A stretch of DNA of 64,000 nucleotides. Source: Prorocentrum cordatum (taxonomy: Eukaryota; Sar; Dinophyceae; Prorocentrales; Prorocentraceae). This document shows, in pieces, positions 1 to 64,000 of the stretch. Position 1 is the first letter of the stretch. Every line of letters begins with the position of its first letter. The stretch spans positions 67,001-131,000 of the forward strand of contig CAUYUJ010013892.1 of assembly GCA_963575745.1 (NCBI GenBank), read 5' to 3'. A model generated the notes under the pieces. That model was not told where the DNA came from. It saw only the letters and a program-made list of their open reading frames with translations, and ran no database searches. Both the position numbers and the translations under genes were made by a program.

Positions 1-1018
1 GGGCGGCGGCGACTCTCCAGAGACGCAGCCGTGCGACCCCATGGACATCAGCACCACTGTTGCCACATTGAATGCGACTTGACTTCCTCGCCGAGGCGCG
101 TCTCGAGGAGGCGCTTCGCAATGCTTGAGATAGTTCTCTTCAACTTCCTCGAGAACTTCGCGAACGGGTGGAGCGCCCCCGATGGGTCTACAACGTTTCA
201 AGCGCTGTGGTTGGTCAGGGGCCTGTTCGCCGCCGCCGCTACCTACGCGCGCAGCCGCTGCCGGCCAAGGAGGGCGCACCACTGCGTGGAAGCCCACTGC
301 GGTCGGGGAGATCTCGATCATCCACGACTCCCCCTTCGGTCACAGGGTCGCGGGCATCGAGGCGACGAACTGCATCTACCTGTCAGTCTGTGGGCCAGTC
401 ACAGAGGACCCCGCTTGGCGTACGCCCTTTTCTCGATCGCACAAAATCTTGCTGTTCAGGGTTGTCCGTCGCATGGCATCGGAGATCTGAACTGGAAAAC
501 ACGGTGCAATTATGTAATGAGTCCTGGGTGGGTTGTGTGTCCAGCGTCGCTTGTCACCGCCGCCGCAGGTACTGCCCCTACGAGGTCTCTACTACGGGCC
601 GCCCATCCTCTACTTGCCGAAGTTTCTCGCCGTGAAGATGCCCCCTGGGGCGCCCTTCCACGGCGCGGTCCTCCACGCGCTGCAGGAGCCGATGCACCGT
701 CGCACCCAACACCGACTGCGCCACGCGGCGCTCTACACGATGAAAGCCCCCCTGATCTCCAACGCCAGCTGGATGCACTTCGAGCTGAACTAGATGCGCG
801 GATGCCTGAACTTGGTGACCCTGTTCTCGGGCATCATGACCAGGCCCCGTTGACCGCCGAGTGGAAGCACTGGCGCGCGCGCGCGCGCCGAGCTGGCGCT
901 CAAGCTGGCCGTCGAGCACGACTGCACCTGCGCGGAGTGGCAGGGCGAGCGCGACCAGGTTTTCCATGGTGCCCCCCATCGTCTCGCTCAGACGATCGCT
1001 CTTCGTCGGCTGCTACGC
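1..1018 (+). other. Degraded 5' part of a retrotransposon-like region
   Basis: No single frame reads through this GC-rich stretch as a recognisable protein. Several overlapping plus-strand frames are open, which is expected from GC richness alone. It lies directly upstream of, and on the same strand as, the reverse-transcriptase relic, so it is probably the frame-broken upstream part (ORF1 or endonuclease) of that element, cut by the window edge. That assignment rests on position, not on a recognised motif. Confidence 0.3.
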
Positions 1019-3166
1019 TTGCGCCGACAGGCGACGGAGCAGGTCAAGCAAGGCTCCCCCTTTGGCTTTCCAACGTTTGGCTGGTTCTCTCTTCGGACGT
1101 TTCGCGCGGGCCGGCCGGGGGGGGCCCTTTGCAGCGCCGCCCCGCGGAGTCCCGCGCCACGCCGAGGCCCTAGACTTGCGGAGCGCAAGCGTTTCTCGGG
1201 AACAACGACGTATCCAAGCTGCGCAGCCTCGAGGCGCGGCGAAAGCGTTTCGCCAGCTGGACCAAGGACATGCACAAGCTTGCCACCCCGCTTCCCAGGG
1301 CGCCCTCGCCGACTGCCCCAGCGGATGCAATGGAGATGCACCAGGAGTGGGAACATCCATAGACCCAAGATCCTGCCCAAAGCGATGCGGCTGGCCATTT
1401 TACTCGTCGGCAACAATGGGCTGCTGATGTGTCCTTCCCTCAGTCGGGACAGGAGGAGCACTGGCTGCCTTGCTTTGAGCAGCTTGACAACATCCTTGCT
1501 AAATGTCGCGACGCTCCCGGGCGGGGCGGATGGGCGGCCGCGGAGCTCAAGCTTTTTTACGGCGCCTCTTCCCAGAGATGATATTGCCGCTGCGCGAGCT
1601 CTGGTGCGACACCGGCCGCGAGTGCGCGGGCGCCCAGGGAGTCCTGGACCAGGACACGTTGGTCATGATATTTCCCTGGCTTGTTGTGGGAATCCCCAGA
1701 AAAGTGAAATGGAATTTCTTCCTATTTCAATGGGCTCGATCTTGGTCAGAGTTTGGTTATCGGCCGCGTCAGCTGGGATGCCACAGCCTCCAGAGAACCA
1801 GTTTGCAGGGCGGCTTGCGGCGAGCGTGGTCCACGCGATCAGCAGCTGGTTACATTCATGCGAAGCCGCCGAGGCAGGCGCCGAGGTGGATCTCAGCCGC
1901 ACGTACGTCAACATCGACCACGCCGTGGGAGCTCAAGTTTGTATCTGTTCAGGTGTTCCTCCTGCGGTTGCGTTCACTGCTGTGGCGGCCTGGAGAGCCC
2001 CCAAATACTGCAGCGTCAACTCGTCTTTGGCGCGACCGATCTGGCATTCTCGAGGACTTCCTCAAAGCGACTCGGTGGCCTCCGCCACCATGATCGCGGC
2101 CTTGGTGCCGTGGCAACCGCCAGTTGGTTACGCTTTCATGGACGACAGGTCCCTCACGTCTTCCTCTTCCCAAGAGTTGGCCAGGGATTTGGATTGCACC
2201 CAACGCTTCGACACTGATGTCGTATTCGAGGAGAATGTGCATAAGCGTCAGTTGTGGGCTCGCCCGGACCAACCCCCAACGGTAGTGGAACCCCTAGGGA
2301 TCGTGGCGGCACCAGCGGATGCTTCTACCCCAATCCAGCCGAGAGGAGGCTGGGCCAAGCTTCATACAGCAACCCGCGTGCTTGGTAAAATTCCTGGAGG
2401 TGCTGAGATCCGTGCTCGCCTTGCTGTTGCATATATTCGCCCGTTTTGGCTGTGGGCCTGCCCCCTGGTGGCGCCGCCTCCCGTTTCGACCTGCAGAGCT
2501 CGATATAGGTCGATGACCAAGTCCACCAACCGCTGGTGGTGTTACGGGCGCTGGTGGGCACAACATGTACATCTACATCCGCGCCTGCCGGGATCTCTGC
2601 AGGCTTTCACAGTCATCTCCCAGGAGCGACTCGTGTGGTCGACCTTCCTGGAGAATGCGATGATCATGCATGCCCAGGCCTTGGGCCTTCGCTTTGTTGC
2701 CTATGCCGATCGCCGTGGTTGTTGCCTTAAGGTTCTGCAGGGTGTTGTGGATGGCCAAATGAGGCTTTGGACCCACCGACCTGATTACCAACGCCACGAA
2801 AAGGTCGAGCACTTGCCGCGCTGCGTTGCGCGGATTCGGTGCTTGGCGGAAGTCAATGACAAACGTTTCGACGCCGAGGAGATCCTGGACGTGGACGTGG
2901 ATGCGGAGTCGAACGCCGTGCACAAGCGTTTCTACACGCGTCTGGGGGAGGACGAGCGCAAGCCGGTGCGGATCTATCGTGCTGGAGCCGTGTCCTCTGA
3001 GACGCGCCGCTGCTCGGGGAAGGCTTGCCGCCAGTGTGGGGCGGAGTCTCCCCTGTTTCGCCACTACTGGGCCGATTGCCCAGCCTATCATGTCCCGCGA
3101 AAAGGGCATCGCCAGGAGATATGGATTACCCCTCAGTTGGTGGTCTACTGCGCCGAGGGTTCTTAG
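1019..3166 (+). pseudogene. Non-LTR (LINE-type) reverse transcriptase relic
   Basis: A 715-codon open frame whose middle third reads as a LINE-like RT. Motif A region is VDLSRTYVNIDHAV, where active elements have (A/F)(Y/F)D; the catalytic Asp position is Val here. The PQG box reads RGLPQSDS. Motif C reads GYAFMDDRSL, retaining the DD pair. After the RT come a thumb-like segment (FDTDVVFEENVHKRQLW) and a C-terminal Cys/His cluster (CRQCG...HYWADC) suggesting a zinc-binding tail. The first ~230 residues look out of frame relative to the RT. Loss of the motif A Asp, the altered PQG box and the broken upstream part indicate a dead copy. The role of a live relative would be target-primed reverse transcription. 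The RT call rests on motif reading, without a database search. Confidence 0.65.
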
Positions 3167-3395
3167 TAAGTCGGGGTGGGTCTGCTACTCCGACTCGCAG
3201 AGCCCAACTGAACGAGCGACCAAGCTGACTGCCGCCGTCGAAATGGCGATCGTTGTCTTGGACACCGGCATGGCTCAAAGGCTACATCCAGTAGACCACG
3301 AACCTTGTCAAGTGGTTCGTGATGCTGGGGTTTGATTTCAATTTCAAGGTGAAGCTACTGCAGAGTTCGGGTACTTCACGATCACCATCTTCCTC

Positions 3396-3670
3396 TTCTC
3401 CTCGATTGCACAACATGGACAACGCCACATCGATTGCACAACATACGTTGCGCTACCAGATTCCACCACGTAGATTGCACCACACCTATTGCACGATGTA
3501 GGTAGCACAGCATAGGGGTGCACCACCACATCGATTGCACAACGTCGATTGCACCTCATGAGTTACGCCACCTAGATTGCACCACCTAGATGGCACCACA
3601 AAGATTGCACAATTTTGGTTGCACCACATACATTGCGCGCCATTTAGATTGCACCACCGATTGCATAATA
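3396..3670 (+). repeat. TTGCACCAC interspersed array, forward orientation
   Basis: Short degenerate units of about 12-26 bp of the form GATTGCACCACATA recur here (for example near 3403, 3430, 3474, 3534, 3577, 3605, 3648). Spacing is irregular and no coding pattern is evident. The next array carries the reverse complement of the same unit. Confidence 0.75.
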
Positions 3671-3739
3671 GTAATTTGAAGACCACAAACTGCTAGACGC
3701 GCGCTGGGTTGGGGTTCGCGCTGGGTAGCATGTACATCC

Positions 3740-4442
3740 AACGATGTGGTGCAAAGCATGTGGTGCAATACCAGTGGTTCTAGCTATGTGGTGCAACCCC
3801 GGTTGTGAAACATGAGTGGTGCAATCTAAGTGGTGCACCATACGTGGTAAAGCCATGTGGTCTACGCTGCGTCGCGCACAAAGGCGTTAAGATAAGCTGT
3901 GATGTGCAACAAAAGCTGTGTTGTGCTGTATCTCACGATATGCGGTGCAATACCTGTGACGTAAGCGATGTGCTGTGGTCTAGGTGGTGCAATTGATGTG
4001 GTACCAGACAGGTTGTGCAGTCTATGTCGTGCCATCTACGTATGTGGTGCGTGGTACGTGGTGCACTCTATGTGGCGCATACTAGGTAGTGTGATGTGTA
4101 TCAAGATATCAAAATGGTGCACAATAGAGGGTGTAGACTATGTGCTGCAGCATCTGTGGTGCAATCGATGTCGTTCAAATCATGTGGTGCAAACTATGCG
4201 GTGCAAGCTTGGTTGTGCAAAAGATCAGTGGAAGCTCCATGTGGTACGATCGGTAGTGCAAAGTTTGTGGTGCAAACTATGTGGCGCAATCAGAATGGTG
4301 CAATCTGTGTGGTGCCATACATGCTGCGCAACCTATATGGTGCACGCTACGCGTGCGGCGTGTGTTGCGTGATGCGAACTATGTGGTGCATACAATGTCG
4401 TGCGACCGATGCTCAGAGTCTACGTGGTGCTATACATATGTG

Positions 4443-4473
<31 letters not shown>

Positions 4474-4525
4474 GTGGTGCGACCGGTAGGGTTCAATCAG
4501 TATTGCATACCATGTGGTGAAACTT
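3740..4525 (-). repeat. TTGCACCAC array, reverse orientation
   Basis: Dozens of GTGGTGCAA units, often GTGGTGCAATCTATGTGG, fill this stretch. They are the reverse complement of the units at 3396-3670, so the two arrays together form a long imperfect palindrome. Open frames here translate only into Cys/Val/Gln repeats and are not genes. Confidence 0.75.
4447..4473. repeat. (TA)n microsatellite
   Basis: Uninterrupted alternating TA, embedded in the GTGGTGCAA array. Confidence 0.95.
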
Positions 4526-4526
4526 C

Positions 4527-4870
4527 CCCGAACAGGATTTGCATTCAGAGATTCTCATGTGCGCTCTCAGAAACTTGGACTTGGTAGCGGTCTGGCGGCT
4601 ATGTTGCCGACGTCGCCGCCCCGTCAACGCCTTATCGCCGCCCGTCGTCTGAGCCTGGGTGGCGGTCTGGCGGCTATGTTGCCGCTGTCGCCGCCCCGTC
4701 GCCGCCTCGGCCCCGCCTATCGTCTGGGCCTGGGTGGCGGTCTGGCGGCTACGTCGCCAACGTCGCCGCCCCGTCGCCGCCCGTCGTCTGGGCCTGGGTG
4801 GCGGTCTAGCGGCTGTCGCCGCCGCGGTCGCCGCCACGTCGCCGCCCGCCGTCGGGACCTGGTTTTGCAA
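4527..4870 (+). repeat. Dispersed element with ~66-bp CGCCGCC minisatellite
   Basis: A leader (about 4527-4585, TTTGCATTCAGAGATTCTC) is followed by about four copies of a ~66-bp unit containing GGCGGTCTGGCGGCTA and GTCGCCGCCCCGTCGCCGCC. A related copy lies at 8388-8600 and an inverted one at 5441-5650. The leader is similar in all three, so this is a dispersed repeat family and not just local GC slippage. Confidence 0.6.
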
Positions 4871-4924
4871 CAGTGCTTTTCAAATAATATGCTTGCGCGC
4901 TCCTGAAGAGTCTTGCTGCATCTT

Positions 4925-5200
4925 CAGATAAGATTTCTACCACATAGATTGCACCGCATAGGGCGTTCGGCATAGATTGCACACCATAGAATGAACAACA
5001 TAGACCGCCAGACAGAGATTGCTCAAACTATTTTGCTCCACGCAAGAACTTCGTATATTGTACAACGCAGATGACACCAAATATATTGCACCACATGTAT
5101 GTACATAGGGTGCACAACATAGATTACACCATATGACGTCACAACAAGCATTACACACAATATGTTGCGACACATAGATTGCTGCACATATATCGGAAGT
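4925..5200 (+). repeat. TTGCACCAC array, forward orientation, second block
   Basis: Units such as ACATAGATTGCACC and ATATATTGCACCACATG, in the same orientation as 3396-3670. Together with the minisatellite at 4527-4870 it forms the left half of a larger imperfect palindrome centred near 5205. Confidence 0.7.
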
Positions 5201-5209
5201 CGTTTAGTG

Positions 5210-5440
5210 CAAGAAACACACTGTTTGTGGTCCACACTGGCTAATATGTCAAGCAAGATGTGTGCTGCAATCTACGTGGTGCAACTCATGTGTGCAACTT
5301 CTGGGGCGCAAGATCTGTGGTGTGAGCCATGTGGTGCTACAGTGTCAAGCAGACTACGCAGTGCATCCTGAAAGCTACGTGGTGCTCGCGATGCACATGT
5401 GGCGAAATAGATGTGGTGCAACGTGTGTGGTGCGAGTGTA
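5210..5440 (-). repeat. TTGCACCAC array, reverse orientation, second block
   Basis: GTGGTGCAA units (for example near 5277, 5331, 5379, 5413) oriented opposite to 4925-5200. Confidence 0.7.
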
Positions 5441-5650
5441 ATGACATGCGGCGACGGCGCGGCGGCGACGGGCGGCGACGAGCGGCGACGGGGCAGCGAC
5501 AAGGCGGCCGCAAGCCAGCCGGGGCGACACACCCGCCCAAGTCTTTGGCGTCGACGGGCGGCGACGAGCGGCGACGGGGCGACCACCAGCCGGCTGGGGC
5601 GACACAGCAAAGCCCGCTCTTTGAAACAGAAGAGGTCCGAAATGAAAGCA
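5441..5650 (-). repeat. Inverted copy of the CGCCGCC minisatellite element
   Basis: GGCGGCGACGAGCGGCGACGGGGC units are the reverse complement of those at 4527-4870. The segment after them (AAGCCCGCTCTTTGAAACAG) resembles the reverse complement of that element's leader. Confidence 0.55.
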
Positions 5651-7744
5651 CCCTTTGGGGACGATCTCTGTCCAGATGCATATCCAGTTACATATGTAGT
5701 ATACGGGTGCATCTATATCTTTACATTCAGACGCATGCGCATACATTTGTAGATGTGTGTATAACAGGGTGTTCGTATCAACACGTTTCTGTGTATACAC
5801 ATGCAACACTGCACAGGCGCTTCGCGTCATGGACCATGATATTTTAGTTTCGGCCAGCGGGAGGAATCAGACAGAGGTAAAACTAGTCAAAACAATGATA
5901 ACTCATTGTTGCCACCTTCGTCGTGGTCGTCGTGGTAAGATGTGTCCTTCGTTCGTCCCTGAAAATTGTCTCTTCGTCTCCGTAGTTCCATCGGCTTCTC
6001 CTGCGAACCCTTCCCCGACCAACTCAACTTCGGAGGGCGGCGGAAGGTCCTCTTGGACCGCCAGGGGTGCGCTTTTCGGGCCATTTTGAGGCCCTGTTGG
6101 GCCGTTATGGGGCTCCCTTGGATTGCCTGCAATCTCTTTTAAGTCGTTGTGTGTCGGGGTCTCTTGGGCGGCCTCGGACGCTCAGAAGACGGAAGACCCG
6201 AGCATCCCAAACTCAAACACAGCCATCGGACAATCAATGTGGTGTATGCATGCGGGCCGTCGTCGAGCGCCTAGTGGGTGTCTGAGGCCGCTTGAGCCAG
6301 CACGGCCGAGAGTGCCCTGCGTGGGGCGTCCAGAGGGCCAGGGGAGGCCGAAATCCGTTAGCTGGTATATATACATGTGTATATATATATATATATGTTT
6401 ATATACATATATATATATATGCATGCATATATGTGCATAGAGAGAAGGATCTGTGTATGTACACATACATATATATACTTTAAACTATGTCTGACATGTA
6501 TGCGTGCATCTCGTCGGGGGTAGCCACTTCGTAGGCGGAACACGCAGAGGTATCCACGGCTTCGCGGACAGGGCCACCCAGGGCCGCGACCCCATGGCTG
6601 CGGGGCACTTTCTTCGCGTGCCCCGCGCGGAAGGTGTTCGCGCGACCGCGTGTCCACGGCAGCGCGCCCCAGAATCCAGACTGCGAGGGCGCGGGCACGG
6701 GCACATTCGCCGCCCGTGAGCTTCTGATTCCGAACCCTTCCGCTGACGGAGCTGCCAGACTGTTGCTCCCGCCGCCTTCCCCTGGCCTCCGCCGATAGAG
6801 GCCAAGCTCTCAGTCTCTCGAAGGCGATGCCTATCGTGGAGCGCCGCTCGTGCATCCCGCCTGCTGGCAGTCGCCTCGGCATCTGATCCTCGACCCTCGA
6901 TCCTCGACCCTCGCGCAGAGGTCTGACCAGAATCTCGAAGCGGATCCAGCTAGTGGCATCAAGGACGGGCAAAACAAACACGCCGAAACATTCCCGAATT
7001 CTCATAGCCCTGGCGACGAGGATGGCCCAGCAGGACGCAGGAAAAACAAACCAACAACAAACGAGAGACACCACCGAACCTCGAAGCCCCAATCCTGTGT
7101 GGCTTCGGTCGCCCCCCCGATGGAGGAGCTCGGGTAGAGCGCAGGCTCCACGCAAGAGTGACCCCCAGGCGAGAGTGGCCCTTGGCGCACGGCCTCAGGG
7201 GGGCGCAGGCGGGGGGAGTAGTTGGGAAACCTGATCGGACAAGAACGGGAAGCGTCGCTGTAGTCTAATGGGCGTATTGGGCGAAGAAGAAAAAGAAGGC
7301 GAGGACAACGAGGAGTCGATGACGAGGACGACGTGGCGAACGTGAGTATAGCGAGGAGGAGCAGTTGCGAAATCCGAACGCGCAGGCCAGTGCAGTCGAG
7401 AACCCCTGGAGATCGCGTCCTGACGGTTCGCGGTGCCGCTCCTCAGCGGGGCCGCGCCCCCTCCTGACCTCCTGCGCGCCAGCACCGCCCCCTCGCCTCC
7501 CCCTTCCGCTTCCACCCCCCCCCCGCGGTAACGCCCGCCACTGCCATCGCCAGAGGGTGAGAAACGAGACCCCGTGGAAACCGCGCCGACGGAAGGCCAC
7601 TCCGGCGCAGAGGGTGGTCACTCTCGCGAGGCAGCCGAAGGGGACGGCGCGGCGCGCGCGCGAGCTGTGGACGGAGCGGGCGAGCTCCGTGCACTGCCGA
7701 AATTTTGGGCCAAGGAGCGAGCGGAAGCAGGAGGTCGGCCTCTT
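5651..7744. other. Intergenic, no supported gene
   Basis: I see no protein motif or plausible exon on either strand. The open frames are arginine-rich or low-complexity shadows of GC-rich DNA. The only clear structure is an AT-rich tract (listed separately). Confidence 0.5.
6364..6478. repeat. AT-rich TATATA/CATATG microsatellite
   Basis: Runs of TATATATATG and TACATATATA spanning about 115 bp within otherwise GC-rich DNA. Confidence 0.9.
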
Positions 7745-8245
7745 CCTCCTCCCTGCTCCTCTTCCTCCTCCTGCCGCTATTGATCCTGTGCCTTCTCCTC
7801 TTTCACTTTCTCCTTCCCATCCCCCCTCAGCAGCATTGTCGGCACCACCATTGTTGCTACTACTAGGTAGTATTATCAACATCGTCAGCACCACCATCCT
7901 CACCACAACTCCAATCAACAACAGCATCCTCATCACCAGTGTCGTTGATTTATTTACAACATTCATTATCATCAGTACCACCTTCATCCTCACCGCCGTC
8001 CGTTATCATCATAAGCAAAATCATAATATACATCATCGTCATCATCACCATAATCATGATCGTGGTCATCACCATCATGGTCAACATCATCATCAGCATC
8101 ATCATCATCATCATCATCATTATCATCAGTACCACCATCGTCACCATCATCATTATCATCATCACCATCATCACCCCCATCGTCCTCGTCGTCATGGTCG
8201 CCACCGTCATCGTACGATCGCCATGATGATCATCGTTGCCATCAT
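7745..8245. repeat. TCC then CAT/CAC trinucleotide microsatellite
   Basis: A pyrimidine-rich stretch (7745-7830) passes into a long imperfect (CAT)n/(CAC)n array densest at 8050-8185. The plus-strand frame gives poly-His and the minus strand poly-Met/Asp; both are products of the trinucleotide repeat. Confidence 0.9.
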
Positions 8246-8387
8246 CAAGTTTATCTGTTCGTGGTGAAATAACCAAGCACGAAAACAAACATTCGCTTCT
8301 TTACTTGTCCCTTCCGTCCACTCCTCCTCATCCTCCTTCTCCGCCCCGTTTACTTCCTCTCGTGCAGGCCAATCTGCTGCGAGTCCC

Positions 8388-8600
8388 CAAACAATGCTTG
8401 CACTTCGGGCATCCTACCTGTGCTCTGAGGAACTGGGCCGTGCAGCCTGTCTTGCGACTGTGTACTCGCCGTCGCCGTCCCTCGCCGCCTCGTCGCCGCC
8501 CGTCGTCTGTGCCTGTCTGTCGGTCTGGCGGTCGTGTTGCCGCCGTCTCCACCTCGTCGCCGTTGTCGCCGCCCTGCCGCCGCCTCGCATAGACTGCAAT
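8388..8600 (+). repeat. Third copy of the CGCCGCC minisatellite element
   Basis: The leader GCTTGCACTTCGGGCATCC resembles the leader near 4537, followed by GTCGCCGCCCGTCGTCTG and GGTCTGGCGGTCGTGTTG units matching those at 4585-4850. Confidence 0.55.
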
Positions 8601-9110
8601 GCGTAGATCCGCCACCGTGCCTGCACAGAGCGGGCGTGTCAGAGTGCGCGTCTGCTGTCTGCTGTCTGGGAGGCCCTGTGTGTACAGTTTTAGAGCCCCC
8701 CCCCCCTCGACGCGCGCACCACAAACAGCGCCCCTTCCGGAGTTGCTGTCTGGCGGTGTGTTCGGCCTCCATGCGGCCAAGATGGCCTCCAACACGGCTT
8801 CCAAGGCAACCAAGACGACAGCAGAACGGCTCAAGATGGCCCAGGGCAGCCCAATGGGCCCGCGGAAGCCGAAATCAAGGCAAAACGCCTGGACTGAAGC
8901 GGCATGTATTGTCGACGATCTGGGGGTGCCCCGTTTTCTTCAGACTCTCGCACGTCTGCTTGCCTGGAGGGGAAGGGGGAGGCATGGCGAGGCCCGAAAA
9001 AAACTCTGCACTTCACGCGCAAGTGGGGACCAAATGGCACGGCTTTTCGGCCCAGCGCCGTTCGAAGAGGCGTCGAAGGGAGGGGAGGGGGACACTGCCA
9101 TACAAATCAC

Positions 9111-9270
9111 CTTGCCCGAAGCTGCATGGAAATGCGCTCCGCAGATCTGAAGAGGAGGCTGGCCATGGGGGTGGCCTGGAAGCCGGTGAACTCGTCCTCG
9201 AAGGCACACTGCCTCGCCAGCACATCCAGCAGGACAACCCCGGCGCTCCACACGTCCTCTCGGGGCGCAG
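9111..9270 (-). CDS. Probable exon of a protein kinase domain
   Basis: The minus strand reads APREDVWSAGVVLLDVLA, which matches kinase subdomain IX (the D-x-W-S-x-G-V motif after the activation segment), followed by about 35 residues (RQCAFEDEFTGF...MQLRAR) suited to the helix that follows. The frame stops just after a consensus 5' splice site, CGGGCAAG/GTGATT at 9110-9111. Possible AG acceptors lie near 9262-9270. No other kinase exon is recognisable in the window. It may therefore belong to a gene with long introns or be a stranded exon fragment. The family is known to phosphorylate Ser/Thr or Tyr; substrate and subfamily cannot be read from one exon. Confidence 0.5.
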
Positions 9271-9299
9271 AGGAGGTGGCAAGCATGCACACGAGAGGA

Positions 9300-10420
9300 G
9301 GACACGTGCATGGAGGAGGAGGAGGAGGAGGAGGGGGGTCAAGGAGGAGGACGACAACGGCCCTGAGGACGGAGAGGACGAGGCAAAATGGCGAAACGGC
9401 TCAGCACTGCGCAAGGGCACAACATGCCTGCCTCAGGCGGGCCAGCTGCAGGCGAGTGCGAAGCATTCGCTGTTGCCACGAGCTGCGTCCAACGACGAGC
9501 GTACACCTTGTGTGAACTACTCATGTCAATGAAACGCTGCAGTAGCTACTCTGTCCGCTGGGAGCACGGGTAAGGCTGCACATATATCCGCCACCGTGAC
9601 TCTGGGCACGGAGTGGTCGTGTCCTCAGGTCCTTTGCCCAATCCCTGGAGCCCCAGTCCTCAGTCCTGTGGAATTTTTGATCGGGAGCGGCCAAGAGGGG
9701 GGAGTCCAAGAGGGGGGGGTGCAAATCATGACCGGCGGCGTGTGCGCGGCCCAGCGGGGGGGCCAGGGACGTAATGAGATGAGAAGAGGCGCCAAAAAAT
9801 CTGAGGAACTATCCTGGCCCCCGCCATGATATCACCCCCCCCTGGTCAGCACCCCCCTCTTTGACGCCCCCGATGTGAGGGGCCCAGGCCCGACATGTTC
9901 CAAAATCTGGCGGGGGACTCACGGTGCGCCCCCGATAAGACTTCACGCGTGCCCCCCCCACATGGGCTCCGGGAAGCGCTGTTGCACTTTTGCTCAGGCC
10001 CGCGGGGGCCCACGAGGCGGGCCAAGGCAGTGAAAACGTATAGCAGGGACGCGTGGCAAGGGCGCACGACCCTTGGAGGCCGAAGTTGAAGTACACCCTG
10101 CGAAATGCTTAAGAAATCATGGGTTAAGAAATTCATAGTCTCAGAACTTGAATCAAAACCCAACATTTTTATTAAAATCTTAGGATTTACATTGAAACGT
10201 TAAGAATAATCGAGACTCTGGCCGAAAGCTTGGGTTTTCTTAAGCATCGCCTAAGGTGTATGCTGGGCGGCAGGCGGCCAAACCCCCAGGGAGCCTGAGA
10301 AACTGGCCTGCAACAAATTGCTAGGGACGGGCCGCAGAGGCTGAGGCAGGCAAGGACCCAAGGGCACCCTTGAGAGAGTCGTTCGTCCTTACTATGCGCG
10401 TTGACTGTAAGGCCCCAGGC
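9300..10420. other. Intergenic, no supported gene
   Basis: Contains a short GGA run (9313-9350) and several poly-G/poly-C clusters (9693-9720, 9833-9850, 9950-9960). No coding motif or RNA gene recognised. Confidence 0.5.
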
Positions 10421-10770
10421 GACCTCCAAGACACTCCAAGAGGGCCCCGAGACGCCCAAAAGTCGGCCCAAGACGCCCAAGCTGGCCCCACAACAGCCCA
10501 AGTGACCTCCAAGACGCCACAAGGGGGCCTCAAAGAGGTCCCCCAAAGGTGAAAATCACCGATTTCCCCTACGCGCTCGAAGAATTTTGGCGTCCTCGCC
10601 TTCTCGGCTTCCCGATGCTCCGAGACGGCCCAAAAAATGCCCCCAAGACCACCCGAGAACTGCCCGAGAAGCCTCCGAGCTGGCACCCCGTCGGCCTAAG
10701 AACGCCCCAAGACGGCCCAAGAGGCGCCCAAGACGGCCCACGAGGGCCCCACTTCGGCCCCAAAGGACTA
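10421..10770 (+). repeat. CCCAAGACG/CCCAAGAGG interspersed repeat block
   Basis: Repeated 9-12-bp units such as GCCCAAGACGGCCCAAGAGG with loose spacing. The same family recurs at 10985-11050, 13180-13424, 32567-32860, 45280-45600, 45830-46110 and 58770-59600. Non-coding; the open frames translate the repeat. Confidence 0.8.
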
Positions 10771-10780
10771 CCTACCAGAC

Positions 10781-10919
10781 CCACCCCAACCCAACCCGAA
10801 GACCCGAATTTCGGGTTGGGGGGGGGTAAGGGTTGCACATGTGTTTTTTCGACGTTCCCCGACCCCCCCCCCACTGGAAATCGAGGGCAAATCTGAGCCT
10901 TCGGGTTGGGTTGGGGTGG
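10781..10919. repeat. Small inverted-repeat element (21-bp perfect arms)
   Basis: The arms at 10781-10801 and 10899-10919 (CACCCCAACCCAACCCGAAG and its complement) are perfect inverted repeats, with weaker complementarity continuing outward. The 97-bp interior contains a further TTCGGGTTGGG at 10808 and poly-G and poly-C runs. Size and architecture suggest a MITE-like element or a cruciform-forming repeat. No coding capacity. Confidence 0.6.
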
Positions 10920-11059
10920 TTTGGTGGGTGGTGACCAAAGGCGCCCGAAAGAGGGAACACGAACCGAAAACCCGATCCTTACGATCCAAGAGGCCCACAT
11001 GAGGCCCCAAGAGGCGCCAAGGAGGCCCCAAGAGGCCCCCAAGACGCTCCCCAGAGGCG

Positions 11060-13179
11060 AATGGATCGCTTCGTGCGCTGCTGCTCTGAAGAGGTCCGGA
11101 GATCGCGAACTCGTCACTGATTTCATGGGGGCGTTCGTCTCAATGGCCCTGCGTGCGTCGCGCTGGATAGGGAATCGCGCTACGCAGGCCTCAACAAACA
11201 TATTCTTGGAGACCCAGCATAAACTTCGGCCTGCCACGTCAGCACAATGAAATGCAACCAAGATGTAGACTCGTTGTGCGCCGGCACGGACGATCACCTT
11301 AGAGCTCTCGGGACTTCCCATGCCGACAGATGGGCCAAACAGGGGGCCCAAATGCACTGCCACCCTGCCAATGCGGACGTGGACGATTTTGAACGGGGAG
11401 CCACATTGCTGGCCGTGTTCTTGATGTAGTTGGTGAAGCCCTCACCTTGTGGCCCAAGCTGGCAACCACACGCGCCAGCCAACACAAGTTGCAGAGCGGT
11501 CCGAGGCCCAGGGCTAAGATCCCGATTGCAGGCGGCTCGAGAAATGGTGGCGTAGCCTGTCGAGGGGGAGGCCGCCATTCTCTCGGCAGCCGCCCCATCT
11601 CCACAACCTGCTCCTCCTCCTCCTCCTCCTCCTCCTCCTCCTCCTCCTCCTCCTCCTCCTCTTCCTGGTCCTCCGTCGGAGCCTCGTGGTCGTCGTCTTT
11701 CTCCCCCCCGGGAGGGAGAGGGGCAGGAGTTTCTCGCCCACGCCTGGCTTCAGAGGCAGACTGAGTGGGCGTGCAAGGGCATCACAGAGGCTCTCGCAAG
11801 AGCAGACTCGCCCGCCCAGGCCACAGCAGTCCACTGTCATATTTAGTTCAAGAGCCAAGGGGGCACAGGCTCTCAATGTTTCCTTTCTTAGCTGATGCAG
11901 AGGCGCGCGACGATTTGTTTTGGCCCGCGGGCAGAGGACTGCCAATTGCTGGTGAGCGGCCTTTTCACCCGTCACGCGTTCCGAACAAATGCGACCAGCT
12001 AAACGCGCTTGCCACGCAAACCGCCAGCTCCAAACACCGACGCCACCCCGATCCCCGCATCCGTGCCAGGCACCCTCTCAACGACGCCCCCTTCTGGCGT
12101 AAAACCAATAAAACCCTCCGTGCTGATGTGCTTTTTCTGTTCTGATTCTACCTCGGATGTGCAAGGTGCGGAGCCCACGCCTCGAGATCTGCGTTGCTTG
12201 GCTAGGGGTCGCATCGGCCCCCACGAGGCCTCGAGACTGCATCCCAGAGGCCACCGATAGGCCTCCCACGAGATCCCAACGAACATCTAATAGGCCTCCT
12301 ACCCACAACCCAAGCACGGTGGCGGGATGGGCCGAAGGCCGTAATATGTGTATATATATAAATATATGTATAAAAAAATACATGCGTCCACTCCGGGAGG
12401 GGGGCATTGCTTTACCTCAGCTTGCCTCCACTGGCTTTCAGCCAGCTTCCGCCGACGGAGCCGCCCTCGTTTTGTTTCCGCCACCTTCCGCCACCTCGAA
12501 GGCGAAACCTCATTTGGAACGCCACATGGCTGAACAAACGCGCGCCCGATACAAGGCACAAGTCGTGCCCCTCGCGCCGTACCCCGAATGGTTCAGTGTG
12601 CCGCGCGCCTGCTGCGTGCAGTGTCTGCCGCTGCCCAACAACGCCGCCGCACACCAAAGGGTTGCAGGCGCTTGCGGTGCAACCCCTTTGGGCGTCCTGA
12701 GGGACTCGAGACTGACCAAGGATAGGCCTGACAAGCATTGGATGCAAGCGGCAACCTCGAGAAATCACATCATTCAGACGTGTTATGGGCAACGGGCTTA
12801 GCACGGTCGCCTGCACCGCCTATGCTGACTCTTGTCCACCGCCCGGCTCCACAGTGGCGTGCGCGAGAGACCAACCCGAAGCACCAACTTGCGTCCGGAA
12901 CGATACTTCGCTGGGGGGCCACATGCGAAGCAGGATCTGAGAGACGTGCACTTTCAGCGGAATCCCCCTGCGTCGTCGATTGGCGAGCTGTCGTCTGACG
13001 ATGCCGTGGCGGCTAACAGCGCGCGTGGCAACGCAGCCGAACGGCAGCACCAAAAATTCGCTGGCCCAACGGGCCAGAGGCGTGCTAAGACCTCCAGTAA
13101 CTGGTTAACAATATTTCTAGTGCCTCGGCAGGGTCCCGGGCAGGTCCCGGGCGGTCCGACTCAGAGATGATTGTCCTCC
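11060..13179. other. Intergenic, no supported gene
   Basis: Mixed-composition DNA with a (CTC)n tract and a short AT-rich tract at 12347-12384. I could not identify a conserved motif in any frame. Confidence 0.45.
11608..11662. repeat. (CTC)n microsatellite
   Basis: About 17 near-perfect CTC triplets. Confidence 0.95.
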
Positions 13180-13424
13180 TGAGCGCCGCCCTCGAGGCCC
13201 TCCAGAAAGCCCCAAGAAGGGCCGCGAGGCCGCCAAGAGCCCCCCAAGATGGTTCAAGAGTGCTCCGAGATGCCACACGCTCGCTTCTAGACGCCCAAGA
13301 TGGCTGTCAGACGCCCCAACAGGCCCCAAAGAGGCGTCCCAAGAGGGCCCCAAGAGGCCAAAATCGTCCGATTGCTTAAGCAAAACTATTCGCCACTTGA
13401 GCTTTCACAACGTCAAAGGAGGCC
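13180..13424 (+). repeat. CCCAAGA-type repeat block, left flank of the copia insertion
   Basis: Units such as AAGACGCCCCAAC and CCCAAGAGGGCCCC. The block ends at the copia target duplication and the same family resumes at 32567, so the element inserted into a pre-existing repeat block. Confidence 0.8.
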
Positions 13425-13429
13425 TAAGA
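13425..13429. repeat. Target-site duplication TAAGA (left)
   Basis: TAAGA immediately precedes the LTR and matches TAAGA at 32562-32566. Five bp is the usual duplication size for Ty1/copia integrases. Confidence 0.9.
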
Positions 13430-13604
13430 TGTGTGAGGGTGAGGAGGACCAATGGACCGACCCCACCCCCGAGTGTCCGTCGGTAGACGATGAGGGACGA
13501 TGGTTTTACCCAACGTACCTCCAAGTATCGAGTACCTGTCATCCGAGCCAAGAGGGGCGATGGATATGAGCAAGATAGGAGGAAAGTAGGGGGATTCACA
13601 CACA
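13430..13604 (-). repeat. 3' LTR of the copia element
   Basis: 175 bp, TGTGTG...CACACA termini, no difference seen from the 5' LTR at 32387-32561. No canonical TATA box is visible, which is not unusual for dinoflagellates. Confidence 0.95.
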
Positions 13605-13620
13605 CCCCCCGTCCCGATCC
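13605..13620 (-). promoter_or_regulatory. Candidate polypurine tract
   Basis: In the sense direction GGATCGGGACGGGGGG directly abuts the 3' LTR, the position where plus-strand DNA synthesis is primed in LTR elements. Two pyrimidines interrupt the tract; the terminal G run is the likely core. Confidence 0.55.
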
Positions 13621-13670
13621 CGCCCGATGCCAACGCACAAAAGCGAAAGGCACCGAAGCGGGGATCGGGA
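13612..13670. repeat. 10-bp inverted repeat next to the polypurine tract
   Basis: TCCCGATCCC at 13612-13621 pairs perfectly with GGGATCGGGA at 13661-13670, leaving a 39-nt loop. It lies in the untranslated tail directly upstream of the 3' LTR in the sense RNA and could be a 3' structural signal. Confidence 0.5.
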
Positions 13671-14360
13671 TAGGAGAGTGAATCTCTACTGAACTCCTGT
13701 CTGCAATCCACTGCTTCGGCCCAGGAAGGAAAGGAAGGGACAGCCAAAGCTCTGTCGTAAGGTTCGTACCCAACGGCGGCGCTAACCTGCAAAAAGTTTT
13801 ACAGCGCCAGCCGCCGAGATAGAACCCAGGACAGTGCTGTGGGCTGGAGAGAAGTGGAATGGAGAGACTGAACTCTTATGACACCGACCCAAACGGTCGG
13901 TGCCCGAAGCAACACATGATAATCATGAATATGAAGTCTTCAATCCAATACCAAATCAAAGTAATCAAATCAGTCACGGTACGAGGGTGGTGAAAATCTT
14001 TTTATGCAAGTTCCATATCCAATCTGTACCAGATGCAATATGTACGTCTTGCCACAGTTCAAATCTAAAGGATATTTATGCAATTGTGCATTATGCGATT
14101 TTTTTTTTTGAATCTATATGAGTAGTATTATCCCATCATGAGGATAGCTGTCACCATAAACTTTCTCACAGTTGTTGAGTCCATGAAGAGGAAGAATCCT
14201 TGAAGTGATATACTGATCAAAAGGTAAGTGCGAGCGTCCTCGAATACTACATGTCATCGAAGAAAATGATATAATGCATCAATAGGCACATCAACAATAC
14301 GACAAAGTTGGAAGCCATTCAAAATCTTATGGGCGGCATGGCAACCAGTTTCCTGGTGCG
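13621..14360 (-). other. 3' untranslated region of the copia element
   Basis: About 740 nt between the TGA stop at 14361 and the polypurine tract. It is more AT-rich than the host DNA and has no open frame with recognisable content. Confidence 0.7.
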
Positions 14361-17300
14361 TCAGCGTGGAGGGTCCAAGCGCCATGATCTGCCCGTATAT
14401 ATCCCCGATGTGTACTTCTTATTCCATGCAGTCGCGCCCCATCCATTATTGGCGAACGGATCCCACGCTTTGATCCAGATGAACTCGCCCCAATGGTCGT
14501 ACCACTGGCGGTCATGCGGTGCAATTTGCCTGTCATAATAGTGGGCACCGTATTCAGCACTGTACCCGTGGGTCACATTCGAAATGGCGGGGCGCTTTGC
14601 CAGAGGTGGTCCATCATCGGGACGCGCAGGCGCATATCTGGCAGCGGAGGCGGTATGGCCATGGCTGTCGAACGCGCCGGAAGAAGTACGATACTCGGAT
14701 GTGTATGGTGGTGGCTGGGGGGTTGGATCGGTCCCGCTCCCCCTAAAGTCACCCCCACTACTGCTTCCTGGAGCGTTGCCGCTGCGGTTTCCCGCTGCAC
14801 TGGCGGTCTCCTGAAGCTGAGAGTAGTATTCTTCGCGCTCTCGCTTAACACCGGATCGGATCTCGTCCCGGGACCCAGTCAAAGACTGTGGGTGTGCACG
14901 AATTTCTGCGGCGGTGATGGCACCGCGGAGAGATTCGCCCGGGACGTGAACGGTAAGGTGGTTGCGCTGAAAACGTTCACGAAGTGTTTCGGCTCCAAGG
15001 TTCGGCGCTCCGACCTCTTTCCTCTTTTTGGAGGCCTGCCAGAGGCGATCGGCCTCAGTGGCAACTTCTAACGTCCATGCAACCCTACCAGCCTGAGTCC
15101 GAACTGTTGTCATCTGCTCACGAAACTCATCATCCTCCGCAAAGCGCTGTGCTAGAGACATGTATGGATGATACATGGGAGGATAATTTGGATTCTCAGG
15201 CGGGATGCCGTCCGCGTCGGCGTCTGCACGTAGCTTGTCGCACTCCTCCCGAGATGGAGAATTCCAAGCGAGCCACTTCTGATGCCGTTTGTCAGCTTTC
15301 TTCCCCATGTTTTGAAGCTCGTCTTTAGCGTCTGTCTGTGGCTTCTTCGAGCCACGCGTATCAATGGGGGCAGCTGTGATGCGCTGGGCGACGTCATCCG
15401 GCTGAGTGGCGGCAAACGCAACGAACTGTTCTCGCCAGGCCGCAACCTCGTCCGGCCATTTGGAGTTCTCGTACCTCATGCAAAAGGCACATTTCAGAGT
15501 GGCCCCAGGCGTGTCCAAATCAGCTGGCATCCGAGCGTTGCAAATTGCGCAAGACGGGATGCGAGTCTGTAGCTCTGGAGGTGCCAGTCCTGTGCTCTCG
15601 TCGAACTGAACGACCCCTGCGAGCAGGGTCGCGAAATTCTCCTGAGATACGCTCCCACCTGGCGCAGAGACGATTTGGCGGGCCCGCTCGAGGTGATCAG
15701 GTTCAAGTGGGGCAAAGATCTTCTCGTCGTCTTCGTCCAAGATCTTGTCAAGGTCGCTGCGGTTTCCCGCTGCACCCTGAGGCTCGGCGGAGGCGGAAGC
15801 AGCGACAGCCTGGTATGCATCTTGGAGAACTTGAGTGGCGAGTGTGCGTTGTGATAACTGTGAACCAACGACAGATTCAATAACGGTTTTGGTAGCCTCC
15901 ACATTGTCTTGCGATGCTAGGGTTTCCCCTTGCTTCGTAGCCGATGTGGAAATCTTTCCGTCGTGGGGCGCCTCATTCACGAACTCATCCTCCACATAGG
16001 TCTCTGTGCCCATGCGGAGTGCAGCAAGGCCAGGATGATTCTGCACAACCTCGGCGTTCTCAATGTCGATGAGTGCAAATTTGTCGCCAGCCTGCTGGTA
16101 GAGGTTCAAGTATGCCATGGCGCACCATGAACGTCTGCCGTATGCCAGGGTTCTGTATCGGAAAGTACCAATGCACTGAAAAAGGTACTTTGTGAAAGCT
16201 CTGTGTCCACATTGGTCTGGGAAACGGTGACACCATGGTGCATCGCAGTTGAACTCGAAGGTCATTGTTGTATTTGCGATATCGTCCATGTTCAAGACAA
16301 CGGTGTACTCCATGGTCTGCTTCACTTTGGTGTTAACGACACCGTGATGCCCAGATCTACGGACAATGTGGACTTTCTTGACTGCTTTGAAATAGTCTGG
16401 TAGGTCGGATTGATCTGGTCCATATGTGAGAGTTTTCTCCGCGTTATCCTCCATTGTTTCGATTTCATTGCGGATATCATTTAGCTCTGGGGACCAGTCA
16501 TCCTTCTTGAGGAAGTCATCATCAGCATGTTCTGGAACATGTGGCACAGTGTCACCATTGCTGCGATTTCCCGCTGCGCCGTCATCATAACTATCCTCTG
16601 GAAAATCCGTTGGTACAGGGATTTCGGTCGGCGAGCTCTGGTCCTGTGTGGGGACCGGCATCTCTGTAGGTGAACTGTGATCGTCTGCCGCCAGAGGGTG
16701 ATCCTCCGCTGCCGGCGGAGGATAGTCGGGCGAGTGTGGAGTGATAGTCGGCGACGGAGGGTCAACTGCCATTGGTGTCGGTTCTGGTACGACTGTCGGC
16801 GATGACTGGGCCGGAGGTACATCGTCAGTGGGCACGTCCAAAGACTGAGGGCTCCTGATCAATTTAAGCAATTCACCTGGCTCAGCTTCACGAGCATCTA
16901 TGTCGGCGACCTCCTCAACCTCTGGGGGCTGTTGACTGGGGGCGCTGCGGTGTCCCGCTGCACTAGAGGCGTCTGTATGCCTCTGGCGCAGTGGAGCACG
17001 AAGATCTCCCACAGCCCTGACGTCACTGGTCGGCGTCATGATCGCATGACGGGGTGGAAAGTTAACTGGGGGACCGAAGCGAAGGTCATCTGGGAGTGAG
17101 TTGGCGTCAAAGTCTGGGCAAGGTACAACGCGGGCAAGCGTGTTGCCCGCCAGCATGCCCTTCGTGCCATCCCAAACGTTCATCCAGTGATCTCCGATTT
17201 TCACGGTCACGTATCCCATGAACTGGCCTACCTCGCGAATGGGTCCGAATAGGGATCCCATTGGTTCGCCTTCATGAGGGCTAACGCGCTCGCCAACCCA

Positions 17301-20300
17301 GGAACCATCTGAGTGTTTCGATGGCGGGTGAGAGTAAAAGTAGCAAGCTTGTCTTGTTTGAACGTAGTCTCCAATCCGATAGGTCTCGTGGGGACCCATG
17401 GGCGGCCAGGCTGACGTGATGTGGCTAACGCGGCCCTCAGTGGCAGCCTGTAGAAACCATTGGTCGTAACGCTCGTGAATCTGACGATTACGCTCGCGCT
17501 CCTGGTCTGTTGTCAACTGCGAAGCTGCGGTTTCCCGCTGCATAACAGTTGGTATAGAGACGTCAGGGGCGGATGTGTCGCCAGACTCGTCACGATGTGC
17601 TCGGATCGGAGGTGCCACAGGGCGGATGTTAACCAACCCGACGGCCTTTCTAGCCGCTGTTAAGGCATTGATTGCATCAGCGAGTCTACTCTGTGTCCTC
17701 AGCAGCGCGGCCTCGGACTTAGCAAGGGCGGCTTCCCTCTCGGTGGCCTTCTGGGCAGCAGCCGCGGCCGCGTTGTGTGGGTCTAACGTGAGGCCCTCAA
17801 CTCCCTCGGAGACTTCTTCCACGGCTGTATCTCTCGGCGCGGCGGTCTCCCGCTGCTCTGCTGCGATCTCTCGCTGCACGTGCGGGGGGGCCGAAGCGAT
17901 GGGAGTGTGTGCCGGTGGAGGTCCTGGGGGGAGCGGCGGAACAGGCGGCGAAGCCTTGGCAATACCTTGTCCAGGTACAGCTCCCACTGGTGGCGGCGCA
18001 TGCCGTGGTGGCGGTGGTGGAACCCTGTTGTCGCCCACGACCTGGCCAGGATACACGTTGGGAGCGATCGGCGGCGGTAACTCTCCTGGAGGAGGTCTGC
18101 CGACGCCTTCTGGTGGCGGGGCCTTCCTCTGGGGTGTCTTGGGAGCACGTTGCCCAGGCTGGCCTGGCTGGAGTGCAGTCGGAGGCGGAGGCGGAGGCGG
18201 TGGGGGCTTCTTTGGCACATCGTTGCCTCGAGCCAGGGGTCTGGGCTTGTGCACAGTCGGAGCAGACGGCTTAGGTGGGGTTGGAGGTGCAGCTGCGGTT
18301 ACCCGCTGCGCATCGCCCCACGGGTTATTGCTATGGCCATACACTTGCCATGGCCACGAAACTGTGGAGCGCTCATACTTGGACCGTGGCTCAGAATCAC
18401 GAGGAGGTCTGGCCAGGTCGTCGTCGTCTGGGCGCCCCCAGATTATTTTGCCGGTAGCGATGTTCCTGCAACGAATAAGACAATGTACTGGGATGTCGCG
18501 TTCTGCCATTATCGCGCCCTGTTTACCCTTCCACCAAGTGATGCCAGCCGTAGCGCATTTCTGATGGTCAATCTGAAATTCACACTGTTTCTTAGCGGAA
18601 TGAAAGACGTACGGCGGTATGGTGGTGTAGGGGTTCTGGCCGCAAGAGTGAGAGAAAGGATGAGCGGAGGCAAAGACCTCGGCACGGGTTGCCCCATGCT
18701 TGTGGTCTCGCTTGTCGAATCCTTTGATTATGCCTGGGTTAGACCTTGGTGAGCCTTCGGTAATGCTCCGCACTGAAGACAGCTCGGTTGCGTGCCAGAG
18801 ATATGGAGTGTCATGAACAGACAACTCCTCCCAACCCATGTTGTGGGCTGTGGAATATGGGTGCACCTCGGACTGACCACCTGTGCTTCGTATGGCCAAG
18901 ATGCGGCCGAACGGAAACGTAAGTGGATTGAGGTCAGAGCCGACGGGTGCAAACACTTCTGTGCGCGACTTTCCATCTGCATGGTATTGCAGCATACGAA
19001 TGGCCATGTAACAATAGTAATCGGCCAAGTCGATGTAGTCACCATTGTCACGCTCAGTTTCCCAACACGCTAGGACGGCCTCGTTCGTGGGTGTCTTGCG
19101 GTATTCCCATTTCTCCTTCTTTTTGTGGTAGTATTCTTGCTGGCTGCGCTGCCAGCAATTCATCGCACACTCTCGAAAGGTGGATGTCTTGGAAAAATCG
19201 ATGTTCAGACGCCGATCGTGATATGCGTTGGTCACTCCACTTGTGTGACGGAGTATCGTCATGAGAAACTTGCTAAACTCCCAGCGTCCGAAGTCGCATC
19301 CATCAGGAAGAGGTGGGCCGTATGGGCAATCTCGCCATGGGGGCAAGGCGATCCACTCATATGCTCCCTCGAACCAGCGGCTGCCGACGAGATCGTCGGC
19401 GTATTTGAGCACGTGAATGTCCTGTTCATTGGTCAGGCGCCGCGGGTCGTTCTCGGGGACATTGTCCGGGATTGTTCTGCGAAGCAGTGGATCGACATCA
19501 AAAATGACAATGGCATTTGGATGATCGGGATCAATCAATGCTAACTCTCGTGGGGTCTTCCATCTGTCCATGTCATCTGTACGCTTCTTGACCCCGGAGA
19601 AGTAGCATGCCCGCTGTGGTGTCAAAACTTCGTACTTGGACGATGTCTCTTCGGCTACGGTTTCCCGTTGCAAGACCGTGTCATCGTCCTCGGACTCAGC
19701 GGTCGTCATCGGGTGGTTGTCCATCCACTGCTGGGCCTCCGGGTTGAGAGCCATTTCTTCCGCCAATCGGAGGTGCCGGGCATCGCCTTTACCGTTCTTC
19801 ATAAGGTCAGGGTCGAGCAGGTAAAGGCCGGCGTAAATGGCGGCACACAGTCGTGCGTGTCTCTCGCGCCAGGAGGTCTCGGATGTGCATTCCATGTAGC
19901 CAGTGATCCAAGAGTTACGGTCTGGTCCAAGCGATTTATTACGAGTGTCCTGGAGAAGGCCTCGGTATAATTTGGACATCTGAGAAACATGATCGGCCAT
20001 GACATAATCGTCCTGAGTCATCACTAATGCATATGTCGGGTCAGCCGTCGTGTCCTCTGTGACTGGCAAGAAGGTAATGTCACCTTCTTGGTTCAGAACG
20101 GCGCGCATCCCAAGGTCCTCACGCTGCTGAATAGATTCTGCGTTGGAAGCAAAGGCCGTGGTTGCGCGCGTGGATGTCTCGTCTTCGTTTTTCATACCAG
20201 ATCGCTTAAGATGTGCTGTGATCATTTTGGCGATCTCGGGAGCGACGGTAGGCGGGGCGGCGGCTGTAGCAACGGTTTCCCGTTGCACAGCTGCGGTGTC

Positions 20301-23300
20301 CCGCTGCTTGGTCCAATTGCAGAGGTTATGAGCGGCACGCATGCACATCAACTCATTGGTCTTCGCACGATCAACGTTTGATGCTGAAACGTGATCGTAT
20401 AGACTCTGGATGTGTACTTGACGATGGTGCCACGCGATCAGCAACATGTGGGACAAACTATGAGATTGTGGCTCATTAAGCGGCTTCACTGCGGGCTGTT
20501 TGAAAGCGTAGAACTGACTTGGCTTAGAGTTCATTACGCCGTAAAGGTTCTTGAGTGTTGCAAAGGTGACCCATTGCGCAGCGAAGCGAGCCCAATTCGC
20601 ACCTGTCTTCTGGCAGTGCCATCCATCATCCTTGGTGCGATCCATAGCTTGTGTCCATGCCGAGTTGTTGATCACGGAAATACCACGTGTCTGCATAAGG
20701 ATGCACATATCTTTCGAGATGGTGTCGAAGTGGTGAGGTAAGCCCCAATCTTTGGCCGTGCCAGGGCCAATGACGTGAGGATGTTTATACCAGTTCGCAA
20801 CGTCGCAAAATCTATCAAGGCCGATAGTGATATGCGGCATCATCTCGAGCAGGCATCCTTCTTGTGCTTCCCACTTGCGTTGGTACGCACGGTGGTCCCG
20901 TCTCTCCCAACCCAGGTCCACTCTTTGGGCATCGACGCTTTTCTGATTGTAGTCTGGGAACGTGATGTCATTGTTGTTCCACCAGAAAGTGGCAGTGGCA
21001 CCACGCTCATACCACAATTGTTTGTAATGAGCATCAAGGTCGGCCCAAGTGTCCCATAGGGCTTCATCCATGTCGAAGTAGCGTTTTCTTTGAGCGGTGT
21101 CCATATTCTGGGCGCGCATCTCTCTGAGCGTGGCGATTCTTTCGAGGATATCACGATGGAGACTCCAGAGTGAAGAATCAATACCATCAATGGTGGTGCC
21201 TTTTTCAGCGTTGGTGATGATGATTCGTTTCCTCTCCGATGCGCGCTGGTCCAGGCGCTGAAGCTCTGGGACAAGGCTCAGGTCTTTGTAGTCTTCATCG
21301 GACGAACCCTCGGGGCGCTGAGGAAGATCCGTGCCTGGCTGCACGACGTGATCATCCCAGAATCCTGGAATGTAGGAGTAGAACCAGTCCAGGATACAGT
21401 CCCGAGCCGCGGAAGCTAGAGTAGCGAGAGTGGCTCCTCCCATGTACTCTTGATGCACTGGGGTTGGGACGAGTAGCGTTGAGAAGGGTTGTCCAACTTG
21501 GCGAATACAATCATAACTGCACAGCATGTTGATGGCCTCTTCAGGCGTATGGTAATTCTTGCTGGCTTTTCCCATCATAGTTCCCGAGTCGGTGAAGATG
21601 TAGAAGAATGGGGTGGCAGTGCCTGTAGGTCCAAGGGCATGGTTAATGGATAATCCAAGATCCTCTGTGGCGATCTGCATCCAGCCATTCTCATCCGCGA
21701 AGCATTTGAGCACGGAAGCGTTGGTCCACGTGTGATGCTTAGCGTGATCGAAGTCAATGAAATCGTTAGTACTGTCACCGCGGGATGTAGAGTCGGCACA
21801 AACCAACAAAGGGTCGGAAGCCAACAAAGGAAAAATCTGTTGGTTGTGTGATGGGCATCCGAAGATGTTTCGCCTTTGGTGTCCCGGGGCCCAACCACTA
21901 GTACGAACGGGACTCTCGTTCGCCTCAAGATCCTCACGCCAGGGGTCATCACCGCTGCGGTTTCCCGCTGCGTACCGATGGCTACCTGTGTCGGTGAGGC
22001 TAGCGATGGCAATGGGGCGAGACAAGTGGCCCCCAGATCCGCACGGCGGGTCCAAACGACAACTGCCCCCTCCTATGTACTGGACATGGTGTTTAGGCGA
22101 AGCCGTTCTCATGTCACTGTTGAGGTCTCGAGCGGGGATGTCGATGAACGAGTTGTAGCTGTTTTCCACGAACGAGCCAACCGAACCTGCGCAGTCGCTC
22201 TTGTGTGGAAGAGCTTTTCCGTGTGTCAATCCAGAAGAGGGCCGCTGGACACCAAAATTATGTCCGTGGTTGGGCGTGTCAAGGCTGTCTAGACCTAATG
22301 GGCGATGCTCCTTTTTGTACATGTTATATGTGTCGTCAAGAGAAGAGCTCACCCATCCACCAATGGCGGTGGATCCAACTGTAGGCCATGCACCTTGGAG
22401 TCCTTTCCACAAGGACGTGGCGGCGTGTGAGAGGCACTCAAGAGATGGCATCAACGGTGGCTCGCTGCGGTCTCCCGCTGCTATGCTGCGGTCTCCCGCT
22501 GCACGGCCGAGAGCCTCGGTGCGAAGCCAGTTGAAGTGTTGAACGATGCTCTCCAATTGGTCACTCATATCCTGGTCGAGGCAAGCCTTGGCTACATACG
22601 AATGCAGAACAGCAAAGAATGAAACCCAAGGGAGTGTCGTCTCCTGCAAAAAATTTTGCATCGAAATCTCAACATCCATCTCGACGGCGTTACGAAGGTC
22701 TTTGCGTGAGCATTCAAGGAAGCAAACGCCAGAGCCCTCTGGTGCCTGAGTAAAAGCTATCGGGAACTTATTAGGGCCTGCCCACGGTAGCTGAATATCG
22801 AACGCAGCTCCAACAGTGGGTCGAATGATTGGTCCGTCTGGAGGAAGAGTGCAGGCTGGGCGCTGGATCATCGGAAAGGCACGATTGAAACGTAGTGTCC
22901 CTACCGTGATGTCAACCATGTCAACGTCCTGGTCATCGCCGCCCTCTAGCGGGGGTTGCGCTCCGCGTGGAGCGATAGGGTTACCCCCTGAGCTCGATGC
23001 GGTGCCCCGCTGCATGCTGCTGGGGGGGGAACGAGACCGATCCTGCAACTGTGTGTTTGAGCCGCCTACCGCGCCGGGGCCGGGCGGGGCGGCCGGAGTT
23101 TCCTCCGCTTGGGAAGAAACGCTGCGGTTATGCATAACATCTCGTATGACAAGAGTGCGTAATGGTGAAGAAGAGGATGGATCAGGGGAAAACGATGTCG
23201 AAAAACGGTGACCTGTATCAACCTTACGCCTAGTTCGGGTCGGGCTCTTAGCCCGGGTCGGTCCCGGGTCTATCTTGGCCCGGGTCGGACTCTTCTGAGG

Positions 23301-26300
23301 AGACTTGCGGCGTTGTCGCGGGGACTTGGTCCGTGCCGAACGCGAAGCGTTGGACCCGGCTGTGATGCTGTGATGATGTCCACATGAGTGTAAACCCTCG
23401 TGATTAGGGCAACCAACACATCTCTTACCACATGCTGATCCAACGTCGCCCCAGGGGTCCTTGGAAGTGAGAGCAACTTCACAGAAGCCCGAACATCCTG
23501 GAGGTTTTGGGGGGTCGGCGGAGTGCGGTAGACCGTTGGGTGTAGTCCCCTCGTCCTCCGTCATAATATGTTGACGCATGCCCTTATTCAATGATGGCGA
23601 AGGACGAATGAGCGCAAGCTCGAGAAGTGTTTCCCAAACATTACTCTTTTTGGAGTCGAAATGTTTTGTCATCATGTCCGCAACTTGTTCCTTAGTACCT
23701 ACGTGTGACAAATGTATTTGTTCATGTTGACAGACTTCCACGATCCAATCCAGGTTGATTCTATGCGTGCGATGGAGGTGCCGCAATGCGGCCGTCCTAC
23801 CTTTCTTTACTATTTTGATAACAGCCTCATTGTCCTCGGCTATGATAAGCTGTACCTGCGGAGGGCTCTTATCAGAATGAACTTTGCGATGGTCATGTAG
23901 AGGATGTTCGCCGAATGTTGTTAGGGTGGATCGAGGAGAGTCGTAAGTGCCAGGGGCTGGGGTTTCCCCCTGCTTCTTATACGTTGGTGGCTTACGCTGT
24001 TTGCGAGAGGCGGCGGCAACTTTGTCGCGGGCCTTGTGCGTGCGTACAACGTGTTCCCAAAAGGTAAGCAGGGGGAGGCCTTCAACCCGGAGCGCCGTGT
24101 CCAACGCGACGATTTCGGATTCCGTAGAGGAATGCGAAACCACGGTTTGTTTCTTACACACGGCGTTGATCGGGAAGAAAGTGTTGGGGCCCACAATGGC
24201 GGCAAAGATGCCTGTCGTGGACTTCGACGTAGAAACGCAATCTGCATAGGAAGCGTCTGTAAACAGTATAATGGAAAGTTTATCGGCGGAATCGCCGATG
24301 AAACCCTGCAAGCTATGCGTCTTGGTGTGCTTGATGTAGCATACAAGACGATGCAGACGTTTGTCGCAAGCTCGATTCCATTTGGTAATCTCGCGTGCCA
24401 ACATGCAGACTGGGTGTAATAAATCAAAGCGACAGCATCTTGCAAGATATAAAATTTTCATTAGAATGCTAGCCGACTCTGGGCCGAGGACGCCTTTGTC
24501 GTCAAAATCAGCTTCTGTGAAGGCGGAGTCCTCGATCCCAGGGGTTTCGGAGACGGGTAGGTCTCGGAACTTCATTTTCGGATTGTCTGGAATGGTAGCA
24601 GCAACCTCAAGGTAGCGATCGATACATTGATCAATATACCCGCTCATATTATATCGAACGCCACGGACATCTTTGGCAGTTTTGTAGGCTGCGGTGTCCC
24701 GCTGCGCTTGAGGCAGTAAAGGACGAATGGTCTCCATACGTTTGTTGAACTCGATGTCTGATACTGTATATGGAGCCTGTCCGCAACCGAGATATTGATC
24801 AAGTTTGGTGGGCGGATCGATCTTGATGCCACTGTCCCGGATGAGGTTCCATCCAGCTTCTAGGTTGTCTTTTGGGCCGGCCAGCTTGAAGTCGTCGACG
24901 TATACAGAAAGCACCAATCCAAGTTTAGGGTGGGTCCAAATGCATTCCCATCCTTGCATAGGAACGAATCCTTTGCTCTCAAGGCATGTCTTGCAGTGTC
25001 TCTCCCAAAAGACGCCAGCAAGAGGATGACCATAGAGAGCCAAACGGAGTCGGCACACTGGGTCTTTGTATTTAGCCCATGATGCTGGTCGACGTGCCGG
25101 TGGGAGGCTGATCCATGTATCGACTGGGTCAATTCTGCCATCACCGTACAACAGCGCCTGCGTGTATGCTGATGGTGCATCACTCTGGCCACCATTGTAA
25201 CCGGGCATGTGTGCGACAGCATCAACGAGCTTTGACGCCTCAATATGTGATGCGCTGGATGCGGCATCAGCGAAAACCGCTGCCAGGCCTGTTTGATCTT
25301 TCATAGTATTTCCCTGGCAGACAACGCGACCTTTGTATTTGCGCTGTTCAGGTGGGAGTTCGGAATGCTTCACAGTTCCGAGTTCGAGTAAATGCGCAAA
25401 ATGAATGTCCTTGCCCTCCTTAATGGCCTGCGCTTTGACATCGGCGCGTTCAGCGACGGTGTCTTCCATCCATGTGGTCTGTGCGCGAAGGCGATCATAT
25501 TCTCCACGGAGAGCGGCCTGAGCGCGTGGTTCTGCTGCTATTTGCTTTTTATTGAGGCTCTGGGTTACCAGTGCATATGAGGTAGTGTCATGACGCTCAC
25601 GATGTGGCTGATCAGGCGTGTCTTTGGGAAGGACGGCCATGATAGGAGCATCAACAAAACCAGAAACCTTTCTCTGCCGGACAAACTGCGCGAAGGTCGG
25701 TTTCAGCGTGAGACAAAGTGGATTCAAAGCACCGAATGATGTACCATCGTGCTCAATGTTTGTCGGTGATGCGATCGCCACTGCAGCTCTAGCCGGCGAT
25801 GATGACGATGCACTGGTTTCCCGGTGCTCATTATCGGGTAAATAATACAGCACCGTAGTAATGTCTCGGGGACCACCAGGGACAGGGGCGTACAAAATAG
25901 TTTTGTCTGTGACGCCCTTGACTTGTTCATCTCGGATCGTGTCTCCGGTGTGCGTGTCAAGAGTGATTCGACGCTCGACACGGTCCCATTTCGGTCCATC
26001 CGAGCGTGTTGCTCTAAGTGTTTTGGCGTTGTTATCCTGACGAGACCAGGTCTTCAGAGTTGCCTCATGTCGGCGAGCACGAGCTTCGGAAACCAGCTTA
26101 CCGAATGCACGTTCGCGATCGCGCTGGCGACCAGAAAGACACTTCCAGTACTCCACGAGACAGTGATCGGGCCTAGTAGTTTTCTGTATTTTGGTATCAC
26201 GTCCCATTGATTTAATTTTGCCATCGGAAGTGTATTCTGGAGCATAGTAAAATCGCACGGTGCCTGTCCAGGGTTCTCCCAGGGCTCGATGATCGCTCTC

Positions 26301-29300
26301 ACTGACTCCATCCCATGTGTCTCTGAACTTGTCCTGTCCCTGGAATGTCGATGTAGTTTCAAATTCACGAATTACATCGAACTTTTCCAATGGTACCGGT
26401 AGCCCTTCTGGGGCGTCCGTAGGGATAAACAACTGCAAACGTGGGGTACATATGTGACGAAGAATCGTAGCATCACGTACTTCCCAATAGTCTGGAGTTG
26501 CCGCAGGGGCGGTTGGTAATTCTGCCTCTGCGACGGCTGAGGTTTCCCCCTGCATCGGCGCATGAGCAGGGTCGTCCCAGTCCACAGGGTAGTTGCTGAG
26601 TCGTGGGGCATCGTTGCGCATGGGGTCCAAGCAGTCGCCGAGAGGTATTTTGGCCTCATCTGCAATGGACTCGTGCATGGGCGGGTTATGATGAGTAAGA
26701 ACGCCGTCAGCGACTGGGAACTCAAGTTTAGCTGGTACGACGATATCTTTGACACGATGAACGTGACAATGGGTGCTGTCTGGGTATTTGGCATATGTGG
26801 CGGTGTCGACGACTAGGTAATCTCCAGACCATCGTCCGCCAGCATGCATATGATAACCCATGAACAATCCCTCGCGTGTCGTCTTCGTGAATTTCTTGCC
26901 ATCACTATCTGTGTTGAGTTCCGGGTACAGGCATTTCCAATATACTTTGGAGCCAAAGGGTACTGTACGTCCATTGAATGACTCTCCGAAGCGAATCTCA
27001 TATGGCGTAAGTTCCGCCTTATTTGGATCGGAAGATGCGGTACCGGTAGTAGACAGAGAGAAGTTGGTGGCATTACAGAAACATTGCATAGCCTCGCACC
27101 ACCATTCATGTCCCAGACCAGAAGCCATAAGGACAGCCTTTGTGCCTTTGACCACGCGCTGCACAGCACGCTCTACAGTCCCGTTAGTCTGAGGTCGGTG
27201 TGGCGTGCTGGTATCATGGCGCCAGCCAAGTGTGGCACATGCTTTGATGAGTTCTTTGGAATTGTCGGTATAAATATGTTTAACCTCATCATTGGGGGCG
27301 ACAAATTTCGTCAGACTAAGTTTGGTGGTTTCGGCATCCTTGTGCAATGCTGGATAGGCCATCATGGTGCCCGTGTGCTTGTCTAGGACAACAAGAGCAC
27401 ACCTTTCCTTCAGCCTGCCAGTGGCCTCATCATCTCCAATAATGATATGATCTGCTGTCAAGGAATCTCCAAATTTCTTCGGTACGAACGCCTCATAAGT
27501 AGAATCATCTTCGTTTTTCTCGAGATCTGAACGTATCTTATGTTTTCTTTTGCAAGGCTTGTTGCGAATCAAAGCTCGAGCGCATATCTCACAATCTGGG
27601 TGTTTGGGAGAATGAGTCAAGTAATGACTGGGGTCAATGCTCGGTCTCTCGACGACAGGGAGAGCGCACTCAGGGCCCTGCTGCGGGTCACCGCTGCACG
27701 AGGGTTTATTTAGAACCTCGAGGGTGTAACACCAGCATGGGCCTTTAGTGGGGGTCTCCTCTGCGGGGTCGATGGGAAAGGTCTGAAAGCGACCACGACC
27801 ACAGTCCCTGTGAGACATGCTTTTCCACTGTGGCAGGATCACTCCGCAGCATGATGTCCTGACGCGTCGGCGTGGGCATTCCTTCGTGTGTCGCCTCGCG
27901 GAATACAAGGGGGTCGGTGGAGGTGGCGGAGCATCATGCATGTGGTCGATATTGATCTGTGGAATAAAGTTATGTACCACAGCCTGTTTAGGCTGGCCAT
28001 GTGGGGGTGTTAGTACGCATCCAATTCTTCTGTTCCAATGTATATCCCAATCATCTTCCTCGACAAGACGACCCATGGACCAAACGGACGGGCAATTATC
28101 CATGACCAGGGTGTCTTTCTCGATGCCGAGTGCTGGGATTTTGACACGTACATGTTGGTTGACGATTCTCTCGCCATTGGCGGTTTCCAAAATGTGTTCT
28201 CGTCCAATGCGAATGCCCTTTTTCTCGGATTCTGTCATGTCGGCTTTATCTGAAATGTGTAATGCCGAACCGCTATCAAGGACGAAAGAACGCGATATTG
28301 CTACCGTGTCCTTTGTTGGAGGGGCGCTGGCTGCAGTTTCCTGCCGCGACGAAGCTGCAGTTTCCTGCTGCTCTGGTGCTGCAGTTGCCTGCTGCGCCGT
28401 GGCATATGTGTGGAGCAGCACGTCCTCCTGTGGAATTGCGACGTAGCAATAATCGAAGTGGATGTCCTCGTCGTCGTCCAGCCTCCGTATGAGGGCGAAT
28501 GCATTCTCCTGGGCGCGTGTCAGATGAGCCTGAGAACGGATCCACCACCAATCGGGTATTGGATCTGGAACGTGGACAGCACCGCCTTTGTTTGGTGACT
28601 CCCGATACGGTCTCATCTTACGTCGAACCGTGAAAAAGTCGATATCGGTAGCAGCAAGGTTCCAGCGAACCTTTAGTTTTGGTGTCGATGTCGTCGCAGG
28701 CGGTTTGGTCTTGAGAATCTGGGCCTTTGAGATACCATGTGTAGGTGAAACTGCGAGGATCTTCTCGCGTATCACGTACACTCGGTTGGTGTTCCGAGCG
28801 GGAGAGCGCTGTCGTTGACTGGACTGCGATGTCCGACTGGAACGGGAGCCAGATCGTGAATCTCTATGAGACCATCTTGTACCGCCTGGACTACGTGATC
28901 GGCCTTGCCGCTGAGACGAACGAGACGGCGATCGCGAGTCCTTCTGGGACCAGCGAGTGCCACCTGGGCTCTTGGAGGGCTGTCGAGTGTTCGTTGAGAA
29001 ACGACGGTTGCCCCCCGGACTCCTGGAGTAAGCCCTGCCCCCCGGACTCCTGGTGAAAGATCGTGATCTCTGCGACCAGCGTCTACCACCTGGGCTTCGG
29101 GAGGGGAACCTCTGTTCGCTTCTGGGCCTGCTGGGGCTGCGAGGCGGCGTCTTGAAGCCATTTTTATAGTGGGCAAATTTGCAGGTATCCCCGTTGGTGC
29201 AATTGCCCTTCTGATAGAAGACGCAAGGATGCACGTGGTGCCGGTTGCAACCAGTGCGCTGACACATATTACCCTTTGCAAAATCGTAGCAAAAATACCT

Positions 29301-32300
29301 GGCAGCTGGAGGCCTCGAAGTAGCCGCGCCAGAGGCGCTGCCTCGAGCGTCTCTACGATGTTGAGATGATTGGCGATTCCTGGGAGGATCACGAGACGAC
29401 GGGTGGCGTCTGGGCGGCGGTTTCTTTTCAGCAGTGTGCAAAAACTTACATGTCTCTGGACGGGGACACCCTTTGCCCTTGAAGAAAGGGACGCAATGTG
29501 AGTTGCGGCTTGATTGTTTGGTCTTAGTCTTGGCAGGGGCAACGGTGTCCCGCGATTCTTTTTGCATGCTGTATTGATTCTTCTGTAGCTTGTGTAGATC
29601 AAGAACGTCGTAAACTCTTTGATGGAGCCAGTTGTATGTCTTGATCTCCTCTCCGTTCTCATCTTTGGCTCCAGCCCTGGCTTTGTTGTATTTGCTCATG
29701 TCTTCTTTCATCCAAGGATGTCTCTGAACCTGAGTACGAAAGAGGGATTCCATGATGTACATCTCGGGTAGTTTGTTAAGAGCCAATAGTAATCGATCCC
29801 ATTCGACGATGAAACGCTGGAGATCGTCTCCGTGCATGCGTAGATTCTTAATGCGATCAAAGTCGTGAAGGTGATCCTCGGCAACGGTGACGTCAAATGA
29901 ACGGATAATCTTCTGATATACCTGACGTCCTTTAAGCATGCGCTTGGCTTTGTGTTCAACGTCCTCTAACAGCTTCATTTGCAATCTTAACTCATGTGGG
30001 AGGATCTCGAGAAGAGCGTCAGCTAACTTACAGTCGAGGCTCTCGAAGTCGCCGCTGTCGGCGAGATCCTCAAAAGTCATCTCAGGGTTCTCCGCTACCA
30101 TGATGAAGGCGTACGCCTGAGCTGGGCGTCCAGAGGCGTTTCTGAAACCCTTGCGGACTCCGTTCATCCAATCGGCGACTCCTGTGATCTTAGGGAAGCC
30201 TGGGACCCGAACACGGTCACTTTCTTTGACTGTGGCAGGAAGTAGTGACCCGCCAGCATTATACGGGGATTGCGCAACGTTGGAGCCGAGTGTACCTATA
30301 TTAATGGGAGAGTGTGTTCGAAAGCTAGCATTGTCTGCAGCTGTCTCAGGGGCAGAAGGCTGGGCTGCGGTTCCCCGCTGCTCGTCAGCACCAGTTCCTG
30401 CCTGAGGAAGTGTCGGCTTGGAAGCGGCCCCAGTAGAACCCCCCGCATCGCGAGCAGCGGCGTCAGGGGAGGGGCGGCGATAGCCGGTATCAGGTGTATG
30501 TTTGGCTGCGTCCGCGATGTGATCTTGTATTGTTTGCTCAAGCGTGGTGTTGTCTGCTTGCAGTTTTGCGACACAATCAGACAATACTTCCCATTCAGCG
30601 TGTTGATGTTTCTGAGTGTCTGTGAGGAATCGAACGTCATCCTTATTGTGGGTAGTAAGATTGACAATTAGAGTACGCAGGTCAACATTCTCGTTAGCAA
30701 GACGAGCCATCTCAGCGTTCATTTGATCCAGGCGCGCATTCGCGCGTGCTGACTCGGCATCCCTCTCGGCCACAGAATCCTGCAGCTGCCTTTGCAAGTG
30801 GGCCACCTCCGCTCGGACGGTCTGTAGAACAGCTGCCGTCACGTCGGGGTTGGTCACCGTAGCAGTGGGACTCACCTGCGCAGTATGAGCCCGTGCGACC
30901 TGCAGCTCAGCTACGGTCTGCTCGAGAGTGTGGACTCTGGATAGAAGCTGTGGTACATGTTGAACCTGACAGGAAGAGAGTTGAGCTTGGAAAGCGTTCT
31001 CGGCCTCACATAACTTGCCATACAAATCTTGCTGAACGGAGCGTGTATAATCGTGCAGCTCACGTGCTGCAGCTTCCGTTTCACCACGGATCGTGGCAAT
31101 ATGACCTTGTAGTGCGGTGGAAGGCGCTCCGAAGGCACCTGAAGCTGTGCCCGCGACTTCTCGCAGCTCTTCGCGAAGAATGCGTGCACGTTCATCGTTG
31201 TGTTGACGAATCTGAATGACGCTAGCTTCAAGTCGATCGAAGTCGGACTTGACGGCCACAAGTTCGTTAGTCTCGCGATCTCGTTGTGTATCGAGACGCT
31301 GCATCAGCTGTTGCATGATCCGACGGTCCTCTTGGACGGCAGCGTCCAGGATCGAAAGACCCTGTTGGAGGTCACTCCGGAGGACGGCGGTATCAGAGGC
31401 CACAGCCTTGTGGACGAGGCTAGTTTGATATTCAACGTATGTGTGCACGTGATCTCGTAGCTCAGCCATGTCTTGCATTGGCAGAGCCTCCCTATGTCGG
31501 TTTGCGGCTGGGGAACTATGGGGCCTAATACGAACCCCCCGGACAGATGGACTCCTACTGCCGCGATCGTCTCGAATAATGTACTGTTCGGGGCCACGCC
31601 TGGGAGCTTGGCTCTTAGAATGAGCACGGCGACTAGGGCCATGGTCAGAAGTACGGTTTTCGAATTCACGGACTCGCTCATAAACCTGTCCCTGTTCAAT
31701 CCCTGTTTGTTCGGGCGTCCCATGGCCCCACCTTCGTGTGCCTGTGCCTCTCTCTCTCGGAGGGGAGGAAGGTGTAGGCATGTGTGGAGCTGCGGTATCC
31801 CGCTGCACTGTCTGGGACGGTGCTGCGGTGGCCCGCTGCGCTGTTTGTGGCGGGGCTGCGGTTTCCCGCCGCGCTGACTGGTGCAGTGCTGCGGGAGGGA
31901 CGTCAGATGTGGTATGAAGGGTGGGGAATTGAGGCGTGAGCCCTGGAGCGGCGTGTAAGAATCGCTGCTGTAGGGGGGTCTGATCTCCAATAGGAAGTGG
32001 GGGTGCGGAAACGCTATGAGCATGCAAGGCACGAAGCTGTTGCAACTCAGCTTGCATAGCGTGGAGCTGAAGTGCCGCCTGGGTGGGCAACGCTGGCATT
32101 GCTGCGGTTTCCCGCTGCATTGACTGCGCTGCACTGGGTGGGGGCATAGCTTCGTCCAATCCGTCGGTTCCTGGAGAGATGGCCATGCGGGCCGCGAAAT
32201 TGGGAGAAGCTCCTAGAATATCGGACATATCAGCATCCAAGTTGCGCACGACTGACGGCGACGACTCATCATGCGGGAGGACGGACGACTGGTGTCGTGC

Positions 32301-32306
32301 CGTCAT
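14361..32306 (-). CDS. Giant copia gag-pol polyprotein with long C-terminal extension (5,981 aa)
   Basis: One uninterrupted frame encodes everything, with no frameshift between gag and pol. Approximate residues: 1-275 low complexity with QRETAA motifs; 277-600 coiled coil; 697-907 gag-like helical domain; three CCCH zinc fingers near 933-957, 1002-1020 and 1024-1044 (C-x7/8-C-x4/5-C-x3-H) in place of CCHC knuckles; RS/SPGG repeats 1048-1172; aspartic protease LDSGS ~1340; pre-integrase H/C cluster ~1556-1578; integrase DDE (TADH ~1615, YTDN ~1680, VERA ~1710); RT ~2275-2560 with SDAPSAYTQ and YVDD ~2467; RNase H ~2675-2890 (TDAS, TESE). The rest is an extension of about 3,090 residues: Cys/His cluster ~2965, SPTRAK repeats, a KptA-like region ~4493-4624, a proline-rich stretch ~4690-4800, a Cys-pair cluster ~5597, and otherwise unknown sequence. 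The ATG at 32306 follows an 80-nt leader. Confidence 0.95.
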   Translation of the reverse strand: MTARHQSSVLPHDESSPSVVRNLDADMSDILGASPNFAARMAISPGTDGLDEAMPPPSAAQSMQRETAAMPALPTQAALQLHAMQAELQQLRALHAHSVSAPPLPIGDQTPLQQRFLHAAPGLTPQFPTLHTTSDVPPAALHQSARRETAAPPQTAQRATAAPSQTVQRDTAAPHMPTPSSPPRERGTGTRRWGHGTPEQTGIEQGQVYERVREFENRTSDHGPSRRAHSKSQAPRRGPEQYIIRDDRGSRSPSVRGVRIRPHSSPAANRHREALPMQDMAELRDHVHTYVEYQTSLVHKAVASDTAVLRSDLQQGLSILDAAVQEDRRIMQQLMQRLDTQRDRETNELVAVKSDFDRLEASVIQIRQHNDERARILREELREVAGTASGAFGAPSTALQGHIATIRGETEAAARELHDYTRSVQQDLYGKLCEAENAFQAQLSSCQVQHVPQLLSRVHTLEQTVAELQVARAHTAQVSPTATVTNPDVTAAVLQTVRAEVAHLQRQLQDSVAERDAESARANARLDQMNAEMARLANENVDLRTLIVNLTTHNKDDVRFLTDTQKHQHAEWEVLSDCVAKLQADNTTLEQTIQDHIADAAKHTPDTGYRRPSPDAAARDAGGSTGAASKPTLPQAGTGADEQRGTAAQPSAPETAADNASFRTHSPINIGTLGSNVAQSPYNAGGSLLPATVKESDRVRVPGFPKITGVADWMNGVRKGFRNASGRPAQAYAFIMVAENPEMTFEDLADSGDFESLDCKLADALLEILPHELRLQMKLLEDVEHKAKRMLKGRQVYQKIIRSFDVTVAEDHLHDFDRIKNLRMHGDDLQRFIVEWDRLLLALNKLPEMYIMESLFRTQVQRHPWMKEDMSKYNKARAGAKDENGEEIKTYNWLHQRVYDVLDLHKLQKNQYSMQKESRDTVAPAKTKTKQSSRNSHCVPFFKGKGCPRPETCKFLHTAEKKPPPRRHPSSRDPPRNRQSSQHRRDARGSASGAATSRPPAARYFCYDFAKGNMCQRTGCNRHHVHPCVFYQKGNCTNGDTCKFAHYKNGFKTPPRSPSRPRSEQRFPSRSPGGRRWSQRSRSFTRSPGGRAYSRSPGGNRRFSTNTRQPSKSPGGTRWSQKDSRSPSRSSQRQGRSRSPGGTRWSHRDSRSGSRSSRTSQSSQRQRSPARNTNRVYVIREKILAVSPTHGISKAQILKTKPPATTSTPKLKVRWNLAATDIDFFTVRRKMRPYRESPNKGGAVHVPDPIPDWWWIRSQAHLTRAQENAFALIRRLDDDEDIHFDYCYVAIPQEDVLLHTYATAQQATAAPEQQETAASSRQETAASAPPTKDTVAISRSFVLDSGSALHISDKADMTESEKKGIRIGREHILETANGERIVNQHVRVKIPALGIEKDTLVMDNCPSVWSMGRLVEEDDWDIHWNRRIGCVLTPPHGQPKQAVVHNFIPQINIDHMHDAPPPPPTPLYSARRHTKECPRRRVRTSCCGVILPQWKSMSHRDCGRGRFQTFPIDPAEETPTKGPCWCYTLEVLNKPSCSGDPQQGPECALPVVERPSIDPSHYLTHSPKHPDCEICARALIRNKPCKRKHKIRSDLEKNEDDSTYEAFVPKKFGDSLTADHIIIGDDEATGRLKERCALVVLDKHTGTMMAYPALHKDAETTKLSLTKFVAPNDEVKHIYTDNSKELIKACATLGWRHDTSTPHRPQTNGTVERAVQRVVKGTKAVLMASGLGHEWWCEAMQCFCNATNFSLSTTGTASSDPNKAELTPYEIRFGESFNGRTVPFGSKVYWKCLYPELNTDSDGKKFTKTTREGLFMGYHMHAGGRWSGDYLVVDTATYAKYPDSTHCHVHRVKDIVVPAKLEFPVADGVLTHHNPPMHESIADEAKIPLGDCLDPMRNDAPRLSNYPVDWDDPAHAPMQGETSAVAEAELPTAPAATPDYWEVRDATILRHICTPRLQLFIPTDAPEGLPVPLEKFDVIREFETTSTFQGQDKFRDTWDGVSESDHRALGEPWTGTVRFYYAPEYTSDGKIKSMGRDTKIQKTTRPDHCLVEYWKCLSGRQRDRERAFGKLVSEARARRHEATLKTWSRQDNNAKTLRATRSDGPKWDRVERRITLDTHTGDTIRDEQVKGVTDKTILYAPVPGGPRDITTVLYYLPDNEHRETSASSSSPARAAVAIASPTNIEHDGTSFGALNPLCLTLKPTFAQFVRQRKVSGFVDAPIMAVLPKDTPDQPHRERHDTTSYALVTQSLNKKQIAAEPRAQAALRGEYDRLRAQTTWMEDTVAERADVKAQAIKEGKDIHFAHLLELGTVKHSELPPEQRKYKGRVVCQGNTMKDQTGLAAVFADAASSASHIEASKLVDAVAHMPGYNGGQSDAPSAYTQALLYGDGRIDPVDTWISLPPARRPASWAKYKDPVCRLRLALYGHPLAGVFWERHCKTCLESKGFVPMQGWECIWTHPKLGLVLSVYVDDFKLAGPKDNLEAGWNLIRDSGIKIDPPTKLDQYLGCGQAPYTVSDIEFNKRMETIRPLLPQAQRDTAAYKTAKDVRGVRYNMSGYIDQCIDRYLEVAATIPDNPKMKFRDLPVSETPGIEDSAFTEADFDDKGVLGPESASILMKILYLARCCRFDLLHPVCMLAREITKWNRACDKRLHRLVCYIKHTKTHSLQGFIGDSADKLSIILFTDASYADCVSTSKSTTGIFAAIVGPNTFFPINAVCKKQTVVSHSSTESEIVALDTALRVEGLPLLTFWEHVVRTHKARDKVAAASRKQRKPPTYKKQGETPAPGTYDSPRSTLTTFGEHPLHDHRKVHSDKSPPQVQLIIAEDNEAVIKIVKKGRTAALRHLHRTHRINLDWIVEVCQHEQIHLSHVGTKEQVADMMTKHFDSKKSNVWETLLELALIRPSPSLNKGMRQHIMTEDEGTTPNGLPHSADPPKPPGCSGFCEVALTSKDPWGDVGSACGKRCVGCPNHEGLHSCGHHHSITAGSNASRSARTKSPRQRRKSPQKSPTRAKIDPGPTRAKSPTRTRRKVDTGHRFSTSFSPDPSSSSPLRTLVIRDVMHNRSVSSQAEETPAAPPGPGAVGGSNTQLQDRSRSPPSSMQRGTASSSGGNPIAPRGAQPPLEGGDDQDVDMVDITVGTLRFNRAFPMIQRPACTLPPDGPIIRPTVGAAFDIQLPWAGPNKFPIAFTQAPEGSGVCFLECSRKDLRNAVEMDVEISMQNFLQETTLPWVSFFAVLHSYVAKACLDQDMSDQLESIVQHFNWLRTEALGRAAGDRSIAAGDRSEPPLMPSLECLSHAATSLWKGLQGAWPTVGSTAIGGWVSSSLDDTYNMYKKEHRPLGLDSLDTPNHGHNFGVQRPSSGLTHGKALPHKSDCAGSVGSFVENSYNSFIDIPARDLNSDMRTASPKHHVQYIGGGSCRLDPPCGSGGHLSRPIAIASLTDTGSHRYAAGNRSGDDPWREDLEANESPVRTSGWAPGHQRRNIFGCPSHNQQIFPLLASDPLLVCADSTSRGDSTNDFIDFDHAKHHTWTNASVLKCFADENGWMQIATEDLGLSINHALGPTGTATPFFYIFTDSGTMMGKASKNYHTPEEAINMLCSYDCIRQVGQPFSTLLVPTPVHQEYMGGATLATLASAARDCILDWFYSYIPGFWDDHVVQPGTDLPQRPEGSSDEDYKDLSLVPELQRLDQRASERKRIIITNAEKGTTIDGIDSSLWSLHRDILERIATLREMRAQNMDTAQRKRYFDMDEALWDTWADLDAHYKQLWYERGATATFWWNNNDITFPDYNQKSVDAQRVDLGWERRDHRAYQRKWEAQEGCLLEMMPHITIGLDRFCDVANWYKHPHVIGPGTAKDWGLPHHFDTISKDMCILMQTRGISVINNSAWTQAMDRTKDDGWHCQKTGANWARFAAQWVTFATLKNLYGVMNSKPSQFYAFKQPAVKPLNEPQSHSLSHMLLIAWHHRQVHIQSLYDHVSASNVDRAKTNELMCMRAAHNLCNWTKQRDTAAVQRETVATAAAPPTVAPEIAKMITAHLKRSGMKNEDETSTRATTAFASNAESIQQREDLGMRAVLNQEGDITFLPVTEDTTADPTYALVMTQDDYVMADHVSQMSKLYRGLLQDTRNKSLGPDRNSWITGYMECTSETSWRERHARLCAAIYAGLYLLDPDLMKNGKGDARHLRLAEEMALNPEAQQWMDNHPMTTAESEDDDTVLQRETVAEETSSKYEVLTPQRACYFSGVKKRTDDMDRWKTPRELALIDPDHPNAIVIFDVDPLLRRTIPDNVPENDPRRLTNEQDIHVLKYADDLVGSRWFEGAYEWIALPPWRDCPYGPPLPDGCDFGRWEFSKFLMTILRHTSGVTNAYHDRRLNIDFSKTSTFRECAMNCWQRSQQEYYHKKKEKWEYRKTPTNEAVLACWETERDNGDYIDLADYYCYMAIRMLQYHADGKSRTEVFAPVGSDLNPLTFPFGRILAIRSTGGQSEVHPYSTAHNMGWEELSVHDTPYLWHATELSSVRSITEGSPRSNPGIIKGFDKRDHKHGATRAEVFASAHPFSHSCGQNPYTTIPPYVFHSAKKQCEFQIDHQKCATAGITWWKGKQGAIMAERDIPVHCLIRCRNIATGKIIWGRPDDDDLARPPRDSEPRSKYERSTVSWPWQVYGHSNNPWGDAQRVTAAAPPTPPKPSAPTVHKPRPLARGNDVPKKPPPPPPPPPTALQPGQPGQRAPKTPQRKAPPPEGVGRPPPGELPPPIAPNVYPGQVVGDNRVPPPPPRHAPPPVGAVPGQGIAKASPPVPPLPPGPPPAHTPIASAPPHVQREIAAEQRETAAPRDTAVEEVSEGVEGLTLDPHNAAAAAAQKATEREAALAKSEAALLRTQSRLADAINALTAARKAVGLVNIRPVAPPIRAHRDESGDTSAPDVSIPTVMQRETAASQLTTDQERERNRQIHERYDQWFLQAATEGRVSHITSAWPPMGPHETYRIGDYVQTRQACYFYSHPPSKHSDGSWVGERVSPHEGEPMGSLFGPIREVGQFMGYVTVKIGDHWMNVWDGTKGMLAGNTLARVVPCPDFDANSLPDDLRFGPPVNFPPRHAIMTPTSDVRAVGDLRAPLRQRHTDASSAAGHRSAPSQQPPEVEEVADIDAREAEPGELLKLIRSPQSLDVPTDDVPPAQSSPTVVPEPTPMAVDPPSPTITPHSPDYPPPAAEDHPLAADDHSSPTEMPVPTQDQSSPTEIPVPTDFPEDSYDDGAAGNRSNGDTVPHVPEHADDDFLKKDDWSPELNDIRNEIETMEDNAEKTLTYGPDQSDLPDYFKAVKKVHIVRRSGHHGVVNTKVKQTMEYTVVLNMDDIANTTMTFEFNCDAPWCHRFPDQCGHRAFTKYLFQCIGTFRYRTLAYGRRSWCAMAYLNLYQQAGDKFALIDIENAEVVQNHPGLAALRMGTETYVEDEFVNEAPHDGKISTSATKQGETLASQDNVEATKTVIESVVGSQLSQRTLATQVLQDAYQAVAASASAEPQGAAGNRSDLDKILDEDDEKIFAPLEPDHLERARQIVSAPGGSVSQENFATLLAGVVQFDESTGLAPPELQTRIPSCAICNARMPADLDTPGATLKCAFCMRYENSKWPDEVAAWREQFVAFAATQPDDVAQRITAAPIDTRGSKKPQTDAKDELQNMGKKADKRHQKWLAWNSPSREECDKLRADADADGIPPENPNYPPMYHPYMSLAQRFAEDDEFREQMTTVRTQAGRVAWTLEVATEADRLWQASKKRKEVGAPNLGAETLRERFQRNHLTVHVPGESLRGAITAAEIRAHPQSLTGSRDEIRSGVKREREEYYSQLQETASAAGNRSGNAPGSSSGGDFRGSGTDPTPQPPPYTSEYRTSSGAFDSHGHTASAARYAPARPDDGPPLAKRPAISNVTHGYSAEYGAHYYDRQIAPHDRQWYDHWGEFIWIKAWDPFANNGWGATAWNKKYTSGIYTGRSWRLDPPR
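14781..14798 (-). repeat. GNRA hairpin copy, AAGNRS frame
   Basis: Sense GCAGCGG-GAAA-CCGCAGC: consensus copy with A-A mismatch at pair 3. Confidence 0.85.
15756..15773 (-). repeat. GNRA hairpin copy, AAGNRS frame
   Basis: Consensus sequence, loop GAAA. Confidence 0.85.
15916..15933 (-). repeat. GNRA hairpin copy with two covarying pairs, QGETLA
   Basis: Sense GCAAGGG-GAAA-CCCTAGC. Pair 4 is A-U and pair 5 G-C instead of G-C and C-G; both arms changed and two amino acids differ from QRETAA. Confidence 0.8.
16560..16577 (-). repeat. GNRA hairpin copy, AAGNRS frame, G-U closing pair
   Basis: Sense GCAGCGG-GAAA-TCGCAGC. Pair 7 is a G-U wobble in the sense RNA but an A-C mismatch on the other strand. 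Confidence 0.8.
16944..16961 (-). repeat. Hairpin copy, AAGHRS frame, loop GACA
   Basis: Consensus arms, loop GACA. Confidence 0.85.
17524..17541 (-). repeat. GNRA hairpin copy, QRETAA frame
   Basis: Consensus sequence, loop GAAA. Confidence 0.85.
17839..17856 (-). repeat. GNRA hairpin copy, QRETAA frame, loop GAGA
   Basis: Sense GCAGCGG-GAGA-CCGCCGC, A-C at pair 3. A degenerate third relative (PRDTAV) lies at about 17824. Confidence 0.8.
17860..17877 (-). repeat. GNRA hairpin copy, QREIAA, covarying closing pair
   Basis: Sense GCAGCGA-GAGA-TCGCAGC. Pair 7 changed from G-C to A-U on both sides; the 3' change replaces Thr with Ile. Confidence 0.85.
18292..18309 (-). repeat. GNRA hairpin copy, QRVTAA, loop GTAA
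   Basis: Consensus arms; the loop GUAA is another GNRA member, at the cost of Glu to Val. Confidence 0.85.
18435..18830 (-). other. RNA 2'-phosphotransferase (Tpt1/KptA)-like domain in the polyprotein
   Basis: Residues ~4493-4624 read PYLWHATELSSVRSITEG, then HGATRAEVFAS, then CEFQIDHQKCATAGITWWKG, then KQGAIMAERDIPVHCLI. These fit, in order, the Tpt1/KptA ADP-ribosyltransferase lobe: the YHGT-like NAD-site strand with following I-x-x-x-G, the HVHLS-like strand, the VDxxKAxxxGxxFY segment and the NGVWLTxxVPxxYI segment. Tpt1 enzymes remove a 2'-phosphate from RNA using NAD. I cannot confirm the catalytic Arg residues or the N-terminal winged-helix part, so activity is unproven; a more generic ART-fold domain is the alternative. 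Confidence 0.55.
19654..19671 (-). repeat. GNRA hairpin copy, QRETVA, covarying pair 4
   Basis: Sense GCAACGG-GAAA-CCGTAGC. Pair 4 is A-U; the 5' change is silent and the 3' change is Ala to Val. Confidence 0.85.
20269..20286 (-). repeat. GNRA hairpin copy, QRETVA, fully paired stem
   Basis: Sense GCAACGG-GAAA-CCGTTGC. All seven pairs are Watson-Crick, with pairs 3 and 4 both A-U. Confidence 0.9.
20290..20307 (-). repeat. Hairpin copy, QRDTAA, loop GACA
   Basis: Consensus arms; three bases from the copy at 20269-20286. Confidence 0.85.
21954..21971 (-). repeat. GNRA hairpin copy, AAGNRS frame
   Basis: Consensus sequence, loop GAAA. Confidence 0.85.
22464..22481 (-). repeat. GNRA hairpin copy, AAGDRS frame, loop GAGA
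   Basis: Consensus arms; forms a tandem pair with 22485-22502, three bases away. Confidence 0.85.
22485..22502 (-). repeat. GNRA hairpin copy, AAGDRS frame, loop GAGA
   Basis: Identical to the copy at 22464-22481; 21-nt period keeps the reading frame. Confidence 0.85.
22996..23013 (-). repeat. Hairpin copy, QRGTAS, loop GGCA
   Basis: Sense GCAGCGG-GGCA-CCGCATC; pair 2 is a mismatch, pairs 4-7 intact. Confidence 0.7.
23092..23109 (-). repeat. Possible diverged GNRA hairpin copy, AEETPA
   Basis: Sense AGCGGAG-GAAA-CTCCGGC, with five inner base pairs but little identity to the consensus arms. May be coincidental. Confidence 0.4.
23956..23973 (-). repeat. GNRA hairpin copy, QGETPA, covarying pair 5
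   Basis: Sense GCAGGGG-GAAA-CCCCAGC. Pair 5 flipped from C-G to G-C; both changes are non-synonymous (Arg to Gly, Ala to Pro). Confidence 0.9.
24688..24705 (-). repeat. Hairpin copy, QRDTAA, loop GACA
   Basis: Consensus arms; lies in the RT-RNase H connection of the polyprotein. Confidence 0.85.
25810..25827 (-). repeat. GNRA hairpin copy, HRETSA, altered pairs 3 and 4
   Basis: Sense GCACCGG-GAAA-CCAGTGC. Pair 3 is A-U and pair 4 C-G; pair 5 is mismatched. Confidence 0.75.
26536..26553 (-). repeat. GNRA hairpin copy, QGETSA, G-U at pair 5
   Basis: Sense GCAGGGG-GAAA-CCTCAGC. Pair 5 is G-U in the sense RNA but A-C on the opposite strand. Confidence 0.85.
27680..27697 (-). repeat. Hairpin copy in the third frame, CSGDPQ, loop TGAC
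   Basis: Both arms match the consensus exactly, but the loop is UGAC and the reading frame is the third. It is the only copy with a loop outside GNNA. Confidence 0.75.
28330..28347 (-). repeat. GNRA hairpin copy, RQETAA, covarying pair 6
   Basis: Sense GCGGCAG-GAAA-CTGCAGC. Pair 6 is A-U. Confidence 0.85.
28354..28371 (-). repeat. GNRA hairpin copy, QQETAA, covarying pair 6
   Basis: Sense GCAGCAG-GAAA-CTGCAGC. The 5' change replaces Arg with Gln and the 3' change is silent. Confidence 0.85.
28378..28395 (-). repeat. GNRA hairpin copy, QQATAA, loop GCAA
   Basis: Same covarying stem as its two neighbours, with a different GNRA loop (GCAA). Confidence 0.85.
29539..29556 (-). repeat. Degenerate hairpin copy, SRDTVA
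   Basis: Sense ATCGCGG-GACA-CCGTTGC; only the inner pairs survive. Confidence 0.4.
30364..30381 (-). repeat. GNRA hairpin copy, QRGTAA, loop GGAA
   Basis: Consensus arms with GGAA loop (Glu to Gly). Confidence 0.85.
31789..31806 (-). repeat. Hairpin copy, QRDTAA, loop GATA
   Basis: Consensus arms; first of three copies spaced exactly 33 nt apart. Confidence 0.85.
31822..31839 (-). repeat. Hairpin copy, QRATAA, loop GCCA
   Basis: Consensus arms; middle copy of the 33-nt-spaced triplet. Confidence 0.85.
31855..31872 (-). repeat. GNRA hairpin copy, RRETAA
   Basis: Sense GCGGCGG-GAAA-CCGCAGC; third copy of the 33-nt-spaced triplet. Confidence 0.85.
32101..32118 (-). repeat. GNRA hairpin copy, QRETAA, most 5' copy
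   Basis: Consensus sequence, about 190 nt downstream of the start codon. Confidence 0.85.
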
Positions 32307-32370
32307 CTCGCATAACTAGTCCGATGTCGTCAGGTCGGGGCGCAGGTTGGACGCGATGTCGGATATAAAA
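32307..32370 (-). other. 5' leader of the copia transcript
   Basis: Short untranslated leader between the primer-binding region and the ATG at 32306. Contains TTTTATATCC in the sense direction; no upstream ATG precedes the ORF start. Confidence 0.6.
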
Positions 32371-32386
32371 GAGAAGGCTGATAACC
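32371..32386 (-). promoter_or_regulatory. Candidate primer-binding site (half-tRNA type)
   Basis: The sense sequence just inside the 5' LTR is GGTTATCAGCCTTCTC. It lacks the TGG expected if a tRNA CCA end were the primer. Its complement reads GGCUGAUAACC at the 3' end, which resembles an anticodon arm with loop CUGAUAA (anticodon GAU). Drosophila copia is known to be primed by a 5' half of initiator tRNA-Met cut in the anticodon region. The same mode is inferred here, with a different tRNA. Confidence 0.45.
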
Positions 32387-32561
32387 TGTGTGAGGGTGAG
32401 GAGGACCAATGGACCGACCCCACCCCCGAGTGTCCGTCGGTAGACGATGAGGGACGATGGTTTTACCCAACGTACCTCCAAGTATCGAGTACCTGTCATC
32501 CGAGCCAAGAGGGGCGATGGATATGAGCAAGATAGGAGGAAAGTAGGGGGATTCACACACA
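32387..32561 (-). repeat. 5' LTR of the copia element
   Basis: 175 bp, no difference seen from the 3' LTR at 13430-13604. Confidence 0.95.
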
Positions 32562-32566
32562 TAAGA
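32562..32566. repeat. Target-site duplication TAAGA (right)
   Basis: Matches 13425-13429. Confidence 0.9.
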
Positions 32567-32860
32567 GGCCCCTAAGATCGCCCCAAGACGGCCCAAAAAC
32601 TGCCCCAGAGGGCCCCAAGACGACCCAAGAGGCCTCCAAGACAGCCCAAGAGGCCCCCAAAACGGCTCCAAGAAGGGGACCAGACGGGAGACCCGCACGG
32701 ATATTTCGAGCCCTCGGCCCGAGAGGCTCCAAGGAGCGCCAAAGAGGCCCCCGAAGGGCTCCCAAGAGGCCCCCAAGAGGCCCTAAGATGCCCCCACGAG
32801 GCCCTCAGGAGGCCCCCAAGAGGCCCCCAAGCGGCCCCAGGGGGCCCCCCAAATGCCCCC
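32567..32860 (+). repeat. CCCAAGA-type repeat block, right flank of the copia insertion
   Basis: Continuation of the block at 13180-13424: GGCCCCCAAGAGGCCCCCAAG units. Non-coding. Confidence 0.8.
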
Positions 32861-32921
32861 CCAAGCACGCAAGCAAGTGCCAGCGATGCTACAATATGGG
32901 CCGCCGGAATGAGCGAAGCGA

Positions 32922-33170
32922 TTGAATAATCTCGACGACGAAGACGACACGGAGGAGGGATACTTGTCGCGAGCTGAAGTAGACCGCTGCATGGACGTGG
33001 GCGGTACAGTCCCGAAGGACCGCGGGCCCCAGGCACCCGACGCCAGCCGCCCAGGATACCCCGGAGGCATCCTGAGGGCCGCGCCGGATCAGACGACCGC
33101 GGGCAGGCCCAGCGCTGAAGCAGAACTCCGCGGACGCGATGCACGGGCCAGGGCAAGGCTCGCCCTAAAC
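32922..33170 (+). CDS. Possible exon with one EF-hand-like loop
   Basis: The frame after a TGA at 32910 reads NNLDDEDDTEEGYLSRAEVDRCM. DDTEEGYLSRAE fits a 12-residue EF-hand loop (acidic 1 and 5, Gly 6, Leu 8, Glu 12). The frame has no ATG at this end, so it would be an internal exon. No partner EF-hand or further exon was found. The following residues are Pro/Ala/Arg-rich as in GC-rich non-coding DNA. Chance is a realistic alternative. Confidence 0.15.
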
Positions 33171-33179
33171 AATGCTTTC

Positions 33180-33905
33180 CGTTTTCGCATTGTTTGCGTG
33201 TTCCCTCGTTTTGTTTTCAATCCGCCTTTGCTGCAACACGACATCGAAACGACAACGGCCCACGAAATCGCCAAAACACCGTTCAGGTCGACCCCTGGGC
33301 CACAACAAGCTCCAACAGGCACCGAACGGCCCCCAACGAGCCCGACGGCAGATCTATGGGAAGCCTCGTTGCCAACTGCAAAAACCATGCATGGGGGATC
33401 GACAACAGTTTCATTCTTCTTCCGTCTCTCAAACGCGATGTTCCATGTGTTGCATTGCCGCATGTTCTAAATATGGGGTTCTTGCGATCAGTGAGACCCG
33501 TCCGCCTCCCGCCTCCCGCATCGTCCATTCCAATGCCAGTCGCATTCCAGTTCACTCATACTCGACCTTCGACGCATTCATCAATCACAACAAGGTTCGT
33601 TCATGCATTGAAACACCCACACCCAGACTCAATCCCATTCAAGCCACTTATAACAATACTCAATTGTGCACAGACTCATTCATAATGCAACTCGCTCATC
33701 TCTGGAGTCACCCGTATTCGAATTATTCAGATCCAAACCCAAACGCAGAGGAGGGAGTTTTCAAATCAGACGCACTCACATTCGAAGCTCCATTCGAACC
33801 CATTCCCAGGAAAGCACGCAGTCAGACCACTCATCTTAACGTTCACTCCCTTTCGCTCATTACTGGAACAATCACCCCTCGTACCCACACACCGACTCAT
33901 TCATG
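33180..33905. other. Intergenic, ATTCA/CTCA-rich low-complexity DNA
   Basis: From about 33520 the sequence is built of degenerate CATTCA, ACTCATTC and CACAC words. No coding evidence. Confidence 0.5.
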
Positions 33906-34180
33906 AAAGCCATGCCTTGTCAGAGCTCATGATCGCCGCGATGTAGCAGGCATTGCATTTGGGTCCGTTGGCGCCCTGATTGTGCGAACATCTGAAGCGA
34001 AACGCCTCGAGCCGCTTCAGGACCCCATGCCCAACGAGATGTAGGAGGCATTTCGATTGTTGTCCACCTGGGCAAACCCGGGGGCGGCCGTCCGGGAGTT
34101 TGTGCACGGGCGCGCGCGCGCCGAGATTGGTGGGCACACCACACGCGAAACGCCTGCGTCGGCCCAGTGGGCAGTTCTCA

Positions 34181-34335
34181 AGGGGTCCAAGGACACACAA
34201 ATAAATACACACAAGGAAAAGGATTCCCCATGGTTTCCCATATTTCCTGGGTTTCTGTCGTCCCCCCATTTCATATATTCTCCTATATTTTCTGAGAATC
34301 CACGATTCATTGTGTCTGTATGTTTCCCCTCCTGA
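34181..34335 (+). repeat. ~155-bp dispersed element, forward copy
   Basis: Starts GGGGTCCAAGGACACACAA and ends TGTCTGTATGTTTCCCCTCC. An inverted copy lies at 36792-36950. AT-rich, non-coding, with weak GACACAC/TGTGTC terminal complementarity; SINE- or MITE-like. Confidence 0.65.
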
Positions 34336-34794
34336 AGTTCTTTGGCTGATCGCCACGGTGTGCTGGTCATGATGCCTGGGCCTCCCAAGCGGGAGCCACA
34401 CTGGGGTGTTGCACGGGCCCGTTCGCGCCCAGATTGCGGGGACCTCCAACTCGAAAACCTGGGTGCGGCTCTCTGGACGAGCGTATGTTCAAAACCCCAT
34501 GGCCACATCGATGAAACAAACACTGTGCTGAGGCCGTCGACGAGGTTCCCGACCCGGGGAGTTGCACGGACCCGTTCGCGACCATACCGTGGGGAACTCT
34601 GAAAAACGAACCGCCTGCCTCGGCCCTGTGGACAAGCCTCTTATCACCGCCCCATGGTCACTGTGATGCAGCAGGCGTGGCACTTGGCCCTCCCAAGAGG
34701 GAGACCACAAAGGGGTCTTGCACGGGCCCGTGCGCGCTCAGCTTGCGGGGGCCCGAGAAGGAGGACGTCCTGGCCTGGCCCAGCCGACGGTACT

Positions 34795-34832
34795 CTCTCT
34801 CTCTCTCTCTTTCCCTCTCTCTCTCTCTCTCG
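34795..34832. repeat. (TC)n microsatellite
   Basis: CTCTCT run with two short interruptions. Confidence 0.95.
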
Positions 34833-35060
34833 GGGCCCCAAGATAACCGCGCTATCAAAGGCAGCGGACCTGGGCCAACGTTGCCGCGATGCACCAGGCA
34901 CGGCATGTGGGTGCCGACCAAACGGGTTGCGCGGGCCCGTTCGCGCTCAGACTGCGGCGGCCTCTCACGCAGAGCGCCTGTTCGCGCACAGTGCGCGGAG
35001 CTCTGATCCGAGCCCCATGATGCCAGCGGTGCTTGGAACACTCTCGACGCTGACTCATTG

Positions 35061-36039
35061 CGCGCCCCGCGGCGCATCTAAATGATGCATGACCCGAGCA
35101 TTGCTGTGCCCGCTCGCATGTCATACCACTCGCAGCAATTGGCTACTCATGCACAGGGTCGCTGCTTCTCAGGCTCACTCGTAATCAGTGGCCGTCATCA
35201 TCGCAGCCCCAGTGCTTCCATGCTGTTTCGAGCGTGGCCTAAGGCTGTTCGCAAGGATGTTCAGGCGCGCGTCCTGTTAGAAATCGAACGAGGCCGCCCT
35301 AGATCAACACAGAGCGACATGGAGCGGCTCAGGGCATCAGAAAGCACCGCTCGCATTCGGACCCACACTGAGTCTCCATCATGCTCCGACTCGCTCGCGC
35401 TCACATACTCACAGAGGAGTGCCCAGTTATACACACGTTCGGGATCTCCGCGTCGAGTGGTTTATGCACGCGAGGGTTGCCGGACGCAATCGAATTCCTG
35501 ACAGTTCCGCCAAACGGTTTGCATGTGCCCAACTCCCTCGAGTGGAACCATGAAGAAACACGACGACCTAACGATGTCCGAGACCCCCCGAAACCCCCGT
35601 CCTACCTCCGCAAACCTCCAACGTCGTGATTTGTTGTTGGTCCACAAATAAGCGGGTCGTGAATTCTGCGACCACCTTCCCGTGGGCCGGATTCTCGATT
35701 GGGATGTTCCGACGGCCTCCGGGACTGAAAACGGAAACCAAACAAAAACAATAACATGGATGGACATACTGTTTGATTGCTGCTGGTGACATTATGGGAC
35801 CGGGACGTCCTCTGGCCTTTTATCAAAAGCGACCCCAGGACGTCTCTCATGAGGCGCGTTCTGGCCAGAACTTCAAGCGTAATCCAATCGTGGCGATGAA
35901 AAGCCGCCCTGATGGCCAGAGAGGGACAAGCTCCAATCTCATCTCTCCCTTCGACCAAAGCAAGTGGCACGCGTGCCCTGGCTCTTGCACAAAGGAGCTG
36001 CGAAGGACTGGAGGCCCGCGCCTCCTTCTTTCAGGGGGT
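35061..36039. other. Intergenic, no supported gene
   Basis: CTCGC/ACTCG-rich in its first half; no recognisable protein motif or RNA gene. Confidence 0.45.
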
Positions 36040-36600
36040 GTGGCCCAGGGAGTGGCCGAGGGGGACGAGCCACGACGAACCACGAACCACGACGAAAATA
36101 AGGGGGTGGCCCAAGGGGGTGTGGCCCAGGGGAGCTGGGGCTCGGGGGTGGCCCAGGGGAGCTGGGGTGGCCCAGGGAGAGTGGCCGAGGGGCACGAGCC
36201 ACGACGATCCACGAACCACGACGAAAATAAGGGGGGGTCCCAAGGGGGGGTGGCCCAGGGGAGCTGGGGCCCAGGCTCGGGGGAAGGGCCGAGGGGGACG
36301 AACCACCACGACGAAAACAAAGGGTTCGGCGGCCCAGGGGGTCTGCCCTGGGAAGCCTGGACGGAGGGGCGGTTCCAAGATGGGGCCCAGGGGAGCTGGG
36401 GCTCAGGCTCAGGGGAGGGGCCGAGGGGGACGAACCACCACGACGAAAATAAAAGGTTCGGCGGCCCAGGGGGGCTGCCCTGGGAAGCATGGACGGAGGC
36501 GCGGCTCCAAGGGGGGGTGGCCCAGGGGAGCTGGAGCTCAGGCTCAGGGGAGGGGTTGAGGGGGACGAACCACCACCACGACGAAAATAAAGATGTCCGA
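36040..36600 (+). repeat. G-rich minisatellite
   Basis: Units contain GTGGCCCAGGGGAGCTGGGG and ACGAACCACCACGACGAAAA. The last two full units (about 36320-36452 and 36453-36590) are about 132 bp long and similar throughout. Encoded frames are repeat translations. Confidence 0.75.
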
Positions 36601-36791
36601 GCTCTAGAGCACAGCTGTGCAAGAGAATAACAGCAAGATCGGTCCCCCGATTCCTCCCGGGGTCCGTTCCTGGCAGGCTTTGCGCCCCTGCGGCCCCAGA
36701 GCCCGAGGCGGGCCTACGGGGGCCGAGATCGTGGGAGAACCTCCGGCGTCACTGCTTCGGCCCGCGAATCCCCGGCCACCCTCCGATATCG

Positions 36792-36950
36792 TCAGGAGGG
36801 GAAAAAACACACAGACACAATTAATCTTCGATTCCCCAGAAAATCTAGGGAAATATGGGAAGTGGGGGGGAAGACAAAAACCCAGAAAGTATAGGAAAAT
36901 GGGGGGAATCTCTTTATCTGTGTGTATCTATTTGTGTGTCCTGGGGCCCC
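36792..36950 (-). repeat. ~155-bp dispersed element, inverted copy
   Basis: The reverse complement aligns along its length with 34181-34335 (roughly four fifths identical by eye), including the CACACAAATA start and CCCCTCC end. Confidence 0.65.
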
Positions 36951-37228
36951 TTCACATCGCAGAGGACGATCGCGCTGGCGGGGGCGGGTCCATCTTCGAG
37001 GTGGGCGTGCAGGAGGCCGCCCGCGCACTGCCGCCTCGCCCCGGCCCGGGGGGCGCGGGCGCGCCGCAAGCAGGGAGGCGCAGGCGGGGCCGGCCACCGC
37101 ACAAGTGCCGCGCGGCAGCTGCGAGAGCTCCCCGCGTGCCGTCGTCGCCGCGCCGACGTCTGGCGCCGCGCGGGGGCCGCTCGTCCCCAAGCGATCGCGG
37201 CTCTCCGACAGCGCAACTTTTGGATGGG

Positions 37229-37276
37229 CCTCCTCCTCCTCCTCCTCCTCCTCCTCCTCCTCCTCCTCCTCCTCCT
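37229..37276. repeat. (CTC)n microsatellite
   Basis: About 16 CTC triplets; a GAG tract of opposite sense follows at 37395-37445. Confidence 0.95.
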
Positions 37277-37394
37277 CCCCCTGCGGGGCGCTGGATGCGC
37301 TCAGCCATGACCGCCTGCGCCGGGGTCGCCGCCGCGCCGCCGCGGCGCAGGCCTGGCGCGCGCAATCACAGCGGCCCTCGGGGCGGGGGTGGTT

Positions 37395-37445
37395 TGGAGG
37401 AGGAGGAGGAGGAGGCGGAGGAGGAGGCGGAGGAGGGAGGAGGAG
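37395..37445. repeat. (GAG)n microsatellite
   Basis: GGAGGAGGAGG run with GGC interruptions, complementary to the CTC tract 120 bp upstream. Confidence 0.9.
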
Positions 37446-37935
37446 GACGCTTCCTCTTTCTCGCTCCAGCTATTCCCTTCGGACTCCTTTGCCTGCCCCT
37501 GCCCCCCTTGGGGTCTGGGCGGGGCGGCGGCGCGAGGGGCTGGAGCGTCCCAAATGGTTCCAAGGTGGCCGCACAGAACCCATAAAGGAGCTTCCGAGAT
37601 AGCTCAATCTAGACCGTACTGGCTCAAGATGGCTTCCTACGTGCGTCCCGAACACGATGCCCTAATACAGCCTCAAGACGGCGTCGAGTGGCCACGGCGC
37701 CTCCCACGTAGGACCCCGATATGCAAAACTTGTTCCACTACTCCAGAAGAGGCGGAGGGGACGGGACGCGGGGAGGGACAGGAGAGGACTGAAGAGGGAC
37801 AGGAAGAGGGGAACACCAAATAATATGAGGAAGAGGATGCGGAGGAGGCAGAGAAGGTGAAGGAGGAGAGAAGAAGCGGAGAAGGTAAAGGAGCAGAGAG
37901 TCGAGTCGAGAAACACTGCGCCGTTTGGCACGTGA

Positions 37936-38193
37936 GTGCCGCATGCGAATAAAAGGGGAAGAAGGGCGCATCACGATTTTGAATTAACAAACGAACAAAA
38001 CACGACTATGAAAAAAACACCCCACGCAGAAGAACGAGAGGAAACGGAAGAAGGGAGGGGGAAGATGGAAACACTAGAACAAATCGCTCTCACTATTGTC
38101 GACAGCGAATTCAGTACAACACCGTCGCCACTTATCATGGCCCTGCGCGGCTTCGTACAAGCTTTTGCCAAAAAGGGAAACGACACCGACTAG
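37936..38193 (+). CDS. Small ORF of unknown function (85 aa)
   Basis: ATG to stop. The C-terminal half (KMETLEQIALTIVDSEF...MALRGFVQAFAKKGNDTD) has balanced composition and amphipathic helical character, unlike the Arg/Pro-rich shadow frames around it. No family recognised and no partner exons identified. It may be a terminal exon or a chance frame in less GC-rich DNA. Confidence 0.2.
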   Translation: MPHANKRGRRAHHDFELTNEQNTTMKKTPHAEEREETEEGRGKMETLEQIALTIVDSEFSTTPSPLIMALRGFVQAFAKKGNDTD

Positions 38194-38344
38194 TACGATA
38201 TACTTTTTTGTCCATTCATGTATACGTATCCCATTTGGTCATGTGCACGTGTCGGTGGCGGGTCGGGGGGCAGCTTGGCCGAACAATAACTGTTACATAA
38301 CATCCGCGTCATGTGATCGGCATACATCACCAAACAATGCCAAT

Positions 38345-38450
38345 ACGAATCCATATCGGACTCGTCGGATCCCGTGTCGGACCCGCGTCGAATCCGCGTC
38401 GAATCCACGCCAAATTCACGTCGAGCCCGCATCGGACCCGCGTCGGGCAC
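38345..38450 (+). repeat. 12-bp minisatellite CGTCGGACCCG/CGTCGAATCCG
   Basis: About nine 12-bp units alternating CGTCGGACCCG-like and CGTCGAATCC-like variants. Confidence 0.85.
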
Positions 38451-39702
38451 AAGAAAGTACACCAAGGTTTGGGACATGATAGGCCCCCCGAAGCACTCCT
38501 GTAGGCCTACCACGACAGTTTGTGGAACCAGGTAGCGTTCGGATCATGACAATAATGGTATTAGAAGGTAAGCCCGACGTGCTAAAACAAAACAGTCTCA
38601 GCTACAAAGGTTCTAAACTTATTTCGCGCAGAACACAAAAGGCTCTTGGAACATTCTTTGGTGGGCCCATTAGCGAGCCGGGACGCTCTGCAACTGCTTA
38701 ACGTCTCGATCGGGAGACGTAAGACTCGGGTGCGGGGGACGCAGGTTTGCCTGTCGGGGCCAGGATTAAAATGACAAAATCAAAATTAAAATTTGACGCG
38801 AGCTCCCGCTGCAAAAATCTCGACTACACGTAGGAGTGACCCTAAGCTAGAGTTGTAGTCACGTAACGTATGGAAACGTGCGATTCCAGGATTCCGAGGA
38901 AAATGTTCGAAATATGTTCTGGGTGTGTTTTTGGAGATGTTCGAAATATGTTCGGAAAAATGCTTAAAAATGTTCGGAAATCGCGCCCCCCCCGGCCACG
39001 GCGCACACGTGGGGCTGGGCATTAGGCATTGGCCCCGGGAAACTCGCTGCGCGCTTGAGCAGTAGCTATGCCATCTACGCTATGCCTGCGGGGAGGCGCG
39101 AGGCCGTGGGGGGTTATTGCGTTGATATACTTTACGCATTGAAACTTCTGCATAACAGCGGGCAAAGACATCGCGATAACGATGAATGAAAGCGACCGCG
39201 TCGAGGAGAAGACGTGGCAGGAGAGGCGCCATTGCAGCAACAACGATAAACCTTTCATGACATACTTATGATGCTGCCCCCAGGCTCAGGCAATGAGCGA
39301 ACCATCCGTATTCAGCGAAGCGATCCCACGAATTAGACCGTCGTGGCCCTGAACTCAGCATCGGTCAGAGCTATGGCAGCGATGCTCGGCGGGGCCCACG
39401 GCTCCCGCTCAGGCGGAAGGTTGCGAAACCAGCCAATCTGCAAACGCCCCAGGCCTCTCATGCCCCTCGATGTCACGCGGGCTGCTGGATCTCCAGGCCT
39501 CTGGGGTTCGGGGCTGATTTCTCACGACAAGCCCGGGCGCGAGCAGCATCGGCAGGAGGTCGAGGGCGCGGGCAGCAGGCGAAAACAAGATTGGGGCACG
39601 CACCACGAGAGGAAACAAACGCAGCAAGCACGAGGGGGGAATGATGAGGACGACACCACCACAGCCTCACGGAAGTTGTTCTGGAGAACGCAATCCGCTC
39701 TG
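38451..39702. other. Intergenic, no supported gene
   Basis: Contains a short direct repeat ATGTTCGAAATATGTTC (about 38907 and 38938). Nothing else recognisable. Confidence 0.45.
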
Positions 39703-40276
39703 TTGCCCGGGAACTTTTTTGCGCGCGTTGGCCAACATTATGACTGACACCCAACGCGAGGACATTGGCGTCCTTCGGGGGCCCCCTCCCCTGACCCACG
39801 GGCCCCCCATCCCCCATCCCCTTGGTCCTGGTCACCCCTACCTTCGCCATCTCACTGGGCAAACGGCCTCGGGGAAAGTGCTCGGCATGGTTCGGGGAGG
39901 GGGTGCTTCCGAACCCAGCGCTCTTTTCCCGCATCCCGCGGCGCCAAACGAAAGGGCGCCCTGGCTCAAGGGCCGAATCGAACCGGGCTCTTGGAGCCAC
40001 GACATCCACATCTCAATTTTCTTCGTCGTCATTCAGATACCAGGTGCCAGGTACCATCCGCTCGCAGGCCCCGCGGCTGCTGAAACGCGAATCGCATTCG
40101 CAAAATGCAATGGGGGTCGGCTGCGACGCCAGGACCGACGCGCCGCGCATGGAACGCAAGGAAGGAGAATGAGGATGAGGAAGGAGGAAGGCTGGGCTCT
40201 GACTGCACGCGACTGCCAAAGAAACCCAGCGAGGCGAGAGAGCGCGCGAAAAAGAACGGTCGAGAAGGAGGAGTCG

Positions 40277-40278
<2 letters not shown>

Positions 40279-40354
<76 letters not shown>

Positions 40355-40547
40355 AAACAAATAAACAAAGCAAGAAAGAGAGCGATAGATAGAGGATAGA
40401 GTCAGATAGAGAGAGGATCGAGAGAGAGGGAAAACAAAAACATGAGAGGGAGAGAGAGAGAGAGAGATAGAGATACATATAGAGAAACAAATAGGTAACA
40501 AAAAACAGCAATCGAACAAAAAGCAAACAATAGAGAGAGAGGGAGAT

Positions 40548-40578
<31 letters not shown>

Positions 40579-40616
40579 CAAAAACAATAAGGAGAGAGAG
40601 AGAGAGAGAGAGAGAG
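40279..40616. repeat. (GA)n microsatellite cluster
   Basis: Long GAGAGA runs at 40279-40352, 40446-40470, 40551-40576 and 40591-40618 separated by AAACAAA-rich linkers. Confidence 0.95.
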
Positions 40617-41394
40617 ATAAAAGCAAAAAACGAGAAAGAGACAGGACGCGAGGCGGAAGGGACTGCGACTTCACAGCCACTGAACTGAATGGCTGGCCTC
40701 TCCCCGCGGCGGGACGCGCGACGCTGGCGCGCCGCTGCCCCCAAACAGAGCTCCGCATGGCACCGGCGCCTTGCCTGCAGAAGCGCCGCTGCGGGGTTCA
40801 GAACCCTGAGTCCGGGGGCCCATGCCATGGAGCGGGGCGCGCTCGAGCGTTGTTGGGGGACCTTGGAAGGTAAGTCGGGCAATCTCTAGTGTCTATGGCA
40901 ATTTCACTACAACCGTACATAACTCGGAGAAGCAATGCATCGGGCAGGGCTACCGGGCGGGGCACTCAGGCTCAGGGCCCCGCCCCCACACGTTTGCTCC
41001 GCCCCCCTCGGCGCGGAAAGAAGGAAACACTAGTCACTAGCTGCCGAGAGAAGCTGGCGCGAGATTCAAGCCGAGGCATCCGAGCGGGGGTGCCCCAAAC
41101 GGGCCCCAACACACTCCGAGGCCTTTGGCGTGCCATCGAACGGGGCACGGGGAAGTGCACGCGTCGTCTTTCTTGAAGCCCTCCGGCGAACCCGAGAAAA
41201 GCGTTCGTCCAAACCGCGATTGGGATATGTTATCTCGGGGCCTTTTGGCGCCGCCAGAGGGGCCTTCCTTGGCCGCCGCAAAGCCAGGCCGTCGTCGAAA
41301 GATCTGCCTCATCTCGCGGCCGCCCAGGACGGCTCAGGAGACCCCTCGAATATGACCCAAGACGACCCCAGACAACTGGAGGGGACGCGAGCCA

Positions 41395-41590
41395 AAAAGC
41401 CCCCGAGGGCCAGCGGCGGCGTGCGGAGGGGGCGGAAGCCCTGAAACCCCATGTGTCCAGAGCGGAGGGGGCGGAAGCCCTAAAGCGCCATCATAGCGGC
41501 GGAGTGCGGGGGAGGCGGGCGCCCTAGCCCCATGGGGCCAGGGCGAAGGGCGGAGGTGGCGGAAACTCCGAAACACCAAAAGGGGCCAAC
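41395..41590 (+). repeat. G-rich ~50-bp repeat (GGCGGAAGCCCTAAAGCCCC)
   Basis: About four units of GGGGGCGGAAGCCCTAAAGC with CCAGCGGCGG spacers. The same family is at 43930-44400 and 50210-50940. It consistently borders the ~155-bp satellite. Confidence 0.85.
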
Positions 41591-43930
41591 GACAATGCAA
41601 GACTCACCGCGCGAGGCCGCGAGCGCGCGCACGGCGTGCGCGCGTCGCACGCTGCTCCTACAAGCATGGGAAAGGAACATGTTAACTTCGAAATCCAATC
41701 GGCCACCGTTAAAGGTTCAATTTAGTTTCCAAGCCAACATGGCGACTTTCCCACTGCGGACAATTCAAGACTCACCACGCGCGGCCGCGCGCGCGCACGC
41801 GCGTCGCACGCTGCTCGCATTCAAATTGATGGAACTGTATGAACAGCCATGTTAACTTCGAAATCCAATCTGTCGCCGCTAGGGGTTCACTTCAGTTTCC
41901 AGGCCGACATAGCGAATCCTCACCGTGGACAATATAATACCCACCACGCGCGGCTGCGCGCGCGTACGCGCGTCGCATGCTGCTCCTATGGACATGTAGG
42001 GAAAAACCATGTTAACTTCGAAATCCAATCGGTCGCCGCTCAGGGTTCACTTTAGTTTCCAAGCAAACATGGCTACTTTCCCATTGTGGACAATACAAGA
42101 TTCACCACGCGCGGCCGCGCGCGTCGCACGCTGCTCCTAGTGATGAACATGTAGGAGAAGCCATGTTATCTTCGAAATCCAAACGGTCGCCGCTAAGGGT
42201 TCACTTTAGTTTCCGAACCAACATGGCGACTTTCACATGGTGGACGATACAAGGCTCACCACGCGCGGCCGCGCGCGCGCACGCGCGTCGCGCGCTGCTT
42301 CTAAGGATGAACACGCCTGAAAGCCATGTTAACTTGGAAATCCAATCGGGCGCCGCTAAAGGTTCACTTGAACTACCCAGCCAAGATGAAGACTTTCCAA
42401 CGGTGGGCAAAACTAAATATCACCACGCGCCGACGCGCGCGCACGCGCGTCGCACGCTGCTCCTATGCCCGATTGATGAACAGGTCAATGTAAGACTGTA
42501 AGAAAAGCCATGCTAACTTCGAAATACATACAATCGGTCACCGCTAGTAGCTAGTCAGCTAGCAGCTAGCAGCTAATATGGTAGTTAGTAGCCACTGAGG
42601 GCGCACTTTGGTTTCCAAGCCAACACGGCGCCTTTCACATTGTGGACAGCACAAGACTCAGTTACCACGCACGGCCGCGCGCGCGTGCGCGCGTCGCACG
42701 ATGCTCCGATTGAGAAACATGTAGGAACAAAAACCATGTTAACTTCGAAATCCAATTGGCCACCGTTAAGGGTTCACTTTAGTTTCCAAGCCAACATGGC
42801 TACTTTCTCATTGTGGACAATACAAGATACAAGACTCACCACGCGCGGCCGCGCGCGCGTCGCACGCTGCTCCACTTGCTGAACATGTAGAAGAAGCCAT
42901 GTTAACTTCGAAATTCAATCGGGCACCACTAGGGCCCACTAGGGGTTCACTTTTAGCTCCCAAGCCAATATGGCGACTTTCCCATAGTGGACAACAACAA
43001 GAATCACCGCGCGCGCGCGTGCGCGCGTCGCGCGCTGCTTCTATGAATGAACATGTAGGAAACGCGATGCCGCTATGTCTATGTTAACTTCGGGATCCAA
43101 TCGGTCACCGCTAACGGTTCAAGTTAATCCCCAAGCCATAATGGCGACCTTCCCATTGCCACTGTGGACGACACAAGACTCACCACCCGCGGCCGCGGGC
43201 GCGCTGGCCCGCGTCGCACGCTGCTCCGATAGATGAACACGTAGGGAAAATGCGAACTTCGAAATTCAATCGGCCGCCGCTAAGCCGCTAAGGCTAAGGG
43301 CTCGCTTTGATCGCCGAGCTGCCAAGCCAGCATGGCACTGCCAGATTGCAAGCGCGATTGCCAGATTGCAAGCGCTGCGCGCGCGCGCGCGCGTACGAGC
43401 GTCGCACGCTGCTCTGATTGGTGAACATGTAGGTAGGACCCATGTTAACTTCGAAATCCGATCGGCAACCGCTAAAGGTTCACTTGTTCCCACAGCAACA
43501 CGACAACTATCCCATTGTGGACAGCCACTACAAACTACAATGGTACAGGGCTCACCGCGAGCAGCCGCGCGCGCGCACGGCGCACGCGCGTCGCACACTG
43601 CTCCTATGTCCTATGTCCGGTGGCATTGGATGGATGTACAATGCACGACACGCCATGCGCACTTCGAAATCCAACCAGTCACAGCCGAATGTTCACTTTA
43701 GTAACGTCAGTTCCCTGACCAACATGGCGACTGTCTTATTGCAGGAAATACAGAAGCCACCACGCGCGGGCGCGAGCACGCACCGTTGCGCGCTGCAACA
43801 ATGGGCGGGCGTGCAAGAAACACAAGTTAAGTTGGAAATCCAAAGCGCCACTGGTATGGGTTCACTTTGCACTTTACCTCCCAAGCCAACTTGGCGACTG
43901 CCCCATTGCGGGCAACGCAGAACCCGCCAG
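41590..43930 (+). repeat. ~155-bp satellite array A
   Basis: About 13 diverged units, each with ATGTTAACTTCGAAATCCAA, then GGTTCACTTTAGTTTCCAAG, CAACATGGCGACTTTCCC, GTGGACAATACAAGACTCAC and a CG-rich palindromic core CACGCGCGGCCGCGCGCG ending GTCGCACGCTGCTCC. Unit length is about 153-225 bp. Individual units contain an open frame of up to about 50 codons beginning MLTSKSN. Confidence 0.9.
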
Positions 43931-44400
43931 CTGCGGGGCGCGGAGGGGCGGAAGCCCCCCCTAAAGCCCCCCAGGGCCAGCGATGGGGGCGGAAAGGAGC
44001 GGAAGCCTTAATAGAGCCGACTTGGGCCAGCGCAAGAGAGGAGGGGGCGGAAAACCTAAGGCCCTAAAGACGTCCTAGGGCCCTAGGGCCAGCGGGGGGG
44101 CGGCAGGGGCGGAAGCCCTAAAGCCCCATAGGGCCGGCGAGGGGGCGGGGGGGGCAGAAACCTCAAAGCCCCATGCCATAAGGCCATAGGGCCTATAGGG
44201 CGTGGCGGGGCGCGGAGGAGGCGGAAGCCCTAAAGCCCCCATAAGGCCCTAAGGGCCAACGGGGGGGGCGGAAGGAGCAGAAACCCAAAAAGCCCCACGG
44301 GGCCAGCGGCGGGGCGCGGACGGGGGCGGAAGCCCTTTAAGCCTTTAAGCCTTCAAGCCCCCTAGGGCAGCGAGGGGGCGGAAGGGGCGGGAACATGGTA
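43930..44400 (+). repeat. G-rich ~50-bp repeat, second block
   Basis: About nine units with GGCGGAAGCCCTAAAGCCCC and GGGCCAGCGGGGGGGCGG. Confidence 0.85.
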
Positions 44401-44768
44401 GTGGACAGCCCAGGATGCGCCTTGGCCGCGGCGCATCTATGGGCTGGTGGGAAGGCACATCTATCATCAAGAATATATGGCTATGGGCCGAGGGGTATGC
44501 CGAGGATTTCTGCTGGGGCCCTCCTCTCTGTGGCGCGAGCCTGCCCTTCTGGGGCTCTGCTTCGGGCGCCCCCCGAGGCCCGCCGCAGCCCCGAAGAGGG
44601 TTCAACAGGGCCCCCCCTGAGGGTTCCGAAAGGGGCCCCAAGAGGCCACCCACATTGCGCTCTGCGACGTTAACACAAAAATTCGGTGGGCTTGCGCAAG
44701 GGATGCGCCGACGCGATCTGCGCGATGGGCGCGCCGAAACGATCCGCACGAGGGTCGTGCAGAGACGG

Positions 44769-44890
44769 CCCTAGGCCCTGGGCCCTGGGCCCTGGGCCCT
44801 GGGCCCTAGGCCCTAGGCCCTAGGCCCTAGTAACCCTAGGCCCTAGTACCTAGTACCTAGTTTAGTAGGCCCTAGGCCCTAGGCCCTAAA
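44769..44890. repeat. GGCCCTGG/GGCCCTAG palindromic short repeats
   Basis: Tandem 7-bp units GGGCCCT and AGGCCCT, locally palindromic (CCCTAGGG/GGGCCC), followed by GTACCTA units. Confidence 0.9.
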
Positions 44891-45279
44891 CTCTAGACCC
44901 CAGGCGCCTTGGGACCTTAGGCGTCTTGGATATCTTTGGCGCATGCTGAGCACGCGCGCCTGGACTTCGCACGGGGCGGGGCACGGGCCTGAGTGGCCGC
45001 CCCGCCCCGTAGGCCCGAAATGGCAACCCCACAACGGGCCTTGCCAGGCGCCCCGCAGCGCTCGGAAACAGCCTTCGACCCGTAGGCCTTCGACCGCCCG
45101 AATGAGGGGCCCCTCCGCCGCCAAGGGGCGCTGTGCCAGGGCGGTTAGCCGCGCTGAGCAATATCTGCGGACAGCGCGGCGCCTTGCCCTGGCGCAGGTG
45201 TTCTCGCTGATGGCTGCCGCAATGGGGAGGCGGTACCTTCGCGCCCCCCAGCTCTCTCGCACGATTATCTCGCACCATG

Positions 45280-46110
45280 CGCCTCAAGCTTCAAGATATC
45301 CAAGACTCAAGACGCCCAAGGCCCCGAGACGCCTACGGCGGCATACGGCATACGGCCTACGGCCTACGGCCTACGGCCCTGAGACACCCAGGGCCCAAGA
45401 CGCCCAATGACCCAAGATGCCTAAGGCCCTAAGGCCCCAAGGTACCCAGGGCGCCATACAAGGCCCCAAGACTCCTAGGCCCCAAAACGCCTAAGACCCC
45501 GAAGTACACAAGACGCCTAAGGCCCCAAGACGCCTGGGGCCCAAAGACGCGCAAGGCCCCAACATACCCAAGGCCCAAGACGCCTAAGGCCTAAGGTCCC
45601 AAGACGAATGCGTCGAACGCGCACCCCTCACGCGGACCGATGTGGAACTCCCCCCCAAGAGACCCAGGACCGATCTCCCGTGCCCATGGGAGACGCGGGC
45701 TGCGCACAGACTCGCACCGACCGATTCGGATACCCCGGGCCCCCCCGAGAGACCCCAGTAGGCCTAACGGTCCTAACGGTTGGAGCCCGGGGTCCCTCGG
45801 GGCCCAAGAAGCGCCCCAGACTGCCCCAAGACGGCCCAGGAATGCTGTCCAGCAAGTATTTTTTGAGAAGGCGCCCAACAAAAACTTCCCACGGCTGCCT
45901 AAAAGACGCCCGCAGAGGCCCCAGGAGTCAAGTCAAGGGGTCCCGAGGGAGCCCCAAGACTGGCCCAGGGGACTCGGAGAGAGCCCCGAGGCCCGAGACG
46001 GCCCCAGAGGCTCCCAAGAGGCCCCCAAAACGGCCCAAAAGAGGGCGCCAAGGCCAAGACTCAAGACGGCCCGAGGCGCCCAAGACTCCAGCAGGGCCCC
46101 AAGACGGCCC
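45280..46110 (+). repeat. CCCAAGACG interspersed repeats, two blocks
   Basis: Blocks at about 45280-45600 and 45830-46110, separated by ordinary GC-rich DNA. Same family as at 10421 and 13180. Confidence 0.8.
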
Positions 46111-46609
46111 CAGCAGGGCCACATAACAATAATAACATACCATTTACGAAGTTAGTGGATGGACATCGGCTCAGACCCACAATAGACTCAATAGACTCAA
46201 TAGACAATAGACCTAGGCGCAGTGTTGGGGTGGGCTGGGAAGAGCCCTCATCATGCCCACTCTTGTACGACTCCAGATTACATTGATGACACCTCTAGGT
46301 CCTAGGTCCCTAGGCCCTTTTCGTCTGGGGCCGAGGGCGACGCGACGCCGTCGGCCAAGTTCCGAAGCTAAGCTAGGCAGCTAGGCTCCGAGCACCCCGA
46401 GATGCTGAGCCACGGCGGCGAAAACCCAACCTGCGACGCTGATGAGTAAAAACACTCACGCTGCAGGCCGCGCCGGCCTCCTCCTGGGCAGGGCGCCGTG
46501 CCGCCGTGATAAAACTCGTAAAAGTAGCTGTTGGGCCCCAATTGGGCCTCCCGCCACCGCGAACTCGAGGACCTCCCCGAGGTCCTCGTCCTCGTCCTCA
46601 TGATCCTCA

Positions 46610-46993
46610 TCAAGCCTTGAGCACCTCTTCCATTTTGCTGAAGAGCTGCTTGCAGAACAACTTCGCGGCGTCCTTCCTTGTGATGCGAGTGAACTCACGC
46701 GTGTGCTCCTGAATCCGATCCTTCTTGTGTTTCGAACCTATCAAAGCGTGGCAGCACAAACACTCGTGCTTCGTGATGTTGGCGCGCAAGATGGCCTCTG
46801 CGCTGGAGGCCAAGGCTGCGTCGACCTCGCCTGCCTTCTCCCCCGTCAAGAAGGTCTTCCACTTGGTCTTGTCCGAGGTGAGAACACCATGCTCCTCAGG
46901 AAAGAGGCCGGATGGGGAACGACAAATCAAGCGAACCGGGCCAAGGCCCTCGAATTTTTCAGCGCATCCCAAATCAGAACCCCAAGCGAACAC
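46610..46993 (-). CDS. Probable terminal exon of the unknown gene (copy 1)
   Basis: The frame reads VFAWGSDLG at its start, directly after a possible acceptor (TGCTTAG/GTG on the minus strand at 46993-46995), and ends KMEEVLKA-stop. The middle is lysine- and charge-rich with natural composition (TSDKTKWKTFL), and a putative zinc site follows: ECLCCHALIGSKHKKDRIQEH (C-x2-C with downstream His). It lies downstream of, and on the same strand as, the 700-codon frame at 47582-49684 and is repeated with it. I infer it is that gene's last exon. No family recognised. Confidence 0.45.
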   Translation of the reverse strand: MFAWGSDLGCAEKFEGLGPVRLICRSPSGLFPEEHGVLTSDKTKWKTFLTGEKAGEVDAALASSAEAILRANITKHECLCCHALIGSKHKKDRIQEHTREFTRITRKDAAKLFCKQLFSKMEEVLKA

Positions 46994-47329
46994 CTAAGCA
47001 CGAGGGCCCTGGTCGGAACAGCGATTGAGGCCCAGCTGGCCTCAGACTTTCGGGCACGGGGAGGGGCGATGCGGCAAGGGTCGCTGCGCCAAGAATCAAT
47101 GACTTTTAAAAAACAAGCCCTGCTCCTGTTCTTTTTTCGGGGGGGGGGGCTGGAAACAAACGGCCATGCCCAGCTCAGGTAGCTGGCGCTGCTTGCCAAC
47201 GCGCAACTACGCATGACCTCGCATGGGATCGAAACGAAAACGCAAACTCGAACAACGCTGCCGATCCAAGCTCTGCAAGGTGTTTCTCGGGAAATGTCTC
47301 ACTACTACTTTGGTACTTTGGTGGGCTCG

Positions 47330-47540
47330 GCCCTGCCTGGCCCTCACCCGGTAGGCCCTGCCTACCGGGTAGGGGGTAAGGTAGGGCCGGGTAGGGCCTT
47401 AGGGTAGGCCGGGTAGGCCCGGGTAGGGCCTACTACCCACTACCCAACCCTGCCCAGGCCCTACCCTACCCTACCCTGCCCTACCCCCTACCCCCCTACG
47501 GGCCCTGCCCTACCAAGCCCTACCGCCCTACCAGCCCTGT
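47330..47540. repeat. GGGTAGGGCC / GGCCCTACCC inverted repeat tract
   Basis: A G-rich half (47340-47430, GGTAGGGCCGGGTAGG) is followed by its complement (47430-47540, CCCTACCCTACCCTGCCC), forming a strong potential hairpin. A 17-bp expansion here distinguishes copy 2. Confidence 0.85.
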
Positions 47541-47581
47541 GCCCCCTCCCCCTCACCTCCTTGCCGCCACCTCCTCCAGCC

Positions 47582-49684
47582 TCAGCCTCCGCCAACCCTC
47601 ATTCGTCTCATCCCCCTCCTTGCCCATGCGTCCTTGTCGCACTTCTGCAGCAAGCGGTCCAACTCTTTCGTGTCGACCTTGCCGAGGGAGCCCTGGAAGT
47701 GCGTCAAGATGTCCGCGCCCACGGCCTTCTCATTGAAGCTCGCGTACCAGAGAGCCTCAGCGCCCGCCCCCCCCGCCTTGGCTTTCAGCAACTTCGCGGT
47801 CTCAACCACATGGGCCACTGCGGCGTCGCACTTGAGAACGGCAAACTCAGACAAGGCACCGCAGCAGCCGGGCATCAACGGTTCGAAACGTGCAACCAGT
47901 TGGTCCATGATCTGGTTGCTGGTGGGCATGTCCGCAAAAACGGGTTTCTGGCTGATGACGGCGGAGAGCTTCTTGTACGCGGTCAGCATAGCGCTCGAGA
48001 TCTCTGGGCCTTTCCCACTCAAGTCTTTCATAACATCAGGCTTCGAGCTGTACTCAATGCAGACGGCAGTAGAGAGTGCAATTTTGCCACACTCGGCCAA
48101 CGCCTCGCTCTGCGTCTTGCGGGTCTCCCAGTAGGTCTTCATAGCGGTGTCTGTGACGGTCAGCAGCTTGAGCACGTCTGAGACTTCCTTCGCCTGCGCC
48201 CAGGGGACCTCAGCGACAGACAACCAATTGAGAGCCCGCCAAGCTGCATCGACCATCTTGTCCTGGATGGCCTCCTCCTTGTTCTTGCTCGCCTGGCCCT
48301 TCACTGCGTCGTACAAGCTCTTGAAGTCGCTGTACTGCTTGATATCCTGCGAGATCGAGGATGCGAGCATCTCCTCGGCAGACCTGTGCACCCATGCTTC
48401 ATGCATCTCCTTGATCCTCATCTGGATGGGCTTCGTGTCGTTCGTGGTGGTCAAGCACTCTGAAGCCTTCAACACAACCTGAATCCACGCCCTGTTCTCT
48501 TCGCTGAACTGAATCTGGTCCCAAGACCCCTGACTCGAAGCGTTATCCAACACAGACAACACGTGCCGTTGCAAAGATGCTGTCGCGTTCTCACGGAGGG
48601 CGTTGGAGGTCCAGCTCGGGGCCCCTTGGATCCACTGCTGCAGGAAGGGGATGAGATCCATCTTCTTCTTCTCGAAATCGATGTGGAGATCAGTCTGGGC
48701 TGACAACTCAACCATCTGCTTGCAACACTCGAGAAGCTGAAGCCCCATTGTCGCCTCAGCACCGACGACCCTCTTGTACTCATCCAGGCGGTGCTTCCAG
48801 AAGCCTTCCTTGGAGCGGAGTCGGATCTTGAGGAGCTTCGCAGTGCGGACTGAATTGCATATAACATCGAAAGACACCGCGGCAACACCCTCTTGCTCGG
48901 CAGGCTTCCGGGTCGATGGGGGGGCCAGGAAGTCGACGTCTTCGAGCTCGGACTGGAAAACAAAAGGAAACGAACAGGTGAGCGCTGCCACGCCCCGGAT
49001 CGCCCGCAGGAAAGGATTCAGCAATTGCGTGAACGACTCATCTAAGAGCACATTATTGTCTTCCCGGATGTAGAACTCATGGAACGTCTGGGCGAGCTCG
49101 AAGAAGTCGCAAGGCATTTCGGATGTCAGAGTATTGTGGTCCTCAAGCTCGCTCATCAAAGACAGGAACCCATCGTTGAATAATGTGCCCCACCAATACT
49201 CCATTTGCGATTCATCGTCCTGGAGATGCGCCACCAAGGCAGACCACATCGGGTTGGCATAATCCCAATCAGAAGCTGGTTTGGGCGGGGGGACTGTCCA
49301 ACACCCAGAGACATCATCGAACACAGTGATCGCTCGGGGCCACATGCACTTGACCCACGCTTCGAAGTTCCGCTCCATCAACTGGGCATGGCCCCACAAC
49401 TTGTGAAACGGCATGGCGTTCTTTGGGGGCAACACATGGCCTTCCTCATGGAGGATCTCCAAATCAGGGATGACATCAGCAATCGGGTTGAACTTGACCA
49501 TCGACTCGACCATGCAATTTGTGGCTGAGATGCAGACCTTAATCTCATGCTCAATGGTCTCAGCATCTGTCTTGCGGTTGGCTGCCTTCAGTTTCTTCAT
49601 GCGCTCTCTCGCCTGAGCAGGTGACACTTGTCGGCGCTTGCCCTCTGCCCTGCTTGGCCCAAGTGATTCTACAATCAAACCCAA
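47582..49684 (-). CDS. Large exon of a conserved helical protein of unknown function (copy 1, 700 codons)
   Basis: The only long host-type frame in the window with natural composition. It is predominantly helical, with conserved-looking Trp/Phe patches (MEYWWGTLFNDGF, FWKHRLDEYKRV, PFLQQWIQGAP, AWRALNWLSVAEVPWAQAKE). No catalytic motif, signal peptide or membrane segment seen. The exact ends are doubtful. A good acceptor (TTTGATTGTAG/AATC) at about 49669 suggests the exon starts just inside the frame. A donor-like CAAG/GA near 47613 suggests it ends before the Arg/Gly-rich tail. An internal 39-nt in-frame segment at 48953-48991 resembles a retained intron. The second copy differs at five of 700 residues. 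Function unknown. Confidence 0.6.
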   Translation of the reverse strand: MGLIVESLGPSRAEGKRRQVSPAQARERMKKLKAANRKTDAETIEHEIKVCISATNCMVESMVKFNPIADVIPDLEILHEEGHVLPPKNAMPFHKLWGHAQLMERNFEAWVKCMWPRAITVFDDVSGCWTVPPPKPASDWDYANPMWSALVAHLQDDESQMEYWWGTLFNDGFLSLMSELEDHNTLTSEMPCDFFELAQTFHEFYIREDNNVLLDESFTQLLNPFLRAIRGVAALTCSFPFVFQSELEDVDFLAPPSTRKPAEQEGVAAVSFDVICNSVRTAKLLKIRLRSKEGFWKHRLDEYKRVVGAEATMGLQLLECCKQMVELSAQTDLHIDFEKKKMDLIPFLQQWIQGAPSWTSNALRENATASLQRHVLSVLDNASSQGSWDQIQFSEENRAWIQVVLKASECLTTTNDTKPIQMRIKEMHEAWVHRSAEEMLASSISQDIKQYSDFKSLYDAVKGQASKNKEEAIQDKMVDAAWRALNWLSVAEVPWAQAKEVSDVLKLLTVTDTAMKTYWETRKTQSEALAECGKIALSTAVCIEYSSKPDVMKDLSGKGPEISSAMLTAYKKLSAVISQKPVFADMPTSNQIMDQLVARFEPLMPGCCGALSEFAVLKCDAAVAHVVETAKLLKAKAGGAGAEALWYASFNEKAVGADILTHFQGSLGKVDTKELDRLLQKCDKDAWARRGMRRMRVGGG

Positions 49685-49699
49685 CGAACCCCCAAGGCA

Positions 49700-50209
49700 T
49701 GCGTAGTCCGTCGCCGTAGTCTACTGGATGATGGGCCTTGTCAGACAAAGCCCATCAGCCAATAAACTACGCATGGCTCTCGCTCGGGGGGCGCGCCTCC
49801 CCCCGGGGCCTTGGGGGGCGCTGGCGCGGGCGGATGGGGGCTGAGGCGTCGGGGCCTCTCGGATGGAATAACTGGATGGTTCCAATGTCTGAATGTCTCA
49901 GGTCTGACTCTAGATCCTGGACCCGAAAGCCCAACGGATGGCCTGCAAGATGGCTCCAATATCCCCCCATGCCGCCTCAATCAGCCCCCTTGCTATCAAA
50001 GAACTACAAACCTCAAGTGGAAAAAAAAATGAAACAACCAAAAAAAACACCGGAACTAAAACCGCACCGAGTGCCATAACCTCACGCAACATCAAAACTA
50101 ACAAAGAGCCAGTGACGCCCTGGCAAAATATAACGCAATGCACTCTGCCTCGGGACTTGATGCGCACCATTGCGCAACGGGCAATAGCTGCTCGACTGCG
50201 CGCCAACGG
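49700..50209. other. Intergenic, no supported gene
   Basis: Upstream of the unknown gene. A short AT-rich stretch at 50015-50120; no promoter motif recognised. Confidence 0.45.
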
Positions 50210-50940
50210 CGGGGGTCGGAAGCCCGAAAGCCCCCATAGGGCCTAGGGCCGTCGGCGGGCGGAGGGGGCAGAAGCCCGAAAGCCCCATTGAAAGCCCACA
50301 TGGGCCAGCGATGGGGGCGGGCGGGGCGGAAGCCCTAAAGCCCCATGGGGCCAGAGGCGGGGCGCGGAGGTGGCGGAAGCCCCGAAACCCCGCGTGGCCA
50401 GCGAGGGGGCGGGAAGGAGCGGAAGCCCCAAGGCCCCGCATAGGGCGCATAGGGCCAGCGACAGATAGGGGCTGAAGCCTGAAGCCCACTTGGACCAAGC
50501 GGCGGGGGGCGGAGGGGGCGGAAGCCCTAAAGGCCCTAAAGCCCTACAAAGGGTCAACGATGGGGGCGGAAAGGGCGGAAGCCCCAAAGCCCAATTGGGC
50601 CGGCGGCGGGGGGCGGGGGGGGCGGAAGCCCAGGCCCTAGAACCCCATAGGGCCAGCGACGGGGGCGGAAGCCTGCAAGCCCCACGAGGCCAGCGGCTGA
50701 GTGCGGAAGGGGCGCGAGCCCTAAAATTAGCCCTGCAGGGCCAGCGGCGGCGCGCGGAAGGGGCGGAAGCCCTGAAGCCCCATGTGTCCAGCGCGGGGGG
50801 GGCGGAAACCCTAGAGCGCCATCGTAGAGCCAGCGGCGGAGTGCGGAGGAGGTGGGCGCCCCCCTAGCCGTAGCCCCATGGGGCCAGGGCGAGGGGCGGA
50901 GGTGGCGGAAACCCCGAAACCCCAAGGGGCCAACGACAAT
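50210..50940 (+). repeat. G-rich ~50-bp repeat, third block
   Basis: About 13-14 units of the GGCGGAAGCCCTAAAGCCCC family. Its last ~200 bp (50735-50940) closely resembles 41395-41590. Confidence 0.85.
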
Positions 50941-53089
50941 GCAAGACTCACCGCGCGCGGCCGCGAGCGCGCGTACGGCGCGCGCGTCGCACGCTGCGCC
51001 TACAAGCATGGGGAAACAATCCAATCGGCCACCGTTAAGGGTTCACTTTAGTTTCCAAGCCAACATGGCGACTTTCCCACTGCGGACAATTGAAGACTCA
51101 CCACGCGCGGCCGCGCGCGCGCACGCGCGTCGCACGCTGCTCGCATTCAAATTTATGAAAATGTATGAACAGCCATGTTAACTTCGAAATCAATTCTGTC
51201 GCCGCGAAGGGTTCACTTCAGTTTCCAGGCCAACATGGCGACTTCTCACTGTGGACAATGTCCAATGTAATACCCACCACGCGCGGCTGCGCGCGCGTAC
51301 GCGCGTCGCACGCTGCGCCCATGAACATGTCGGGGAAACCATGTTAACTTCGAAATCAAATCGGCCACCGCTAAGGGTTCACTTTAGTTTCCAAGCCAAC
51401 ATGGCTACTTACCCGTACCCATTGTTGACAACACAAGATTCAGCACGCGCGGACGCGCGCGCACGCGCGTCGGACGCTGCTCCTATTGATGAACACGTGG
51501 GAGAAGCCATGTTAACTTCGAAATCCAATCGGTCGCCGCTCAGGGTTCACTTTAGTTCCCAAACCAACATGGCGACTTTCACATTGCGGACAATACAAGG
51601 CCCACCACGCGCGGCCGCGCGCGCGCGTACGCGCATCGCGCGCTGCTTCTAAAGATGAACACGTCAGAAAGCAATGTTAACTTGGAAATCCAATCGGGCA
51701 CCGCTAAAGCGCTAAAGGTTCACTTGGCTTACCCAGCCAAGATGAAGACTTGCCAGCGGTGGGCAAAACTCAATATCACCACGCGCGGCCGCGCGCGCAC
51801 GCGCGTCGCACGCTGCCCCCATGCCCGATGGATGAACAGGTCAATGTAAGACTGACACTGTAAAGCCATGCTAACTTCGAAATACATACAACCGGTCACC
51901 GCTAGCTAGTAGCTAGTGAGCTAGGCTAGGTAGCCCCTGAGGGCACACTTTGGTTTCCAAACCAACACGGCGCCTTTCACATTGTGGACAACACAAGACT
52001 CACTTACCACGCACGGCTGCGCGCGCGCACGCGCGTCGCACGATGCTCCAATGGAGAAATATATATATTAACAAAAACCATGTTAACTTCGAAATCCAGT
52101 CGGCCACCGTTAAGGGTTCACTTTAGTTTCCAAGCCAACATGGCTAGTTTCCCATTGTGGACAATACAAGACTCACCACGCGCGGCCGCGCGCGCACGCG
52201 CGTCGCACGCGCGTCGCACGCTGCTCCAATTGATGAACATGTAGGAGAAGCCATGTTAACTTCGAAATTCAATCGGGCACCACTAGGGGCTCACTTTTAG
52301 CTTCCAAACCAACATGGCGACTCTCCCATAGTGGACGACAGCAAGAAACACCACGCGCGCGTACGCGCGTCGCGCGCTGCTTCTATGAATGAACATGTAA
52401 GAAAGGCGATGCCGCTATGTCTATGTTACCTTCGGGATCCAATCGGTCACCGCTAACGGTTCAAGTTAATTCCCAAGCCAACATAGCGACATAGCGACTC
52501 TCCCATTGCCACTGTGGACAACACGACAACACAAGACTCACCACCCGCGGCCGCGGGCGCGCGGGCGCGCGTCCCACGCTGTTCCTATAGATGAACACGT
52601 AGGAAAAAAGCCATGCGAACTCCGAAATTCAATCGGCCGCCGCTAAGGCGCTAAGGCTAAGGGCTCGCTTTGATCGCCGAGCTGCCAAGCCAGCATGGCA
52701 TTGCCAGATTGCAAGCGCGATTGCCAGATTGCAAGCGCTGCGCGCGCGTGCGACGTACGAGCGTCGCACGCTGCTCTTATTGGTGAACATGTAGGTAGGG
52801 CCCATGTTAACTTCGAAATCCAATCGGCAACCACTACGGGTTCACTTTAGTTTCCACAACAACACGACAACTGTCCCATTGTGGACAATACAAACTACAA
52901 TGGTACAGGGCCCACCGCGCGCAGCCGCGTGCGCGCGCGCATGGCGCACGCGCGTCGCACACTGGTCCTATGTCCGGCGGCATTGGATGGATGTACAAAT
53001 GCACGACAAACCATGCGACATTCAAAATCCAACCAGTCACCGCTAAGTGTTAATTTTAGTAACTTTAGTTCCCTGACCAACTTGGCGAC
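50940..53089 (+). repeat. ~155-bp satellite array B
   Basis: About 12 units of the same satellite as array A, in the same order of variant units, but clearly more diverged from array A than copies 1 and 2 are from each other. Ends at the assembly gap. Confidence 0.9.
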
Positions 53090-53189
53090 NNNNNNNNNNN
53101 NNNNNNNNNNNNNNNNNNNNNNNNNNNNNNNNNNNNNNNNNNNNNNNNNNNNNNNNNNNNNNNNNNNNNNNNNNNNNNNNNNNNNNNNN
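53090..53189. other. Assembly gap, 100 N
   Basis: Exactly 100 N, a conventional placeholder for a gap of unknown size. Confidence 1.
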
Positions 53190-53763
53190 TTGCCCGGGAA
53201 CTTTTTTGCGCGCGTTGGCCAACATTATGACTGACACCCAACGCGAGGACATTGGCGTCCTTCGGGGGCCCCCTCCCCTGACCCACGGGCCCCCCATCCC
53301 CCATCCCCTTGGTCCTGGTCACCCCTACCTTCGCCATCTCACTGGGCAAACGGCCTCGGGGAAAGTGCTCGGCATGGTTCGGGGAGGGGGTGCTTCCGAA
53401 CCCAGCGCTCTTTTCCCGCATCCCGCGGCGCCAAACGAAAGGGCGCCCTGGCTCAAGGGCCGAATCGAACCGGGCTCTTGGAGCCACGACATCCACATCT
53501 CAATTTTCTTCGTCGTCATTCAGATACCAGGTGCCAGGTACCATCCGCTCGCAGGCCCCGCGGCTGCTGAAACGCGAATCGCATTCGCAAAATGCAATGG
53601 GGGTCGGCTGCGACGCCAGGACCGACGCGCCGCGCATGGAACGCAAGGAAGGAGAATGAGGATGAGGAAGGAGGAAGGCTGGGCTCTGACTGCACGCGAC
53701 TGCCAAAGAAACCCAGCGAGGCGAGAGAGCGCGCGAAAAAGAACGGTCGAGAAGGAGGAGTCG

Positions 53764-53765
<2 letters not shown>

Positions 53766-53841
<76 letters not shown>

Positions 53842-54034
53842 AAACAAATAAACAAAGCAAGAAAGAGAGCGATAGATAGAGGATAGAGTCAGATAGAGAG
53901 AGGATCGAGAGAGAGGGAAAACAAAAACATGAGAGGGAGAGAGAGAGAGAGAGATAGAGATACATATAGAGAAACAAATAGGTAACAAAAAACAGCAATC
54001 GAACAAAAAGCAAACAATAGAGAGAGAGGGAGAT

Positions 54035-54065
<31 letters not shown>

Positions 54066-54105
54066 CAAAAACAATAAGGAGAGAGAGAGAGAGAGAGAGA
54101 GAGAT
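53766..54105. repeat. (GA)n microsatellite cluster, copy 2
   Basis: Equivalent of 40279-40616, with no obvious length change. Confidence 0.95.
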
Positions 54106-54881
54106 AAAAGCAAAAAACGAGAAAGAGACAGGACGCGAGGCGGAAGGGACTGCGACTTCACAGCCACTGAACTGAATGGCTGGCCTCTCCCCGCGGCGGG
54201 ACGCGCGACGCTGGCGCGCCGCTGCCCCCAAACAGAGCTCCGCATGGCACCGGCGCCTTGCCTGCAGAAGCGCCGCTGCGGGGTTCAGAACCCTGAGTCC
54301 GGGGGCCCATGCCATGGAGCGGGGCGCGCTCGAGCGTTGTTGGGGGGCCTTGGAAGGTAAGTCGGGCAATCTCTAGTGTCTATGGCAATTTCACTACAAC
54401 CGTACATAACTCGGAGAAGCAATGCATCGGGCAGGGCTACCGGGCGGGGCACTCAGGCTCAGGGCCCCGCCCCCACGCGTTTGCTCCGCCCCCCTCGGCG
54501 CGGAAAGAAGGAAACACTAGTCACTAGCTGCCGAGAGAAGCTGGCGCGAGATTCAAGCCGAGGCATCCGAGCGGGGGTGCCCCAAACGGGCCCCAACACA
54601 CTCCGAGGCCTTTGGCGTGCCATCGAACGGGGCACGGGGAAGTGCACGCGTCGTCTTTCTTGAAGCCCTCCGGCGAACCCGAGAAAAGCGTTCGTCCAAA
54701 CCGCGATTGGGATATGTTATCTCGGGGCCTTTTGGCGCCGCCAGAGGGGCCTTCCTTGGCCGCCGCAAAGCCAGGCCGTCGTCGAAAGATCTGCCTCATC
54801 TCGCGGCCGCCCAGGACGGCTCAGGAGACCCCTCGAATATGACCCAAGACGACCCCAGACAACTGGAGGGGACGCGAGCCA

Positions 54882-55077
54882 AAAAGCCCCCGAGGGCCAG
54901 CGGCGGCGTGCGGAGGGGGCGGAAGCCCTGAAACCCCATGTGTCCAGAGCGGAGGGGGCGGAAGCCCTAAAGCGCCATCATAGCGGCGGAGTGCGGGGGA
55001 GGCGGGCGCCCTAGCCCCATGGGGCCAGGGCGAAGGGCGGAGGTGGCGGAAACTCCGAAACACCAAAAGGGGCCAAC
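54882..55077 (+). repeat. G-rich ~50-bp repeat, copy 2 first block
   Basis: Equivalent of 41395-41590. Confidence 0.85.
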
Positions 55078-57417
55078 GACAATGCAAGACTCACCGCGCG
55101 AGGCCGCGAGCGCGCGCACGGCGTGCGCGCGTCGCACGCTGCTCCTACAAGCATGGGAAAGGAACATGTTAACTTCGAAATCCAATCGGCCACCGTTAAA
55201 GGTTCAATTTAGTTTCCAAGCCAACATGGCGACTTTCCCACTGCGGACAATTCAAGACTCACCACGCGCGGCCGCGCGCGCGCACGCGCGTCGCACGCTG
55301 CTCGCATTCAAATTGATGGAACTGTATGAACAGCCATGTTAACTTCGAAATCCAATCTGTCGCCGCTAGGGGTTCACTTCAGTTTCCAGGCCGACATAGC
55401 GAATCCTCACCGTGGACAATATAATACCCACCACGCGCGGCTGCGCGCGCGTACGCGCGTCGCATGCTGCTCCTATGGACATGTAGGGAAAAACCATGTT
55501 AACTTCGAAATCCAATCGGTCGCCGCTCAGGGTTCACTTTAGTTTCCAAGCAAACATGGCTACTTTCCCACTGTGGACAATACAAGATTCACCACGCGCG
55601 GCCGCGCGCGTCGCACGCTGCTCCTAGTGATGAACATGTAGGAGAAGCCATGTTATCTTCGAAATCCAAACGGTCGCCGCTAAGGGTTCACTTTAGTTTC
55701 CGAACCAACATGGCGACTTTCACATGGTGGACGATACAAGGCTCACCACGCGCGGCCGCGCGCGCGCACGCGCGTCGCGCGCTGCTTCTAAGGATGAACA
55801 CGCCTGAAAGCCATGTTAACTTGGAAATCCAATCGGGCGCCGCTAAAGGTTCACTTGAACTACCCAGCCAAGATGAAGACTTTCCAACGGTGGGCAAAAC
55901 TAAATATCACCACGCGCCGACGCGCGCGCACGCGCGTCGCACGCTGCTCCTATGCCCGATTGATGAACAGGTCAATGTAAGACTGTAAGAAAAGCCATGC
56001 TAACTTCGAAATACATACAATCGGTCACCGCTAGTAGCTAGTCAGCTAGCAGCTAGCAGCTAATATGGTAGTTAGTAGCCACTGAGGGCGCACTTTGATT
56101 TCCAAGCCAACACGGCGCCTTTCACATTGTGGACAGCACAAGACTCAGTTACCACGCACGGCCGCGCGCGCGTGCGCGCGTCGCACGATGCTCCGATTGA
56201 GAAACATGTAGGAACAAAAACCATGTTAACTTCGAAATCCAATTGGCCACCGTTAAGGGTTCACTTTAGTTTCCAAGCCAACATGGCTACTTTCTCATTG
56301 TGGACAATACAAGATACAAGACTCACCACGCGCGGCCGCGCGCGCGTCGCACGCTGCTCCACTTGCTGAACATGTAGAAGAAGCCATGTTAACTTCGAAA
56401 TTCAATCGGGCACCACTAGGGCCCACTAGGGGTTCACTTTTAGCTCCCAAGCCAATATGGCGACTTTCCCATAGTGGACAACAACAAGAATCACCGCGCG
56501 CGCGCGTGCGCGCGTCGCGCGCTGCTTCTATGAATGAACATGTAGGAAACGCGATGCCGCTATGTCTATGTTAACTTCGGGATCCAATCGGTCACCGCTA
56601 ACGGTTCAAGTTAATCCCCAAGCCATAATGGCGACCTTCCCATTGCCACTGTGGACGACACAAGACTCACCACCCGCGGCCGCGGGCGCGCTGGCCCGCG
56701 TCGCACGCTGCTCCGATAGATGAACACGTAGGGAAAATGCGAACTTCGAAATTCAATCGGCCGCCGCTAAGCCGCTAAGGCTAAGGGCTCGCTTTGATCG
56801 CCGAGCTGCCAAGCCAGCATGGCACTGCCAGATTGCAAGCGCGATTGCCAGATTGCAAGCGCTGCGCGCGCGCGCGCGCGTACGAGCGTCGCACGCTGCT
56901 CTGATTGGTGAACATGTAGGTAGGACCCATGTTAACTTCGAAATCCGATCGGCAACCGCTAAAGGTTCACTTGTTCCCACAGCAACACGACAACTATCCC
57001 ATTGTGGACAGCCACTACAAACTACAATGGTACAGGGCTCACCGCGAGCAGCCGCGCGCGCGCACGGCGCACGCGCGTCGCACACTGCTCCTATGTCCTA
57101 TGTCCGGTGGCATTGGATGGATATACAATGCACGACACGCCATGCGCACTTCGAAATCCAACCAGTCACAGCCGAATGTTCACTTTAGTAACGTCAGTTC
57201 CCTGACCAACATGGCGACTGTCTTATTGCAGGAAATACAGAAGCCACCACGCGCGGGCGCGAGCACGCACCGTTGCGCGCTGCAACAATGGGCGGGCGTG
57301 CAAGAAACACAAGTTAAGTTGGAAATCCAAAGCGCCACTGGTATGGGTTCACTTTGCACTTTACCTCCCAAGCCAACTTGGCGACTGCCCCATTGCGGGC
57401 AACGCAGAACCCGCCAG
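55077..57417 (+). repeat. ~155-bp satellite array, copy 2
   Basis: Equivalent of array A, nearly identical to it (single-base differences such as those near 55571 and 57122). Confidence 0.9.
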
Positions 57418-57887
57418 CTGCGGGGCGCGGAGGGGCGGAAGCCCCCCCTAAAGCCCCCCAGGGCCAGCGATGGGGGCGGAAAGGAGCGGAAGCCTTAATA
57501 GAGCCGACTTGGGCCAGCGCAAGAGAGGAGGGGGCGGAAAACCTAAGGCCCTAAAGACGTCCTAGGGCCCTAGGGCCAGCGGGGGGGCGGCAGGGGCGGA
57601 AGCCCTAAAGCCCCATAGGGCCGGCGAGGGGGCGGGGGGGGCAGAAACCTCAAAGCCCCATGCCATAAGGCCATAGGGCCTATAGGGCGTGGCGGGGCGC
57701 GGAGGAGGCGGAAGCCCTAAAGCCCCCATAAGGCCCTAAGGGCCAACGGGGGGGGCGGAAGGAGCAGAAACCCAAAAAGCCCCACGGGGCCAGCGGCGGG
57801 GCGCGGACGGGGGCGGAAGCCCTTTAAGCCTTTAAGCCTTCAAGCCCCCTAGGGCAGCGAGGGGGCGGAAGGGGCGGGAACATGGTA
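57417..57887 (+). repeat. G-rich ~50-bp repeat, copy 2 second block
   Basis: Equivalent of 43930-44400. Confidence 0.85.
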
Positions 57888-58255
57888 GTGGACAGCCCAG
57901 GATGCGCCTTGGCCGCGGCGCATCTATGGGCTGGTGGGAAGGCACATCTATCATCAAGAATATATGGCTATGGGCCGAGGGGTATGCCGAGGATTTCTGC
58001 TGGGGCCCTCCTCTCTGTGGCGCGAGCCTGCCCTTCTGGGGCTCTGCTTCGGGCGCCCCCCGAGGCCCGCCGCAGCCCCGAAGAGGGTTCAACAGGGCCC
58101 CCCCTGAGGGTTCCGAAAGGGGCCCCAAGAGGCCACCCACATTGCGCTCTGCGACGTTAACACAAAAATTCGGTGGGCTTGCGCAAGGGATGCGCCGACG
58201 CGATCTGCGCGATGGGCGCGCCGAAACGATCCGCACGAGGGTCGTGCAGAGACGG

Positions 58256-58377
58256 CCCTAGGCCCTGGGCCCTGGGCCCTGGGCCCTGGGCCCTAGGCCC
58301 TAGGCCCTAGGCCCTAGTAACCCTAGGCCCTAGTACCTAGTACCTAGTTTAGTAGGCCCTAGGCCCTAGGCCCTAAA
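58256..58377. repeat. GGCCCTAG palindromic short repeats, copy 2
   Basis: Equivalent of 44769-44890. Confidence 0.9.
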
Positions 58378-58766
58378 CTCTAGACCCCAGGCGCCTTGGG
58401 ACCTTAGGCGTCTTGGATATCTTTGGCGCATGCTGAGCACGCGCGCCTGGACTTCGCACGGGGCGGGGCACGGGCCTGAGTGGCCGCCCCGCCCCGTAGG
58501 CCCGAAATGGCAACCCCACAACGGGCCTTGCCAGGCGCCCCGCAGCGCTCGGAAACAGCCTTCGACCCGTAGGCCTTCGACCGCCCGAATGAGGGGCCCC
58601 TCCGCCGCCAAGGGGCGCTGTGCCAGGGCGGTTAGCCGCGCTGAGCAATATCTGCGGACAGCGCGGCGCCTTGCCCTGGCGCAGGTGTTCTCGCTGATGG
58701 CTGCCGCAATGGGGAGGCGGTACCTTCGCGCCCCCCAGCTCTCTCGCACGATTATCTCGCACCATG

Positions 58767-59600
58767 CGCCTCAAGCTTCAAGATATCCAAGACTCAAGAC
58801 GCCCAAGGCCCCGAGACGCCTACGGCGGCATACGGCATACGGCCTACGGCCTACGGCCTACGGCCCTGAGACACCCAGGGCCCAAGACGCCCAATGACCC
58901 AAGATGCCTAAGGCCCTAAGGCCCCAAGGTACCCAGGGCGCCATACAAGGCCCCAAGACTCCTAGGCCCCAAAACGCCTAAGACCCCGAAGTACACAAGA
59001 CGCCTAAGGCCCCAAGACGCCTGGGGCCCAAAGACGCGCAAGGCCCCAACATACCCAAGGCCCAAGACGCCTAAGGCCTAAGGTCCCAAGACGAATGCGT
59101 CGAACGCGCACCCCTCACGCGGACCGATGTGGAACTCCCCCCCAAGAGACCCAGGACCGATCTCCCGTGCCCATGGGAGACGCGGGCTGCGCACAGACTC
59201 GCACCGACCGATTCGGATACCCCGGGCCCCCCCGAGAGACCCCAGTAGGCCTAACGGTCCTAACGGTTGGAGCCCGGGGTCCCTCGGGGCCCAAGAAGCG
59301 CCCCAGACTGCCCCAAGACGGCCCAGGAATGCTGTCCAGCAAGTATTTTTTGAGAAGGCGCCCAACAAAAACTTCCCACGGCTGCCTAAAAGACGCCCGC
59401 AGAGGCCCCAGGAGTCAAGTCAAGGGGTCCCGAGGGAGCCCCAAGACTGGCCCAGGGGACTCGGAGAGAGCCCCGAGGCCCGAGACGGCCCCAGAGGCTC
59501 CCAAGAGGCCCCCAAAACGGCCACAAAGAGGGCGCCAAGGCCAAGACTCAAGACGGCCCGAGGCGCCCAAGACTCCAGCAGGGCCCCAAGACGGCCCCAG
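58767..59600 (+). repeat. CCCAAGACG interspersed repeats, copy 2
   Basis: Equivalent of 45280-46110. Confidence 0.8.
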
Positions 59601-60096
59601 CAGGGCCACATAACAATAATAACATACCATTTACGAAGTTAGTGGATGGACATCGGCTCAGACCCACAATAGACTCAATAGACTCAATAGACAATAGACC
59701 TAGGCGCAGTGTTGGGGTGGGCTGGGAAGAGCCCTCATCATGCCCACTCTTGTACGACTCCAGATTACATTGATGACACCTCTAGGTCCTAGGTCCCTAG
59801 GCCCTTTTCGTCTGGGGCCGAGGGCGACGCGACGCCGTCGGCCAAGTTCCGAAGCTAAGCTAGGCAGCTAGGCTCCGAGCACCCCGAGATGCTGAGCCAC
59901 GGCGGCGAAAACCCAACCTGCGACGCTGATGAGTAAAAACACTCACGCTGCAGGCCGCGCCGGCCTCCTCCTGGGCAGGGCGCCGTGCCGCCGTGATAAA
60001 ACTCGTAAAAGTAGCTGTTGGGCCCCAATTGGGCCTCCCGCCACCGCGAACTCGAGGACCTCCCCGAGGTCCTCGTCCTCGTCCTCATGATCCTCA

Positions 60097-60480
60097 TCAA
60101 GCCTTGAGCACCTCTTCCATTTTGCTGAAGAGCTGCTTGCAGAACAACTTCGCGGCGTCCTTCCTTGTGATGCGAGTGAACTCACGCGTGTGCTCCTGAA
60201 TCCGATCCTTCTTGTGTTTCGAACCTATCAAAGCGTGGCAGCACAAACACTCGTGCTTCGTGATGTTGGCGCGCAAGATGGCCTCTGCGCTGGAGGCCAA
60301 GGCTGCGTCGACCTCGCCTGCCTTCTCCCCCGTCAAGAAGGTCTTCCACTTGGTCTTGTCCGAGGTGAGAACACCATGCTCCTCAGGAAAGAGGCCGGAT
60401 GGGGAACGACAAATCAAGCGAACCGGGCCAAGGCCCTCGAATTTTTCAGCGCATCCCAAATCAGAACCCCAAGCGAACAC
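60097..60480 (-). CDS. Probable terminal exon of the unknown gene (copy 2)
   Basis: Protein identical to 46610-46993. The upstream acceptor-like site is TGCTCAG/GTG here against TGCTTAG/GTG in copy 1, so the AG is kept despite a base change. Confidence 0.45.
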   Translation of the reverse strand: MFAWGSDLGCAEKFEGLGPVRLICRSPSGLFPEEHGVLTSDKTKWKTFLTGEKAGEVDAALASSAEAILRANITKHECLCCHALIGSKHKKDRIQEHTREFTRITRKDAAKLFCKQLFSKMEEVLKA

Positions 60481-60829
60481 CTGAGCACGAGGGCCCTGGT
60501 CGGAACAGCGATTGAGGCCCAGCTGGCCTCAGACTTTCGGGCACGGGGAGGGGCGATGCGGCAAGGGTCGCTGCGCCAAGAATCAATGACTTTTAAAAAA
60601 CAAGCCCTGCTCCTGTTCTTTTTTCGGGGGGGGGGGCTGGAAACAAACGGCCATGCCCAGCTCAGGTAGCTGGCGCTGCTTGCCAACGCGCAACTACGCA
60701 TGACCTCGCATGGGATCGAAACGAAAACGCAAACTCGAACAACGCTGCCGATCCAAGCTCTGCAAGGTGTTTCTCGGGAAATGTCTCACTACTACTTTGG
60801 TACTTTGGTGGGCTCGGCCCTGCCTGGCC

Positions 60830-61045
60830 CTCACCCGGTAGGCCCTGCCTACCGGGTAGGGGGTAAGGTAGGGCCGGGTAGGGCCTTAGGGTAGGGTGGG
60901 GGGTAGGGTAGGCCGGGTAGGCCCGGGTAGGGCCTACTACCCACTACCCAACCCTGCCCAGGCCCTACCCTACCCTACCCTGCCCTACCCCCTACCCCCC
61001 TACGGGCCCTGCCCTACCAAGCCCTACCGCCCTACCAGCCCTGTG
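60830..61045. repeat. GGGTAGGGCC inverted repeat tract, copy 2
   Basis: Equivalent of 47330-47540, with a 17-bp insertion of GGGTAGG-type sequence near 60892-60908. Confidence 0.85.
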
Positions 61046-61085
61046 CCCCCTCCCCCTCACCTCCTTGCCGCCACCTCCTCCAGCC

Positions 61086-63188
61086 TCAGCCTCCGCCAAC
61101 CCTCATTCGTCTCATCCCCCTCCTTGCCCATGCGTCCTTGTCGCACTTCTGCAGCAAGCGGTCCAACTCTTTCGTGTCGACCTTGCCGAGGGAGCCCTGG
61201 AAGTGCGTCAAGATGTCCGCGCCCACGGCCTTCTCATTGAAGCTCGCGTACCAGAGAGCCTCAGCGCCCGCCCCCCCCGCCTTGGCTTTCAGCAACTTCG
61301 CGGTCTCAACCACATGGGCCACTGCGGCGTCGCACTTGAGAACGGCAAACTCAGACAAGGCACCGCAGCAGCCGGGCATCAACGGTTCGAAACGTGCAAC
61401 CAGTTGGTCCATGATCTGGTTGCTGGTGGGCATGTCCGCAAAAACGGGTTTCTGGCTGATGACGGCGGAGAGCTTCTTGTACGCGGTCAGCATAGCGCTC
61501 GAGATCTCTGGGCCTTTCCCACTCAAGTCTTTCATAACATCAGGCTTCGAGCTGTACTCAATGCAGACGGCAGTAGAGAGTGCAATTTTGCCACACTCGG
61601 CCAACGCCTCGCTCTGCGTCTTGCGGGTCTCCCAGTAGGTCTTCATAGCGGTGTCTGTGACGGTCAGCAGCTCGAGCATGTCTGAGACTTCCTTCGCCTG
61701 CGCCCAGGGGACCTCAGCGACAGACAACCAATTGAGAGCCCGCCAAGCTGCATCGACCATCTTGTCCTGGATGGCCTCCTCCTTGTTCTTGCTCGCCTGG
61801 CCCTTCACTGCGTCGTACAAGCTCTTGAAGTCGCTGTACTGCTTGATATCCTGCGAGATCGAGGATGCGAGCATCTCCTCGGCAGACCTGTGCACCCATG
61901 CTTCATGCATCTCCTTGATCCTCATCTGGATGGGCTTCGTGTCGCTCGTGGTGGTCAAGCACTCTGAAGCCTTCAACACAACCTGAATCCACGCCCTGTT
62001 CTCTTCGCTGAACTGAATCTGGTCCCAAGACCCCTGACTCGAAGCGTTATCCAACACAGACAACACGTGCCGTTGCAAAGATGCTGTCGCGTTCTCACGG
62101 AGGGCGTTGGAGGTCCAGCTCGGGGCCCCTTGGATCCACTGCTGCAGGAAGGGGATGAGATCCATCTTCTTCTTCTCGAAATCGATGTGGAGATCAGTCT
62201 GGGCTGACAACTCAACCATCTGCTTGCAACACTCGAGAAGCTGAAGCCCCATTGTCGCCTCAGCACCGACGACCCTCTTGTACTCATCCAGGCGGTGCTT
62301 CCAGAAGCCTTCCTTGGAGCGGAGTCGGATCTTGAGGAGCTTCGCAGTGCGGACTGAATTGCATATAACATCGAAAGACACCGTGGCAACACCCTCTTGC
62401 TCGGCAGGCTTCCGGGTCGATGGGGGGGCCAGGAAGTCGACGTCTTCGAGCTCGGACTGGAAAACAAAAGGAAACGAACAGGTGAGCGCTGCCACGCCCC
62501 GGATCGCCCGCAGGAAAGGATTCAGCAATTGCGTGAACGACTCATCTAAGAGCACATTATTGTCTTCCCGGATGTAGAACTCATGGAACGTCTGGGCGAG
62601 CTCGAAGAAGTCGCAAGGCATTTCGGATGTCAGAGTATTGTGGTCCTCAAGCTCGCTCATCAAAGACAGGAACCCATCGTTGAATAATGTGCCCCACCAA
62701 TACTCCATTTGTGATTCATCGTCCTGGAGATGCGCCACCAAGGCAAACCACATCGGGTTGGCATAATCCCAATCAGAAGCTGGTTTGGGCGGGGGGACTG
62801 TCCAACACCCAGAGACATCATCGAACACAGTGATCGCTCGGGGCCACATGCACTTGACCCACGCTTCGAAGTTCCGCTCCATCAACTGGGCATGGCCCCA
62901 CAACTTGTGAAACGGCATGGCGTTCTTTGGGGGCAACACATGGCCTTCCTCATGGAGGATCTCCAAATCAGGGATGACATCAGCAATCGGGTTGAACTTG
63001 ACCATCGACTCGACCATGCAATTTGTGGCTGAGATGCAGACCTTAATCTCATGCTCAATGGTCTCAGCATCTGTCTTGCGGTTGGCTGCCTTCAGTTTCT
63101 TCATGCGCTCTCTCGCCTGAGCAGGTGACACTTGTCGGCGCTTGCCCTCTGCCCTGCTTGGCCCAAGTGATTCTACAATCAAACCCAA
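61086..63188 (-). CDS. Large exon of the helical protein of unknown function (copy 2, 700 codons)
   Basis: Same length and frame as 47582-49684. Five amino-acid differences (S/F in NPMWxALV, A/T in GVAxVSF, N/S in CLTTTxDT, V/M and K/E in EVSDxLxLL) and at least one silent change (TCG/TCA in DESQM). The possible retained mini-intron recurs at 62457-62495. Both copies remain open, so neither is an obvious pseudogene. Confidence 0.6.
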   Translation of the reverse strand: MGLIVESLGPSRAEGKRRQVSPAQARERMKKLKAANRKTDAETIEHEIKVCISATNCMVESMVKFNPIADVIPDLEILHEEGHVLPPKNAMPFHKLWGHAQLMERNFEAWVKCMWPRAITVFDDVSGCWTVPPPKPASDWDYANPMWFALVAHLQDDESQMEYWWGTLFNDGFLSLMSELEDHNTLTSEMPCDFFELAQTFHEFYIREDNNVLLDESFTQLLNPFLRAIRGVAALTCSFPFVFQSELEDVDFLAPPSTRKPAEQEGVATVSFDVICNSVRTAKLLKIRLRSKEGFWKHRLDEYKRVVGAEATMGLQLLECCKQMVELSAQTDLHIDFEKKKMDLIPFLQQWIQGAPSWTSNALRENATASLQRHVLSVLDNASSQGSWDQIQFSEENRAWIQVVLKASECLTTTSDTKPIQMRIKEMHEAWVHRSAEEMLASSISQDIKQYSDFKSLYDAVKGQASKNKEEAIQDKMVDAAWRALNWLSVAEVPWAQAKEVSDMLELLTVTDTAMKTYWETRKTQSEALAECGKIALSTAVCIEYSSKPDVMKDLSGKGPEISSAMLTAYKKLSAVISQKPVFADMPTSNQIMDQLVARFEPLMPGCCGALSEFAVLKCDAAVAHVVETAKLLKAKAGGAGAEALWYASFNEKAVGADILTHFQGSLGKVDTKELDRLLQKCDKDAWARRGMRRMRVGGG

Positions 63189-63204
63189 CGAACCCCCGAG
63201 GCAT

Positions 63205-63713
63205 GCGTAGTCCGTCGCCGTAGTCTACTGGATGATGGGCCTTGTCAGACAAAGCCCATCAGCCAATAAACTACGCATGGCTCTCGCTCGGGGGGCGCGC
63301 CTCCCCCCGGGGCCTTGGGGGGCGCTGGCGCGGGCGGATGGGGGCTGAGGCGTCGGGGCCTCTCGGATGGAATAACTGGATGGTTCCAATGTCTGAATGT
63401 CTCAGGTCTGACTCTAGATCCTGGACCCGAAAGCCCAACGGATGGCCTGCAAGATGGCTCCAATATCCCCCCATGCCGCCTCAATCGGCCCCCTTGCTAT
63501 CAAAGAACTACAAACCTCAAGTGGAAAAAAAATGAAACAACCAAAAAAAACACCGGAACTAAAACCGCACCGAGTGCCATAACCTCACGCAAAATCAAAA
63601 CTAACAAAGAGCCAGTGACGCCCTGGCAAAATATAACGCAATGCACTCTGCCTCGGGACTTGATGCGCACCATTGCGCAACGGGCAATAGCTGCTCGACT
63701 GCGCGCCAACGGC
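63205..63713. other. Intergenic, copy 2
   Basis: Equivalent of 49700-50209 with one fewer A in the poly-A run near 63525 and a few substitutions; no gene seen. Confidence 0.45.
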
Positions 63714-64000
63714 GGGGGTCGGAAGCCCGAAAGCCCCCATAGGGCCTAGGGCCGTCGGCGGGCGGAGGGGGCAGAAGCCCGAAAGCCCCATTGAAAGCCC
63801 ACATGGGCCAGCGATGGGGGCGGGCGGGGCGGAAGCCCTAAAGCCCCATGGGGCCAGAGGCGGGGCGCGGAGGTGGCGGAAGCCCCGAAACCCCGCGTGG
63901 CCAGCGAGGGGGCGGGAAGGAGCGGAAGCCCCAAGGCCCCGCATAGGGCGCATAGGGCCAGCGACAGATAGGGGCTGAAGCCTGAAGCCCACTTGGACCA
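63714..64000 (+). repeat. G-rich ~50-bp repeat, copy 2 third block (cut by window end)
   Basis: Equivalent of 50210-50497. Confidence 0.85.

Follow-up and report, generated by a model that had tools for sequence, protein, structure and literature searches.

A family of GNNA-loop hairpins dispersed through the single reading frame of a giant Ty1/copia-type retrotransposon of Prorocentrum cordatum

Short palindromes lying within reading frames are known from the Rickettsia palindromic elements and from the GC clusters of yeast mitochondria. Dispersed packaging signals are reportedly a feature of STNV, parechovirus and others. For small RNA viruses, multiple RNA packaging signals dispersed along the genome are described in the excerpted text of PMC6281560, those of MS2 being defined by a (x)xYA loop and an A in the 5' bulge. 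Stem-loops are also described at the 3' ends of LINE and SINE RNAs (PMC6510757, excerpt).

The hairpins presented here resemble the viral signals, as far as the excerpt of PMC6281560 describes them, in being many small stem-loops of varying sequence with a common loop rule and a stem irregularity. Unlike them, they are near-identical 18-nt units with a 1x1 mismatch and a GNNA loop; they lie in a protist LTR retrotransposon, are common to non-LTR-like elements and are predicted from sequence. With the Rickettsia elements and the GC clusters they share the position of short palindromes inside ORFs, but they are only 18 nt long, are sense-only as seen, have a constrained fold and reside in retroelements (25 of the 27 contigs that hold the first 100 listed exact-core places, C4614 and C5207 being left out). 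Like the LINE and SINE structures of PMC6510757 (excerpt) they are stem-loops within retroelement RNA; they differ in being dispersed through an ORF and in being present in LTR elements.

The element

The window, i.e. the whole stretch of 64,000 nt of P. cordatum DNA that was analysed and to which all positions refer, holds a Ty1/copia-type LTR retrotransposon on its minus strand. A single Gag-Pol-plus ORF of 5,981 codons in Ty1/copia order (14361..32306) lies between a 5' LTR (32387..32561) and a 3' LTR (13430..13604; 175 nt, TGTGTGTG...CACACA), and the whole is bounded by a 5-bp target-site duplication, TCTTA, at 13425..13429 on the 3' side and 32562-32566 on the 5' side. Within the one polyprotein, the integrase core (rve, 27192..27404, about aa 1635-1705; E 1.1e-4) precedes the reverse transcriptase (RVT_2, 24786..25349, about aa 2320-2507; E 1.3e-6), both matches being below their Pfam cutoffs (22.8 bits for a cutoff of 32.6 and 28.6 for 31.6). 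The integrase-RT order, as given by these sub-cutoff matches, the LTRs and the 5-bp duplication are the features common to Ty1/copia retrotransposons; the ~18-kb single ORF, an extension of roughly 3,000 aa, the CCCH fingers in Gag and the dispersed hairpins set the element apart. One CCCH zinc finger is at 29169..29225 (PF00642, 21.4 bits for a cutoff of 20.5; PF18345, 28.6 for 29), and such fingers are present in Gag of copia families A and C. Two further CCCH fingers were read by eye from the translation, upstream in Gag.

Form, number and placement of the hairpins

An earlier note on this DNA had proposed that a dispersed family of GNRA-type hairpins runs through the ORF, and the scan, covariation and constraint presented below support it. 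All 29 clear copies (the 31 tabulated hairpins minus those at 18682 and 29539) are present, every one in sense, i.e. on the minus strand of the window. The loop counts were reproduced exactly: GAAA in 15, GAGA in four, and GCAA, GTAA and GGAA in one each make 22 GNRA loops; the others are GACA (three), GCCA, GATA, GGCA and, at 27680, TGAC. The loop rule is thus GNNA (28 of 29, as had been stated), with GNRA in the majority. The stem is no simple run of 7 bp: positions 3 and 16 are unpaired in 21 of the 24 distinct hairpins, so that the fold has an outer stem of 2 bp and an inner one of 4 bp, separated by a 1x1 mismatch, and a mostly GNNA loop.

The form GCAGCGG GAAA CCGCAGC is found at 32101..32118, 21954..21971, 17524..17541, 15756..15773 and 14781..14798 (21954, 15756 and 14781 in codon phase 0). 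The same two arms enclose GCCA at 31822..31839, GATA at 31789..31806, GGAA at 30364..30381, GTAA at 18292..18309, GACA at 24688..24705, 20290..20307 and 16944..16961 (the last in phase 0), and GAGA at 22485..22502 and 22464..22481 (both in phase 0). At 27680..27697 they enclose TGAC, the reverse complement of a GNNA loop; this copy is identical in L016. One arm varies in GCGGCGG GAAA CCGCAGC (31855..31872), GCAGCGG GGCA CCGCATC (22996..23013), GCAGCGG GAGA CCGCCGC (17839..17856) and GCAGCGG GAAA TCGCAGC (16560..16577, phase 0). The 6/13 pair is A-T in GCAGCAG GCAA CTGCAGC (28378..28395), GCAGCAG GAAA CTGCAGC (28354..28371) and GCGGCAG GAAA CTGCAGC (28330..28347), and the 7/12 pair is A-T in GCAGCGA GAGA TCGCAGC (17860..17877). 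The 4/15 pair is A-T in GCAACGG GAAA CCGTAGC (19654..19671) and in GCAAGGG GAAA CCCTAGC (15916..15933), the latter with G-C at 5/14. That G-C pair recurs in GCAGGGG GAAA CCCCAGC (23956..23973), where QGETPA replaces QRETAA, and is a G.U pair in GCAGGGG GAAA CCTCAGC (26536..26553), which has G-C in family A'. GCACCGG GAAA CCAGTGC is at 25810..25827, and GCAACGG GAAA CCGTTGC (20269..20286) pairs over 7 bp. GCATGGG GCAA CCCGTGC (18682..18699) has 7 of 7 pairs and is a possible member that may be due to chance. Among three weaker copies proposed earlier, ATCGCGG GACA CCGTTGC at 29539..29556 is a partial hairpin (5 of 7 pairs) and 23092..23109 holds a 5-bp GAAA hairpin, CGGAG GAAA CTCCG, but the register at 17824 gives none.

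A strict scan of the ORF with the pattern ((.((((GNNA)))).)) returned 27 sense matches versus two antisense, and 60 synonymous-codon shuffles gave a mean of 1.28 and a maximum of 3; the number of hairpins is not due to chance. Outside the element, three strict matches occurred in 44.9 kb of the window (both strands). That no copy lies elsewhere in the window, as noted earlier, stands; in the genome, by contrast, further copies occur. No match to any Rfam family above its gathering score was found within the window.

The hairpins occupy three codon phases: 20 of the 27 strict matches are in the QRETAA phase, seven in another (AAGNRS-like), and the copy at 27680 is in the third, with the peptide SGDPQ. 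The unit is therefore a nucleic acid and not a peptide. Outside the 18 nt conservation is not strong, and tandem copies are spaced by 21-33 nt. Even spacing is not claimed because p varied with the hairpin set (0.003, 0.025 and 0.11 for three sets in family A; 0.02 in family C). Most hairpins fall in stretches of the polyprotein that resemble flexible linkers.

Pairing, covariation and constraint

Covariation was 0.304 against 0.114 ± 0.020 in shuffles, none of 500 reaching the real value; four of the seven stem pairs were altered on both sides, which 10 of the 500 shuffles matched. The wobble base of the Thr codon makes a Watson-Crick 6-13 pair at 28 of 28 sites (A, 19/19; C, 6/6; B, 3/3); this pair played no part in site selection, and the sites were treated as independent in the probability. 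Copia family C, which shares 48% identity over aa 674-3025, has the same fold with different stem sequences (12 strict matches versus 1.07 in shuffles). In six of its 12 peptide-selected sites every other pair forms and the loop is GNNA; in all six the Val wobble base pairs as well, in G, A and C states.

Thirteen sites, including 22996, 27680 and 22949, were compared between A and its sister family A'. Stem changes were 4/156; third-codon stem positions differed in 1/52 versus 455/2272 (20%) elsewhere (p 2.7e-4); the first and last loop bases differed in 0/26 and the free loop bases in 3/26. Sites 22996 and 27680 are unchanged in A'. Site 22949, a full hairpin in A', is broken in A and counts against constraint; none of the 13 shows a gap. 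In family B, polymorphism gave a comparison without power, whether without L031 (stems 1/60 versus 104/4581) or with it, its tail being unrelated (13/60 versus 321/4581).

Genome-wide, the compensated 5/14 double change had 134 matches versus 10 for the reversed-pattern control, and the half-changed forms had six (control 14) and seven (control 7). The open A.A mismatch had 842 (control 19) and its closed A-T form five (control 13). Copies of one element, and those of one family, have ancestry in common, so these counts are not independent events. Those tests in which the pair under test played no part in choosing the sites support selection for the fold. As far as such comparisons go, they show that it is the fold, rather than the peptide or the exact sequence, that selection has kept. 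The earlier note had named related elements devoid both of the hairpins and of any structural constraint as what would speak against it; the comparison came out in its favour, copia families A', B and C keeping the fold.

Other elements and possible readers

The same hairpins are found in copia families A, A' and B and in non-LTR-like elements. The 25 retroelement contigs were recognised by fetched DNA or an RT match, save C814 and C2892, assigned by ORF reading alone. Antisense strict matches are at background (two in A, one in C, one in L017). Non-LTR hairpins are few (1-3 per fetched element), and in three of the four non-LTR-like families they sit on short pieces common to copia (40, 56 and 72 nt, with unrelated sequence on either side), so they may have been captured. 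Because these loci were found via the hairpin, its position in the middle of the pieces partly reflects ascertainment. The hairpins at 22485 and 22464 are in the piece common to the LINE L015, that at 16944 in the piece common to L017, and that at 20290 in the piece common to L014, whose copy of the hairpin at 20269 differs by a compensated 6/13 pair.

A protein search with the RT part found 194 relatives; of the 120 listed, the majority carry PF07727 and none has a QRETAA array (one chance-like peptide match). Searches with the whole ORF, the pol region or the C-terminal half found no relative, nor did scans of viral contigs. Among GTDB contigs, two short ones of 3 kb, probably mis-binned, lack the hairpin array (strict matches: L039, two sense and one antisense; L040, none). 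In P0004, P0005, P0010 and P0006, repeats of the peptides AGGD or GDPR might, at the protein level, reflect other hairpins.

Multiple structured sites with a common recognition feature are predicted along the genomic RNA. What we tentatively favour, at less than even confidence, is that the hairpins are scattered RNA signals which a protein reads in RNP or particle assembly. The 18-nt units would be a repeated cis-acting structure shown many times along the genomic RNA; some protein would recognise the GNNA tetraloop and the mismatch, and the many copies would render an 18-kb RNA recognisable and condensable. Gag, with its CCCH fingers, is the first candidate, and the hairpins would then serve as dispersed packaging or RNP-assembly signals. 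An RNA partner was looked for as CCTAAG-N3-20-TATGG, which we take to be the 11-nt GNRA tetraloop receptor; it has no match within the window. The hairpins in non-LTR-like elements might be captured tags admitting other retroelement RNAs to the same particle or RNP. A more speculative extension, to which we give little credence, is a transferable identity tag, an 18-nt code set by fold (1x1 mismatch and GNNA loop) rather than sequence, which giant copia RNAs would repeat through their coding sequence for recognition and assembly, each lineage with its own stem alphabet, and by which unrelated LINE-like elements that acquired 40-72-nt cassettes would enter the same machinery.

Against reading by Gag, non-LTR-like elements should make no capsid, and their hairpins fit a host factor, or else a mobile module, at least as well; nor was any trace of the motif seen among the 120 distant relatives listed, apart from the one chance-like match, or of an array in the two 3-kb contigs. 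A host RNA-binding factor (for export, translation, localisation or escape from silencing), used by several unrelated retroelements, would account for hairpins common to copia A, A' and B and to non-LTR-like elements, and for the 25 retroelement contigs among the 27; the scarcity of non-LTR hairpins and their possible capture weigh against it, and we hold it to be rather unlikely. Somewhat less likely still is a short structured module, largely selfish or neutral, spreading by RT template switching and intra-element duplication. The lack of conservation outside the 18 nt, the tandem copies and the copia/LINE-like pieces amid unrelated sequence all suit it, as does the inverted loop at 27680, which template switching predicts according to the excerpt of PMC8794818; but synonymous stem sites hardly change, the mismatch that stem-homogenising template switching should repair is kept, family units are seen in sense, the hairpin's centrality in the pieces is partly ascertainment, and no gap occurs among the 13 compared sites (one broken in A).

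Very improbable, in our view, are exonic footprints of introner-like introns with terminal inverted repeats, removed by splicing before the element RNA was reverse-transcribed. The P. cordatum genome is reported to contain introners with inverted repeats (PMC10666404, excerpt), and the footprints of such introns would be palindromic, independent of phase and confined to the sense strand; they would leave the later constraint and the kept mismatch unexplained, and what is seen is not an intron bounded by inverted repeats but 18 nt of coding sequence within an ORF that has no interruption. We give just as little weight to selection on a repeated peptide (QRETAA/xxETPA, e.g. a protease or docking site) with the hairpin as by-product: the predominant QRETAA phase agrees with it, but the other two phases are used, residues differ where pairs differ (as at 23956) and pairing persists at synonymous positions. 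The phases and the synonymous pairing refute the peptide as sole cause; it may play a minor role.

In viral coding sequence, RNA signals spread over many sites are difficult to establish, since any one site is degenerate. The sites described here are explicit and numerous, recur in families with little common sequence, and supply natural tests in the form of single and double mutants. Should they prove to be assembly signals, they would give an unusually clear example of such a code in a cellular retrotransposon, would suggest how the cell deals with a retroelement RNA of 18 kb, and would mean that LTR and non-LTR elements share RNA signals.

Host element and hairpin family

The hairpins lie in a complete LTR retrotransposon on the minus strand (13425-32566), with 175-nt LTRs and a TCTTA target duplication; its single ORF of 5,981 codons has the Ty1/copia domain order of CCCH zinc finger, integrase and RVT_2 (Pfam), a further two CCCH fingers being recognised by eye. 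CCCH fingers are found in Gag of this element (29169-29400) and of another copia element, L037; the usual copia Gag finger is a CCHC knuckle. Among the 70 of 5,487 candidates scored in a genome search with the RT region, at least 45 were full-length matches (97-100% identity, window copy counted), 11 of which sit in open frames of 5,983-5,984 codons. Two other contigs of the genome (G000), C489 and C18942, each carry a copia RT within a single open frame, 7,081 codons long in the first and 7,478 in the second.

A recheck of the window sequence bore out the hairpin copies and loop counts of the earlier note, which had reported 29 clear dispersed hairpins, 22 of them with a GNRA loop. The strict 18-nt structure (2 bp, a 1x1 mismatch between positions 3 and 16, 4 bp and a GNNA loop; typically GCAGCGG GAAA CCGCAGC) had 27 sense-strand matches in the ORF and 2 antisense, and synonymous shuffles of the ORF (n = 60) gave a mean of 1.28 and a maximum of 3. 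Each other class of first and last loop bases gave at most 3 strict matches in the ORF. The density was 1.41 per kb on the element sense strand, with 3 matches in the 44.9 kb of window DNA beyond the element (both strands). The right part of the window (39641-64000) appears to hold a large tandem duplication with an offset of ~13.5 kb; near-matches recur there at 40107/53594, 44303/57790 and 49359/62863, and it holds two 700-aa ORFs (47582-49684 and 61086-63188).

Folded as RNA, the commonest unit reached -8.5 kcal/mol (z -3.65). Information content was 0.6-2 bits within the 18 positions and at most 0.72 bits (at -2), mostly below 0.4, in the flanks; the 29 rows of this table, one of which (20560) is probably a chance match, were chosen by pairing with GC ends and by a GNNA loop, so that those columns are fixed by selection. 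The reading was QRETAA-like in 20 of the 27 strict matches and AAGNRS-like in 7, and the unit at 27680 reads SGDPQ. Judged from its sequence, the repeated unit is a nucleic acid one, not a peptide. No 11-nt tetraloop receptor was found in the window.

Covariation and constraint on the fold

Across 31 units (24 distinct rows) covariation was 0.304 versus 0.114 ± 0.020 after shuffling, a value reached by 0/500 shuffles; slid-register controls gave 0.026-0.082. Changes on both sides were seen in four of the seven pairs, and as many in 10/500 shuffles. Because rows found by pairing bias covariation counts, pairs outside the selection were tested separately. At Thr-codon sites chosen by their loop and the five remaining pairs, position 13, which is the Thr wobble, pairs with position 6 in 19/19 cases in family A (the window element and its near-identical copies), and, in two other copia families, in 6/6 (family C) and 3/3 (family B, one copy); the log10 probabilities under codon usage (-10.0, -3.2 and -1.6, respectively) assume independent sites, which is true only in part. 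In family C, where Val codons are evenly used, six of the 12 V[AEGD].P sites selected on the peptide have every other pair and a GNNA loop, and in 6/6 of these the Val wobble, whether G, A or C, pairs with the second base of the next-but-one codon; at a seventh site, 4362, the Val wobble is paired but the loop is GATT.

Family A was also compared with its sister family A' (L016, 91% nucleotide identity) at the 13 sites of the shared part where either has a unit; neither has a gap at any of them. Stem positions changed in 4/156 cases versus 635/6816 for background (Fisher p 1.8e-3), and third-codon stem positions in 1/52 versus 455/2272 (p 2.7e-4). Changes affected 0/26 first and last loop bases, 3/26 free loop bases and 2/26 mismatch bases. 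Site 22949 is a full hairpin in A' and broken in A; when it was left out, the values were 2/144 for stems (p 2e-4) and 0/48 for third positions (p 5.3e-5). For a ten-site subset they were 2/120 and 0/40, with 81/352 third positions changed in the 60-nt flanks. Ten near-identical family-B copies were uninformative either way (variable stem columns 1/60 versus 104/4581), their sole stem change being G.U to A-U (L018). As far as sequence comparison goes, it shows the sense-strand fold to be under constraint, with the mismatch kept and the loop GNNA.

Recurrence in other retroelements

Both strands of the genome (4.13 Gb, 21,875 contigs) were searched with the reversed pattern as control; the resulting counts are not independent events, since same-family copies share ancestry. 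GCAGCGG-GNNA-CCGCAGC had 842 matches with the A.A mismatch (control 19) and 5 with the mismatch closed to A-T (control 13). Alteration of the 5/14 pair on both sides gave 134 matches (control 10), and on one side 6 (control 14) and 7 (control 7). The closed mismatch and the unpaired intermediates are at background level. A broader IUPAC form gave 2,039 matches (control 349) and one family-C unit 399 (control 0). Arrays of the hairpin pattern with ~60 or 120 nt spacing were seen at C414:350870-351250, C15:380747-381064, C492:503997-504193, C982:55200-55337 and C1258:91392-92009 of G000; they possibly belong to a gene for a repetitive protein or to some other element.

Twenty loci were taken around the first-list matches, with family-A copies and contig C6302 omitted. 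All 20 were retroelement-like: 11 belong to copia family B (aa identity about 44%) and one to A', and eight are non-LTR-like. L015 carries RVT_1 and RNase_H (Pfam) and is matched at 97-99.9% by L020, L022, L023 and L029; L017 carries RVT_1. We read L014 and L019 as non-LTR-like from endonuclease/RT-like motifs recognised by eye, without a Pfam RT match.

Family C (C489) is built on the same giant-ORF plan, at 48% identity across aa 674-3025 and 23-32% across the C-terminal half, and has 12 strict matches versus 1 antisense and 1.07 in shuffles. Two of the 12 are chance-like, and 3/16 stays unpaired in 11/12. Its units (e.g. GTCGGTG GCCA CACCAAC, GTCGGTA GCAA TACCAAC, GTCGGTC GCCA GACCTAC and GCTGGTG GAAA CACCTGC) have other stem sequences and the same structure; the fold is therefore shared where the sequence is not. 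Comparison shows the hairpin to recur in copia families and to be present also in non-LTR-like elements, the genomic evidence coming from one genome. The C-terminal extension of family C contains an RNA 2'-phosphotransferase (Tpt1/KptA)-like domain (PF01885, E 3.6e-5, 24.3 bits, under the cutoff of 26), which spans aa 1087-1237 in a piece of 1,666 aa from C489 (L036:5003-10000:-); a Pfam search of the window ORF gave no match in the corresponding part. AGGD or GDPR peptides recur in the metagenome copia relatives P0004, P0005, P0010 and P0006, and these could represent the hairpin alphabet of another lineage.

Origin and possible reader

Three pieces of the copia element stand in LINE-like loci with unrelated sequence on either side: 72 nt (71/72) of 22453-22524 in L015, 40 nt (39/40) of 16931-16970 in L017 and 56 nt (91%) of 20263-20318 in L014; L019 has only about 20 nt in common with copia. 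Five differences separate the L014 piece from copia, two being a G-C/A-T exchange at pair 6/13 and one lying in the loop. The L015 piece matches A at 71/72 positions and A' at 93%, and its greater closeness to A suggests copia as its source. Since these loci were found via the hairpin search, they are no proof of hairpins as preferred cargo. At L023:4859-5140 the copia-shared piece has the same 99-nt stretch of LINE sequence on either side; the sister copy L015 has this stretch once.

Template switching is described in one report (PMC8794818) as giving rise to compensatory changes and inverted loops, and the TGAC loop at 27680 may have been made in this way. Alone, it should close the mismatch, yet the mismatch is kept. 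In the titles and opening lines of the papers listed in searches of the open-licence PMC literature, we found no description of dispersed hairpins in dinoflagellate retroelements.

We infer that a protein reads the hairpin. CCCH proteins can bind mismatched hairpins, and the Gag CCCH fingers would be the first candidate reader; repeated reading over 18 kb may contribute to recognition or condensation of the RNA.
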